Shown here: piece after piece, positions 1-64,000 of the stretch
Layout of the letters: each line of letters opens with the position of its first letter
Numbering within the stretch: position 1 is the first letter of the stretch
NCBI GenBank assembly: GCA_018105865.1
Contig: CM030848.1
Location: forward strand, 6,614,301-6,678,300
Reading direction: 5' to 3'
DNA: 64,000 bases
Origin: Metaphire vulgaris
Lineage: Eukaryota > Annelida > Clitellata > Crassiclitellata > Megascolecidae
Position numbers and translations under genes: made by a program
The notes under the pieces: model-generated
Database searches by the model: none
Told to the model about the DNA's origin: nothing
What the model saw: the letters and a program-made list of their open reading frames with translations, nothing else

Positions 1-270
1 GTCTTCATCCCCTCTTCCTCTCATTCTGCCATAACTTATAACTATAAGATAATAATATTGTTAGACGTGTGTTTGTGCGTGTGCCTGTGTGTGAGTGTAC
101 GTCTCAATTAGGTCATTGATTACATTGATGTATGTTACGGTTTTGCTATTATCCTTTAATAGAATCATTTATTCGGGAAATCATTTGCATGAAGTTTGTT
201 CTAAAAAAGACATAATTTAGACGCCAGATGATATTATGTGAGTATTGTGTTTGTTTATAGACGCGTTCGC

Positions 271-565
271 CAGTGGCGGTTCCACCGTGTTGATGAATGG
301 GGATGCATCCCCCACCGGAGTTCCGGATTACCTGTTTTCGCTTGTCAACCTACTCTTCCGGTGAGTTTTTAAAAATGTAGTGAAAAATACTGAGAATGAC
401 CTGCTTGTCGGCCTTTTTGCAAGGTTTGTTAACATTTAGTGGGCAAAACACTAAAAATGACCTTTTTCTATCTTTTCTTTTGTTTTTTTTTCTTTTTCAC
501 GTTGCATCCCCTCCAACTTCCTATACATTTTCAACCCCCACCAAGAATTCCTGGAACCGCCACTG
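271..565. mobile_element. hAT-type MITE, CAGTGGCGG family
   Basis: Inverted termini CAGTGGCGGTTCCA and CAGTGGCGGTTCCAGG; imperfect 8-bp target repeats GCGTTCGC (263-270) and GCGTCCTC (566-573). Interior contains GCTTGTCAACC and a 'GGGGATGCATCCCCCACC' block shared with 2362-2718. Confidence 0.7.
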
Positions 566-593
566 GCGTCCTCATCAAAGACGATGGGCGTCT

Positions 594-595
594 AT

Positions 596-627
<32 letters not shown>

Positions 628-628
628 G
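594..628 (+). repeat. (TG)n microsatellite
   Basis: Nearly pure TG dinucleotides; it continues at 842-857 beyond the inserted MITE 629-844. Confidence 0.9.
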
Positions 629-844
629 CAGGCCCGCCGAGAGAAATTCCGGGCCCCTGTGCAGATAAAAATTTCTTGACGACGTTTTTTTGCTTATCAA
701 CCTTTTCACGCCCCCCTTTTCCTTGCCGGGCCCCTCTCCTTTAGTGTTATTATCCATATTATTTTTAATTATACGTATTCATCATGGGCCCGGGCCCCCA
801 GACTGCCGGGCCCCTGTGCAGTTGCCTCCCTCTCGGCGGCCCTG
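629..844. mobile_element. hAT-type MITE, CAGGGCCGCCGAGAG family, in a TG microsatellite
   Basis: Termini CAGGCCCGCCGAGAG and CAGGGCCGCCGAGAG. Both sides are TG repeat, so the 8-bp duplication is compatible but not informative. Interior has the GCTTATCAACCTTTTC motif of the group. Confidence 0.6.
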
Positions 845-1163
845 TGTGTGTGTGTGTTTGGCTGCTCCTTTCTCAGCCAGGGCTTGCCACCGACTATGGC
901 GGAGTTACTGTTTATCATTGGTATTTAGTCTTCCCTGAAGAGACTTAATTGTGGTGTAGTTTTATTGAACCCGTCACCGTCTGGTTCTTATATTAATAGG
1001 AGACTGCGGCATCTGCATAAATTTGTAAATAGCCATGTTGAAATTTCTGCCAATAATGAACAGTCATGGGCACTAGTTAACTAAAAAAGTTATAACTATT
1101 AGTTTAACTGGAAAAATTTAGTTGAAGCAATAGTTTAACTACTTCTTTCTTAACTAGTTACAG

Positions 1164-2143
1164 CAGTGTTTCTCAAACTGTGTGCCGCGGCACACTAGTG
1201 GTTTTCACACAGGCTTACTTAGCCTCCTAAACCACTTAAAATCACATTATTATTATTATTATTATTATTATTAGTGTGCCGCGCGAGATTATCAGGTGTG
1301 CCGTGGGATTTGTTGGAAATTTTATTAAATTAAAAATGTCAATGTTTTAAATGCCTCAGATCAATGACTGTGCTTCAACACTCTATCCTGTACGCATAGC
1401 CAGTGAGGGCCGTAGCCCGTAGCGTCACCGACGAGTCTGATGAATCTAGAGTCTTGATAATTCGCCTCTGGGACCTGGGAGGACGGGAAGTGCACCATCG
1501 CATACCAAACCCCTTGGTATACGAGACGATGCTGGTGTGGGGAGGGGTTGTGAATTCGCAGTTATGACTACGTGGGACCAAGTATGCCTAAGCCATTAAG
1601 ATACAAACCCTGACCGGTGTCTGGTTTCTGGCACTTAAGGGGGTCATATCTGCAGAGGGCTGTGTACCGACAGAGAGGACTTGCAGTCTGTTCTGAACCA
1701 AGCTGTTCAAGTTGTCAACTTCATAAAATCCTGACCACTTAAATCTTGACCTTCTTTCACAGCTCTGAGAAGCAATGGATTCCGAATATACATGCCTATT
1801 ATATCATACTGATGTTCGCTGGCTTTCACAAGCGAAGGCAGTGTTTAATCTAGACTCCTGGACTCCGGGGGGACTGAAAAAGCCGGGGGGTGGGGAAACT
1901 GACAAAGCCGGGGGCAATTCTGCTAGGGGCCGCTGTTAGTCCATGTAGTATTCCAAAATTTTCGGGGAATTTGAAATTTCCGGGGGAAAGGCAATTCCCC
2001 CCGTAAACGGCCTAGATTAAACACTGAGCGAAGGCTTTGATGCCTTTCATCAGCAAAAAAATTGCGACGTCTTTTCTAGTGTGCCGCCGATGTTTTCGCG
2101 TATTTCTAGTGTACCGCAAGACGAAAAAGTTTGAGAAACACTG
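1164..2143. mobile_element. hAT-type element nested in 1061-2953
   Basis: Termini CAGTGTTTCTCAAACTGTG and CAGTGTTTCTCAAACTTTTT, with perfect 8-bp repeats AGTTACAG (1156-1163, 2144-2151). Contains an (ATT)n run at 1243-1273 and itself hosts 1839-2026. A related fragment is at about 53515-53690. Confidence 0.85.
1839..2026. mobile_element. hAT-type MITE, CAGTGTTTAATCTAG family, third nesting level
   Basis: Termini CAGTGTTTAATCTAGACTCC and CAGTGTTTAATCTAGGCC; perfect target repeats AGCGAAGG at 1831-1838 and 2027-2034. G-rich interior with 'AAAGCCGGGG' repeats. Same family at 3251, 9022 and 13348. Confidence 0.85.
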
Positions 2144-2361
2144 AGTTACAGCAATAGTTTAACTGCTTTTTAAAATAGTTACAACTAAAAGTTTAACTAC
2201 TTTTTTGCCAACTTTTTTATTATACGGTACTGCTTATTTCTTATTGCTTTTTGTACTGAAACATGAAAATGAACTACACTAGTCTTGCTGACATTGTTGT
2301 TGATCCTTCTAATAGTGAGTTAATCACATTAGTTGACGCAATAACTGTCTGCATAAGTCTT

Positions 2362-2718
2362 CAGGGGCAGTTGCACATTGGGGATGACTGAGGATGCATC
2401 CCCCACCAGCCCACCACACCAGCCCACCAAAATTGCGTGTGGCTTTGATGAATTTAAGAGAAAATTTGTTGGTATTTATTTCTTGATAGTACTTTAGTCT
2501 AATAGTATACTTACTGACTAACTATAGTTTGGTTTTGCACTATGACTTTGTACAACCAGACTAAAATGCTTTTATACATTGTCAATTCTGAGCATTATAT
2601 TTCATAAATCAAATCTACAGATTTCTTCTAAACCATTTACATTTAATTCCTTTGACAATTGGCGGGATTTCTTAGAAATTCACTGCATCCCCACCAAGAG
2701 TTCTTGGAGCCGCCACTG
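2362..2718. mobile_element. hAT-type MITE nested in 1061-2953 (decayed left end)
   Basis: Right terminus read inward CAGTGGCGGCTCCAAG; left end CAGGGGCAGTTGC is diverged. Target repeats TAAGTCTT (2354-2361) and CAAGTATT (2719-2726) match at 6 of 8. Interior shares GGATGCATCCCCCACC with 271-565. Confidence 0.55.
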
Positions 2719-3012
2719 CAAGTATTCATAGATTACGGCGATTTCTTTGTATTAAATTGAAAGGAGTCGAATAATAAAATATTTACAAAAAAGTTGCAAA
2801 ATAGTTGGAAATAGTTTAACTACTTTAAAAAAGTTTAGTTTAACTTTTTCTTGAAAATTTTAACTATTAGTTAAAATAATAGTTTAACTACAAATATTTA
2901 GTTGAAAAAAAGTTTAGTTTAACTACTTTTTTTCCAACTAGTGCCCATCACTGGTAATGAACATAATCAAATAGGTAACTAAAGGCGAGACGGCGATGGT
3001 GCATAGGTCTAC

Positions 3013-3556
3013 GGGGGCCGTCCATAAGGTACGTCACGCTCGAGCGGGAGAGTCTAAGAAAGAGAGACAGTTTGTCACAGGGGAGGGGTAAAGACCAGAG
3101 CGACGTCACACTTTCGCTACATAAAATCTGAAATATGCGATTATATGTTACTTTCTTTTCCAAATGTGTGTAGTCTAGCAGAAGATGTCACTGGTTCATA
3201 GTAATTATATAATGACGTAGTTTAAGGAGGACGTTTTTGGGGGGGCCGAGCAGTGTTTATTCTAGGCCTTCTCTGAGGGGAGATTTTCCCGAAAGTTTTA
3301 AAATTCCCCCTTCCCAATTTTTTATATGTTGGCTGGGGGAATGGAAATTTTCCCCCAAAAGTGTGGATACTCAGATCTTGCCCCCCCAATCGTTTCAAAA
3401 TCACCCCAATGTCAAGATGGCTAGAATAGACACTGGGTCCGAGATTTGTGACGTATTTTATGGGAGGTCGGAGATTTGTGACGGGTCGTGACAAGTGACA
3501 AGGGAGAGGGGATCAAAAACTGTCAAAAATAGTGTGACGTACTTTATGGATGACCA
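3013..3556. mobile_element. TIR element, CCGTCCATAA-ACGTCAC family, hosting a hAT MITE
   Basis: Left CCGTCCATAAGGTACGTCAC, right (inverted) CATCCATAAAGTACGTCACA. Subterminal 'TGTCACAGGGGAGGGG'-like blocks are on both sides. Superfamily unclear and no clear target repeat. Related copies at 20706-21272 and 46614-46970. Confidence 0.55.
3251..3435. mobile_element. hAT-type MITE, CAGTGTTTAATCTAG family
   Basis: Termini CAGTGTTTATTCTAGGCC and CAGTGTCTATTCTAGCC; target repeats GGGCCGAG (3243-3250) and GGTCCGAG (3436-3443). Nested in the 3013-3556 element. Confidence 0.8.
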
Positions 3557-3779
3557 CACACTTGTCTCTATAACTTACATATAGTCGGTAGAAATAACTA
3601 AAAATATCTTTTCCCAATTTTTGCTTGGTATAAAATCTGTTGACGTTGTACCTCTCTTTCTTCGTTGTTCACTTTTTTGCTAATGAAATTCGCGTGTGTT
3701 TCGATGGTTCAATCAATTAATCAACTAATTTTTATGGCGCCACTATCTTAATGCTTAAGACAGCAGTGGCCTTTGACGC

Positions 3780-3959
3780 CAGTGGCGGCTCCACAGGGGC
3801 AGGGGGCCCGTGCCCCTATTGAGTGTCTGGCCCCCCAGTAACCCCCCTGTTGGGACCCTATACTTAATACTACATACCTAACAACAAATGGTTGCCCCCA
3901 TGATTAGAAGTTGCCACCCCCAACGGCCCCCCGCTTGCCAAATCCTGGAACCGCCACTG
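3780..3959. mobile_element. hAT-type MITE, CAGTGGCGG family, perfect target repeat
   Basis: Termini CAGTGGCGGCTCCAC and CAGTGGCGGTTCCAGG; perfect 8-bp repeats TTTGACGC at 3772-3779 and 3960-3967. The interior is the same element as 13758-13951 in opposite orientation (shared AACAAATGGTTG, TGATTAGAAGTTGCC). Confidence 0.88.
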
Positions 3960-4229
3960 TTTGACGCGCCAACCAAAGCGGAATTAGAACCATGGATTTG
4001 ACCCAGCGAGCATTAGTGAGCGTCTTAGATAATCATGGCGTGACCTCGATTCGCTAATCCAACGACGCTGCTGCTGCTGCTGCTGCTGTATACATTGAGC
4101 ATTGAAAAGCACAGCGATTTTCCATTATGGCTGAATGTAAAGAGAGTCAATCCATTCTTCCATTCTTCCATAGATTTTCATTACTCATTCCTTTTGTTCA
4201 CAAACCTATCCATCTATTTAACGGTTTCG

Positions 4230-4434
4230 ACGATCTCTCCTCCCTCTCTCCCTCTCTGTATCTCCCTATCTCTCTGTCTGCCTATCTCCTCTCTCCTCCT
4301 CCCTCCTCCTCCCTCCCTCCCTCTCTCCCTCCCTTCTCTTTCTTTTTCTTTTTCTCTTTTTCTTCCTCTTTCGTTTTCTTTTTCTCTTCCTCTTTGTCTT
4401 TGTCTTTGTCTTTTTCTCTTCCTCTTCCTCTTTC

Positions 4435-4508
<74 letters not shown>
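4230..4508 (+). repeat. Polypyrimidine tract ending in a (TC)n microsatellite
   Basis: About 280 nt almost wholly C and T on +, the last 70 being pure TC. Preceded by a (CTG)n run at about 4068-4088. Open frames here are artefacts of the repeat. Confidence 0.92.
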
Positions 4509-4509
<1 letters not shown>

Positions 4510-5160
4510 TTCGCTCAATCCATCCGATCCGACCACCGACGAAGCGTCCTTAATCCAGTAATATCTCGTCTTCCGCTGCTAAGCGACCGATCATTCCATG
4601 TCAAATGCTGCTGCCGCTGCCGCTGTCCTGCCCCTTCTCTCCCTCCCCTCCCTCCGCTCCTCCTCGGCGTCCATCCAATCAATTCAGCCAGTGAATCCAT
4701 TCAGCGCTCGTCCATTCATCGTACGACGAGACGAATCTCAGCCACCGTCGTTGCTTAATGGCATCCTCGGTCACCGTCTCCGCCTCGGTTGACGTCTTCC
4801 CGGTAAACAGCGTCTACCTACACACGCGCACACACACACCCTCGACCACCGCCGCCTCTCCTTAGAACCGGAGAACCAGAAGAGTCGTCGTCGTCATCAT
4901 CATCCTCTCCATCCAGCAATTCTCCACTCGAACCGCGCTTCGTTTTTCACGACTTCCGGTCCTGCGCAAACGCCTCGCCGTTCGTCACTTCCGTTTCCGT
5001 TTAAACAAAGCCCGATCGGAGGAATAGCCTCCGTGGAAAACTGACAGTCGGAACGGAAGGGAAGACGGAAGGAAGAAAGGACGGACGGAGGGAAAGAGAC
5101 GGCGCCGGTGACAGCAAAGAAAAACATTGACTCAAAATGGCGCCTCACGTGACTAAGGAG
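4510..5160. promoter_or_regulatory. CpG-rich low-repeat region, possible promoter/CpG island
   Basis: CpG dinucleotides are far denser than in the surroundings (for example CGATCCGACCACCGACG, CCGCTGCTAAGCGACCGATC). No transposon is recognised, and a CACGTGAC E-box lies at about 5146-5153. Open frames on both strands have no recognisable product. A promoter is a guess from composition. Confidence 0.35.
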
Positions 5161-5292
5161 ACAACAGTGACACCGCTGCCCCTACCTAGGGACAGACTCC
5201 AGCATTATTGTCATTAGTCCTTGAAAACTTTATCGAGGACTGCAGGTACTTCGGGTGATGTAAGCTCCCAAATATAAATAAAAAATATGTGT

Positions 5293-5430
<138 letters not shown>

Positions 5431-5744
5431 CATTAGGATTCTCATACGAGGTTTCATTTGTATATGACTATATGTGATCAACTGGAACTTAACTTGGTGT
5501 AAATAAGCGTATTCTGTGTTTATTTCACCTAGACGAACACGTGTATTGCGTGTTTTATTTCTTTACGTTTTTTTCTATTTAGTACTTCCATTTTTGTAAA
5601 AATACCATAGTTACAAGATACCATCTATGACCACATACTGTAGTGCAATGGATATTAACTATTTTGTCCGGTTGGCCACTAAAATTCGGCTATAGCCATT
5701 TCAAGTATAGATTAAGCGCATGGGAATAAGGAATACGGTACCAG

Positions 5745-5795
5745 CTTTCGAAAGCGCTATAGATATTCACGAGATTTTACTTACTTATCTAAATG
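5745..5795 (+). repeat. LINE-type 3' tail ending in ACTTACTTA
   Basis: GAAAGCGCTATAGATATTCA then CGAGATTTTACTTACTTA. The counterpart at 46218-46264 reads GAAAGCGCTATACGAGTTAA then CGAGATTTTACTTAC repeats. Likely the 3' end of a CR1-like family with a short tandem tail. Confidence 0.5.
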
Positions 5796-5999
5796 CATTA
5801 TGAGGCGCTCTATTTGTCCAGGAACCTATCCCCACGCAGAGTTGGTCTTTCGCTGAAACAAACAAAGACACAGACGATGAACGACTCTCATCGACGGACT
5901 TCTGACGTCCTCATCGACACATTCAACGTCACTCGATTGGCAGACGACGACAAGACAAGCGGCCTCTGGCGGCGTCCAATTGTATGTCCTCACAACACC

Positions 6000-6335
<336 letters not shown>

Positions 6336-6339
6336 AGGT

Positions 6340-7637
6340 CTGAGCAAGATTTTCAGAATAGGCGGGTGTGAACATGGCCCGTATCTCGTTAAGACGAAAG
6401 CAAACGAGGTGACCCCCATCCGCCTCTTTTCATCGCTACCGTTAAAGTATTCAACGAATCGCTAACGGAACCAAATCGTCCATTAATTTCGCAAAAAGTA
6501 TTGACAGCGTAGTAGCGACCAGCGCCGGAAGTCTTCGTTCGCGCAGACAAACAGGGCAGAAGCTCTTGCTTACGTCCATCATATCTGAAACCGTTTCCTG
6601 ATTGATATGAATTCCTGATATGAAACCGAAAATCATAAGATTAAGATAACAGTTAACTCCTTTGAGAATTGTTGTGCAATTGTCCAGTTTTTAGCAAGAA
6701 TAATGAAGCAAAGCAGGATACGGTGTGCAATGATCGTGATTATTAGAAATATGGGTGCTTTAAACAAGTAGATTAGTATTAAACAGTTCGTTGTTCAATT
6801 CTTATAAATGTATCGGAATTTAGCTGATTAGAACTTTAAATCTTCGAAGCTGTAAAGTCATGGCGAAGTTCTTAGAACATTTTGTTCATTACTACATTCG
6901 AGAGCAGATGAGCGTAAAGTCGGTGTCTATAAAACGACTGAGGTTCTTCACTGAGCACGACCTAAGGCAAGAACTCCAAGAAATCTGATTAATTATAAGT
7001 ATCACGTAAGAAAGAAGTATGAAGAAATTACATCTTGAATGACACTTTAGAAATAGATATATAAAAAATAGGCCGAATTTTTACTGTATTGGGGACGTCG
7101 TTACCACCTAACAATTCAATTCTTTCGTTTTCAAGTCCTTTTGACGAATCTTATTCAGAGAGTCGTGTCTGTGCGAAATTTTGTCGTTATCTGTTACTTT
7201 AACATTGTGATATAGCAATCACATTGGTGCTGTATGCCGATGTGACAACTACCACATTCATGATTTCCTTAGACTAATCCACCTCGTTCCATCTAACATA
7301 TTCATTCCACTTGCCACTGGCAATGTGCCCCCTCTGAGCTGCGTGGGTGTGCGCGCGCACAGGTCGCAAAGCAAGCGCACAGAGGAAAACGTGGAGCGCA
7401 CAAATTTTTGAATTTTTTCCCATTGCTTTCATATCATAGACATACTTACTTATAAAGATTCACGCTTTGTTGTGAACGGCTCCATACAATTGCTAACTTC
7501 TGGCCTAGACTATGACCTAAAGGTCTTTTTATTTAATGATTTGTGCAAAGCACGCGGTTCCAAATATCGATAAATTTAAAAGAACAGAAAGTCAGCAATA
7601 GAAATGTCTTAAAGTAGACATTTGAAATCATTGACGT
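6340..7637. other. No gene recognised
   Basis: Mixed unique sequence without long open frames. The first 125 nt after the CT tract stay open on + (GLSKIFRIGG, then EVTPIRLFSSLP) behind a good acceptor-like CTCCTCCAG, but nothing upstream supports an exon. Confidence 0.4.
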
Positions 7638-7639
7638 AA

Positions 7640-7750
7640 ACGTGGAAGAAAACGTGGGGAGCCGAGCCCTGCGCCTCCCCCATTCACTGTTGTAGCCTCT
7701 CAAAAATCGGAGACTTGCGCCTAGAAACCTAATAGAAGTTAACGCTTATG
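7640..7750 (+). repeat. Dispersed repeat, GCGCCTAGAAACCTAATAG family
   Basis: Contains GCGCCTAGAAACCTAATAGA then AGTTAACGC. Similar words occur at 19990-20105 on + (AGCCTAGCGACCTCATAGAC, GTTTACGC) and on the minus strand around 8960-9240, where the 9022 MITE interrupts it. Nature unknown. Confidence 0.45.
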
Positions 7751-7937
7751 TTTGAAATTAAAACGAACAGCGACTTAATTTAAAAGTTCGTGGTTGTACT
7801 TGATTGTGAACAGTTTCAAGATCTAGCAAATCGAATGGATCGATATAGGAATAACATATCTGACATTCAGCGCAAACAGTGAACCGCAATTTAGCTTAAT
7901 GAATATGTTGAAGAACAAGAGAAGATATTAATTAGAT

Positions 7938-8735
7938 CAGGGTTTCCCAAACATTTTGGAACTGCGACCCACTTCAGCGGTTTTGTAACGTGTCGCGACC
8001 TTCATATTAGCATTATTTTTTTAAAATGCATTACGCCATCTGGCGAGCGTTGGTTGAAATGAATCTTCTGAGTTTTGAACAAATGACAAAACAAAAGCTC
8101 TGATTCAATTCAAATGAAAAATGTGGCAAATATCTTAAGCAGAATTATTCATATTTTTACCGAATAAGACAAAATGAAAGAAATAGATTGAAATTTTTTT
8201 GAAAATTATCTTTTCAAAACTTTGCCAGGAACATACCTTTGTTACGCGTCTTAAAAATCCTATGAGTATGGCAAACTCGCTCAACTGTTAGGTCAGATAA
8301 TAGATCTCCATTCTTCTGATTTAGAGAGTTTCTCTGTTGTTATTGGAGTTTCAGAGCAAAATGGTAGGAATACGCTTTCCTTGCGTTATTGGGAGATAAG
8401 GTTAATTTTAAAAAGTGCTATAGGCCAGGGTTTTCCTAACTTTTTGGAACTGTGCAATTCACGTCAGCGGCTTTGTAACGTGCCGTGACCCTGCAAACTT
8501 ATTGTTGGCTAAAATTGCATACAAGTTTGATAAAACGCTAATCATTTCGACACGAGCCGTGTATGGACTATGGAGGATTGCAGGCTTTAAAATGTCTTAA
8601 AATCTAAAGCCTACTTGCAACTTTCAAGGCTTGTGACATTGTGGTATTGGTTACTTGAAAGTCACTTGAATCTAATCTCGCGCTAGCCCGCGACCCATTA
8701 GTCTGAGCCCTGCGACCCACTTTTGGGAAACACTG
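7938..8735. mobile_element. hAT-type element, CAGGGTTTCCCAAAC family, copy 1
   Basis: Termini CAGGGTTTCCCAAACATTTT and CAGTGTTTCCCAAAAGTGGG; target repeats AATTAGAT (7930-7937) and AATTAGAA (8736-8743). A second left-end-like segment lies inside at about 8427. No transposase. It is the uninterrupted paralogue of 16060-17442. Confidence 0.82.
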
Positions 8736-9021
8736 AATTAGAAGAATACCATCTAGACATGATGATGCGCATTAAGAGTCATCTTCTTGGAGGAAGCGTG
8801 GCTGACCTGGATCGATTGGGCACATAGTAAGGATCGAAAAGAAACTCTAATGACATGAAAATCAAAATCCCTTTACAAATTTGTATTGCTTGATTTGTGA
8901 TGCTTGATGCTTTAAAACCGATGAATGTCTTATGTTGTTAAACGGCATGCGTAATCTTAGTTGTAAACTTCTATTAGGCCTCTAGGCTCGAGCCCCACTT
9001 TTGGAAGGCTACCATAGGAAG

Positions 9022-9188
9022 CAGTGTTTAATCTAGACTCCTGGACTCCGGGGAAAACTGACAAAGCCGGGGAAAACTGAAAAAGCCGAGGGGATTTTGC
9101 TAGGGAGCTGCTGTTAGTCCATGTAGTAAGCCAAAATTTCCTGGGGGAATTTGAAATTTCCGGGGGAAACGTCCTAGACTAAACACTG
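9022..9188. mobile_element. hAT-type MITE, CAGTGTTTAATCTAG family
   Basis: Termini CAGTGTTTAATCTAGACTCC and CAGTGTTTAGTCTAGGAC; perfect repeats ATAGGAAG at 9014-9021 and 9189-9196. Interior has 'CTGACAAAGCCGGGG' repeats. Confidence 0.87.
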
Positions 9189-9459
9189 ATAGGAAGGGGG
9201 AAGGTATATGGCTTACGCCCCCACCACTTTTTCATCCAAGTTAACGTCAATGCAGGTGTTTATAATCTAAACTGGTAGGAAAACTGTAAAAGTGGATCAT
9301 TGACCAATAACAGTGTTCTGAGACGTATTAACTTGTTAGCAAATAAGTAATGTTGATTACGGACAAATTCTGGGCGCGCACAAAAGTTGACTTTCCGCGT
9401 AAAATTTGTACACAAGAAATTTCAGGCACACGCACACACTACAAAAAAATTAGAGGAAA

Positions 9460-9882
9460 CATTGCTTGCAAGTGCTCTGGCATCTAGTCGCTTAGACTAT
9501 TGAAACCCTCTGCACGCAGGAATCTCCGATCTCGAAGCCCTCCCTTCAGCGCCTTCAAAGGATACAGACCTCTGGTTCGTGTCATCTCTAAAGAGCCTAA
9601 ATATACGACCACAACGCGTCTGTACTTAAATCACTTCTAGCAGACAACGAAACTATTTTAAAACCCGCTTGTTAGTCCACAGAGTGTCGCATCCGAAGCA
9701 GCCATCGTATCTCCATTCCTTGCTTACTGTACAGGACCATTAGCACTCCACCTCATTGTCTGATGCACTAACTCCCCAGATACGGCACGCATGCATCACT
9801 CTGGGCATGCACGCCTTTACCGGTGCTGGGCCTACACTGTGGAAGTCACTTCTGGCACTGGTCCGTTATGATACGGTTACAT
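9460..9882 (+). mobile_element. CR1-like LINE fragment
   Basis: The + strand translation gives ALASSRLDY, NPLHAGISDLEALPSAPSK and HAFTGAGPTLWKSL, matching the C-terminal part of CR1/L2-type reverse transcriptase with stops. The right side is cut by the hAT element that starts at 9883. Confidence 0.65.
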
Positions 9883-10214
9883 CGGCGGTTCTCAAACTTT
9901 TAAGGATTTATTGCGTGGTGGTGGTCTCTTAGAAATGTCTGCGATGACTTGCGGACCTTATACAATTTGAATTTTAAATTAACTGTAATTAACACATCGG
10001 ATACATATTTTGCCAATCAATTATTTAATCAGAAAAATTGCAAATCTTAGTCATCAAGCTTGAATTCAAATGGAATCAGCATTCTTAGAGCCATCAGTGT
10101 GTTTTGTGTTCTGAGATGTTGGTGCGATATCTTGAGAAAGTAATCCATTTACGATCCCCCTGAAACCGCTTGGCGGTCCCCTGTGGGATGCGGATCCCAG
10201 TTTGAGAACCACTG
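9883..10214. mobile_element. hAT-type MITE, CAGTGGTTCTCAAAC family, copy 1
   Basis: Right terminus CAGTGGTTCTCAAACTGGGA; left end CGGCGGTTCTCAAACTTTTA. Target repeats GGTTACAT (9875-9882) and GGTTAGAT (10215-10222). Same family as 42705-43053. Confidence 0.78.
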
Positions 10215-10540
10215 GGTTAGATGAATGAGTAGAAACGAAGCGGCTTCTAGACAGGTCGTGGAGTAATCCGGTCAGGATAAACGCTAAGAACGATGTTTTG
10301 TGGTGTATCGGGAGGAGGGGTGGAGGCGATACGGAGGGGCCAGAGGAGTCGTATTAAGGGCAGCGTCTCATCGGCAAAAGATGAACGCGTCGTGTCGTAA
10401 CGACCGATAACGTCGGGTTATAACCGGGGGTCGAGACGAACGACAACGGCGAAGACGCGTCGCTCATCAATCAACCGACCGCTTCTGTCCGTCTTTCTAC
10501 ACGAGTAGCAGCAGTCTCCACCGCACCCCTCTCTGTCTCT

Positions 10541-10769
<229 letters not shown>

Positions 10770-11287
10770 ACACATGCGTCGTCTAATGCTGGAATGCGCA
10801 AATAGGTTTAATAGCTGGTAAGAGCCGGCGGTTGCGGTCGCTTGAAGCTCGTCTTTCTCTGTCGAGCAGGATTTGGCCTTTTAGTCTTACGACCCTCTTA
10901 GCCGCCGCCGCCGCCGCCACCACCACCACCGAAGCCGCCTGTCCGCCTCTAATTATGCGCATAAACTTCATGGGTTGACGGATGAAACGACCGCGGTGCG
11001 GGGAACGCAGTCACGAAAGGGATTAAGGCAAGATGGAGGATAAAGATAACTACGTATCTGGAAAGACATTCGTATGGATGCAAGAAGCGACATACAAGCG
11101 ACATAGTAGATGGGAGCATGGCTGTATGGAATAATCGGTGGTTGGCTGCTGGTTGACCTGCTGGATGGACGTAGGCTACGGATGTATAATGGATTGGACA
11201 GAAAGAAACGGTTTGTCGAGAAGATAGTTATGGTATGGACAGTGAACAGATGCATTCTAGTGGTTTAAGGGTGAAAACGTTGCCTTT

Positions 11288-11289
<2 letters not shown>

Positions 11290-11336
<47 letters not shown>
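11290..11336 (+). repeat. (GA)n microsatellite
   Basis: Pure GA run. Confidence 0.92.
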
Positions 11337-11338
<2 letters not shown>

Positions 11339-11515
11339 ATGATGAATATTTTCACCGATACTATATCTATATATTTATTATAATCCAAATAAACTCAACA
11401 CAATGACTATCCTAGATATAGAGCCTATATCAGCTCTATCAGCGCTAGTTTTTGAGATACGACCATATATCCAGACCTCTATATTTGAATAATGACTTTT
11501 GCTGTCGAAGAATTC

Positions 11516-12057
11516 CAGTGATGGGCACTAACTAATTTTTTTTAGTTAAACTTTAACTAAACTTTTTTGCAATCAAGCAGTTTAACTTTTTAAGTAACTA
11601 ACTTTTCACTGTAGCAGTTTAACTTTAACTGATAACTAATTAAAAGCAGTTTAACTTTTACCTTTAACTTTTTAACTTTGACATGAGCTACTGAGCTAGT
11701 AAAACTATGTTACAAGCTGCAACGAACACGATTTACGATTATAATTTTAAACAGCAGCTGTCACAATATCCACAAATTCACTGATCGGCATATTAAATGA
11801 GGTTGTTTCAACGTTACAATGTTTCATTCCTTGAGAATATACCGCAAAAACACAGACTGATCAAAGTTTTCATCTGACATAGAATCTGAATAACTCAAGT
11901 TTAACTAAAAAAAGTTAACTAAAAAAAATCAGTTTAACTAATGCCTTAACTAAACTTTTACCCAACTACTGGCAACCAGTTTAACTTTTGATGCAACTAA
12001 AAAAAAGTAGTTTAACTAAAAGTTAACTAATTTTTAGTTAACTTTTGCCCATCACTG
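11516..12057. mobile_element. hAT-type element, TTAACTAAAA-rich, perfect target repeat
   Basis: Termini CAGTGATGGGCACTAACTAA and CAGTGATGGGCAAAAGTTAA; perfect repeats AAGAATTC at 11508-11515 and 12058-12065. Subterminal arrays of AGTTTAACT/TTAACTAA, same family as 1061-2953 without its nested insertions. Confidence 0.87.
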
Positions 12058-12689
12058 AAGAATTCTATCAATTTCTATGTGTAGGGCCTATACATCAGCA
12101 TGTCACATATGTAACTTCAAAATGAATTTATAACACATCAATAAGTTCACAGGAAGTTTACACTCTGCATCACAAGAATGACTGTAACTAAAAGTGACAT
12201 TTATAATAAAATTGTATAAATGCCTGAGCAGCCTGACAATAAGGAACTTGTAGGCCTACTTGAACTGAATATATGAAGTTACAAAGTTGCACTGCAGTAA
12301 TTGCACAGGCAAATTAACATGCTACTCCAACGTGATACCAAAACTCGGGGGGAAATTTCCTCCCCCTAGCTTTTTTAGAGAGCATTTGCTTTCTTTCCTC
12401 CTCTGTGGTACTGTAGAAGTGCGTATTTTGCAGATCTTAGTCTGCAAACCTCTAGATCTGCCTCTAAATCTCTTGAATAAGTGAAAATGTTGCCATCAAG
12501 GCGAGTGCATTGAATTACTGTAATAGTTTGCTGTGGCGAAAAACCAGTTAAGGTCGAAATGTTTGCTTTTACAAGTCGATAACCCTGCTGGAGTTTCAAA
12601 CGTTGACGGCGGGAGTAGTCTGAGCCGGGTGAGTCCCACTGCACTTTTTGTCCAGTTCGTAGGCGGCGATCTGCCACAAAACTTTGGAG

Positions 12690-13250
12690 TGTCCACTGTC
12701 CAAACTTCCCATGGGATGGACCGTTCCTTTTCCTTCCTTACGGACCAGAAATCTTAAGCCGCGGGTCATTCATCGATCGACTTACTAGACATTTTACAGG
12801 ACTTATGATATTGTTGATATCCTTCGTCCTCGCAATGTCATTGTCGTTTGTGTAGTTAGAAATGACGGTGCCCTATTTCGAACTATTTCACGAATTGATC
12901 GAAATTTAGGCCGACATTGAGAACTCTTGCACGATTTGAAGTAACGAAAGTGGATGCAAGAGAAAATGTGGTTTCTGTAGGCCTATGGGAATTTCTTCAA
13001 TTTGCTAAGATTTTACGTTGCCTTCTATATCACACGGCAAATTACTTATAGGCCTAAATGCTGTTTTTGTCTTCTATAAAACCTGCCTACAATGGACCAG
13101 ATATCTTAAGACGCGTAATTAATTCCTCGATCGACTGACTGTAGGTTCTATAGCTTCACAGACTTTGCTGCTAACAGGCAAACTTGAAACAGCTCTTGTA
13201 GATGTTAAAATTGCATCGATTATATGCGGGGTGTCCACTGTCCAGCAGCT
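12690..13250 (+). repeat. Diverged tandem duplication, about 345 bp period
   Basis: Shared words in the two halves: GACCAGAAATCTTAAGCCGC (12745) and GACCAGATATCTTAAGACGC (13093), each followed by CGATCGACT. No gene is seen in 12066-13340. Confidence 0.45.
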
Positions 13251-13347
13251 ATTGGACATCCTTGACTCAAACCTGAAGTGTCCCGACACCCTCCCCCATG
13301 ATCGCCGCCTATGGTCTAGTTAAATTTTTACGAATTGGACACCGCTC

Positions 13348-13521
13348 CAATGTTTCATCCAGACTCCAGACCTTTGGGGGACGGGCGGAAATTGACCTGG
13401 CTGGAGCCCGGATGGGTAAGACGCCATTCAATGCAAAAATTGTGTCCGTGCTGGGATGGGGCGGCGATTTTTGGTTTGGAGAGAGAGGAATTTCCCCCTA
13501 ACGGGCCTGGATAAAACACTG
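13348..13521. mobile_element. hAT-type MITE, CAGTGTTTAATCTAG family
   Basis: Termini CAATGTTTCATCCAGACTCC and CAGTGTTTTATCCAGGCC; perfect repeats CACCGCTC at 13340-13347 and 13522-13529. Confidence 0.82.
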
Positions 13522-13725
13522 CACCGCTCCTCTTATTACTAGTTTATGAAGAGATTTTAAGAAAGATAGATTCACATCGAAACTTTTAGCGTAAAAATGG
13601 AAGTCAGTGGCAGAAATAAGGAAGGCTAATTTAACAAAAACAGCCAAAACAGAACACAGTTGTAACATAATAAGGAATCAAATGATTAGATCGTTTGAAA
13701 AGATCCTCAAAATAGACAAATAAGA

Positions 13726-14125
13726 CAGGGCCGCCGAGAAAAATTCCGGGCCCCTGGCAGTGGCGGCTCTAGGATTTGGCAAGTGTGGGGGCCGTTGGGG
13801 GGGGGCAACTTCTAATCATGGGGGCCAACCATTTGTTGTTTAATGTATGTAGCATTAAGTATAGGGTCCCAACTGGGGGGGGCACTGGGGGGGGGGCAGG
13901 CTCTCAATAGGGGGGCACGGGCCCCCTGGCTTTCCGGTGGAGCCGCCACTGGCCCCTGGGCAGAACAGTCGCTGGCCCCTAAAGTGGTGACGACCTTAAC
14001 ACTTAAAGCCTGTCTTGTGCCTTGTTGACGGGCGCCCCAAACGCTCCTGTGTCTTCAACCCTAACCTAACCCTAACTGCAGACCCGCTCGGGCCCCACTA
14101 CAGATCGCCGGGCCCCTGGGCATTT
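13726..14125. mobile_element. CAGGGCCGCCGAGA element, right end unclear, hosting a MITE
   Basis: The left terminus CAGGGCCGCCGAGAAAAATT matches the family of 629-844; repeated GGGCCCCTGG blocks follow. Interrupted by 13758-13951. A matching right terminus was not found, so the end is approximate. A short CCCTAACCTAACCCTAAC string lies at about 14059-14076. Confidence 0.45.
13758..13951. mobile_element. hAT-type MITE, CAGTGGCGG family, perfect target repeat
   Basis: Termini CAGTGGCGGCTCTAGG and CAGTGGCGGCTCCACC; perfect repeats GCCCCTGG at 13750-13757 and 13952-13959. Nested in another element. Inverted relative to its relative at 3780-3959. Confidence 0.88.
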
Positions 14126-14705
14126 GCTCCCGGCCTATGGATGCCATGAAGTCCGGTTTTTAATTGAACTATCCGATATTTTGCCTATTTGTCCGACGAA
14201 AAATTAAGGCAATACCTGATATGCATGTGTCCGGTATTTTCTTGCAAGCTACTAAACTACAACAAACAAACCCCTCACAGCCAGAGGCATCTATCCCTAT
14301 TTAAGGCGGGCGCAGCTGCGCCCGGAAAAATGGGGGTATTTTGCTACTAATCTGAACTGAACCGAGACTGATATTGATTAAAAGTAACACTGACCGTGAC
14401 GTAATCAATGATAGCTATGCCTAACACAAAGGATAAAAAGCTGAATATAATACTAAGTCTACAAGGGAGCAACTTAACAGGGGGAATTTGTAATTTTTGA
14501 GGGGGAATTTTAATTTGGGGAATTGAACCCGGCTGCAAGGGGTGGGGGGAAGAAGCATAGGCGGCGCACTCCTATCGGCCCCGTCGGCCCAGGCCGGGAG
14601 TACCCGGCCCGCCATGGGTCGGGCCGGGGTACTTTTAGGAAGTAAGAACTGAAGAATTGCGATTTTTAAATTGTTTGGTTAAATTCTCACTTGAATTTCG
14701 AAAAA

Positions 14706-14985
14706 GACGCTGTCGCTGGAGGGCGAATGTTCTGCCGAATAGGGCTTTATAGTTGCAAGATCAGATAAGATCAGATAGGCATGTCATATTCTCATTTAAC
14801 CAGAAGGCGTCAAACACGGCAGTCATAATCTTATTAGATTACACAGCTGCTGTCGCGGGAGGAGGAATGCACTGCCCAATAAGGCTTCATAGTAGAAAGA
14901 TCAGATAAGATCAGGCAGGGGTCATATACACTTTCGAGGTGTCAAACGCAGCAGTAACGTACGTCTATAAGATAACATTAGATTA
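14706..14985 (+). repeat. Tandem duplication, about 140 bp period, with GATA motifs
   Basis: Two similar copies, each with a 'GCTGTCGC(T/G)GGAG' block, an 'AATA(A)GGCTT(T/C)AT' block and the string GATCAGATAAGATCAG, at 14759 and 14899. It lies directly upstream of the leader of the 15236 exon and could be a duplicated promoter element. Confidence 0.55.
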
Positions 14986-15235
14986 AAAGACGGCGGAAGG
15001 CCCTTTGACGAACCAAGTGAGGAGACGGTGGGCGAAAAGGCGAAAGGGCAGCCAGAGGGCACCAGGGAAGCAGTAGAGGGCGTTAGAGTGTTTCACCGAG
15101 AGAAGTGGGATTTGGGTTGATCGAAAGTGATCAGTTAGAGCTTCACTGTGTTTGCATAAATTGCGGAAAGCAATCTAACGACTTCAGGGATTGATTCAAT
15201 CGTTCAACAGACAACAGCGCTTCGCCATCGACACA

Positions 15236-15292
15236 ATGGACAAGTTTGTTGTTAAACGTCGTAAACTGAATGTCGAAGACCCTGAACAAACT
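15236..15292 (+). CDS. Probable first coding exon of an unidentified gene (hAT/ZMYM-like start)
   Basis: A CpG-containing leader (about 15000-15235) leads to an ATG at 15236 and 19 codons beginning MDKFVVKRRKLNVEDPEQT, followed by a perfect donor (ACT, GTAAGT) at 15293. Short basic starts of the 'MDKF/MDRF' kind are common in hAT-type transposases and host zinc-finger genes derived from them, but 19 residues cannot prove this. No second exon was recognised downstream: 15300-16050 has no open frame with convincing similarity. The leader follows a tandem 140-bp duplication. It could be a TE-derived or host gene whose other exons were lost. Confidence 0.4.
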
Positions 15293-16667
15293 GTAAGTAC
15301 TTCAGATACAACATCTGCGCAAATTATTCCATAGTGAAGTGTAGGACTAGGACTATGCTACGAAAAACTATAATCGTATAAATCTCAACACTAGACATGG
15401 TCACCCCAAGATTTATGGGACTCCCCGAGTTGTTTTTCGCCATAGTTTTCATCCTTCCCAATCCTATTGTATGGAGCCTTATTCTTGATTTTATATCTTC
15501 TTGCTGACTGCCTGTGCTTTTTCAATGACACCTTCAACACATCTGAATGGCCTGACTCTTTCCATGTTTTTGTCCATTCATTGTAATATTCGCGATTTTT
15601 TATTCCCTTTCGTTGTGTTATTAAAAACATTTTATTTTTTGTTTACAATTACAGTACACATGGACTACTGCCTTCTTACAAATGTGATGAAATAAAAGTG
15701 TTGCAGAATGCAAATGTTTAAAATGCCAGTTCACCTTGTGAATAAACATCTTACAGCCCCAGTGGCGTGCAGGGAGTTTTGGGGCCTAATCGATAAAAAC
15801 CTTCTTAAAACGTTTTTTTGTTATAAATCACAATTGAAAATGCATTTTGGCTATCTACTGTAAGTTAGTTAGGCACCTCGACCCTCAACGACCGCTGCCC
15901 TGGGTACTTTTTGTGTCTTCCGCCGCCTCTGGGTAGAAGCCGCTGCTCACAGCTTAATAGTACAATGCAACATTTTGGCAACATTCTCCTCCAGATAATA
16001 ACCTGTGTTTGGGAAAACCCAAATCCTAAATGTTTAGCCTTTTATTAGGCAGTCTAAAGCAGGGTTTCCCAACCATTTTGGACCGCAGCCAACTTCAGCG
16101 GTCTTGTATCGTGCCGCGCCCATATTCATAGCATGTAATATAAAAATGCATCTGGCGCCATCTGGCGAACGCTGAAAATAATCATCTGAGTTTTGAATAA
16201 ATGGCAAAACAAAAGCTCTGATTCAAACATGTGGCAAATGATTAGGCAGAATTATTCATACTTTTGCTAAATAAGACAAAATGAGAGAAATAGATATTTA
16301 AATTTCTTGAAAATTATCTTTTTCAATCTTGCCAAAAACATACCTTTGTTACGCGTCTTAAAAATCCTATGAGTATGGCAAAATCACTTAACCGCCATGT
16401 ATAGCTGCTATCACATCAAGAGATTCTCTATTGTTAATGGAGTTTCAGAGCAAAATGGTCGGAATACGCTTTCCTTATGTTATTGTGAAATAAGGTTAAT
16501 TTTTATAAGTAGGCATGCTGTAGACCCGGGATCCCCAAACTTTTTGGAACTGTGTGACTTAGGTTATTTCAGTGGCTTTGTAAGATGCCGCGACCCTGAA
16601 ACTTATTGTCAACTAAATAGGATAAAACACTATTGATTTTAATATAGGCCTAAACCGTGTATGGGGA

Positions 16668-16834
16668 CAGGGCGCTATTTGTAGGGGAGGAAGGGGGAAT
16701 CTCCCCCACTGCCCAACTGCATCCCCCTACTGCTACATCCCCCACCACTACACCCCCACTGCTACATTTCCCAACAACTACACCCCCAAGCTCGACGTAT
16801 TCCCCCACTGCTCCAGGTCACAAATCGCACCCTG
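16668..16834. mobile_element. Nested hAT-type MITE 1 in 16060-17442
   Basis: Termini CAGGGCGCTATTTGTAGG and CAGGGTGCGATTTGTGACC; target repeats TATGGGGA (16660-16667) and TATGGGGG (16835-16842). Interior is C-rich. The paralogue 7938-8735 lacks it. Confidence 0.78.
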
Positions 16835-16985
16835 TATGGGGGGGGGGGGGTTGCTGACATAAAAATTTCTTAAAACCTAAGTATACTTGCAACTTTTAAG
16901 GCTTGTGACATTGTGGTATTGGTTATAAAATGACACTTTCGAATCTAATTTAACGCTATCCTGCGACCCACTATACTGAGCCCTG

Positions 16986-17150
16986 CAGTGTTGGAGTTGT
17001 GAAATTTGAGCGGGGTGGGGGTGGGTGGGGGACTGAAATTCAATGAATGACAGAAACTGCATGTACCCGATATGCGATTTTTGGGAGGGTTGCAAAGTTA
17101 GCTGGGCCGGGGATTCAACCACCCCCAACCCTCGGCAACCTCAAACGCTG
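16986..17150. mobile_element. Nested hAT-type MITE 2 in 16060-17442
   Basis: Left CAGTGTTGGAGTTGTG, right CAGCGTTTGAGGTTG; perfect repeats GAGCCCTG at 16978-16985 and 17151-17158. The paralogue at about 8704-8712 shows the empty site with one GAGCCCTG. Confidence 0.83.
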
Positions 17151-17208
17151 GAGCCCTGCGACCCACTTTTTGGTCGCGACCAAGGAAACACTGTTCAGGA
17201 AACACTGG

Positions 17209-17435
17209 CAGGGGCGTAGCGACGGGGGTATATCGGTATACACCGGGGGGTATATCGGAATATATACCCCCGGGAGTATACCAGGGGTATATCGGTATAT
17301 ATACCCCAAAATCAGTCTACCTTAAAGTTTATGTGATTTATATGTGATTTATGTAGTTTATATGGTTTATAGTTAAGGTTTATATCCCCCCAAATATTTA
17401 TACCCTTCCAAATCAAATTCCTGGCTACGCCTCTG
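17209..17435. mobile_element. Nested hAT-type MITE 3 in 16060-17442, GGTATATCGG-rich
   Basis: Termini CAGGGGCGTAGCGACGG and CAGAGGCGTAGCCAGG; perfect repeats AACACTGG at 17201-17208 and 17436-17443. Interior has repeated GGGTATATCGG. A left-truncated relative is at about 39929-40091. Confidence 0.85.
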
Positions 17436-17543
17436 AACACTGGTCTAAAGTTGGTTGAGGCGGATACGCAGACTAGGAGCTTTCAATGTTCAGCCTTAGT
17501 TACATTAATAATGAGTTATATCATAATTTAAGATGATTAGTGT

Positions 17544-17792
17544 CAGTGGCGTCGAAACTAATTTTCGTCAGGGGGTGCAGATTTTCTCCAGGTTAAAATT
17601 TTCTCTTTGAAATCCTTGACAAGCAAAAGAAAGGTCGTCGACGCCCAATTTCACCCTAAAAATACATTGACAAGCAAAGCAATCATCTGCACTTTTTAAC
17701 GCTTTTAAGGCTACAGGGGGTGCAGAACTGCAGACCATCTTCTTTCCAGGGGGCGCAGCTGCACCCCTGCACCCCCACTTCGTACGGGCCTG
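17544..17792. mobile_element. hAT-type MITE, perfect target repeat
   Basis: Termini CAGTGGCGTCGAAACTA and CAGGCCCGTACGAAGTG; perfect repeats ATTAGTGT at 17536-17543 and 17793-17800. Contains TTGACAAGCAAAAGAAAGG and a GGGGTGCAG block repeated near both ends. Confidence 0.82.
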
Positions 17793-17800
17793 ATTAGTGT

Positions 17801-18160
17801 TCTATCCAATTTTAGTGACAATAAGATGTAAATTGATCAGGCATGTTCCAACTCGTTGGGTGAGTTTGTTAACCCTAAGGCTCCGTAAAACTGATATTGT
17901 CAGTTGCAGTGCAGAGTCAGTTGCAGTACGGAGCTTACTTTCAAGGGCCTGTATTGGCTCAAATCCTTATTGGTACACTTGATCGATTGGCTACATGGAA
18001 GAGAATTAGTGAGATGCAATTTTAAAGTATATTTTATGCAATTGAAAAACCAAGATATTAATCAAAGCTCCCGAGACCACTAATAAATACAACGTCATGT
18101 ATCAGTTTCTTTCATTTCTTTGTTTTAAACGGTCCACCGGGGAGTTGCCCCCTATTGAGT

Positions 18161-18244
<84 letters not shown>

Positions 18245-19520
18245 TTTGAGGAGACAGTAGTAATTTTATTGTTTTATTTACTAAATGTGTCATTTGAGAT
18301 GCTGAGGACTATGGTGGACTATTCAAAAAAGTAAAATTTTGAGAAAATGGATTTGAAGTTTGGAAAGAACTTGTAAAATCACCAAGTTGCAATTTATTTG
18401 CTCTGACCAACTACATAATACAAAATTTCCCCTGGTCCATCTTATTGAGTTTGCATTTTTGCCACCTACAGGGGTGTCCGGTTATTTTGGAGAAGGGATA
18501 TGGCAACGCTAAGTCCTGCCCCGTCTCGGCGGGCCTGAACAGAGAACCAAAAAGAATTCACTACTATAAACCAGTGAGAAAACAAACACTGGAATGTCAT
18601 TGAACATTTGGATGTTACAAATGTAGAAACTAAATTCAAAACATATTGTTTCTGCTTCTTTACTTATTTCTTTAAGATAAAATAATTATTATGCATTAGT
18701 TCAACTGGAAATCTCAAAGTCAAATAGTCCGGTTATTAGTTTACTAATATAATATTCAATTCAATTACACGATTTATTCAGTAGTCACTTCAAATTGACA
18801 CAAACTTGATTTTACATGATAATAACACAAAAATTTCAACGGATAACGTGCAAAATTAAAGTCTGATCTCAAACGAGTCAATTTCACCCTAATTCTAGTA
18901 CAAGAGTTCACAACCTTGAGATAACAAATTCACATAAGTGGTCATTACATAATTAAGTAATGATGATGTAGCCTTTTTGACTCACAACCTGTAATGATTA
19001 GTAATGTTTCAACAGACCCACCTCAGCAGTAGGTAACAAATACTTTCACAAATTACTAATTTTTCTAGTTTACAGTGCAATTACATGTATTACGTTTTGA
19101 AGGTTATTTCCCAACATATTAAAGAAATCAAATTAATAATATTAAAGAACAAAAAAATGAAATAATATTTTTTAAACAAAATAATCACAATTCTAAATTT
19201 CAAACAAAAAAGTTTCAAACAAAAGATTGGAAAATAACCCAGAAATGTCCAGATACTTTTAAGCAGAATCTATACTGTTGGTAAATCGGTTTTAAAGGTG
19301 TTACATAACGTTAAGCACACATCCACTCACCCATCCATCCGCGTAATATTCTGTAACGTTTTCAAGGACCCCACCAACCCAAACTCCACTGTTACGTAAC
19401 TATGCAATGGCCCTAACCTCTTTTACAGTCATTCAATGTAGCATACAAACAGTTCAAAAACAATGCAAGAAAAATGGCTATCAAACAAATATGCATACTG
19501 AAACTAAATTTCAGACCAAA
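17801..19520. other. AT-rich stretch without recognised gene
   Basis: Apart from the CA microsatellite at 18159, only AT-rich unique sequence with stops in all frames is seen. Confidence 0.5.
18159..18242 (+). repeat. (CA)n microsatellite
   Basis: About 42 perfect CA units. Confidence 0.95.
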
Positions 19521-19522
19521 TA

Positions 19523-19600
19523 CAGTAAAATCCCGCTATATCCCAGCTCAAGGGATTGTGATAAATACTATGATATTTCCTAATTTCTATAGATCTGATT
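19523..19600. repeat. pogo/Tigger-like half element
   Basis: Contains CAGTAAAATCCCGCTATATC then AGCTCAAGGGATTGTGAT, like the left end of 20292-20560 (AGCTCAAGGGAATGCGAT). No right end. Confidence 0.45.
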
Positions 19601-19964
19601 CCAGGTCATAGAAACCCAAAATTTTGGTTTGGACTAATGTGCACGTCCAGCTATTAAACCATCTAAAATTTCCATTTTATGTCAAATATTAAGATTTACA
19701 TCCAAAAATGTTAAAGATAATAAGGTCCATCATTACATAAACAAATCAAATGAAAAAGTATAAACAATACTTTAAATTAAGAAAATCTCTAAATTCAAAT
19801 TGGTTTTGTTTATCAAAGTTGACAATTAACGAGGTCAAACTGTCTCACTAAGCAGACCGATTGACTTTGTGGACAAATTACAGTATTCAAAGTTTTTATA
19901 GTTGTCTCCAGTTGTCTAGAGCGAGGGAGAGAGCGAAAGTCTTCCAACGGCTTTGATTAATTGA

Positions 19965-20110
19965 TGGCCTGCTTATTCAGTCATAGATGCAGCCAACTAG
20001 GGAGAAAAGTGGGGACCCAACCCCTATGTCTTTTCCCTCCCCTAGCCTATTCTTCAAAAAGTGGTGAGCTTGAGCCTAGCGACCTCATAGACGTTTACGC
20101 CCATGTATCC
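19965..20110 (+). repeat. Second copy of the GCGCCTAGAAACC dispersed repeat
   Basis: Same layout as 7640-7750: GGGGACCC, CCTCCCCTAGCC, then GCTTGAGCCTAGCGACCTCA and TAGACGTTTACGC. The open frame across it is not treated as a gene. Confidence 0.45.
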
Positions 20111-20291
20111 AACGGTCAAAGCGTTGAAAGAATGAACTGCCTGGAAATGCTTGATTCCCAAGAGGGACTAATGAAGCATTTCTCGGTGGTCCGGTCCCAG
20201 TTGCTGGCTGCAAAATTTAGGGTGGGGATTATTGGCCAATAGCCGGATAAGCAAAGATTTCCCAGGGTCGTCGGCCAAAGTCAAATTTGTA

Positions 20292-20560
20292 TAGTAGAGT
20301 ACCATTATATCGAAGCTCAAGGGAATGCGATCATAAATGTACTTCGATATACTGAACATAACTTCGATATATCCCATGGGCTACCGATCCAAAGGGACTG
20401 AAAAACAGTTTCAGCATAAGCGAGATTTCAAAATAAGTGAGTTCGATATATCAGGGTCTCTTTTGTATTTATTAACATAGTGATGGGTGGGACTAGTGCC
20501 TCAACTTTGATATAAACGAGGTTTCGATTTAGGTGAGTTTGATATATCTGGATTCTACTG
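20292..20560. mobile_element. pogo/Tigger-like MITE
   Basis: Termini TAGTAGAGTACCATTATATC and CAGTAGAATCCAGATATATC, flanked by TA on both sides (20290-20291 and 20561-20562), as in Tc1/mariner-pogo elements. Internal 'TTCGATATA' repeats. A related half is at about 19523-19600. Confidence 0.65.
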
Positions 20561-20705
20561 TAGTCATAATATTCATAGAAATATTTCAAAATTAACAAGG
20601 CCTATTAATTAAAAAGTTTACACTATAATTAAATGATTCCTGACTGAGGAAATATTTACATATATATAGTCCTTAAAAACTATCTGCTATTTTAGAATAC
20701 AAGAA

Positions 20706-20757
20706 GCCGTCCATGAAGTACGCCATGCTATTTTATGACCCCTCCCTCTGTCACAAA

Positions 20758-20842
<85 letters not shown>

Positions 20843-21272
20843 GATCTAATAATATTACTATATTATATTAAAGTACATAACAAATCTTGGACCTTCCACA
20901 AAGCGTCGTCCATAAATTACGTAATGCAGGATTTTTATATAAATATATTAGAATATTTCGTTCAATTTTCAGCAGCGAAACAGATATTCAACGTCCGGCA
21001 ATGATAACGAATATAATGAAGACCTACAATTGTATGCATCTTGGGCAAAAAAGTGTTAATGAACAAAAAAAGTCCTCTCAAATGCCTTCACTAGACCTCC
21101 TAGCAGGTATATTTAAGTAAGGTTTTATTTATACTGAAATACAGTACTGAGTGTGACGTCACGGTGGTCCTTACCCCTTCCCTCCCCGTCAACCCCTTCT
21201 CTCCCGTCACAAAAACTGTCACACCATCTTAGACCCTCTCCCTCGAGCGTGACGTACTTTAAGGCCGGTCCA
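20706..21272. mobile_element. TIR element, CCGTCCAT-ACGTC family, with TA microsatellite inside
   Basis: Left CCGTCCATGAAGTACGCCAT, right (inverted) CCTTAAAGTACGTCACGCTC. It contains an internal CGTCCATAAATTACGTAATG block, and a (TA)n run occupies 20759-20840. The segment after 20900 is shared with 46738-46925 (AGTAGC/AGTGTTAATGARC words). Confidence 0.55.
20759..20840 (+). repeat. (TA)n microsatellite
   Basis: About 41 TA units inside the TIR element 20706-21272. Confidence 0.95.
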
Positions 21273-21381
21273 TAACTTTAGAAACAAATGCAGCCTTGGA
21301 TTAAAAATGGGCATATAACTACTGCACCGTGTGACAAATAACTTGATTCTGCTTCACTGAATCTGACATTTAACAATCAAT

Positions 21382-21812
21382 CAGGGCCGACGAGAGGGGA
21401 CAGGGGGTACATTTGTACCTGGGCCCGGCGATAAGCAAAGGGCCCGTGCTGACCAGTAAAAAAATTATTTAAATGTAAAATAAATGAAGAAATAATTTAT
21501 AATGTACTAAATTAATTAATTAATGTGAAACATGCAAAAAATAGCCAAAAATCGCAAAAAATTGCAAAAAATGTCAAAAATTTTCAAATTTGCCAAAATT
21601 GGCCCAAAATTTGCCAAAGATTGCCAAAAATTTGCAAAAATTGCCCAAAAATTATCTTCCCCACCCAAGAAAAGTGAAAAATGCTACTGTTGCTTGTCAA
21701 CATTTATTTAATATGATGATAAAGGATAACTTTTTTGTTTGTCAAGATTTTGAAACAAGCAGCCCGGAATCAATATTTGTCCCCCGGCCCGTATTTTCTC
21801 TCGATGGCCCTG
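21382..21812. mobile_element. hAT-type element in the receptor 3' flank/UTR
   Basis: Termini CAGGGCCGACGAGAGG and CAGGGCCATCGAGAG; perfect repeats CAATCAAT at 21374-21381 and 21813-21820. Ends 80 bp downstream of the receptor's distal stop. The interior has many AAAATTTGCCAAAAATTGC-like repeats and carries an AATAAA in the gene's sense. Confidence 0.85.
21703..21708 (-). promoter_or_regulatory. Candidate polyadenylation signal AATAAA inside a MITE
   Basis: The first AATAAA downstream of the receptor's distal stop (21893) on the minus strand lies about 185 nt away, within the hAT-like element 21382-21812. No other AATAAA is seen between the stop and the element. Use of this signal is inference. 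Confidence 0.4.
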
Positions 21813-21892
21813 CAATCAATACTTCATCATATCGCCATTGTCCTGACAAACACCCTTGGTGACATTGCTGCTGTTTTCAGTGGCTTGAGAGT

Positions 21893-22584
21893 CTAGCATC
21901 TGGTGAACAGATGGCAATTTTTTGCATTAAATGTCTTCTGATTAAGCGACTCTTCACTCTCGTTCAACGAGCTACCGCAGGGAGTGTCTATGTTTGGTTC
22001 GGTAATGCGCTTGTCTTCTTTAGAGGCGACGGTGGAAGACTTGTTGAGATTGTTGAAAATCATGACATCTGGTGACTCTTCTTCCAGCATCATGAGTTTC
22101 TTTCTAATCAGCGAATCATTCGCATTTTGGATTGGAATTCTATCAGCATTCAGAGGCATTGACAGCAGCTGCTTCTCCAAGTCGCACTTCGTTTTTCTGC
22201 CATCCAATGTCAAAGTGTAAGCGTCGACATCACTCAGATCCGACTCCAATCCGATTTGTCGTCAGAGACAACTGACACTCGGTTGTTGTAGCCTTTTATG
22301 ATCTTATACTTATCCACATTGATCCCTGTTGGATAGCGACGACCGTAATCATCAAAATAATCCGTGTCAGCCACAGAACCTTCCATCATTGATATTTCAC
22401 CTCCAGTCAGGTAACAGTCTTCACTTGGGTCCAAATGGAGACGGACTGGTTCTAGGTATGCATTTGGATCCTCTGTTGGCTCACTGTATATATGGCTAAA
22501 GTCATCATTGCAAGCAATCCCCGAATCTGTCAGGATGGCTTGATTCACGGCCAGAACTATTTCTCTGAATTCGGTTGTAGCCTC
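21893..22584 (-). CDS. ADGRL: Last exon: cytoplasmic tail, open in two successive frames
   Basis: Acceptor TGCTGTAG before 22584. The frame fixed by the preceding exon starts [20 protein letters not shown] and runs acidic and Tyr/Asp-rich to a TGA at 22234-22236. A different frame is open from just before that stop, reads [17 protein letters not shown] and continues for about 118 codons to TAG at 21893-21895. Its sequence (acidic, Ser-rich, [23 protein letters not shown]) looks like genuine coding sequence. The two frames overlap by about 25 nt. One extra base in the AAA run near 22255 would join them smoothly (DDKIGLESD). Either the sequence has a one-base deletion, or the tail truly ends early. 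Confidence 0.8.
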
Positions 22585-25500
22585 CTACAGCATCAGACAA
22601 AATACTTATTCTGTAATAAATTCCATAACCTGTAGGATATTACCACATTTGAATATTATTGTCAGTCGTGTCCATCAAAATATCTCTCTCTCTCCCCTCT
22701 CTCTCTCTGTTATTTTGCGTTAAATTCAAAACACCAGCTGGCTAATCAATTTCACTGTTGATATCCAACTGTGTACCAAGTCATCGTAAGCCAAGTCAAT
22801 CTGGGCAAGAATGCAGTGAAGCAAGTGAACATCTGTGCTTATCAGTGAGCATGACAGAGACATAAGCCATATTATGAAAATCAATTATTACTTGGAAGTA
22901 TTTTACTATTCTCTAATTTGTATGGGTAAATAGAACAAAGAATGGGGACATACTAAGTTGGAACAGTGACGTCATAATCAATTGCCTTCAAAATCAGCGT
23001 TGGTAAAAAATGTTCATTTCATAATGCAGAATCAGATGCAATGCTACGTATTCATTCTAACCTCTTATGCTTAACATTTGGTCCACTTTGAGAAACCTAT
23101 CAATATCCACTACAGATTTTGGTATGGGTTCAAATCTCAGTTGTATGGTTAGCAATTTAAGGACTACAATTGACAAATTCAACAATAGATTTTTAACTAA
23201 GAAAAGAATATCAAACAAAAAATGGACAAATATTGGCTAACACATAACAAAGAAATGCTTGGGACTTATTATAATGTGCCAACAGTGCTCTATAGTGGAT
23301 TTTAATTATATAAATTTCTAGTTAAAGTCAAAAATTATGATCAAGGTCATGATTCATGCATCAGTTTTAAGATTCTGGATGCCAGGAAACTATGTTCGAG
23401 CAGATTCCCACTAATTGGTTTCTTGAAGGAACAAGGGTTGCAATTACCTCATTCTCATCAGCTCAAAATAATCTGAAACTGGCACAAATTACACAGAGGA
23501 AATGCATAAGTTTAAACAATGTCACTTTAAGTATGATTACGTTTTGTCTGGTTGGGAGTTGTGGGTATACTAGTCGTCGACGATCGTTTTCTCTGTCTCC
23601 CAGACAACAGTCTTGTCAGGTGCTGAAAACAAAATAACTGCCACATAAATAAAACTGTCATACAATACAGTACTACCAAGCCAAATTTTTAAATACACAT
23701 TACATAGCCACCAAGATAAAGAATAAACTTAAGAAATTATGAACCAAAATTGCCAACATTAAGAAGATAAGCTATAAAAGTGAAATAACAGCAGATAACC
23801 ATTTTAAACTTTTATTCTAATGCGGCATTGTAACAAGGTTAAGGCAAACGGTCAAATTGAAAGTACTTAATGCTATGAAACCTTGGTTCTAATTAAACCA
23901 GTGTAATATATATATATATATATATCCTTCTTTTTGCTACAGGAGTAAATGCACCAAGTCCATTTTACCGAAGGTATCTCATCTCGGCTCGATACAATCC
24001 CTCACAAACTTTTTCTTACTGAGAATTTTTGTCGAATATAATCAATGGCTTTAAATTTAACCCTAACTCTAGGTTAGTAGAGCATCCTATAGGAACAGAA
24101 CAGTTTTGGACAATCTTGGAGCCACAACCCCAATTATGACAGGCTTATAATAAGGTCATATACAACAAAAGTAAAACAAATCTATAATGTAAATGTTACA
24201 AAATAGCCTGCAACAAACATTTACAGTGCATACATTATGTGCAGGAAGTGAATTGGACAGTCCTCAATGTCAAATGAGATGTGATTGACATGAATATGCA
24301 TTTCATGATATTTCACAGTGTATATGTGTACATTTATCGATGCATAACTAACATTGTGTATTTGAAATATAGGTTTAATCGCAAGAAAACAAGTTTATCG
24401 TAATTTATATACACTTTGTAGCCAAATCACGTAATCTGAAAATTTGTTAATTTCTATAGGGTGGCCATTTATTAAGGCTAATAACTTGTACTGCGTTAAA
24501 AAAATCAAAACAAAACATTTGGTACAGCTTTGAATGCATAATCAAATTCCTATAACAAAATATTTGCAGAAGATGGGCTAAGATAAATGATGATGGTAGG
24601 CTATACACCTTCTTATGCAGAGGGCGTTATAAAAAAGTCTACTCTGCTGCCAATGAAACATATGCTACCTGCTCCACACTACTTGAAAACGTTTTCAATA
24701 GCTGCAGAACATGCCGAATAAAACATCAATTCCTTTAATTATCCGTAATAGATTGTTCAAAGGAGTTATTATTAAAAGAGTTATTATTATACATATTATA
24801 ATAATAGCTGGGGATTATTTTTCAAGGAGTCATTATTATATATATATTATACCGGTACCACAAAATCTAGTAAAAGTTCTTTTGATGTATTGCAAGATGC
24901 CACAAGCTAGACAATAGACAAATGAATGCGAAAATTGATAATTACGAAACTGCTTGGCCCATAATAAGCAGAAATTTGCTGAATCGTTTTTAAAAATCTT
25001 TGTAAACTAATGGTTTAATGGTTATACGTACATGCAAAACTTTCAAAATAGAATATGTCTATGTAGTACATGAAATGCCATATTAATATTAACATGAAGA
25101 AGCATATGACTTCAAAGTGGTTATACCTCAAAAGACAGCCTCTGCTCTTTCACTATTTTCTGTCACAAAAACGTTTACTCAGATTAGCAATTAAAATCAA
25201 GAAGCCAGCAACCAGCAAATAAAAACACAGTAACAATATCACTTGCAATTAAACAAGCCAAACAAAACAAAACCGTTTATCAGTGGTAAAGACATTAGTA
25301 AAACACGGTTAAGCATTGCAATAATAAAATAATAATAATAATACCTCACACCCAAAAATATCAACGTCAACTGATTAAATAGGACATTCACGTGGACTAT
25401 GTAAGCTGAAAGTTTAGTTTTGATTAATTCCAAACTAAGTGTTAAGAATTTCTCACATAAAATGCAACTGGAAGATGCAATTAAGCAAATGTTAACCGAC

Positions 25501-28500
25501 AATGCACAAAATTCTCATTGTGATCGCTGGCAAATATTGAACAAAATAAAAGAGAACATTTAAGAGGAATTAGATGCCAATGTCACACTTTAAAAACTAC
25601 TGCAAGCAAAAAAGCACAACACCTTGAACAAAAGCACCCACATACTAAAAGGCAAAATTTCTGCCTTCGCTCCATAATATAGAAATTAACGAAATTCACA
25701 ACAAAAATGGATAGTAAATCAATTTCAGACTCACTCCAGTTGAAGACGAGTTAATCGGTGTTGTTGATATTGAAGCCGGAGTACCCCCACACTTAACACG
25801 CAAGCGCTCCGGTAGCCACTTGGTATGTCTCACCCACTTCCTGTACTCTTTAATAACCTTCAAAACAAATTAACCATGTATAAAATAGGTTTTAAATGAT
25901 TGTGCCTAAGGCAATCAAATGAACACTACAATGCACATTTAAGTAAGAGGAAGGCAAAAAATGCTAAATTTGGCAGCATTACTAAATTTGGCAACAAACA
26001 AATCACAACCTGACGTTATTGATATCAGAGGGAATGATGGAAAAGCACAATGATGCATAGGCAGCAGTAAGTGCTGTTATGATATGTGGTATTTACTTAC
26101 TTACTTTGTATTAGATTCAGAGTCTTTGGTTTGGACTCTAGGGTCTTCTGGTTGAATGTTTGGACTGTTGTGTTAAAATAAATATAATCTTAAACAAAAT
26201 CAGCCGTAATCTCATTTATTATATAATGCTGCGCTCTGAGCCTCTAACAGTATGGCTAACGTGATAAGTTTCAAGATAATGGTGGGACTACACAAAGGTT
26301 CTATTTCAAGTATTCTACTCTTAAAAGAAAACACTTAAAACAACTCTGTTGTAGACTTGGTAAAAATGACAGAAGTTTGACGTGCTCACTTTGTCGCACA
26401 TTAAACAATGGAAGATGAAAATGAAGACTCCTTGGAAACTGTTAAGAACAGTGAAGAGATAAGCCATGATGATCATCTGGTCGTTGATGTAGAACAGACC
26501 GAACGTCCACGTTAGACCCAAGAGCACGATAAGCACAACCGCACCCTTCACCCACGATCTGAAAACCAATATTTACACACTTCATAATCAAGGTATATCC
26601 AACCAACACTAATGAAGTAAAAGATGAAACATTCCGGTCAGATGTAAAATACTACTCTACATTGTGAAAGGTAAAAAGGTAAGGCAGTCCTGTACTCAAA
26701 CTAGCATAGGGTCCAGTACTAATCTCCGGTTTCTGAGGCAAGCAGCAACGCATGTGGCTTATGCCATTTAATTTAGCATGACTTAGCATGATTTAAAGTA
26801 GCTTAAGAGGCATTACTGCCTGTGTGAGAGCCACTACAGGTGCTAACGGGGCTTGAACCCGTTCCTTCTGCCTGCCGCTCCAGCGTAACCGACTCTGCCA
26901 TCTTCCGCCTCCTGCAGTAATTTGCCATTACTTTCTCTAGACCCACATTATACCTTCGCAGCTTAAAGCTGCTACCAATTTATCAATGCCTAGGAAATGA
27001 ACGACTTCATAGGTCACCGGTACCACAACTTGATCCAGGGATGATCACCCATTCAAGTACGAGCCGCGCTCAACGCTACTTAACTTCGAAGCTTTGACAG
27101 GAACCAGTCGTACAACACCAAATAGGTCGATACATTATGTAAACAACTGCGGCATATAATGAAACTTGAAAATCAGAATGTTTAGAAATTTCTCATTTGA
27201 CATTAGCTGCCTTGCATACAACTAATCAAACCAGATGTCAACAGAAACAGGCAGAGGTTGCCACTACAGGATTCAAGAAAATCAGCCGGAGAAATGCTAA
27301 CAATACCATCAATTAAAATTTCAAAAAGGAACAAATTAATTTGTGTCCAACTGTCATGCATTACAGCATTTGACAGAATGAATTACCGGCAATATCAACT
27401 ATGCAATCGCATGAAGAAAAAGGTTAATAATACATAAAATTAAAATTGCATTGCACTACAGAAATAGGATGTCACCTGAATATAAGTGTTTAAACCAGCA
27501 ATCATTTCACTAAGTACCAATGGCATCTTAAGAATATTTACTCTAAAAATACCAATACACGAATGCACATGCATACAATTAGATATATCTAAATTTCATA
27601 TCTGTACACAGCCAAATCTGACTCCTGTATAACTTGAATTATAAGAATATTCTTGCATCAAAAGACTATTAACAAACCTCACCTTATGTTCTCAAATTTA
27701 GTTTTCTGCTTTATTTTCCAGTTGTTGGATGCGCTGCTTGCATGACGGCACATGACAGTCATTGCTACTGACAGCATGATCAAATTCACCTAAACAGGAG
27801 AAAAGATGAACACCCATCAACCCATCGCTTACATATCAATTCAATAAAAGGCCTCAGGTATATCCAGTATGCCCAGACTCTCTAAAACATTGTCAATGGT
27901 TACAAACACTGTACAGGAAAAATAGCCTACAAAATCAAAGCCTTAGAGTCAGGGTTATTTCTAGGATTGTGAATTTAGGGGGTGTTGGTAAAATCTGGGG
28001 GTGTTCGGGGCTATTAAGGGTACATACCATTCTTAGATTAGGAAATTTGGAGGTGTTGACCTCAAATTGGAGGTGTAAAAATATCCCTGCTTAGAGTGTA
28101 AACACAACTTTGCACTTACGTATTATCTTATAGTGCATAAATGAGCATAATAAAATTGAGTAAAAGCTTACAAACAGGATAGCACAGACAGGACCAACAA
28201 ACGCCCAAATGAAGCCCTTTTCAGTCGTGAGCCAACAGCTACAGAAATAAAAGGTAACTGCTCATGTACTAAATCAAACTGCAAACAAATGAATAGGCAG
28301 CATGAAAATATTACAGATCTTGCAGCAAAATCATGACATCAATTTATAAAAGATATATAAAATTTATTGTTTAAAATATGAAATTCATTCATTCCTCACA
28401 TGGTGTTAACATAGTCAAATAATGAACATGACACAACATTACAAATTAACACACACACTTACTGTGTTTCAGTGCCATATCCTTCATGGTAAACAATAGC

Positions 28501-30624
28501 AGAAATTCCAACAATGAAAGCCGGAATTCCTTTCAAATGAAACAAAATGAAATTATATAATCAATCGAACACAAACTAACCTTATGTAAAAATTTACCGT
28601 AAAATCTTGAATATAATGCACACATAAGTATGATGCACATGGCTTTCCAGGATTCAGATCAAAACGTAAAATCAATTTTCATAAATATAAAGCACACCCT
28701 TAAATCTCCACACTCAGTAGTAACATTTTACTTGACCATCAGTAAGCTTAATAATTACTTTGCTGACAGAACTGTGACTCTTGCAAATGTCAAGAGATTC
28801 ACGGGTAGATGTTTCTGAGCCTGTGCTTACTGTAATGAGTAGAAGAATGTATAGTGTGTACCCTGGTATCATATTAAACAGAGATTCTACTGTCAGACTG
28901 TCATTAATTGTAGGAAGAGTCACGCTACAGTGACACCTGGCTTTGTTTAACTGAGCAAGTAGCCTGCAATAAGGTCATTAATACCACCCGCATTGTGGTT
29001 CCAAGCTGTCTTCTCCTTCTCGTCTCCCTCTTCCTGCAAATTGCCTCTTTCCATCTTTCTTCCTCCCTCTGACATCAGATACTTGTTGGCAACAATAGAC
29101 TAAGCTTTCAATTAAGTCATTAATGCAGTTCCACTTCATTGTCCCCCTCTCCCCTCTGCCCCTATTATTACAAATTGTCTCTCCATTTCTATCTGTCTCC
29201 CATTAATGCCACCTGCTTTGTCGTTTAAATGATACACTATACACTAAGGAAAATGCTGGTAAAATTAAGAGAGAAATTAGGAGAAATTAGGACAAATTTA
29301 TTTAATTTCAGCATTATACAAATAGAATATGCACTGTAACTTTATGGAAAATTCTGAGTTAAAACATGCACACTATACTCGATATTTTACAGTATACATA
29401 ATAAAGTAGTCTCAAATCATCATACACCAAAGAAGCAATCTCAAAATGACTGATTCATGTTCATAATTTTCTGTCTTTTACCTATGCATCTGCTATTCAT
29501 ATTTGGTATACCTTCTACTAAATCATGGTTAAACATTACTTAGTTATGTTTACATGGCCAGTCACAGTATGACTCCACTGAATTTAGATTTTAATTACAC
29601 TCACAGCTGAAATTATTATTTATAAAAGTTATAAAAATTGCATGGATGTAACCTGTACCAACACAAATAATTTTAAAATTATTTTAAATACCACTGATGC
29701 AACATACCATAGGCAGCAAAGTAATACCACTTGATTCTTGACTTTTCAACCTCAAAGACCTCAACGAGCATAACGTAGAGCTGGATTCCTTCCAGACACA
29801 TCCACGCAAATGACGCCAATAAGAGAAAGTGCAAGACACCGGCAATTACGGAACAGAATACCTAAGTTAAAACAAAACACTGCAATCAAAACAAACAAGG
29901 AAATATTACAAGACTGTAATGTTAGAGTAGGGAGTAGAGGTTGGATTCTTGCCATGAAATCGGAGGGTAGCAGATAAAATTTAGCGTTAGTGAATAGTGA
30001 CCCTGCTCAGCTCTAATTGTCTGTGAGGAAGACAAATCTAGCTAAAGTCACATGCAAGGAATTTTCTAAACTGTGTGGTAATATGCAGTGTTGCAAATAC
30101 AGGAGTCAACTGTATTGCACTGATGGTAACTGGCAATAACAGATGCTCACTATTAAAAAAGAATGTGACATTAGTCACAGTGATATCATACAGACTGACT
30201 ATTTACCAATGAAATTCTATTTGAGTTATTGTACATAATTTGATATTAAAACACAAGACTCCATTTCTTTCTAATTTATTTTCCAAAGGCAGTTGTAGCA
30301 ATAATTAGACTCACTGGCTTATCATACTGCACAATGCCAAACAGGAAGACAATTTCCGCAAGGCACAAACAAGCAACAAGGTTCGTATGGATTGTATTAC
30401 GATCGCACTGCAAATTCCTGCAACACAAAATCTTCTTAAATAAGTTAATAACAAAATGCAGATCCAACTATATCTGAGTTCGAAAAGGAAGCAATAAATA
30501 GACAAATTTCAAGTAAACATTTTCTAGCCACTCTTATCAAAGACAAAACAAGATACACTTTATTATCCGCCTAAACAAAGTTCAGGTGAGCCTTCAAACA
30601 AATAGGAGAACGGCATAAAATAAA

Positions 30625-30703
<79 letters not shown>

Positions 30704-33700
30704 CCAAAAACAAAATAGCAGAACAACACTAATTCAATTTCAAATAGCTACTCTTCTGTCTTTAAATTTTATCAGTCACTCTTAATTCATTAAGTTTACA
30801 CTTTGGCTTGCATGATTGAGATCAATGCCAACAAGCACAAACTCTATAAATATCATCTAACATAAAATTGTTGACTCTTACTTGAAGCAGAAGAATGTGA
30901 CAAAGCAAATAAGGAGACAAACGATGCTCAGTATGCAACCAAAGTATGTTATAAAAGATAACGTAAACTTCTGTTGACCCGATAAATTAATCTGTCAAAT
31001 ATACACCATAAAAACACCCTTAATGAAGAATATTATAATTATTTAGAGGTCCAAAAATGTCAATTCCAGATACATTATGGCAATAATCACATGCATTAAA
31101 GAAGTAATAATTAAATTTTACATAGAACAGTTTAAAATGCTTTCTAACTTTACAGATATTGAACAACGTGAACTGTGGCGTGTTTCTACCCACTTAAAAT
31201 AACTAAACTGAAAAAATAAGTAAAAAAGATGATGGAAACTTCAGGAAGTATTCATTAGAAGGGTGCAGAGAGGAATTCTAGCAGTTTGCACACATGTTGC
31301 CAGCCTCCTAAGTCCTCAGAATAAAGTTTTCTTATCTGCCTTATCTTAAACATTTTAATTTACTTCAATTAGCCTACTGCTTGTGTATATCTGCCCAAAA
31401 CTGATGTCTTGTGGTGCTACAGTACACTCCCATCTGTGTGTCTAAAATTTTTGCTTCTTCACTCAATCCCCATAATGACGCTATGTTCACATACTTCCAA
31501 TATAATCATACAAATATTATATCCCATTAGGAATTCATTTGATCTGGAATTCAGACCCAGACTTGATTAAATCCATTGGACCTGGAACCCAGAACTGGAT
31601 CTGAATGATCCTAAAAATTGGGTTCCATAATATCCCAATTTCACCATCGATTGCTCATTTATAAGTAAATTCTTTTTATTGGCTAATTTCTCACAGACGT
31701 TTTTGCAGAAATTTTTTTCAGAAAAGCCAAAATGTTGCAGATTTCAATAACCAGAAACTCCCATATCATGTAAAATCATCGTCAGTCTTTTTAAAATACA
31801 ATTACAAATGAGCCATTGTAATACCATTGGATTCCGAATTGACATGAGCACAGCAAAATTAGTAAGATGTTCACATTCACAGGTGGTGTGCGTTGTGTTT
31901 GTGTCAACCATTTTGCACCCAAAATGTGACCATTTTCCGTCCATACTTCTAAAAATAAACAGCACAGAATGTTTTACAATAAAACTGAAATTCCACTATG
32001 TCAATTCCATTAATCTAGAAAATGCAGAAAAATAAGCATGTGGCCTTATACAGATTTGGCTGTAATTTCATCATCATTATCAATTGCCCAGAAATGCTTT
32101 GCACTCACTGATGAAATTGTGGTGCATGTGGGATCATGACAACACTCTATTCTACAATGTCAACATATATGTATGTCCAAACCTTTTACAACCTCTCTCA
32201 GATATTAATATATTCCTAGCATACCAGAATCCTGTTCCCCAAGTTCCTAAAACCCTTTCCGCCACCCTATGTTACATCTAATTAGCCATGCGCCGCTCGT
32301 CATCGATCAGATCCCTATTGTCCCGTCGGCCGAGGTCCGCCTGCTCAGAGTTCTATTAGACGAGTCGCTGTCACTCCGGAACCACATCGGCATCGTCGCT
32401 CGCAATTCCTTCTACCAGCTCCGGCGGATTAGAGTGATAAGAAGACACATACCTGCGTCTGCTGTGACCCAGCTTGTGCGGGCACTGGTGCTTACGAGAA
32501 TAGACTACTGTAATAGTATGCTACTCGGAACGCCAGACTACCAGCTCAATCGTCTGCAGATGGTCTTGAACGCTTCCGCCCGAGTGATCTTTCAGACCAG
32601 GTGGTGTGAGCACGTCACTCCGCAACTTCGGGCAGACTACACTGGCTACGCATTCCGGAGCGGGTAATCTACAAGAGGTGCTGGTTCACGTTCAGAGCAC
32701 TCTACGACCCGTTCTGCCCAGACTATCTATCGGTGCTTCTTCGAAAGCCTCCATCCACAGAAGGTCGCTTGCGGCTCAGATCCTCCAGTCGGGTCCGACT
32801 GACGGTGCCTCCTCCCTCGAAAACAGCCAAACTGGGGGAGCGTTCTGTTACTCGAGGGAACCCGGCTCTCTGGAACGCGTTACCAGACAGTGTCACCAAC
32901 GCAACCAACTTGGAAACATTCGCTAAGAAACTAAAAACGCGCTTGTTCGGACAATCTTTTAATTCAATGTAAAGCACTCTTGACTCTAGCCCGCTAGGAC
33001 AATAGCGCTATATAAATTAGCCTATAACTAACTAACTAACTATGTAGGAATCCAAGGAAGATATATAGAAAGCTATCATATGCTGCAAGAGACTAATGAA
33101 ATTACACACTAAAGATTAACTTAAATCAATCATTAATTTTCAATCTATATATTATGAGGAAGTGACATATTTCAATAGTTTCAAATAAAGCATTCTCTCA
33201 TCAAACAACTACTAACAATTAGCTCATTCCAAATCAAATTGATTGTGAGTGTGCGAAACCTACCTTTCAGAATAATCCCAGAATGAGCATGTCGGATTGT
33301 ATATGTTGTTTTCCTTCAAATACAAATGTATAGATATATAGATAAAAAGCCACTGAATGCAAAAAATTGGACAAAAGAGAAATTGTGAGCAAGAGAAGAA
33401 CAAGTGGATTGACAAACGAGATCAAAACAGGATCCAGATCTGAGGAGAGGAGCACAAGAAGGGGACGGGAAAGGAGAAGTAATAGAAAAGAAGAGAGATC
33501 GTCAGGACGCTATCATTCTGAGCCAATCAAGTAAATTTTCATTAACACTACGGCCTTTTTTGATAAGCATAAATTAAGATGCCAATTAAGGAGTAGACAA
33601 ACACACACACACAAACTCATGAGTACCGGTATTTGTTAGAAATATGCACAACAAAATAGCAGTAGCAGGATACTTTCTGGGGTCTCCCTCCCCAAAATAA

Positions 33701-35976
33701 TTCAGATTCTTCCACTTTCAAAGTGCCACGATGAAAATTCACTTGAAATCAGTCAACAGTCACAATATTAGTAAGGAATATGCAACATCATAGAGGTTGT
33801 TATGAAAAGATTTGGATCTGTCTTAAACCGATAACGCTATGACAACAACAAGGCAAGAACCTCAAACACAACGTTACTGCATCCTCAGGTCACTGAAAAC
33901 AATCGCACTCACAACCCACATGCTGGGAATGATCTTTCAATTCAAAAGGTGGTGTAATAGCAGAAAACTAAGAGGAAAATGAGGGACAAAGAGCAAGAGG
34001 AACACAGAATAAAATACCCTGATAGCTAGCCTTAAGAGAAGAAACAGCAACCAAAGACAACATTGAACAGATAAGAACAGCCGGTAACAGAATAGAGTGG
34101 AAATCCATTGTTGCTAATTTAGCAATACACTAGCAAATGAATAAGAAGTAATTACAGAATTATCAACGACCTCCAAGCAGTGTTGTTTCAGTTAACTTTA
34201 ACTGTAACTGAAATATCAGTTAACTGAAAAACAACAAATCAGTTAACTGTAACTGAAACTGTAACTGAAAAATGTCAATAACTGTAACTGTAACTGAAAA
34301 ATAAATAACTGAAATAGCTAAAATAACTGAAAAATAATTGTATATATAGTTGCGTACTATTTCAGGTTTTTTGATGTTTTAATATCATATTGTAAATACA
34401 TGACATGCTTACAATATTTTTATGTCATGATTTGATGGACGTTTTGATGGACATGCATATGAAAATATTTACATATCAGTAGATTTTTCAATCAATTAGA
34501 GAGAGCAGGGTGATTGTGTATTAAGAAAAAATGTTCAAAATTTCATTTTTAAATGTGTTCTATGGCAAATAACTGAAAATAACTGAAAATAACTGAAAAA
34601 TTAATAAATGTAACTGAGACTGTAACTGAAAAATGACAATAACTTTAACTGTAACTATAACTTAAAAATAATTTCAATAACTCTAACTGTAACTGTAACT
34701 GAAAAATAATCAATAACTGAAACAACACTGCCTCCAAGAAAAATTTGCAGTACAAATAGAAAATACTTTAAAACAAAAACAAACAAAAGAGCCTACTGTC
34801 AGATGTTCCAGCGTGTAAACGATCGGTTCTTTCAGAGGTACTTGCTCCCCCTTCCGGCCATTGACTGAGGCTGAAATTATCTTAGAACCGACGAAACTCT
34901 TCACTCCACTCTCATCAGCGCTTTTGAGAATTTCGTTGTTCTTTAGTGGATCGTCTGGCTGATCGCTTTGAATCGGATAACCATGAATCACCCTCAGCTC
35001 AGGGAGAGTATCTGGCTCGTCATTGCTTTCGTATTCGTCAATTTCATCGTATGCATCGTAGACGTCCGAGTTCAGCCACCGATCGAGGTTATTGTAGGTG
35101 GCAAACACAACTTTAGCAAGACCTAGTAACAAATTCAGTGTGAATGACCTAACAACTTTATACTTTTCACAGTTAAATAACATCTTCCAAAACTGAAGAA
35201 GTTGATCAAGATTGTGTGTGGATTTGTTTCTTGTCGTGAACTTGGTTTTGCCTTTCAGCAATTTAGAAATTTTTTCTTTGTCACCAGACACTTTTCTCTG
35301 TGTCCACAAAGAACTAACTTTTGAGGTCATAAAAATATACACACATATATACAACACTGACCAGCCAAAACAGCACAGACAAAATTGCGCAAAGAAAATG
35401 CTGACAAAAGAGCGCAAAATTACAGACAAAACGGCACCGACAAAATGGTGCAAATGATAGGTACAGACAAGAAGAACTGGTATTACGCGGTATATGGTAA
35501 ATTAGGTGATGGCACTTCCTCCTCTTCCTCCCTTCTAAACGGGTCAACAGTCAAGCGGCAACATATTGATCGGAGCTGTTCCTTTGTCTTTTTGATAGTG
35601 TTTCAGCACGATCACGTGATGTGGCGGTTATGGGTAATGAATTCACTACTAAACTTATTTTATTGAGTAAAATTAAGTGCAACTGCTCTTACATTATAAT
35701 CAAGCCTATCAAAGCTAGCATAATTTTTAACTATAGTTTTTAATCTTTTGTCCAGCTGAATGTATAGACATCTGCATTGATGGTCCCTCTGGGATGGGTA
35801 AACGTGAATGTCGAAAGAAAGATTGTGCCTCTCGTCTGTGCTGTTTTGTCTGGGTGTCATATACAATGCTTCAATGACATCGCATTCTGAAGAATGTTTT
35901 CTCACATTCAACCAAAGAGTACAATTTTTTACAAGTCCCTTGGTAACGAAGTACAGAGGGCATTAATATCTATAAT

Positions 35977-36027
<51 letters not shown>

Positions 36028-39000
36028 ATATATACATTATACACATACATATATATATATACACATATATATACACACACATATACACACACACACACAT
36101 ACATACATACATACATACACCTCTTACATTGGAGTACCATTCATTACTATGCTAAATAGCCATATTATTTGACCATAAGATCTGATGCTATAAATCAGTG
36201 ATGGGCACAAATTTTTATTCGAGAGCCGCAAAAGTGTCTGCGACGAAAGTCGAGGGCCGCACAATTGTTTTGGCATTTAGAATACAATTTTTAAGTAGTT
36301 TCCAAAACGACTTTAACATAACGTATTAGGCCTATATACTGTGCAGTGTTAAGTATTTATTAATAAGCCAAGACTGTCAAGTCGAAGAAAAGTTAGTAAA
36401 TATTAAAAGAATCATTTCTAGTTAACGATCAAGTGACAAAGTGTAAATCCAATGCTCAATGAATTCTGAATTTTCCATTAAGGTGTTGTAAAATGTTTCA
36501 TAAGCTTTAGAGGGCCTCACATTAGTGCAATATTTCTCGATGTCGGGGGCCGCACAAAAGGGCTTCGAGGGCGCATTCGGCCCGCGGGCCGCACTTTGCC
36601 CATCCCTGCTATAAAATCTAATGATGAGTAATTTTCAGTTCACACACCATCAACTCCCAGTTCTTTGACCGTCTCTCCTGAGAGAGTGATGGTGTTGTCA
36701 CAATCCGCCCAATCAGTTCCATCAAACTGAGCCGTGCTGAGAGATGGAAATACCAAGTCTTCAACAGGTGCATTAACATTAACGACTCTGACTTCCACAA
36801 CTAAAATACAAGGAAATACCATCAGTCAAGTTTTGCAGAAAAAAGATAGATAGAATGAAGCATAAAAATGACTGACTGCATTTAACAAGGTAGCTAATAA
36901 AAAGTCGAATAGACAAAAACCTTTCAAAGACACAAAATTCTGCAGTATAAAAAAAAAATTCATGCAATTTAAAAATAAGGTTTGGCAAGCTTTCTTACTG
37001 TAAGTTCTGCAAATATGGACTATCAGTTATGTCATTGACCAACATTCACCTACTTAGTCAAAGTCTAAGTAAATGACACTTCAATCAAAAGTAACTAAAT
37101 TTCATATCATGAAAAAGTTTTTCACAGCACCTAATATATCAATTGCACTTATGCAATGCTCCAAAAACTAGAACATTAATTTCTTACAAAGCTTCAAAGA
37201 CACTTCATCAAATTGAATGACACAACTGCCTTTAAAATTATTGCTAAAAGCAAGTAGATAACTCCATATAATCAATGTATTATCAACATGCTGTCCTGCT
37301 AACCTATGTTAACAGTAACATTGACAACAATTGTTGGCTTCTGCATTGTTCTTGCGACCTGGTTGACACTATCTTCAACCGTAGATATCATCCGCGTAGC
37401 TGTCTGCATCTGTTCGGCTTGCGGAAGATCTTTCCATGAATCAAAGTGTTCCTTGTCCAAGAGATTACTGCTTGTCTTCAAGACAGCCTGAAATGAAGCA
37501 GAGTTCCTAAACGATGAATAGCACGGCCATGGATTTTACAATCTAAAGTTAAACCTTTTCCATTCACAAAGCTGCTGACATATGGTGAAAAAGAGTTGAC
37601 CTACAAGACTTCAAAAATTAATTAAAAACATGTCATGAAAGCCCAAATTTACAAAATAAAATCATTGAATGCCAACAAAATCTAGTCAGCTTGTACCTGG
37701 TTGACCCTATGGACCAGATGGTTGGCTTGTTCTGGTTGAACTTCATGGATGTGTTCATCTACTTGCTTGACAGCCTCTTGCATTGCTGTGGTCACGTGGG
37801 ACAGATCTCCACCAAAGACTTCTTCATAAGGTTCCGTCAAATGGCCAAGATCAGTGGCAATGACTTCTATTATTCCCGGATTGAAATGGTCATGGCTGTC
37901 TTGTAGCTGAGTTGAAATATGACAAATTATAGCAAGAAGATCAGCAGGAAAGAAGAAGAAAAATATGGATTTTGTAAACAGATATCGTACAGTATCATAA
38001 AAAGAGTAATTTCTCAGTTACGCACTTTCAGTGTTATCACCGCTCCTCAAACACCACTCCCATGCTTCAAACAAATTACAAAACAGCAATTCTCGATATG
38101 CAAAATATGATTGCCAATCCCTAGCTCTAGGTAATTCTGGTCTTTGAAATTCCTTTGTCACAGCTCAACATATCCACACGATCTCTGTTGGTACCTAAAC
38201 TTTAGGGACCTGCGAAGCTTCGATATTCGATTCGAAAACGAATCGCAAGAAGTATTCGATTCGATTCGGAGTGAGCCGATCGATTCAAAAGTTTTCGAAT
38301 CAGTAATCTTGCTCATTCATTTGTCTGGCGGGCTGAGTCATCAGTACATCCCACGCATTTACAGCTACCTGCTGCCTCAGACGATGAGCTAAGCTTATAA
38401 AATTAGAGCTAATTATTTTTAAATCAATCTCATTTTTGTAGCCCATAGAAATGTCTTCTGTTAGAAATTATTTTGAAGAGAAGAAACGTTGATTAGCTTG
38501 CAAAATATGCCAACAAATTCTCGTCTCAAGCGTCTGGCGCGACGTCCCATAAAAGCATACTACCAGTGTTGTTAAATGTGGCGCGCAACTTACTTTCTAT
38601 AGAAGCTATTCTGTTGGCAGGGCCACCTTAACCACCAGGCAGTTTAGGCACTGCCTATAGGCGAAAAATTTAGTAGAAGCGAAATAAAACGGGGATGAAA
38701 ATTTTTCATGAGCGAATAACGTTGTTTGCTTGTCAGGCTATTTCGCAGAGCGCTAACAACCTTTTTTTGCTCGTCAGACTTTTTCCGTATGTGAATGATG
38801 ATGGGCGAAAATTTACGAAAATAAAAATCTGCCTAGGGCGCCCACAATTCTAAAGATGGCCCTGTCTGTTGGCGGACAAATAATAACAGACCTCCGCTAA
38901 AACCTCTCCAGAAGTAATGCAGAAACTCTTATTTGGGCTCGGCATAACAAAGATGTGTTACAGTATTTTGTCAATTGACATGTAGACTAAGCAGTAAACT

Positions 39001-42000
39001 TCTTGAACTTGGCTAAAACTTAAAACAAATCTAGTGCAAGTAGTCTAGTAATATAACAATGATTTTGTTGGCAAACACGTGTACTTAGATATAAGCTATT
39101 CTATTAGGCCTATCTGTCAGATTGCATTTGCAATGTAAGCTGATGTATTACACACACTTATCCCAGCCGGAAAACGGCACTCGCCGATTCGATATTCGAT
39201 TCGAACCTTAACAGTCGATTCGATTCGAGATTCGATTCGAGTGCAAATTTGTGATTCGCAGGTCCCTACTAAACTTGTTTGGTCTTCAACCACTTAACCG
39301 CATATTTAACTGTAACTCAATGTAAAATGGACGGATATATCCGGGGTCCCCAGTTAAGGGGTTAATATGTGACTACCGGTATATGTCCTCTCGCTTATAC
39401 AATTTAAAGTACTGGTATGCGAAAGCATTAAAAAGACTTAAAACACTGCAATTCATTTCAAACCAAGAATACCACAAACTAGTTTCTCACAGTCTAAATA
39501 CAAATTTCCTACAATCAAGAAATTGGGAAAATTCTTTCGACATTAAATAGCGACAGCATTATAGTCAACTTTAGTAAAGAGTTCTATATTAATCACCAAA
39601 ACTCATAAAAAAATCCCATTGCACCAAATTTTACCAGGATGCGATGATAAAATTAAAATTATGCAATTTAACACAACACATTTTATATTTCCCAACAATT
39701 TACTTGTACCAATTGCCTGAAGCCAATAACAGTAATCTAAAGTTACAATTACAGGACGACAGGTCTGTAAAGTCTGACCCTAAATACTATGTTCAGAGTG
39801 AAGAAAATTGGACACTTTACTAGAAACATCCTACATTTATCATGTCACATTTAATTTATTCTGTGGCAGTAAAATTCTCAACACAATCAGTTTTAGAGTT
39901 TGTAATAAACACATTATTTATCCATTATACGCCTGGGGGTATATCGGTATATATACCCCAAAATCAGTCTACCCTAAAGTTTTTATGTGATTTATATGTA
40001 GTTATATGTGGTTTATATGATTTATAGTTAAGATTTATACCCCCCCCCAATATTTATACCTCCAAATCAAATTCCTGGCTATGCCCCTGGTGCTTCTGCA
40101 CTTCCTTTCTTCGTGCAACTAGGTTAGTTGTCCAGTTGAGAATATTCAGCAAAAATTTTATAACCCATCAAATTTGTTTTCATAAAAAATAGAAGTAAGC
40201 CTTCAGAAAATTTACCATGTTCTCTATGTTAGTAATTTGAGGCGAAACACAGCCACTCAAGTCTGGCCTGTCCTTCCACTGCACAGGATTTTTTTCACAC
40301 ACCCAAAAGGCCTTTCGTACTGAAAAAGAATAGCACATGATTATCGTTTAGCATATGAGGGACAACTAAAATTCTCAACAGATGAGATCATTTCTAAAAT
40401 GAATAATTATCGCTCATAATTATTAATTGCCAAAAGACAAACAATTTGGATCACACAAAAAGAATTTGCACTTTTCCACAACACACCTTTCAATCATTAT
40501 CCTTGTCATCCGTCACCATCATCATAACAATACATAAAAGGCTGTCCATTAATTACGTCAACAATTTAAAGGAGAAGGGGGTTTGAAGAAGTTTGACAGT
40601 TGTTGACAGGAGGAGGGGGGGGGTCAAAAGAAGTTGATGTCAACAATTTCACTTTTTACAAATAATCAAAAAATAGGAAATTTCACGGAATACTACTTAT
40701 TACAATGGAAAAAAGCATGGAAAAAAGGTCATCACCACCACATTTTGACACTCGATGAGCAAAACAGGGAAAAATGGTCATCACCGCAAAAAATAATAAC
40801 CTTGATATTGGGACCTGCCATCGATATTGAGGGGGGGGTCAAAAGTTTTTGATGTAATTATGGGGGGGGGGTAACTGAAAGTTGACAGTTGTTGACAAGG
40901 GGGAGGGGGTCAAAAATTGTTGACATAATTAATGGACAGCCCCTAAACTCATTATTTCACATTTAAGCACTGTCTGTTGAAAAGAACAGTACCCCTATAT
41001 AATTGATGGCTGTGTACAAACAAAGCTCTTCTGAATAACAATGGTCATTTGTCTCAATAAAGATAAAAAATGAAAGCGAGTAGAACCCTTAATAATTAAA
41101 TGTCAAAACAGTCCTTTTTTGATAAGTCAGCAATAACCTAGCAGATCTTTACATGCCTCCAGGACAACTGGCACTTCAGACTAATGCTGGCTTGCTCTCA
41201 ACCAATTACAGTCATCCAATTCTGGGGAATCATAATAGGTCAACAATTAAAACCTCAACAATGTTTGCTTTTAGTCTTTTAGATCTTCTTATCTCAGCGT
41301 TTGAGAGCATGCTAATTTGGAACTCTGCAAACAATGTCGGCACTTAACTTTAGAACACACAATGGATAGCCCAACACCACCCTTACATTTCCGTTTTACA
41401 ATTGCATTAAGTGCTAATAACTGATTGGCATTTCCTACGATTATACCTGCAATAAGTGATCTTAACAACTACTAAATTTCCAAATTTTATCAGGTGTAAC
41501 ACTGTATTAGAGAAAATCCACTAGTTCAGCCTAGTGGCAAAAAATTCTGTATTAAAAAAAAAACTTTGACAACATAGAATAAAATAGCTTCTGATTCTGC
41601 CATATTTGATTTTTCTTGGATTTTTAAGCATTAATAAAATGCAATGTAGCTGAGCAATCACTAAATAACTCAACTCTATTAATCAACGCCCATGTAGGGG
41701 CTTTAAGGCAACTCCAATGGCAAACAGATGAATGAATGACTGAGAGGTTAAACGTTGAGACCCAAATATCACACCCATCAGACAATGATCAAAACAGAAA
41801 AGCACATAAATATAAATTATTTCAGTGGCACTGACAACCTTTCTTCTTGCAGTACTCTAAAAATTACTGGAACTACACCCCAACACTAATAGGCATCGAC
41901 AGAGAATTGCCATAGGATGTTATCATGAAAGTCAAAGAGCAATATTTTCAGGAACTATTTACCGAAAACCACTTGGGCATTCCACAAAGAGCTGGGCAAA

Positions 42001-42590
42001 TACAGGTCATTCTATTCTATTAATTCAATGTTACCTATGATCCTGCTTTTTATTCTGAGATAGCACTAATCTACTGAAACATAACAGCCATGAAAATATC
42101 ACTGACATCAGATTCTTATTAACTGCCAAGTCCAACCTGCAGTCTTGCATTACTGAGCTGCATGTTGCAACACACAAACTATTACTGCTCTGAGAAAAAT
42201 CAGAACGATTACCAAAACACATGTCAAAGCCGTGCACATCAATCTCGTTTCAAGGACTGAAAAAAAAACAGCTGAAACTCATTTAGTCCCTGCAAAACTA
42301 CATTTCACAGGATAACTGTCTATTCCAGATGAGATGAGTAAAAAAGCTTAAACCGGGTCTGCTTTAGAATAATGCAAATATAAATCAACTGCTTTCATTG
42401 GAATAAGTATTTAACAGGTTTTGTGGGCAATTTACAGCAATTCAAATTTAAACTTTCACCTTTCATTAAGCATCATAATTATAGTCAACAGCTTTACCCA
42501 TGTTTCTGGAAAGATATTAACCAAATATTAAAATAATTGGTTAGCATCTTTACATAATCTTTTCAACATCTTTCCATGATGATGATGATG

Positions 42591-42671
<81 letters not shown>

Positions 42672-45600
42672 CACTCCTATAACAGCAGTTTTAATACTCT
42701 AAGGGGGTGGTTCTCAAACTTTTTAGGATTTCTTGTGTGGCGGTCCATTAGAAATTTTTCTGATGGCTTGTGGACCTTACAAAATTAAAATTTTAAATTA
42801 ACTACAATTATATTAACTACAACTACACAGGCTAACAATTAACATACAACAGTTATTTATTCAAATCTTAGTAATCAAATTTAACTTTTAACTTCAAAAT
42901 TCAATGGGACAAATGTACCTGCTTTGCCATGACCAGTTCTTCTATGTTTGGCTTTGTTGACGAGATATCTTGAGAAAGTAATCCCTTAATGGTCCCTCTA
43001 AAACTGCTTGGCGGCCCGTATGGGGACCGTCGATCTTAGTTTGAGAACCGCTGTTCTAAGGGTATCAATCAATGGTATTCCAAATCCGTCCGCAAAAGGG
43101 AACCAGGTTGTTCCTGAGATCAGCCAACAGGAAACATCAAGGCAGAGCTTTGGAGAATGAGCTAATTGGAAGAGATGTTTATAAGCTTAGGTCTGAAAAT
43201 ATTCAATTATTTGGAATGTCTGACAGCGAGAAGAGAGTTCCATGCTTTTTCTAGGTATACTTAACAATGAGTTAGCAAATCTTGTTGAATGAGAATGTTT
43301 TGGGTGATCTAGCATACCCGGTAGATTTCAAGTATTGAGGTTCACCAGACTGCAGTATTTTATAAACCATGAAGCTAGTCTTGAATACAATTCTCTGTTC
43401 AATCGGCAGCCAGTGTAAGTTTTGAAGAATAGGTTTAATTAACATGATCACCCTTAGGAGTTCTAGTAATGGCCAGAGCAGAGCAACAGAATTCTGAATC
43501 CTTAGAAGTTCTTGGCACAATAGAATTGGCCATGCCATTGTGTAGAGAATTGCAATAATCAAGTCAACTGGTGACAAGAGCATTGGCAAGAGGTATCAGA
43601 CCAGTCTTGGGCACTAGATCACAAATTCGTTGAATGTCTCTAATTTACACATGAACAGTTTTACATACTTTATCTACATGATCATTAAACAACACGTTTT
43701 TATCAAATGCTACACTTAGGTTGCGGACATACTGACTTTGAGCGACTGAAATTTTGTCAATTTTAACAGAAATAGTGTCTTCAAATTTACTGAGATTAAT
43801 TGGTGTTCCAAGAAGTAAAAATTCAGCTTTTGAAGGGCATAATAAAGGTTTGTTAATTAATGTATAATTGTATATCCAAGGCTGAACTGTTTGCAGACAA
43901 ACAGATAAGCAGATACATTTGTTATGACTGTGAACTCATATGAATTGAAAATCTGAAATTCACCACAAATCTAGCTTTTACTGAACCATATATTTTACTC
44001 ATATCAGTATCTTTTATCTAGCAATCTGATACCTCATTATACAGAAGAATCATGATTAACAGGAACACAATGACAAATCTTGCAAAGGTTGGTTAAGTAT
44101 AGGTGTCATTTAGTCATATTCAATGACTGTAACTCTATTCAACTTCAAACGATTGAGCTACCAGACTCATACTCACTTATAACACACATTAACTGAAAGA
44201 CCTGACTATCTTAAACTGCAAATCTGCTTCTGACCAACTGCAGTAGGGACAAGTGTTATTTTTAGGATTGGGGGGGGGTGTAAAAATATCCCTGGTAGGG
44301 ACAGAAACCAGCAACTATCCTAATAAATACAGACTCAATCCACAGATGAACAAACTGCAATAAAACGAATAAAAATGAAATTTCAGCTTGCAAGCAGACG
44401 TTACCTGTGGGGTTGTTAGGGCATTCCATGGTAACAGTTTCACCAGGCTTGGCTTGTGGCCAGTCAATTTTCCGACTAGAGGTAGGCGAGCAAAAGAGTT
44501 CAACCTCGGTGGTAGTAGGAGGCAACGAAGCAGTCGACCTGTGCCGAAACCGACTGGAACGCCTGGTGCTTGTAGCCAAAGTGGACGTCGTCACCGAATC
44601 TGTAGCGAGTACTTCAAGAGTTGAAGACTTCTTTGCGTCGTACCGAGTGGATCCACTGGTATCATGTGAAGCTGTTTCACGAAATTCGGTTGATATGAGG
44701 CTTTCTGGTGGGAAGACAGGACTTTCTGTAGCATCAAAAAGTACAAATGCTAACTGCAAATACCGTAGTCACCATGCCATATCTCTAATATATGAATAAC
44801 AAAATTCACATACTATTACACTGATAGTAAAACTGATTGCTGCTTGAAAATCATTTGGATAGCACAAGAATGTGAAATATGTGTTAGAAAAATGGTAGTG
44901 ACAATTAAAGATTGCAAACAATCAATGTACAAGTTTTAAAAAGGTTCTTATACATTCCAAGAAGGTTCAGGCTTGAAGTCAAGGACAGTTCAGTTATAAG
45001 CCGAAACAGTGAGAAGCTCAGTAAATTCCAGTTCAGCTGCTATTAGACTCCGATGCTGCAAAACTTCTTTGGGCCAGATGCGAAATTCCAAGAATTAAGA
45101 TAAAATGTCAGTCGCTCCATGCCAGTGCAGAATTTTTTAAAAGAATAGCAGCCCTTGAGTACACAATGCCACTAATTCTGTCAGGAAGTCAATCAGGTGC
45201 CATCCTTACAGAGATTGAGAAAGAGAAAGATTGGCAGTTCACACTGCAAACACTCCCTAACACATGCACACACATACACACACACACACACACACGCGCG
45301 CGCACACACAGAGCTAAAGAATCACAATTGCTGCAGTGGTGTACTAAAACCCTGGACCAAAAATCACGAATTATAGTGGAATGCAAGGATATTAAATCCA
45401 GCAGAAACACTTTAAGGGTGGCAGCTAGTGTACAAGCACAAGCAGAGTGCAATCTAATGCAAAGGGAAGTATTACCGGTAATCTTACAGCACAACAGCCC
45501 GTGCTTGAAATATGAATAGGGTGGCCATTCATAAGTTTACTCATTTGACTGCTAGAGCACCACCGGAAATACAAGGGTTTTGCAGGGGAAAGGCAATTCT

Positions 45601-48600
45601 TGGCAATTGGTTTCAATCAACCAACAATTTACATCTGTTGATCCCTTTAAAAAAGTTTGTTTAATACATTTTTCCTGTATGCATCTGGAGTAGAGTACAA
45701 TTAGATTCTCAAATGAGGCTTTGAATATGTATGTACACTGTACATTTTGCATATGCAATATATCGTGTATAAACCACAGTCATACAAAATACTTCATACA
45801 TACAGTGAACTCATGCATTGTTAGTCAAATAAGCAGAATGGGATGATAAGGGATTACTTTACGTTATGACATACAATAATGTTCTTGGTTAAGCAAATAG
45901 GAAAGTTAATTCACTTTCCTCTGAGAATGATCACTGAAGCAATAAAAACACCTCCACGGCCCATTTTTGCCTTGCCTTTGACGAGCCATTTACCTGGGAT
46001 TGATCCCTCGGCACTCATATGTCCACCAGCACAGAGTGGATTTAGATAATTATGGCATGTATAGCACTTTAGGATGAAGGCTTGTGCAACATTTTCGAGG
46101 CACTATATAAATGTAAGGTTTAGGTAGATTTACAGGTCTCCATCATAAGTCTCAATTATTGAATGCAAAATATGCAATAGCACATAGGAGTAAGGAGCTA
46201 CTTCGGTGCTTCTTTTGAAAGCGCTATACGAGTTAACGAGATTTTACTTACTTACTTACTTACACTCCCAAGTCTACAGATGCTTAGAATCCTGGCTACT
46301 GAACGAAGGCCTTCTCTGCTCATTTGCAAGAATTTGGGAAAGTGGTTTTTTTTACTTTGGTGTAAATGAGCAAGAGAACATTCATGCAAAATCCCCACAT
46401 AAAACTACGGACAACCTCCAAAACATAACCAGCGATATTCTACTTGAACTGAAATTGCTATTTTTACTTTGGACCCTCCACATTTCTAAATTCCTGGATC
46501 CACCATATTCAGGGCTCAGACTCCTGCAGAGTCTATGAACCCTGTGAAATAATATTTGCAGAAGCATTTTGAAATGTCTCCAATGCTAACTGTTGGATCG
46601 AGCCAGAAGGAAGGGGCCGTCCATAAAGCACAGCATGCTAATTTTGCCATCGTAACGCCCTCCCCATGTGACAAATTTCAGACCCCCTTAAAAGTATGTC
46701 ATTAATCTTGGACCCCTCAAAGTGTCATTCATAAATTATGTCACGCAGGTCTTCTATTTATTATATTCAAATTTCTTGTTCAATTTTCGGTAGTAAAACA
46801 GATATTCACCTTCCAACAATGAATACAAATATAATTGAGACCTACAATTTTATGTATTCAGGGCAAAAAAGTGTTAATGCGCCATTAAAAGTGTCTTTTA
46901 CTATACCTCCCATAAGGCATATTTAAGGTTTCATTTATACTAAAAGTGTGACATCATGCTGGGCCTTCCTCCCCATCACAAACTGAGGTGAATTCTGATA
47001 CAAGAAATAGCAAATGAAGAAATGGGATAATGTCATCAGCTGAAGCCATTGCAAATGCAGCACATGAATAAGCCAGGAAATAGAATAACTTAAGAACATA
47101 ACCAGCCTTACTGTATTGAAAGATGGCAAGACCAATGATGGTTGGCAGGATATGGACCAACGGCTGAACAGCAAAATAAACTTGCACATGTGGTGAAAGG
47201 GAGCATCACCATTGACAGGGTGAAGCAAACAAATTCCACCAGAGATAGAGAGAGAGAATCAAAATAAACCAACAGACAAGACCCAAGATCCAAGATAACA
47301 AACGGGGAAGGCAAGAATGGGTAAATTTGTTTTGGTCACTTCAAAGACAAACCATGATATATTATTGTCCAATACAGGACTAGCTACCAGTTTTAACACG
47401 TCTGCATACATGTATCACAAAGGGATAACAGAAATAATTTTGGAAACAAACACAAACTTGTAGCTTAAGAGGTAGTGGGCTAGAATCCCACTCTGCAATC
47501 GGATATCTGACTACTAGTGGGGGAGTCCGACAGCCAAAAACCAAACATTTTCGGCCACCTGCTGTGGCTGTCTTCAACAAGAGGATGGGGTTCAAACCAT
47601 ACCTGAATTCCCATGCAAAGTGAATCATGTCTAGTATAAACTAAGTCCAACTCCACGGCAGTCCATATCTGTTGATTGAATTGCTTAATATCTTGTTTGC
47701 AAAGTAATTAATTTACACTGGCATAATTTTAATATAGTACATAAACTGTTCACTGGTGTTTTCAAGGCCAATCATTTTACCAAAACCATTGATTACTTAA
47801 TGATAATTACATTTAGCTCAGTCCATTTAAGCCTGCTTTGACTAAGAGTTTAATTTAATTTAACCTGAAAATAAACTTGACAAACATATCCAAGTGGCGT
47901 ATTAAGTTGTTTATTAGAAGGCCCTTTAGCTAAATAAAACCATCAATTTTACCTTCTTTACATCGAAACTGGACCTCCAGATATTTTGGGGTCAAGCTAC
48001 AAGGGTCTCCAAATTTCCTGTTAGTAGCTGGTATACCACAGATTCCAACCTTGCCTTCACACCTGTCATCACCAAATTCCAAGATGAAGATTGCATGTGA
48101 ATATAACATACAAGCAGCATGACAAAAAACATGCACTCTGTAATAATGTTAAATCAATCACATAAAAAATGTTAGCCCTAAACTACTGACTTCATAACTG
48201 TTACACTTAAAAGGTAAAGAATTCTCAAATTTAAACCATTTCCAGTTAGTTCACAAATATCTGAAATATATAAACTATTAAACATGCAAAGATGTGATGT
48301 CATTCAGACAAAACCAGCTAAAAAATGTAAATTCCATGTTATTATCTCTGCAAATAATGTTGCTTTCATTTATTCCACTCACAATCATATGCATCATTTT
48401 TAGCAAAACATGAGCATATAAAAACATTAATCAATACAGTACTATGAAATATACCCAAGAAGTACAGTAAATCTAACAGTCATTAGGAATAATTCAGAAA
48501 ACAGCATAACTGACAAGAATGACAAAAGTCTGAAGAAAATTTGTTTTTGTCCACAGTTTTGAAGACAGAAAAATCTGTATTTACCGGGGTACATTTTGTA

Positions 48601-51600
48601 TTGCAAAATATAGCTCAAGTTGACATTAATAAAATCAGGACTGCCTATGAAAATGAAACTATAGATTAAACCAAAAGACACATCTCAACTCCAGCCTTAG
48701 ACATGCATGTAAAGGGCATCTATATTTCTGAAACAAGCAGATACATTGCTCTGTTCAAAAGCCTACCCTGCTTGACAATAACAGGATGATTCTCTAAATG
48801 CTTTGCAGTTGATGATTATTTGAAGAAAGCCAACTACCAGTAAACTAGAGGCCAATAGTGTCAATGCATTCTTAACCCCACCACGGCCTTATAAAGCACC
48901 TTATTGTAATAAATAAGTACAATATGGTAGTCTTTATAAATACCATCTCCATAACTGGGCTATTTCTTCCAAATGAACTACCAGTAAGTTTGAGAAATAT
49001 GCATCTTTTCAACATCTCCATTGATATTCCTGTCATACTTGAACTATTTCTGACACAGATTTAGTCTGATTTCCATGTCAGGCTTTAAACACTGCTTGTA
49101 ACTAAAAATCACAGTCATGCATCAGCATCAATCACTCAACTTGGGGATCAAACCAGAAAAGATGTGGACCAGAGTATCACAGGCAAATGAGTTGTAGGGA
49201 ACAAACCACAAAAGAATATTCTGAATATCACAGGCAAATGTGTTGTTGGTTTCACAAGCAAGGTGTTCAGTAGTTATCAGCTGAATTACTGGTAATAAAT
49301 AGGATATTTTAACCTCATATATCTGCATTTACACAGAAAAAAATTATATTGTCAATTGATTAAAACATTTTTCCAGTTTAACAGTGCATGTTTTCCAGTA
49401 AATGTTATAATTTTAGTCTATTCTAGCTACATAGTTTTGCTATTGATAATGTACATTTTGTCACATAGCTTTAATTATTATTATAGATGTCATCTGTACA
49501 TTACTACAGCTAATAAAAGTCGTTATGAACCATGGGTACCAAGGACTTCACAGCTCTAGGCGATCTCCCTCTTTTGACCTCAGCCAAGGCAGATGGCAGA
49601 TGTCTAAGGGCCCACCCATATATTATCTAGGCAAAAAAGGCATATTTCCAACCTCCCACCCCCGTTGGAACCCATTCATTTGTTGGACCCCTATGCATAT
49701 GTAAAAATTAGCTTCTCTACCCCCCCCCCCCTGAAAAATAAATTGTTTGCCATAGTCACGAGGCATTTGTTTCACTATTAAATTAAAAGTTTTCTTAAAT
49801 AGTATTATAAAACCGGCCAGGATTGTAACATAATAAAAGCACTGAGACTGAAAATCTCTCTACGAATATTGTAACCCTACCGCAACTTTATTTTTATTTT
49901 TTTGTCTAAAGCATTATTAATGCATTTTGATAGGCACCTATTAAAGAACAAGTAAAGAGATTTCTGTGGGAAAGTGGTGTCCTAAATTTCAACAGCCTAC
50001 CAAGCTGATTTATCACAGCAGACATTTAATGCAGTCGTGCAGTACAAACCTTGTAAATACACTGGGTGACTTGAACAGCTCATTGATTACACCTGTCTTT
50101 GTAACCAATACCTTGGGGCAAACCTGTTTTAAGTGCATTTTGTCACTTTGTCAACCAAATCCACTGTTCTTAAAATCCCAATTAACTTTTTATCCTCATA
50201 AAATTTTTGTGAAATTATATGACAAGGATAGATTAGTCTGATGACATTTACATAAATAACACAGATACTAATGGCTTCATCTTGAGGCAAAATGCTGAAT
50301 ATTCTCTAAATTTTAAAATCTTTTTAAATTGTGGAAAATTGGACAAGAATTCAGACTTAATTTGCAGCTTTACACCATGGCACTGTGAAGAGGATTATGG
50401 GTATTGTTCCATCAAATGAAAGTCACTTTCTGATTGGTTACTTTGAAAGTATAAAAACATAACCAATCACTTTCAACTGTGGTTTTGTGAACATAAGCCC
50501 ATATGATTTATATCTAATGTGGTCATATTTAGCTAATCTGTGTTAAATTGTCTTTTTCAATACATATACTTCAAGGCAACTATCACAATCATATTAACAT
50601 TCTTTGAGAATAAAATCATTGGACACATTTTGCAGAAGTGGAGTCCGTCTTGACAACATGAACAAGCTGAACATGTTTGTTTGTGCTGTCAATAATCTGC
50701 AACTTGTACAACAACTTCTAATACTTGAACAAATCCAAGTACATCTAAATTACCGGTAGTAATAATAGTGGGGTAGTAGTAGTTGTAGTGGTGGTAGTAG
50801 TACCAGCTGCTGTAGTAGTTGTAGTTTCTAAGATATTCAAGTAAAACCCTGCATGTAAGTGCTACTTCTTTCCATAGGTAATGTAGCTGAGGGCCTTCAG
50901 TCGTGTGTCACTTATTTGGCTTGGATGTCCAAAGACAAATATTAATATATAGAAGTCCCACACCAGTCAATTTCTTCTCTAATGGCCAGTTTACTCTCCA
51001 AAGAGCAAGGTATGGTTTTCTAAAGGTTAGCAGCACAGGGAATCCAGATAAGTGAAGGTAACGGACTACTGTAATAGCATCCTCCTGGGTCTCCCCAATC
51101 CTGGGTCCCTCCTCAGTCAATGACCGCGAAGTTCGGAGAGAGGTCTGTCACACGAGGCAACCCTCTCCTATGGAATTCGCTGCCCGACTCAGTGACCGCA
51201 GACACTTCCTTCGAGTCATTCGCCACTAAACTTAAAACGCACCTTTTCAACTCATCGTACGATTGTTCCACGTAAAGCGCTCTTGACTTTGGCCCTCGCT
51301 ATGCTACTGCGCTATATAAATCGTCATGTAGAATAGAATAGAATAGAACTGCATTTTCCCTCCATTTCATGTTGGAAAGTCGAAAGTTGAACCAATAAGA
51401 ATAGAGGTTACCGGTAGTGAATTCAACTTTGTATCCTAGCTACTTTGAACAAGATACTTCATCTCTTTTCTCTTTCCATCCTGTACATCCAGGCAAATTA
51501 TAAATGGCTTCTTTATCAATGGGGTCAGCACAGGTTTGCTGCATTTTAATCCCTCCTCCCAGTAAAATGGTTCATTGAACAAAACAGCCAATTAAGAGAC

Positions 51601-51985
51601 CATCTGTTACAGCATTAAAATTTAAATTTTAACTCACAGCAATTTTAATTCAACCTTCTTGCTGATTAAAAATCAATATCTAGAGTGCTTCAACCGGCTC
51701 CTAACTCAAGTTGTAAAGCTTAACATCCATCATCCAAAGAAAGCAAGCTGGATTTACAAAGTGAACGTCATGCCTGACCAACCCTTTAGACACTCTGGAG
51801 GAGGTCTATGATAACCTAGATGAAGGCAAGGCAGTAAAAATAATATATTAAGATTTAGCCAAAGCTTTTGATAAAGTACCCAATACAAGACTGGCTGCCA
51901 AACTGAAGTCCTGTGGAATAGGAGGGAATATTCTCAGATGGATTCAAAATTGGTTAAAGGAAAGAAGACATCCTCGCCATCGTCG

Positions 51986-52045
<60 letters not shown>

Positions 52046-54225
52046 GTTCAAAGTTCCCTCAGGAACCGCGGAGACTAGAAGAAGACAGAAAGTTGGCATA
52101 AGGGGTGTGTATTTGGAACAGGCAAGAGTCTTTATTGGAGTGCCTCAGGGCTCAGTGCTTGGGCCAATGGTTTTTCTAGTATGCATATATATGATATCGA
52201 TGAAGGATTATTATATCTAAAATGTCCATGTTTGTCCAATGATACAAAGACGCACAGAAATATTGAATCTGATGATGATGATGTTAACATTTTACAGTAG
52301 GATCTAAGAAAACTGCATCAATGGTCTGTGGACTGGCAGATGCTTTTTAACCCCTTAAGTGGAAATTAAATTTTCAGACACTGTCATCGTTCTGGGGATT
52401 TAATTTTAGGAAAAACGTTTGTCAGAAACGAATACTGTAACTTTATAAATTTGCTTTACCTCAGGCTATATAAGAGCTATGAACATGATGTAAACACCAT
52501 TGTTTAGCTTTTTTATTCCTCTTTCTAACCACCTGTACAGAAAAAAAAAATTGGGGTAGGGTCCACTCTACGGACCCTACCCTCTACCCCCCTACCCTCA
52601 AAGAATATATATTTTCTCTTTCAAAGAGGCGATATAGATGAAAAATAGGTGCTATCTAGCGAATGGATGGGTACTAAAGCATTATATAGCGTAAAATGTG
52701 TGTTATATCGCGTGGTGTTGACGAAACACTATGGAACTTCATGATGAGCGCAATTCAGAGAACCCATTTAGTGAACGCTGGCGGATGACGAGCGCAACTC
52801 AGGGATCCCAGGCAAGAGGTTAATATCGACAAATGTTCTGTAATGCATGGTAGGAAAATCCAATCATGGTAATAAATACGCTTTGGGGGAGGAGGCTCTA
52901 ACCACCACAGAGGAAGAAAGAGACTTGGGGGTAATCATCTACAGAAGTGTGAATCCATCTTGACAATGTATGGAGGCAGCAAAAAATGACAACTGAATGC
53001 TGGGAATGATGAAATGAACATTAGTGAGCCAAAAGAAAGAGACAATAATAACACTATAAAAGTAGTACCGGTAGTACGGCCTCATCTAGAATACAGTACT
53101 GTGTTCAGGCAAGGAATCCAGTTTTGAAAAAGATGCAAAGACGAGCGACAAAGATGGTCAATGGATGTCCTAATTTAGGCTATGAAAAAAAAGACTTCAT
53201 TATTGTGGAGTGACCACATTAGAAAGGAAGAGAGAGAGAGAGAGAGAGAGAGGAGAATTGATATTGATAAAAACATAGAAAATAATGACTGGGAAAGTAG
53301 ATGTGCCATACAGTTGATTCTTTAAATTAGCACACTATAGCAGCACAAGAGGCCACAAATGCAAAATTTTTAGTGCAAGGGTTGTATAATGTATATGGAC
53401 AAATGGAACAGTTTGGACAAAGTGGCAGTGACACTAGAAACAGTAAACGGATCCAAAGGTTAATAATTACCGGTACCTGAGCAAGCTAGGTTACTAAACT
53501 ACAGTAGATATGGTAGTTACTGTAGTGGTTTTCACACACTTTTACTTTTACTGTAGTGGTTTTCACACACTTAGCCTCCTAAACTACTTCAAATAACATT
53601 ATCATTATTATAATAATAAATTATTATTATTACTTTCTATTGTTCTGTGGTACAAGCACTTAACAAAACATCAGTCAAGAAACACAGATGCAAAAGCGAC
53701 ATTTTATAAAATATTCAGAAAAATAAATGAAAATTTACTAAATTCTTCAATGTCATTTAAATTTATTGACGGATGAATTTCCAGCTAAAGAAATAATTTT
53801 TAAAACTTAATACACTTCACCTAACAAACAGGTCAAAGCACTCACAGCATAGGGTTTTAATACCCTAACATACAAAATATTCCATCACAATCGCTATGCT
53901 ACAGCGCCACAGAAGTCGTCCAGAACTGAAATAACTAAGAAGCTTTCAAAAAACAAGGCAGAACAAGCAATCAATACATGCAGCAGGCATTTTTTTACAT
54001 TTTAAACACTCTCATGGAAGCTAAATGTCTTTAGCACACAAGCCATAATAATATGCATGCTGCCCAAGCAGACTGGGATCCCTTGTGTCACAGGTCACAT
54101 TCCAGACAAGTATCTTACCTCTGACACAGTCATATTCAATCTCAAGATACTTGAAAGTAGTTGAACAAGTATCCCCAAAGTGAGTACTCAGTGCAGACAC
54201 AACACACGATGGTTTTCCATAGCAC
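21893..54225 (-). CDS. ADGRL: Latrophilin/Cirl-type adhesion GPCR, spliced gene, 5' end not in view
   Basis: Whole-gene entry; exons follow separately. Adhesion GPCRs of this family are plasma-membrane receptors that bind partners on neighbouring cells with an N-terminal lectin domain, self-cleave at a GPS and signal through G proteins by a tethered agonist. Twenty exons were placed on the minus strand from GT-AG borders, phase and family similarity. Domain order is SUEL lectin (C-terminal half), Ser/Thr-rich linker, HormR, GAIN, GPS, seven helices, cytoplasmic tail. With one SUEL half-exon and without the 82-nt cassette the chain has 942 codons and a stop, every junction in phase. No olfactomedin domain is seen, as in known invertebrate members. 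The signal peptide and first half of the lectin domain are missing. Introns hold antisense LINEs, SINEs and MITEs. Family assignment is firm; the L1/L2/L3 subtype has no meaning outside vertebrates. Confidence 0.93.
22585..25734 (-). other. Receptor introns around the candidate cassette exon
   Basis: Non-coding, AT-rich, with a short (TA)n at 23907-23926 and a CT run at 22682-22708. Only 23541-23622 looks like an exon. Confidence 0.6.
23541..23622 (-). CDS. Candidate alternative tail exon (82 nt, frame-shifting cassette)
   Basis: Good acceptor (TTTGTTTTCAG) before 23622 and a weaker donor (AAAAC, GTAATC) at 23541/23540. In the frame set by the preceding exon it reads [20 protein letters not shown] then TTPNQTK: basic, Ser/Thr-rich, open throughout and typical of latrophilin tails. 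Its length is not a multiple of three, so inclusion moves the last exon into another frame that ends after about 28 codons. This would give a short alternative C-terminus. Exon status is inferred from splice signals and composition only. Confidence 0.5.
25735..25857 (-). CDS. ADGRL: Exon: start of cytoplasmic tail
   Basis: 123 nt, phase 0 at both ends, acceptor TTTTGAAG, donor GTGAGT. It encodes [20 protein letters not shown] then a Ser/Thr-rich end ([14 protein letters not shown]). This matches the 'KKVRKEYGKCLRTHCC' segment that follows helix 7. It can join the last exon directly in frame. Confidence 0.9.
26390..26558 (-). CDS. ADGRL: Exon: membrane helices 6 and 7
   Basis: 169 nt, acceptor GTTTTCAG, donor GTGAGC, phase 2 to 0. 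It encodes [20 protein letters not shown] and [20 protein letters not shown]: the GLTW.FG helix 6 motif and LNS.QG.FIF.FHC helix 7 motif, hallmarks of adhesion GPCRs and nearly identical to latrophilins. Confidence 0.97.
26690..26912 (-). repeat. tRNA-derived SINE region (head and tail)
   Basis: On the minus strand there is a pol III A-box (TGGCAGAGTCGG, about 26891-26902) and a B-box (GGGTTCAAGCCCC, about 26850-26861), correctly ordered and about 40 nt apart, in a tRNA-like 75-nt stretch. A tail shared with the copy at 59645-59800 follows (GGCAGTAATGCC, AAATCATGCTAAG). It lies inside the receptor intron between 26559 and 27682, in the same orientation as the gene. Confidence 0.75.
27010..27120 (-). 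repeat. 5S rRNA-derived head of a SINE
   Basis: The minus strand has blocks matching the 5S rRNA internal promoter: GAAGTTAAGTAGCGTTGAGC (A-box/intermediate element region) and GTACTTGAATGGGTGATC (C-box region, 5S consensus GTACTTGGATGGGAGACC). It lies immediately 5' of the tRNA-like SINE body at 26690-26912, an order known from dual-headed SINE3/AmnSINE-type elements. It is degenerate relative to a functional 5S gene. Confidence 0.7.
27683..27789 (-). CDS. ADGRL: Exon: membrane helix 5 (end) and intracellular loop 3
   Basis: 107 nt, acceptor TGTTTAG, donor GTGAGG, phase 0 to 2. It completes helix 5 ([13 protein letters not shown]), followed by a basic loop ([15 protein letters not shown]) that in this family contacts G proteins. 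It joins the TM6 exon as I-R-S-W-V. Confidence 0.92.
27950..28089. mobile_element. hAT-type MITE, 140 bp, in receptor intron
   Basis: Termini CAGGGTTATTTCTAGGATTG and CAGGGATATTTTTACACC; perfect repeats CTTAGAGT at 27942-27949 and 28090-28097. It sits 82 bp from exon 28172. Confidence 0.85.
28172..28238 (-). CDS. ADGRL: Exon: extracellular loop 2 Cys-Trp and membrane helix 5 (start)
   Basis: 67 nt, acceptor TTCTGTAG, donor GTAAGC, phase 2 to 0. It encodes [20 protein letters not shown]: the conserved CWL motif (disulphide to helix 3) and the F.W.F.GP start of helix 5. Confidence 0.95.
28463..28529 (-). CDS. ADGRL: Exon: membrane helix 4 (end) and extracellular loop 2
   Basis: 67 nt, acceptor TTTGAAAG, donor GTAAGT, phase 1 to 2. 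[19 protein letters not shown] matches the GIPA.IV.IS...D...YGT segment of the family; it joins the next exon as T-H-C-W-L. Confidence 0.93.
28530..29707 (-). other. Receptor intron with imperfect minisatellite-like repeats
   Basis: At 28970-29225 the phrase 'CATTAATRCCACC...' followed by a pyrimidine-rich block recurs three times imperfectly. Otherwise unique. Confidence 0.4.
29708..29861 (-). CDS. ADGRL: Exon: membrane helices 3 and 4 (start)
   Basis: 154 nt, acceptor ACTTAG, donor GTATGT, phase 0 to 1. It encodes [40 protein letters not shown] and KWYYFAAYG. The Cys at the top of helix 3 and the LEG.QLY.MLVEVFE signature of latrophilins are present. Confidence 0.96.
30315..30417 (-). CDS. 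ADGRL: Exon: intracellular loop 1 and membrane helix 2
   Basis: 103 nt, acceptor TGTTGCAG, donor GTGAGT. It contains the family signature [13 protein letters not shown] followed by [20 protein letters not shown], closely matching vertebrate latrophilin TM2. It is one of the most secure exons. Confidence 0.96.
30628..30702 (+). repeat. (TA)n microsatellite in receptor intron
   Basis: About 37 TA units in the intron between the TM1 and TM2 exons. Confidence 0.95.
30882..30991 (-). CDS. ADGRL: Exon: membrane helix 1
   Basis: 110 nt, acceptor TTTGACAG, donor GTAAGAG, phase 0 to 2. A short juxtamembrane piece ([11 protein letters not shown]) leads into the hydrophobic helix [20 protein letters not shown]. 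It joins the TM2 exon in a split Lys codon. Confidence 0.93.
31825..31948 (-). CDS. ADGRL: Exon: GPS autoproteolysis motif and tethered agonist
   Basis: 124 nt, acceptor ATTTTTAG, donor GTATTA, phase 2 to 0. It holds [19 protein letters not shown] and TNFAVLM: the remaining GPS cysteines, and the His-Leu/Thr cleavage triad is intact, so self-cleavage and exposure of a TNFAVLM agonist are expected from the known mechanism. An N-glycosylation sequon (NTT) lies between the cysteines. Confidence 0.95.
32250..33045 (+). mobile_element. CR1-like LINE, 3' part of reverse transcriptase and 3' tail
   Basis: The translation shows the C-terminal region of CR1-group reverse transcriptases: [19 protein letters not shown], then after a frameshift near 32640 [30 protein letters not shown] and [12 protein letters not shown]. 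The 3' tail ends GCGCTATATAAATTAG and a (TAAC)n run at about 33025-33042. 5'-truncated and frameshifted, hence dead. Antisense to the receptor, within the intron between 31949 and 33263. Confidence 0.85.
33264..33313 (-). CDS. ADGRL: Micro-exon: GPS first cysteine and Trp
   Basis: 50 nt, acceptor TTTGAAG, donor GTAGG, phase 0 to 2. It encodes [15 protein letters not shown]: the NP.CsFW.YS segment with the first GPS cysteine and tryptophan. Phases fit the flanking exons exactly. Too short to appear as an open reading frame on its own; found from the gap left by the neighbouring GAIN and GPS exons. Confidence 0.9.
34178..34730. mobile_element. hAT-type element, TAACTG-rich, next to receptor exon
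   Basis: Termini CAGTGTTGTTTCAGTTAACT and CAGTGTTGTTTCAGTTATTG; perfect repeats CCTCCAAG at 34170-34177 and 34731-34738. The ends are arrays of TAACTGTAACTGAAA. It sits 66 bp from the donor of exon 34797-35122. Confidence 0.88.
34797..35122 (-). CDS. ADGRL: Exon: GAIN subdomain B core with acidic insert
   Basis: 326 nt, acceptor TTACTAG, donor GTAGGC, phase 1 to 0. It begins [15 protein letters not shown], the counterpart of 'AFVLYNNLG.FL', has an acidic loop ([20 protein letters not shown]) longer than in vertebrates, and ends with [22 protein letters not shown], the beta strands before the GPS. A 553-bp hAT element starts 66 bp into the downstream intron and its target repeat lies 58 bp from the donor. 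Confidence 0.9.
35974..36119 (+). repeat. (TA)n, (CA)n and (CATA)n compound microsatellite
   Basis: TA block, interrupted TATACACA stretch, CA block and ATACATAC end, in a receptor intron. Confidence 0.9.
36196..36608. mobile_element. hAT-type (Charlie-like) MITE, CAGGGATGGGCAAA family
   Basis: Left CAGTGATGGGCACAAATTT, right CAGGGATGGGCAAAGTGCGG with GGCCCGCGGGCC next to it, a very widespread animal hAT terminus. Target repeats CTATAAAT (36188-36195) and CTATAAAA (36609-36616). It ends 40 bp from receptor exon 36648. Confidence 0.8.
36648..36800 (-). CDS. ADGRL: Exon: GAIN domain, A/B junction
   Basis: 153 nt, acceptor TATTTTAG, donor GTGTGTG, starting with two bases and ending with one. 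It encodes [15 protein letters not shown] and [15 protein letters not shown], matching the 'VEV ... L.FP ... I.LS...LK..G..G' block of latrophilin GAIN domains. Confidence 0.9.
37304..37487 (-). CDS. ADGRL: Exon: GAIN subdomain A, second part
   Basis: 184 nt, acceptor ATTTCAG, donor GTTAGC, phase 0 to 1. It carries the diagnostic [17 protein letters not shown] and [15 protein letters not shown] segments, the counterpart of the 'LLxPxxLxSWxDLPxxEQ' helix in vertebrate latrophilins, then VNVTVNI with one N-glycosylation sequon (NVT). Confidence 0.92.
37697..37906 (-). CDS. ADGRL: Exon: GAIN subdomain A, first part
   Basis: 210 nt, phase 0 at both ends, acceptor CTCAG, donor GTACAA. The 70 residues are largely helical and acidic ([20 protein letters not shown], then [20 protein letters not shown]). 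This corresponds to the helical N-terminal subdomain of the GAIN fold, which sits against the autoproteolytic subdomain B. Confidence 0.85.
38203..39268. mobile_element. hAT element, 1066 bp, with BED-finger relic and nested MITE
   Basis: Perfect termini TAGGGACCTGCGAA; perfect target repeats CTAAACTT at 38195-38202 and 39269-39276. Both ends carry dense ATTCGATTCGA subterminal repeats, the typical transposase-binding layout. On +, from 38450, [13 protein letters not shown], stop, [13 protein letters not shown] and KHTTSVVK resemble a decayed BED zinc finger of hAT transposases. Nested MITE at 38618-38864. In a receptor intron. Confidence 0.85.
38618..38864. mobile_element. hAT-type MITE nested in 38203-39268
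   Basis: Termini CAGGGCCACCTTAACC and CAGGGCCATCTTTAG; perfect repeats TCTGTTGG at 38610-38617 and 38865-38872. Contains GCTTGTCAGGC and TTTTTTTGCTCGTCAG. Confidence 0.85.
39298..39361. mobile_element. Possible 64-bp TTAA-flanked remnant
   Basis: TTAA at 39294-39297 and 39362-39365; the right end read inward is CCCCTTAACTGGGGACC, like the CCCCTTAAGTGG terminus of the element at 52351. Perhaps an internally deleted derivative. Confidence 0.35.
39929..40091. mobile_element. Relative of the GGTATATCGG MITE, left end lost
   Basis: Shares GGGGGTATATCGGTATATAT, CCCCAAAATCAGTCTACC and the right end ATTCCTGGCTATGCCCCTG with 17209-17435. The left terminal bases are missing. In a receptor intron. Confidence 0.65.
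40216..40319 (-). CDS. ADGRL: Exon: HormR domain, C-terminal part
   Basis: 104 nt, acceptor TTTTTCAG, donor GTAAAT. It encodes [23 protein letters not shown] and NIENM, matching the HormR end (Cys, Trp, then PDLS-Cys-.SP) that precedes the GAIN domain in latrophilins. It starts with two bases and ends in phase 0, fitting the neighbours on both sides. Confidence 0.9.
40540..40943. mobile_element. TIR element, GGCTGTCCATTAATTA family
   Basis: Near-perfect inverted termini GGCTGTCCATTAATTACGTC and GGCTGTCCATTAATTATGTC, continuing AACAATTTT. G-rich blocks 'GGGGGTCAAAAGWWGTTGATGT' recur inside. No protein. Target repeat not clear. Lies in the receptor intron just beyond exon 40319. Confidence 0.65.
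42572..42670 (+). repeat. (GAT)n-(TAA)n microsatellite
   Basis: Short GAT run then about 27 TAA/ATA units, in a receptor intron directly beside the MITE 42705-43053. Confidence 0.95.
42705..43053. mobile_element. hAT-type MITE, CAGTGGTTCTCAAAC family, copy 2
   Basis: Left GGGTGGTTCTCAAACTTTTT, right CAGCGGTTCTCAAACTAAGA; target repeats CTCTAAGG (42697-42704) and TTCTAAGG (43054-43061). Shares ATATCTTGAGAAAGTAATCC with 9883-10214. Confidence 0.77.
43062..43880 (-). mobile_element. CR1/L2-like LINE fragment
   Basis: Minus strand translation in several frames: [50 protein letters not shown] and [14 protein letters not shown]. The HWLP..QR..FK motif is typical of CR1/L2/Jockey C-terminal regions. 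Several frameshifts, so dead. It abuts the hAT element 42705-43053. Confidence 0.75.
44251..44294. mobile_element. 44-bp minimal derivative of the 27950 MITE
   Basis: Only the two ends remain (TTATTTTTAGGATTGGGG and the right end AAAATATCCCTG) between perfect repeats GTAGGGAC at 44243-44250 and 44295-44302. Confidence 0.7.
44405..44725 (-). CDS. ADGRL: Exon: Ser/Thr-rich linker and start of HormR domain
   Basis: 321 nt, acceptor CTACAG, donor GTAACG. About 75 residues rich in Ser, Thr and Arg form a linker that is a likely O-glycosylated stalk. It is followed by the first strand of the hormone-receptor domain ([26 protein letters not shown]) with the first two HormR cysteines and the Trp-Pro typical of latrophilins. 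The linker is poorly conserved in the family, so its exact ends rest on splice signals. A 44-bp hAT remnant lies about 110 bp into the following intron. Confidence 0.85.
45256..45311 (+). repeat. (CA)n and CGCG microsatellite
   Basis: CA units with a short alternating GCGCGC stretch, in a receptor intron. Confidence 0.85.
46218..46264 (+). repeat. LINE-type 3' tail ending in (TTAC)n
   Basis: Counterpart of 5745-5795, with four TTAC units. In a receptor intron, antisense. Confidence 0.5.
46614..46975. mobile_element. TIR element, CCGTCCATAAAG family, decayed
   Basis: Left GGGGCCGTCCATAAAGCACA, then the internal block ATTCATAAATTATGTCACGC and a segment shared with 20706-21272 (TTTTCGGTAGTAAAACAGAT, GGGCAAAAAAGTGTTAATG). 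The right end is eroded. In a receptor intron. Confidence 0.5.
47953..48062 (-). CDS. ADGRL: Exon: SUEL lectin domain, C-terminal half, version B
   Basis: 110 nt, acceptor CAG before 48062, donor GTAAAA at 47952. The translation has [14 protein letters not shown] and KYLEVQFRC, the same half-domain as the exon at 54119-54225 with the same start and end phases. It joins the linker exon (44725) in frame through a Glu codon. Because both versions start needing two bases and end with one base, they cannot be spliced to each other in frame. They are therefore either mutually exclusive alternatives or belong to two domains with an unseen N-half exon between them. Confidence 0.88.
48063..50899 (-). 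other. Long receptor intron, no exon found
   Basis: Searched on the minus strand for the N-terminal half of a SUEL domain (Cys-x-Gly and A.YGR motifs) between the two lectin half-exons; none was seen here or up to 54118. Confidence 0.45.
50900..51350 (+). mobile_element. CR1-like LINE 3' end, truncated
   Basis: Fragments read [10 protein letters not shown] and, further on, [25 protein letters not shown] sequence in mixed frames, ending with a tail nearly identical to the element at 32250-33045 (AAAGCGCTCTTGACTTTGGC, then GCGCTATATAAAT). It finishes in a short (ATAGA)n run. Intronic and antisense to the receptor. Confidence 0.7.
51984..52046 (+). repeat. (ATC)n microsatellite inside an RT relic
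   Basis: About 20 CAT/ATC units grown within the reverse transcriptase sequence; it reads as polyhistidine. Confidence 0.93.
52351..52819. mobile_element. TTAA-flanked (piggyBac-like) nonautonomous element, 469 bp
   Basis: Inserted within the RT relic: WQMLF before and NIDKC after are rejoined when one TTAA (52347-52350 or 52820-52823) and the insert are removed. It starts CCCCTTAAGTGG. The interior carries TTGGGGTAGGGTCCACTCTA, matching in reverse the interior of the element 60641-61688 (TAGAGTGGACCTACCCCCAA), so the two belong to one group. Confidence 0.7.
53515..53690 (+). repeat. Fragment related to the hAT element 1164-2143
   Basis: Contains a duplicated 'TAGTGGTTTTCACACA', then TTAGCCTCCTAAACTACTT and an ATT-rich run, as at about 1197-1273. 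No intact ends. Confidence 0.5.
54119..54225 (-). CDS. ADGRL: Exon: SUEL lectin domain, C-terminal half, version A
   Basis: 107 nt, acceptor CAG before 54225, donor GTAAG at 54118. It begins with one base that completes a split codon and ends with one base of the next. The translation shows the SUEL (galactose-binding/rhamnose-binding lectin) C-half pattern: CYGKPSC, then HFGDTC, then KYLEIEYDC. The four half-domain cysteines and the FGD turn are present. The domain is extracellular and in latrophilins binds glycans and partner proteins. The end phase fits the linker exon at 44725, giving a Glu codon at the joint, but does not fit the other lectin half-exon at 48062. Confidence 0.88.
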
Positions 54226-56407
54226 CTGGCACCCAGACATTTTATAATGATAACTCTAAATTATCAATAATTATTATTACTTCATGCAGAAAGAATACAA
54301 AGATCAAGAAGTAAGAAATTCATACACAAAGAAATGAAATGATACTTAACAAAATTTTCATCTACAAATTATTAACATATGTACATTACTTTTGAGAATA
54401 TGTCTCAAACAAATATTGTAATACTGGGTAATCAGATAAATTAAGTTAACTTCAGTTTTATATTAGATAACTGAAAATTATATCAGACTCTAATATGAAT
54501 CATTGTCTACTATGTATTAATTTTTTTCATATATAAGACCAAAACTATAACAAATGGTGTCCTAAAAGTGAAGCAATGCAGAAATTTCACTTACAACATT
54601 GAAACAGACATAATGTATAAAGTGTAATGTAAAGTAAATTAACTACACATTCAAGAAACATGATCCAAATTTAGTATTTCAAATACATGTTAAAAAAGAT
54701 GTCTTAAAGTCTGCTGAAAATACATATTATCATCAATCTACATTTAAAGAAAATGGCACACAAACGAGAATGAAAATGAAAAATAGGATAAAGAATCAAT
54801 AGTAAACTATAAAGATTCACTTCATTAAAGCAGAATATTGCACTGAAAACAGAATACAAGCAAATGAATGTTGAAAAATTTGTAAATTCAGTAACTCAGA
54901 CCACCAACACAATAAAGATCAAAATGGCAAAAAGTAAACAGAAAGTCCACCCAATGTCATATCAACTTGTGATTTCCAAGCCACCATCAATAACACACAC
55001 AACCATATATATATATATATATATATATGACAATTTTTAAAAATACTACCTAATAGAAAAGCTGCCATAAACCACTCTACAAACATATTTGTGAATGAAA
55101 GAAGAATTGAAGAAATAGACATTTATTTTCCAGTGGGAACAATGGGCAATGAGGTGAAATGCAGAGAAAAGCTGGCAAAAGCAGATGTGGACATGGGTTG
55201 GGTCCACCCATGGATTGGTTTGGGTTGGAATGGGTCAGAAAATAAATCACGGTTTAAGAAATTATAAGTTATGTATTATGGTGGGTTGTGTTGGATCAAG
55301 TAATCCTATTACTTTAATGGGTTTGGTCGGGTCTGAATCATGATGAGTTGGGTTGGAATGGGTTTTAAAAAATGGACCCACATCCATGATCCATATTCAC
55401 ATGATCCACATCCATAAAAGATACAGACATGAGCAAATTTCCAGACCAACCGTCTGCTCCACAACAGCTACAAGCTGATAACCGTCTTAAAACAGTTAAA
55501 TACAGGGCAGATGAAATACATGAAAATATGAATTTGCTCCTAACAACCTCCCAACAAACAGGGTCCTTTTATTTTTCCTTTCCTGAAATTTAGTGGCTGC
55601 ATCATATAAGAATTCCTCAAAGTGGATATGAAATAGAAGAAACTAAACAATATGTATAAATAAATATTGCATGAATTTGAATTCAATTTGCTTTCTATAT
55701 GTTTGTGACCCTACATGTGTAACTGTTGAGTATTAATTAATTGGCCAAATGAAGTAAGAGGACGAAATCGAGGAATTCAACTTAATTTCTAGCATAGCAC
55801 CCAAACTTTTAATTCCTGTATTATATAATGTAACCCAAACCTCAAAATCTGTTTCAAATTTGTCAGGGCAATGAAACAGGCTTAGGCATGCCTCCAATTT
55901 CTCAGACATCACATGGCTTGGCATAAGCCAATGACACCAGACACTCTATGGGTGCTGTAAATGGTTGACCATTCCAGAATGTCCTGAGTCCGATTTGTTG
56001 TCCCAAAGCCGCTCTGGTGATACTTGGCTTAGATTTGCCCTAGAAATTATCTGCCTTCTATGTTGAGAATTGTCTTATGATCAGATTGTCTCCTTCTTGT
56101 AGACTGTACGGGTATTGATCTGTTTTATCTGGGTTGTAGATCTGATTTATAGATCTAATACGTTTGATCTCCTGATCTCTGATTAATCTGATCTGTTAAT
56201 CTGGTCATATATCCTATGCCACTACAGGAGCACACAATAATCGGTGATCAAAGGCAATGGAAAAATTCTTGAGATCAGATAAAGAGCAGTTGCAGGTGGT
56301 TGCTCCACTATGGTAAAATCGGACATATTACGGTGGCAGAGAAAGGAAAGAAATATACATCCCAAGAAGGAAAACGACAAAACCATAACAAAGTCTGCTA
56401 GACGGCC
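54226..56407 (-). other. Upstream intron or 5' flank, no exon found
   Basis: AT-rich unique sequence. At 55190-55385 there is a degenerate minisatellite of TGGGTTGG-like words. The missing first lectin half and signal peptide were not found here or up to 64000. Confidence 0.45.
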
Positions 56408-56415
56408 TTGACAGC

Positions 56416-56919
56416 CAGGGCCGGCCTTACATTTTGCAGGGCCCTGGGTGAGATAGGGTTAGGGTCAGCAACAAGCCAAAAAAGGTCATTGACAATTGAG
56501 GGGGCCCTTCGGTGCACAAAAAAATTGTGACAAGCCAAAAAAGGTCATCGACAATCGCAGGGCCCTTCAAAGACACTTTGAGCAGGGCCTCTAGAGGAGC
56601 GGGGCCCTGGGCAAATGCCCAGTTTGCCAGAGGCAGAGCGAGGGTATGCGGCGCCCGGGGGCAAAGTGCACTGTTGGCACCCCTAAAAAAGGTCATCACA
56701 TTGTTTGCAGCGCCCCTCAGCTCTTACGGCGCCCCTCTTCATTTAGTGCTGACAAGCAAAAAAAGGTCGTCACACATGTTTCTTCTTTTTTATTGTGTGT
56801 TTCACTTACCCAAATACCCCATTTTGGCGCCCCCTCATCTCAGCGCCCGGGGACATATGTCCCCCTCTGCCCCCCCTCGGTGCGCCTCTGCGGTTTGCCC
56901 AGGCTTAAGGCCGGCCCTG
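56416..56919. mobile_element. hAT-type element, CAGGGCCGGCCTTA family, hosting a MITE
   Basis: Termini CAGGGCCGGCCTTACATTTT and CAGGGCCGGCCTTAAGCC; perfect repeats TTGACAGC at 56408-56415 and 56920-56927. Two copies of AGCCAAAAAAGGTCATYGAC inside. Hosts 56628-56890. Confidence 0.87.
56628..56890. mobile_element. hAT-type MITE nested in 56416-56919
   Basis: Termini CAGAGGCAGAGCGAGGG and CAGAGGCGCACCGAGGG; target repeats CAGTTTGC (56620-56627) and CGGTTTGC (56891-56898). Contains TGACAAGCAAAAAAAGGTCG. Confidence 0.78.
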
Positions 56920-57282
56920 TTGACAGCCTATACACTCTACACAATGTACAGTACTTGGAAGTACACTAATCATGATATTTGCATGACTAATATCTTCAGA
57001 ACTGATTAGTCTGAAAAGATCTGTTTACTCTGGATGATAAGCTTTTAGCAAATCAGTAATTATATCAATCTATAAGCACATGCCGTATAAGGCAAGGTAT
57101 GAGTCAATGTTCACATCAAAGCTCCTGGGTTAACTGAATGGGCCTACACTACTGCCAGAAGTAGAAGTTGGTCAAAGCACCATATTAAAATCATCTCAGA
57201 TTCTCAATATCAGTTAAGAATTTTCAGAATTTCAAGATCTTTGAACCAGTATGTGCCAATACAGCCAAAACACAGAACTAAA

Positions 57283-57410
57283 GAAGGCATTTCAGCTGTG
57301 TGCAAATGAAACAGTTTGGATGAAGAGGCCATAACTGTTAAAACAATAAATGGATTAAAAAGTTACCTTGGAAAACTAGATTATTAAATGTAAAGAGTTA
57401 TTACAGTCGT
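57283..57410 (+). mobile_element. 3' end fragment of the 51718-53460 retrotransposon family
   Basis: Shares a run of similar words with 53365-53500: 'ATGRACARTTTGGA', 'GCAGTGACACT/GCCATAACTGT', 'ARACGGATYMAAA', 'GAGCAAGCTAGGTTA / GGAAAACTAGATTA'. No reading frame remains. Confidence 0.5.
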
Positions 57411-59387
57411 TTTAGGGATGTCAATTTTTTTAAAGCTGCCCGGTTACCCATCCAAATTTTGCATGGGTGTCTGGATACTAATGAGCCACAATCTCTGTGA
57501 CCTCTTATCTCTACACTCAACTAAATAATCACACTCTCCCTAAGGGTCCTGCAGACCACCTGAACCTTTATGTTACATTCCCCCTCTGGTCCAGGTGTAG
57601 TGAATTAAAATGAATCCCTTGAAAAAAATGAATCCCATCTCATTATTACAGTACAATAAAGAATCCCTGTATAGAATTTCTACTGCCAACAATAATTTTA
57701 AAAACAGCACATTTGTATACAAAAGTTTTACATTTCCAGATCCTTATATTATATGCTTTTGATTGATACTTTTTCTGTACTTACTTACATAAGCGCTACT
57801 CTTATTGCATGTTTAATTATTGTATTTCACTTACGAAGCTTCATCTTTTGTACTTTTGCAAAATTTAATATCTCATGAAATCATTTGATAAATTATACTT
57901 CATATCATTATAGGGGAGCTATAAAATTCAGAGGAAGTTAATATTCTACATATAACAAAGAGATGGGAAGTCTTTATTACCAGTACATGTATAAAAATGA
58001 CTTGGGGATTCATCTTTAAGGGGATACATTTTAATTCACTATACCGGCAACTAATGATTCCATCAGGGACAGAGGGCATGTGTGACAAATGATAGAATCA
58101 CTAGTTGCATGGTCAGAGGAGGAGTATGGCATAAGGGCCATGTTTCCTTGGAGGGGGATGAGTGCCCAATTTTACCGGGCGTTATTATTATCATTATGCT
58201 GCTAGAGACTATCATATAATTTAATATATACCACCGGGACAACATTGATATGGGTACAACCAGGAATTTCTTAATAGCAACTTCAGGCTTCACTTTCAGT
58301 TTCCACAGACTCATGAGACCCATTCATACAAAGTCTTTCAATAACTCTGGTGTTATTGGCATGATATTCTGGAGTCCAATCTGTATCACTAATGAAACCT
58401 TAGCTAAAATCAGTGTATTAGTGTATAATAAATGGTGCTGTAAAAGGAATAATAACAAAAACCCCTATTGTAATAACACCACCATCACCATCTTTATTCT
58501 GATCCATCTTTAAGTTGATCATTAGTAAAATGTCCAAAAAAATAAGACAGCTTCGATCAGGTTCCTGCCTTTCACCACTCTCAAAGCAGACAAAAATGGT
58601 CTCTGAAGATAAACACAAGGAGTGAGAACAGAGGTGGGAAGTTTTTGAAAGTTTTTGGATTTTTTTCTTTATATCGTGTACTCTTCTCGCCTCACTACTG
58701 TCTGTCCAGGCCAGTTAAAAACCAGCTCTTCTATACTGATGATGAGCCTGTATTCAGGCATCTCTGACTGACTCAACCCTGACAAAATCCAACTGATGTG
58801 GCTTGATAACATGATTCAATCATACACTAAACTAGCCCTTACTATCTTATCTGTCCTATCTGATTGTCCTCAGCTGTGTCAGTACTTCCAAGAAACAGCA
58901 GTCTAATGCCCATAGCATACTTATCCCTTCTTCACAGCTTCTGCTACCTGCTGAGTGTCATCCAATGCCACTCCACAACTAAAACAGCAAAGACTATATG
59001 GGTGGCAGTGGCGCATAGCATTCACCTTTGCCGACCATGGCCCATGACCATATCCGCCTCCGCCACCCCCAGGAACAAAAGAAAGATAGTGATGGCTCGC
59101 ACTCCATTTTAAAAAATCTTAACAAGAAATAAGAAAATCATCAGAAAATTTGCTGACTAGCAATAAAAGGTGTCTGAAAATCGCCTGACAAGCAAAAAAA
59201 GGTTGTCACAACAAATCTGTATCTGAAAAAGACATGACAAGCAAAAAAGGTTGTCATTTTCAAAATTTGCTGCCCCTAACTGTGTGCATTTCTCAAAATT
59301 TTCCGCCTCCAATCATGTTCTGCCCATGGCTAAAGCCATAATAGCCATTGGCACACTAAGTCTCTGATGGGCAGTGCTTTGGTCTCA

Positions 59388-59389
<2 letters not shown>

Positions 59390-59449
<60 letters not shown>
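59390..59449 (+). repeat. (TA)n microsatellite
   Basis: About 29 TA units. Confidence 0.95.
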
Positions 59450-59453
<4 letters not shown>

Positions 59454-59644
59454 CTGGCACTATATAGATGCAAGATACGAAACCTGAATATCCTTACATC
59501 CATAAGAAATGCCTCTGTGCCATTATTCTACTGTGTTTCTCAGCTTCCCACAGCTCAAATTTAATTATGAATTCCCACCTCTGCTATATGCACTTACCAG
59601 TAGGATACCATTTAAGATCTCTGTTGTCACAAAATCTGCAAAAT

Positions 59645-59800
59645 ACCAGGTGCAGCTTAGCATGAAACCTAGCATGATTTTAAAGTGGTTTAGAAGGCAT
59701 TACTGCCTGTGTAAAAGCCACTAGGGGCACTAACGGGGTTTGGAGGGGCTCTGTCAGCCTGACTCTCCAGCACGTAACCCACTCTGCCATCTTCCGAGCC
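59645..59800 (-). repeat. tRNA-derived SINE, second copy without 5S head
   Basis: The same family as 26690-26912: A-box TGGCAGAGTGGGTTACG, a decayed B-box, then the shared tail with GGCAGTAATGCC and AAATCATGCTAGG. Sequence upstream (59800-59900) does not resemble 5S rRNA. Confidence 0.65.
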
Positions 59801-59944
59801 CCCTAAAAGGACCCATAAAGGACCTCATATAGAGATCCCCATTCATAAATCATCAGCTTATTTGATCTGTTGGTATCAACTACCCAGAGTTGGAAAATCC
59901 AGCTATTGGTGCAAAAGGGCATTTTCTGTCACTGACTGGTGACC

Positions 59945-59991
59945 AAGTGTGAAGAAATATTGGTCACATAAACCAATATTTCTTCACACTT
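59945..59991. repeat. Perfect 20-bp inverted repeat with 7-nt loop
   Basis: Arms at 59945-59964 (AAGTGTGAAGAAATATTGGT) and 59972-59991, exact reverse complements, loop CACATAA. Could fold as a hairpin in RNA or be the core of a young palindromic insertion. No pol III signals nearby. Confidence 0.85.
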
Positions 59992-60439
59992 ATTGCCTGT
60001 GATTATGATGTATTTCATCTCTCACATCAGGGCTGTTTCTTTATCCTTCTCAGAGCCAACCTCTTCTTGGGCACAAAGTGAAAAGCACCACTGAGTTTAT
60101 CCTTCACAAAAAGACACTACTGGTATATAAACTATCCTTTACATTACTCTGTACAGTACATGTCCTTCATCATTTCCGTTCTAATTATGAAGTCCATGCC
60201 TTTTTCTTTCCAGATGCCTTTTAGCATCTGCGTGCTCCACTGCCTTCTCCTACATGGGAATTGACATTATTTTCAACATTTCCATCACTAGTGATAATTT
60301 GTGAGAAAAAAAACTGCATTTTCAACTGGCTCATACTTTCAAAAAATGAAATGCAAAGCATCATGTAACATGTGGACCATTATGCTGATATGCAGAACAG
60401 TCTACTTTCCATATTAGAAAAGCCAACTCATCAATCATC

Positions 60440-62490
60440 ATCATCAATAACCGTGGGCTCAGCGCCCGTTGGTGTCTGATGCAATCATTACAGTTTTGTC
60501 CCAATCTTTTCTGTTGGCAGCAACATGAAATAGTTCTTGCAGACATTTTCCACAGCAATCACAAATGTCATCACACCATTCCCTGTGTGGCCTTTCTTTC
60601 TTGTTGGAACCGTCCATTATTTCAAGCATTATAGTCTTAACCCGTTCCCGGGCAACACCGCCTATAAACTGCGGCCAAAAATCATATCCTAAAGGGTAAA
60701 GCCATCTTAAAACGGTGCGCCACATAAGCATCGGACATTGCAGTTTTAAACCGCCCTGGGACTCCGGGAGTAACTTTTCGATTTAGTTTACTATCCATTC
60801 GATAGATGGCAGCACTTTCTTCGCTGTTGGTGACTATATAGGCAAGAAAACTTGCCACTGATCGTCCAAATACTGGGATTTTGCATTGAAATGCCTAGAA
60901 AAATCTCAAGTCTGAGGTTTGAAAAATCATAACTCCGCCAATTTTGGCCCGATCTTCAAATGTTTGCACTATTATGTTCCAATTACACCGCCCTAAAACT
61001 TTCACGCTCACAGTTGGAGGGTCACCACTGAAAATTTTTTGCTATTGCGCTTTGAAATTGTTTTGGGGAGGGTTCCGATTTTCGACTGTAGAGTGGACCT
61101 ACCCCCAAAATTTTCTTTTCTGGCACGGATAGTTCAAAAGAGCAATAAAAATGCTAAACAACGATGCAAACCGCATCTTTCTAGCTTCTATATAGCCTGA
61201 AATATACTGAGTTGTTCGGTTTTTCAGATTGAAAATCTGTTAGCAAAATTGTCATTTCTTCGAGCAATTAGTAATATTGTTTGAAAAAGCATAACTACCC
61301 CAAATTTTGTCCAATCTTCAAAATTTTTGCATGATTCTGTTCCAATTACACCCCTTTACAACGTTCTCGCTCACAGTTTGGGGGTTACCGCGGAAAAATT
61401 TTTGCTATTGGGCTTGGAACAAAATTTGACCAAAATGTTGGGGAGGGGTCCTATTTTTGGCTGTAGGGTGGACCCTACCCCCAAAATTTTCTTCTTTGGC
61501 ATGGATGGTTCAAAAGAGCAATAAAAATGCTAAACAACGGTGCAAACCGCATCTTTCTAGCTTCTATATAGCCTGAAATATAGTAAGTTTAAAAACTTGT
61601 ATGTTCACATTTTCACATGAACGCCTTTCCCCCAACTTAAATACCCCGATTGGAGACGACTTGAACAAATTAAATCCCCTGCAACGGGTTAATCTTTCTA
61701 TCATCTTTCATATGACAAATATGTCCAAAGAAACGCAATTTCCTCTGTATAACTTTTTGCATCAAGGTTTCTTTTGGCTGGATTTTCTTGTATGGTTCCT
61801 CGTTGCTGATCTTTTCAACCCATCCAATTCTGAGAATTTTTCTATAGCATTTTCTTTCAAATGCTAAAATTCTTCTCTTCAATTCTTTTGTAATGGTCCA
61901 AGTCTCACAACCATACAAGAAGGTGCTGAAAATACATGTTTCAAGAATCTTTTATTTTATTCCGAGACTTATTGCTTTGCTCTTCCAGACATTGTCCATT
62001 GCCTTCAGATTTCCTAAGGATTTCGCTGCTCTTATTGTTACTTCTTTCTTGCAGTCCAGATCATGTGTCATCCTGCTTCCAAGGTAAGTGACATTTTCCA
62101 CATTTTCCAAATCGAATCCATCCACTTTGATCTTTCTTCCAATATCTTTCTGTCCAAACACCACTATTTTTGTCTTTTCAAAGTTCATCGATACAAACTA
62201 TAGCGCTTTGCTTCATTACTCAGCATCTGATATGTACAGTGTCCTCCAGGTCATCTTCATTTCCTTCAATGATATCTACATCATCAGCAAATCTCAGGTT
62301 GTTTATGTGTAGTCCCTGCACTGTTATTCCCTTTACATGTTCCATTATCTTGTCCATTGCTCTTTCTAAGTCAGAAATGAATATCATGGGTGATACATTG
62401 TCTCTCTGCCTTGATTCTCTGCTTGTCTTGAACCAGTTTCCAATCTCTCCACAAATTCTCACAGCTGATTTTGCATTTGTTTCTGATATC
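60440..62490 (-). mobile_element. LINE reverse transcriptase C-terminal region, split by an insertion
   Basis: Minus strand blocks in order: ITVQGLHINNLRFADDVDII (the F/YADD catalytic box) at 62220-62462; MNFEKTKIVVFGQKDI and VTYLGSRMTHDLDCKKEV at 61952-62188; YGCETWTITKELKRRILAFE and KLRFFGHICHMKDDRKI at 61670-61918; then, after the insert 60641-61688, KTIMLEIMDGSNKKERPHRE and CCGKCLQELFHVAANRKDW. This is the usual RT tail of animal 'craniofacial development protein 2-like' LINEs. It carries frameshifts and is dead. Confidence 0.85.
60641..61688. mobile_element. TTAA-flanked (piggyBac-like) nonautonomous element, 1048 bp
   Basis: Inserted in the LINE reading frame between DDRKI and KTIML. 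TTAA stands on both sides (60637-60640 and 61689-61692), and both termini begin CCCGTT read inward, as in piggyBac-type elements. Inside, a unit of about 365-377 bp is present twice in tandem (about 60927-61210 and 61289-61590), sharing 'CAATAAAAATGCTAAACAAC' and 'TCTAGCTTCTATATAGCC'. No coding capacity seen. Confidence 0.7.
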
Positions 62491-63257
62491 TTTCAACAGT
62501 CTTATCAGTTTATCACCAAGCATATCTTAAATTGCAAACAAAAACATCTATGCAACAATAACACTTTTTTATATTACCAGGGCACAGACAAAGAGTACCG
62601 TAAGCCAAACACTGATCATGATCATAAGATCAGAAAAGTTCATATCACAAACTTTCTCTTTTGTCCAAATACATTCAAGAGCTTTGTGATGCATGTGATA
62701 ATTAATTGGTTGGCCAGTGTAAACAAAATAAAAATTAGTTTGAATGACAAAATTCATTTCAACCAAGCGAATTTTATATGTAATTTAAAATACACTCTGT
62801 TCACATAAAGATCTCCAAAATTATGCATCAAAACAAGGTGTCTTTATAGATGTCCTTCCACAACATTTTAAGTCCATAAACCAGATTGCTCCAGGGTACC
62901 TTTAGAAGTATTTCGTACCAACAACATCACGAAAGTTGCAACTGTCCCTGCGGTCCGATGCTCAAAGTCTTATGAAGATACCTCACTGTAAAGCATCACT
63001 TGGTTCCAGGTCATTTGCAGTGTCAGGGCCAAAGACATAGAGCGATCTACCGATAATTGTGAAATCATCCTGTTCTCTGACATCCTTTAAAAAATCTAAA
63101 GACTTATTTGTCTAGAAAATCTTATTCTCTTCTGCCTTAGATTGTTTTCCATTCATATTTTTTGCTGATGACTGTTATTTTATTTATTTTTATTGGACTC
63201 TGTAATGTGCCCTTGCTCCTGACATTTAGGTAATATGGCACACAAGAAATTGTCAGT

Positions 63258-63309
<52 letters not shown>

Positions 63310-64000
63310 CAACAACAACAAATACCTGATGTCTATCACCCAACTGTGCTAACCTACAAGTGAATAATAACGGGAAACTATATATTACTTACTGCCAGTG
63401 TCAAACATAAAAGATATTACCGGTACCGAGAGATCCAAGATCCAACAGGGGCAATGGGAGAGCTCTGATAGTTAAACCTTTTACTTGTTCAATTATTTGT
63501 AACGTAATGCAAAATGGATGAGTATTCTCGGGGCAAAACGGGAAAAGAGTTAAGAGTAATTATTCAGAATAAGCCATGTCAAAACAATTTCTTTCAGGTT
63601 TTTTTAAAGCACACCAGGATAATGTACATAAACATAAATTACAAGCCAGTTAAACGTCAGGTTAAAAGTGCTAATAAACTAAACACTACAGTAGGTGCAT
63701 ACTGCCACCAAGTTTAAACAAGGAACACCCAAGATGAGATGGAAGTTGAGCCAGACTCACTGGGAAAAGAGCCAAGAAGAAAGCAGAGCAAAACTAAAGG
63801 TAGTGTTGTTGCACTGTAACAGGTTGGAGGGTAAGGCTTTTGGCTCCCTGGAAAAAGGCAGAAACAGACTCAAATAGCCTGCATGTATAAATATTTATTA
63901 TACAGTAGAAGCAGGTTGAAAAATGAATATATAAGATATGCCAGACTTCTCTTGGATGAACAGGATGCACGCATTCTCTGTGCACTGTTTTTCATCACAT
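62491..64000. other. Right end of window, no gene recognised
   Basis: Outside the TAA microsatellite there are short open frames only; none resembles lectin, signal peptide or another known domain. Confidence 0.4.
63258..63321 (+). repeat. (TAA)n-(CAA)n microsatellite
   Basis: About 16 TAA units then five CAA units. Confidence 0.93.

Follow-up and report, generated by a model that had tools for sequence, protein, structure and literature searches.

The window, by which we mean the whole 64,000-nt stretch of Metaphire vulgaris DNA under study (C17:6614301-6678300, from a genome of 728 Mb in 246 contigs), carries on its minus strand a gene that, judged by its domain order and closest relatives, is an annelid latrophilin (ADGRL-type adhesion GPCR). 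Two of its exons, here called A and B, encode alternative versions of the C-terminal half (C-half) of the SUEL lectin domain. We put at roughly 0.87 the probability that these are mutually exclusive exons which, through an RBFOX switch suggested by the surrounding sequence, give the receptor one of two lectin faces. The mutually exclusive reading is strongly supported by the DNA, and splicing very probably picks one exon of the two.

Organization of the latrophilin gene

The predicted product has the order SUEL lectin, HRM, GAIN, GPS, 7TM and tail, with tail exons reaching down to about 22 kb of the window; all the exons listed here lie on the minus strand. The exon for the N-terminal half of the SUEL domain (N-half) lies 2.9 kb past the window end (67113-66921 on the window scale, C17:6681221-6681413), starting in phase 1 and ending in phase 2 (GCA AT|gtgagt). 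It is followed by exon A (54119..54225, 107 nt) and exon B (47953..48062, 110 nt), both with a phase 2 start and a phase 1 end, and by an exon for a Ser/Thr-rich linker and the first half of the HRM (44405..44725), which starts in phase 1 and whose 3' end was set at the GT following CCCCACAG. Beyond these are the exon for the second half of the HRM (40213..40323, approximate ends from tblastn), several GAIN exons (34797..37906, approximate outer ends), the GPS exon (31826..31950, approximate ends) and the 7TM exons with the start of the tail (25733..30991, approximate outer ends).

The GAIN and GPS domains score well above their Pfam cut-offs (50.3 bits against 26.5 and 41.5 bits against 22.5, respectively). 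Pfam detects only the first half of the HRM, at 24.6 bits against a cut-off of 26.2, the second half having been found with tblastn. The 7TM exons likewise come from tblastn (e.g., 29861-29703, 77% to P0003, E=7e-23); Pfam reported no 7TM domain in the frame scans, where these exons are short. No olfactomedin domain was seen in the window gene. Among the full-length relatives in the matches listed, the first match aside, ADGRL proteins of Capitella, Owenia and nemerteans rank best, and a tree of the GPS-7TM part groups the gene with Capitella (97/96) and two more sequences. Elsewhere in the window, at 4044-6465, 10418-10807, 32251-32972 and 51852-52220, translations examined by eye reveal long CT and GACA-type microsatellites and reverse-transcriptase-like fragments.

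Two interchangeable C-half exons

A preliminary description of this DNA had read A and B as the same half of a SUEL domain, each with one base of a split codon at either end, that cannot be spliced to each other in frame and that can both be joined to the linker exon at 44725; all of these points hold. Each exon is preceded by AG and followed by GT, and contributes a G to the split codon at its start and another at its end. Taken singly, both match positions 47-80 of PF02140 (A, E=2.5e-8, 34.6 bits; B, E=2.7e-6, 28.1 bits), B alone falling below the whole-domain cut-off of 31.4 bits and being missed by long whole-frame Pfam scans. Exon A bears the signature C-x5-C, GDTC and KYLEI, and exon B the signature C-x6-C, GDPC and KYLEV. 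The two have 16 of 36 residues in common, and the exon duplication is old, as the saturation of their silent sites (pS 0.87) shows.

At the upstream junction the AT that ends the N-half exon forms ATG with the first base of either A or B, and at the downstream junction the last base of either enters the linker exon as G|AA, a Glu codon. The joined sequences N-half+A+linker and N-half+B+linker are both open, whereas with both exons included the frame runs into a stop at residue 123 of the translated stretch and with neither at residue 80; thus, the frame allows only the inclusion of a single C-half. Published sequence criteria for mutually exclusive exons are similar length, the same splice-site type and frame, and homology, a combination also displayed by 90 of 16,180 non-exclusive exons on the fly X chromosome (as given in PMC3228551). 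By these criteria A and B qualify on sequence as a mutually exclusive pair.

Four related loci with the same arrangement

Searching the genome, we obtained six matches with exon B as query and seven with the N-half, four of which adjoin A/B pairs; the other three N-half matches are weaker, two lying on C9 and one on C15. The four pairs belong to the window gene (g1), its duplicate g1' on C10 (N-half at 7948877, A-B intron of 3,197 nt), g2 on C17 (N-half at 5683569, A-B intron of 3,529 nt) and g2' on C10 (N-half at 7623500, A-B intron of 4,068 nt). The reading of the three paralogues covered their N-A introns in part and little of the region beyond B. We regard them as probable latrophilins from their lectin halves and, for two of them, from the HRM, a match to which is found near g1' and g2, with none listed for g2'. 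The two latrophilin-like genes on C17 (5.69 and 6.66 Mb) match those on C10 (7.63 and 7.95 Mb), a pattern suggestive of the block or whole-genome duplication of a tandem pair.

At all four loci a single N-half is followed by A and then by B on one strand, and all eight C-half exons have AG/GT borders, run from phase 2 to phase 1 and have a length of 2 mod 3. The A/B lengths are 107/110 in the window gene and 107/110, 107/110 and 119/110 in the three paralogues. All the cysteines, the frame and the splice sites are kept in both exons at every locus. In g1 and g1' the split codon before the C-half specifies Met whichever of A and B follows. The N-half of g2 and g2' has TT at its end; A2 and A2' start with G and B2 and B2' with A, giving TTG or TTA, both Leu. 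The two types also keep separate signatures: the A-types have C-x5-C, with D-T-C in three of four (K-T-C in A2'), and all four B-types have C-x6-C with G-D-P-C. A2' is 119 nt long and has lost the KYL motif; by its sequence this copy is decaying.

A lone C-half exon of 107 nt, with the same phases as A and B, lies on the minus strand at C17:5647572-5647678; there was no partner in the 10 kb read around it, no adjoining N-half match and no UGCAUG within 300 nt. Half-exon matches at C37:12489001-12499000 and C30:94501-104500 were considered as latrophilin pairs and rejected, as the genes there hold two split SUEL domains and by eye look EVA-1-like. The domain has also expanded in this genome at large: 150 matches were scored out of 438 candidates, spread across many contigs, and in all but six of the 150 nearly the entire domain lies in a single open frame, in contrast to the split form of the latrophilins.

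Absence of a second N-half between A and B

Tandem SUEL domains do occur in latrophilin-like proteins, the hemichordate sequences P0080 and P0084 having two whole domains each, and A and B could in principle belong to two complete lectin domains, with the second N-half exon having been missed. To look for such an exon we derived a SUEL profile from ADGRL homologues, of which 87 out of 120 contributed 96 domain rows; the final alignment contains 90 rows. When it was run against the window plus 200 kb upstream (264 kb, both strands, filters off, 11,534 open segments), three matches stood out, namely the N-half (best-domain E=1.9e-16), A (4.3e-10) and B (4.9e-9), the fourth being at E=2.5. Regular expressions, Pfam on stop-masked frames and SUEL profiles all found no second N-half in the A-B intron of the window gene, and SUEL profiles found none in the A-B intron of any of the four loci. 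With the general profile the 6,056-nt intron of the window gene reaches at best 2.7 bits and the introns of the four loci at most 3.9 bits. The real N-halves of these loci, whose identity to the query N-half is as low as 38%, score 40.6-66.2 bits with it; a profile built from the family's own N-halves raises the introns to at most 6.1 bits. Moreover, the phase 1 end of A cannot reach the phase 2 start of B without an exon between them. We accordingly hold the tandem arrangement to be extremely unlikely. The earlier suggestion of mutually exclusive exons, made on the frame break and on finding no N-half between A and B, is supported by the single upstream N-half, the phase that fits both exons and the intron searches. 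The recurrence of the layout at three other loci, the conserved intron flanks and the placement of UGCAUG, to which that description had no access, add to this support.

Constraint on the exons and their intron flanks

Comparison of the duplicated copies points to purifying selection on A1-A1' (dN/dS 0.20, Fisher P=0.001) and B2-B2' (dN/dS 0.20, P=0.018); the signal is weak for A2-A2' (dN/dS 0.62, P=0.45). B1-B1', with 2 silent and 14 replacement changes (dN/dS 1.95, P=0.52), has no purifying pattern. Between B1 (47953-48062) and B1' the silent sites are nearly unchanged (2 of 22.5), and codons 2-10 are strongly changed, a pattern that may reflect a loop that is hypervariable or, alternatively, constraint on the silent sites from splicing signals.

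Long conserved intron flanks are typical of regulated exons. In the g1-g1' comparison, for which 4.5 kb of g1' was read and aligned at E<=1e-3, the only aligned DNA around the C-halves consists of B with 210 nt upstream (48063..48272, minus strand) and A with 113 nt upstream (54226..54338, minus) and 75 nt downstream (54044..54118, minus); at the constitutive N-half the alignment extends only 16 and 9 nt into the introns. The g2-g2' alignment extends upstream by 123 nt from B2 and by 28 nt from A2, against about 18 nt at the N-half; it also includes a block of 52 nt within the A-B intron and two short stretches elsewhere.

These data bear on the possibility that one of A and B is a dead or dying duplicate and that only the other is used. 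Such decay would fit the divergence of A2', the excess of replacement over silent change per site in B1-B1' and the lack of matching transcripts: in a transcript search, a 209-aa query (N-half+B+linker) had 135 candidates and no match at E<=0.001. Against it, both exons have preserved frame, splice sites and cysteines at all four loci despite the saturation of their silent sites, and the intron flanks of both are conserved. We consider it possible for A2' alone, and very unlikely as an account of the pair.

Alternatively, B might be entered from a promoter and first exon of its own inside the A-B intron, the choice then being one of promoter and not of splicing from a shared N-half. As noted in PMC3228551, alternative first exons that lie in a cluster can be mistaken for exclusive exons, and the full-length variants of C. 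elegans lat-1 are described as differing mostly at the N-terminus (PMC11540312). Against this, B is preceded by an acceptor and a conserved stretch of intron, its split codon fits the same N-half at four loci, and a C-half on its own, lacking the N-half, would not be expected to fold into a lectin. These features make a separate promoter for B highly improbable, and we retain the choice between A and B by exclusive splicing.

UGCAUG sites and candidate FOX control

Three UGCAUG sites on the minus strand flank the two exons of the window gene: one 73 nt upstream of B (48130..48135; the C10 duplicate has one at -79), one 63 nt upstream of A (54283..54288; at -51 in the duplicate) and one 137 nt downstream of A (53977..53982). 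TGCATG is the sole hexamer present in the upstream 100 nt of six of the eight C-half exons, the next being TGTTAT with five. It occurs upstream of all four B exons (at -73; -79; -64 and -45; -67 and -48) and of A1 and A1' but is absent upstream of A2 and A2'. Within 300 nt downstream it is found at 4/4 A exons and 0/4 B exons, being there one of ten hexamers shared by the four A exons. The chance of TGCATG in a random stretch of the transcribed strand is 0.036 for 100 nt and 0.107 for 300 nt; as the four loci are related, no combined probability can be attached to its placement. For the 19 other exons of the gene, whose ends are partly approximate, TGCATG lies within 100 nt upstream in none, within 300 nt upstream in three and within 300 nt downstream in three. 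Of the three further N-half exons, one has TGCATG at -16, inside a TG repeat. No acceptor in the gene is poorer in pyrimidines than those of A and B (0.41 each), with which that of TM2 ties.

UGCAUG is the binding site of RBFOX, and FOX proteins are described as repressing the second FGFR2 exon and exon 5B of egl-15 via UGCAUG in the upstream intron (PMC2880598, PMC3585155). By analogy, the placement of the sites at A and B is as expected for a FOX-controlled pair like those of FGFR2 or egl-15. The sequence shows that the N-half exon ends in phase 2 and that A and B can each supply a C-half and restore phase 1 at the start of the linker/HRM exon. We suggest the following model of the choice between them. 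A protein of the RBFOX family, bound to the UGCAUG just upstream of B, would block the weak acceptor of B, and the sites downstream of A would favor A; B would be used where RBFOX is scarce or another cofactor is present. Half of the lectin domain would then offer one or the other of two faces, with GAIN, GPS and 7TM unchanged. A simple rule of "A on, B off" accounts neither for the UGCAUG that precedes A1 and A1' nor for its absence upstream of A2 and A2'. A search for the Fox-1_C family gave no match anywhere, controls included.

Comparison with other receptors and the age of the pair

The exon pair of FGFR2 encodes half of an Ig domain. Like A and B, exons 8 and 9 of FGFR2 (IIIb/IIIc) and 5A and 5B of egl-15 are neighboring homologous exons used one at a time in a cell-surface receptor, as described in PMC2880598 and PMC3585155; they differ in receptor class and fold, the domain here being a lectin, and in that exclusivity and FOX control are deduced for A and B from DNA. 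The vertebrate latrophilins ADGRL1-3 have the same order of SUEL, HRM, GAIN, GPS and 7TM, and splicing modulates their recognition; the splice described for this is a small optional insert between the lectin and olfactomedin domains, and other inserts are also reported (PMC6422961, PMC13108381). Exclusive events with the same start sequence are recorded for Lphn2 and Lphn3 (PMC6629964). For nematode lat-1, the account in PMC11540312 gives over 20 transcript forms and, in the parts available to us, states no exclusive half-lectin pair. We found no report of a half-lectin swap in latrophilins in the open-access literature, in keeping with the preliminary description, which knew of none. The reading of A and B as an exclusive pair is well supported at the DNA level. 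Such a pair is of a known kind, in which exclusive exons exchange half of a recognition domain; here it lies in a latrophilin and has been kept through gene and apparent block duplication.

With regard to its age and distribution, 87 of 120 homologues gave some SUEL match, and the C-halves of the 75 that passed a filter on match length were scored against A and B. None of the 75 has the C-x6-C of B, and the A- and B-scores overlap, so that neither result dates the pair or finds B elsewhere. In the predicted Capitella teleta latrophilin P0002 the N-half runs into unrelated sequence, without a C-half, which looks like a failure of gene prediction at that position. The predicted Steinernema hermaphroditum protein P0113 has a truncated C-half with D-T-C followed by a full one with G-D-P-C, which is the order of A and B, whereas predicted proteins of S. 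glaseri and S. carpocapsae have one C-half only; P0113 thus hints at a nematode half-lectin case and may serve as a lead. That a FOX-switched half-lectin pair is an old protostome feature of annelids and nematodes, with invertebrate latrophilins choosing between two recognition faces, is a speculative proposal that we consider rather unlikely.

Implications for latrophilin function

The lectin domain is described as the main teneurin-binding site of mammalian latrophilins in a review that doubts teneurin binding by invertebrate latrophilins (PMC6422961). The choice between A and B would probably alter the recognition of a partner or sugar, and may amount to ligand switching. If this animal does choose between two lectin halves, recognition would be switchable within the receptor itself, as it is in FGFR2, and an assay of one isoform could overlook a partner that binds the other. 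The proposal is directly testable, as it concerns one domain, two mapped exons and named candidate control sites, with four gene copies to compare.
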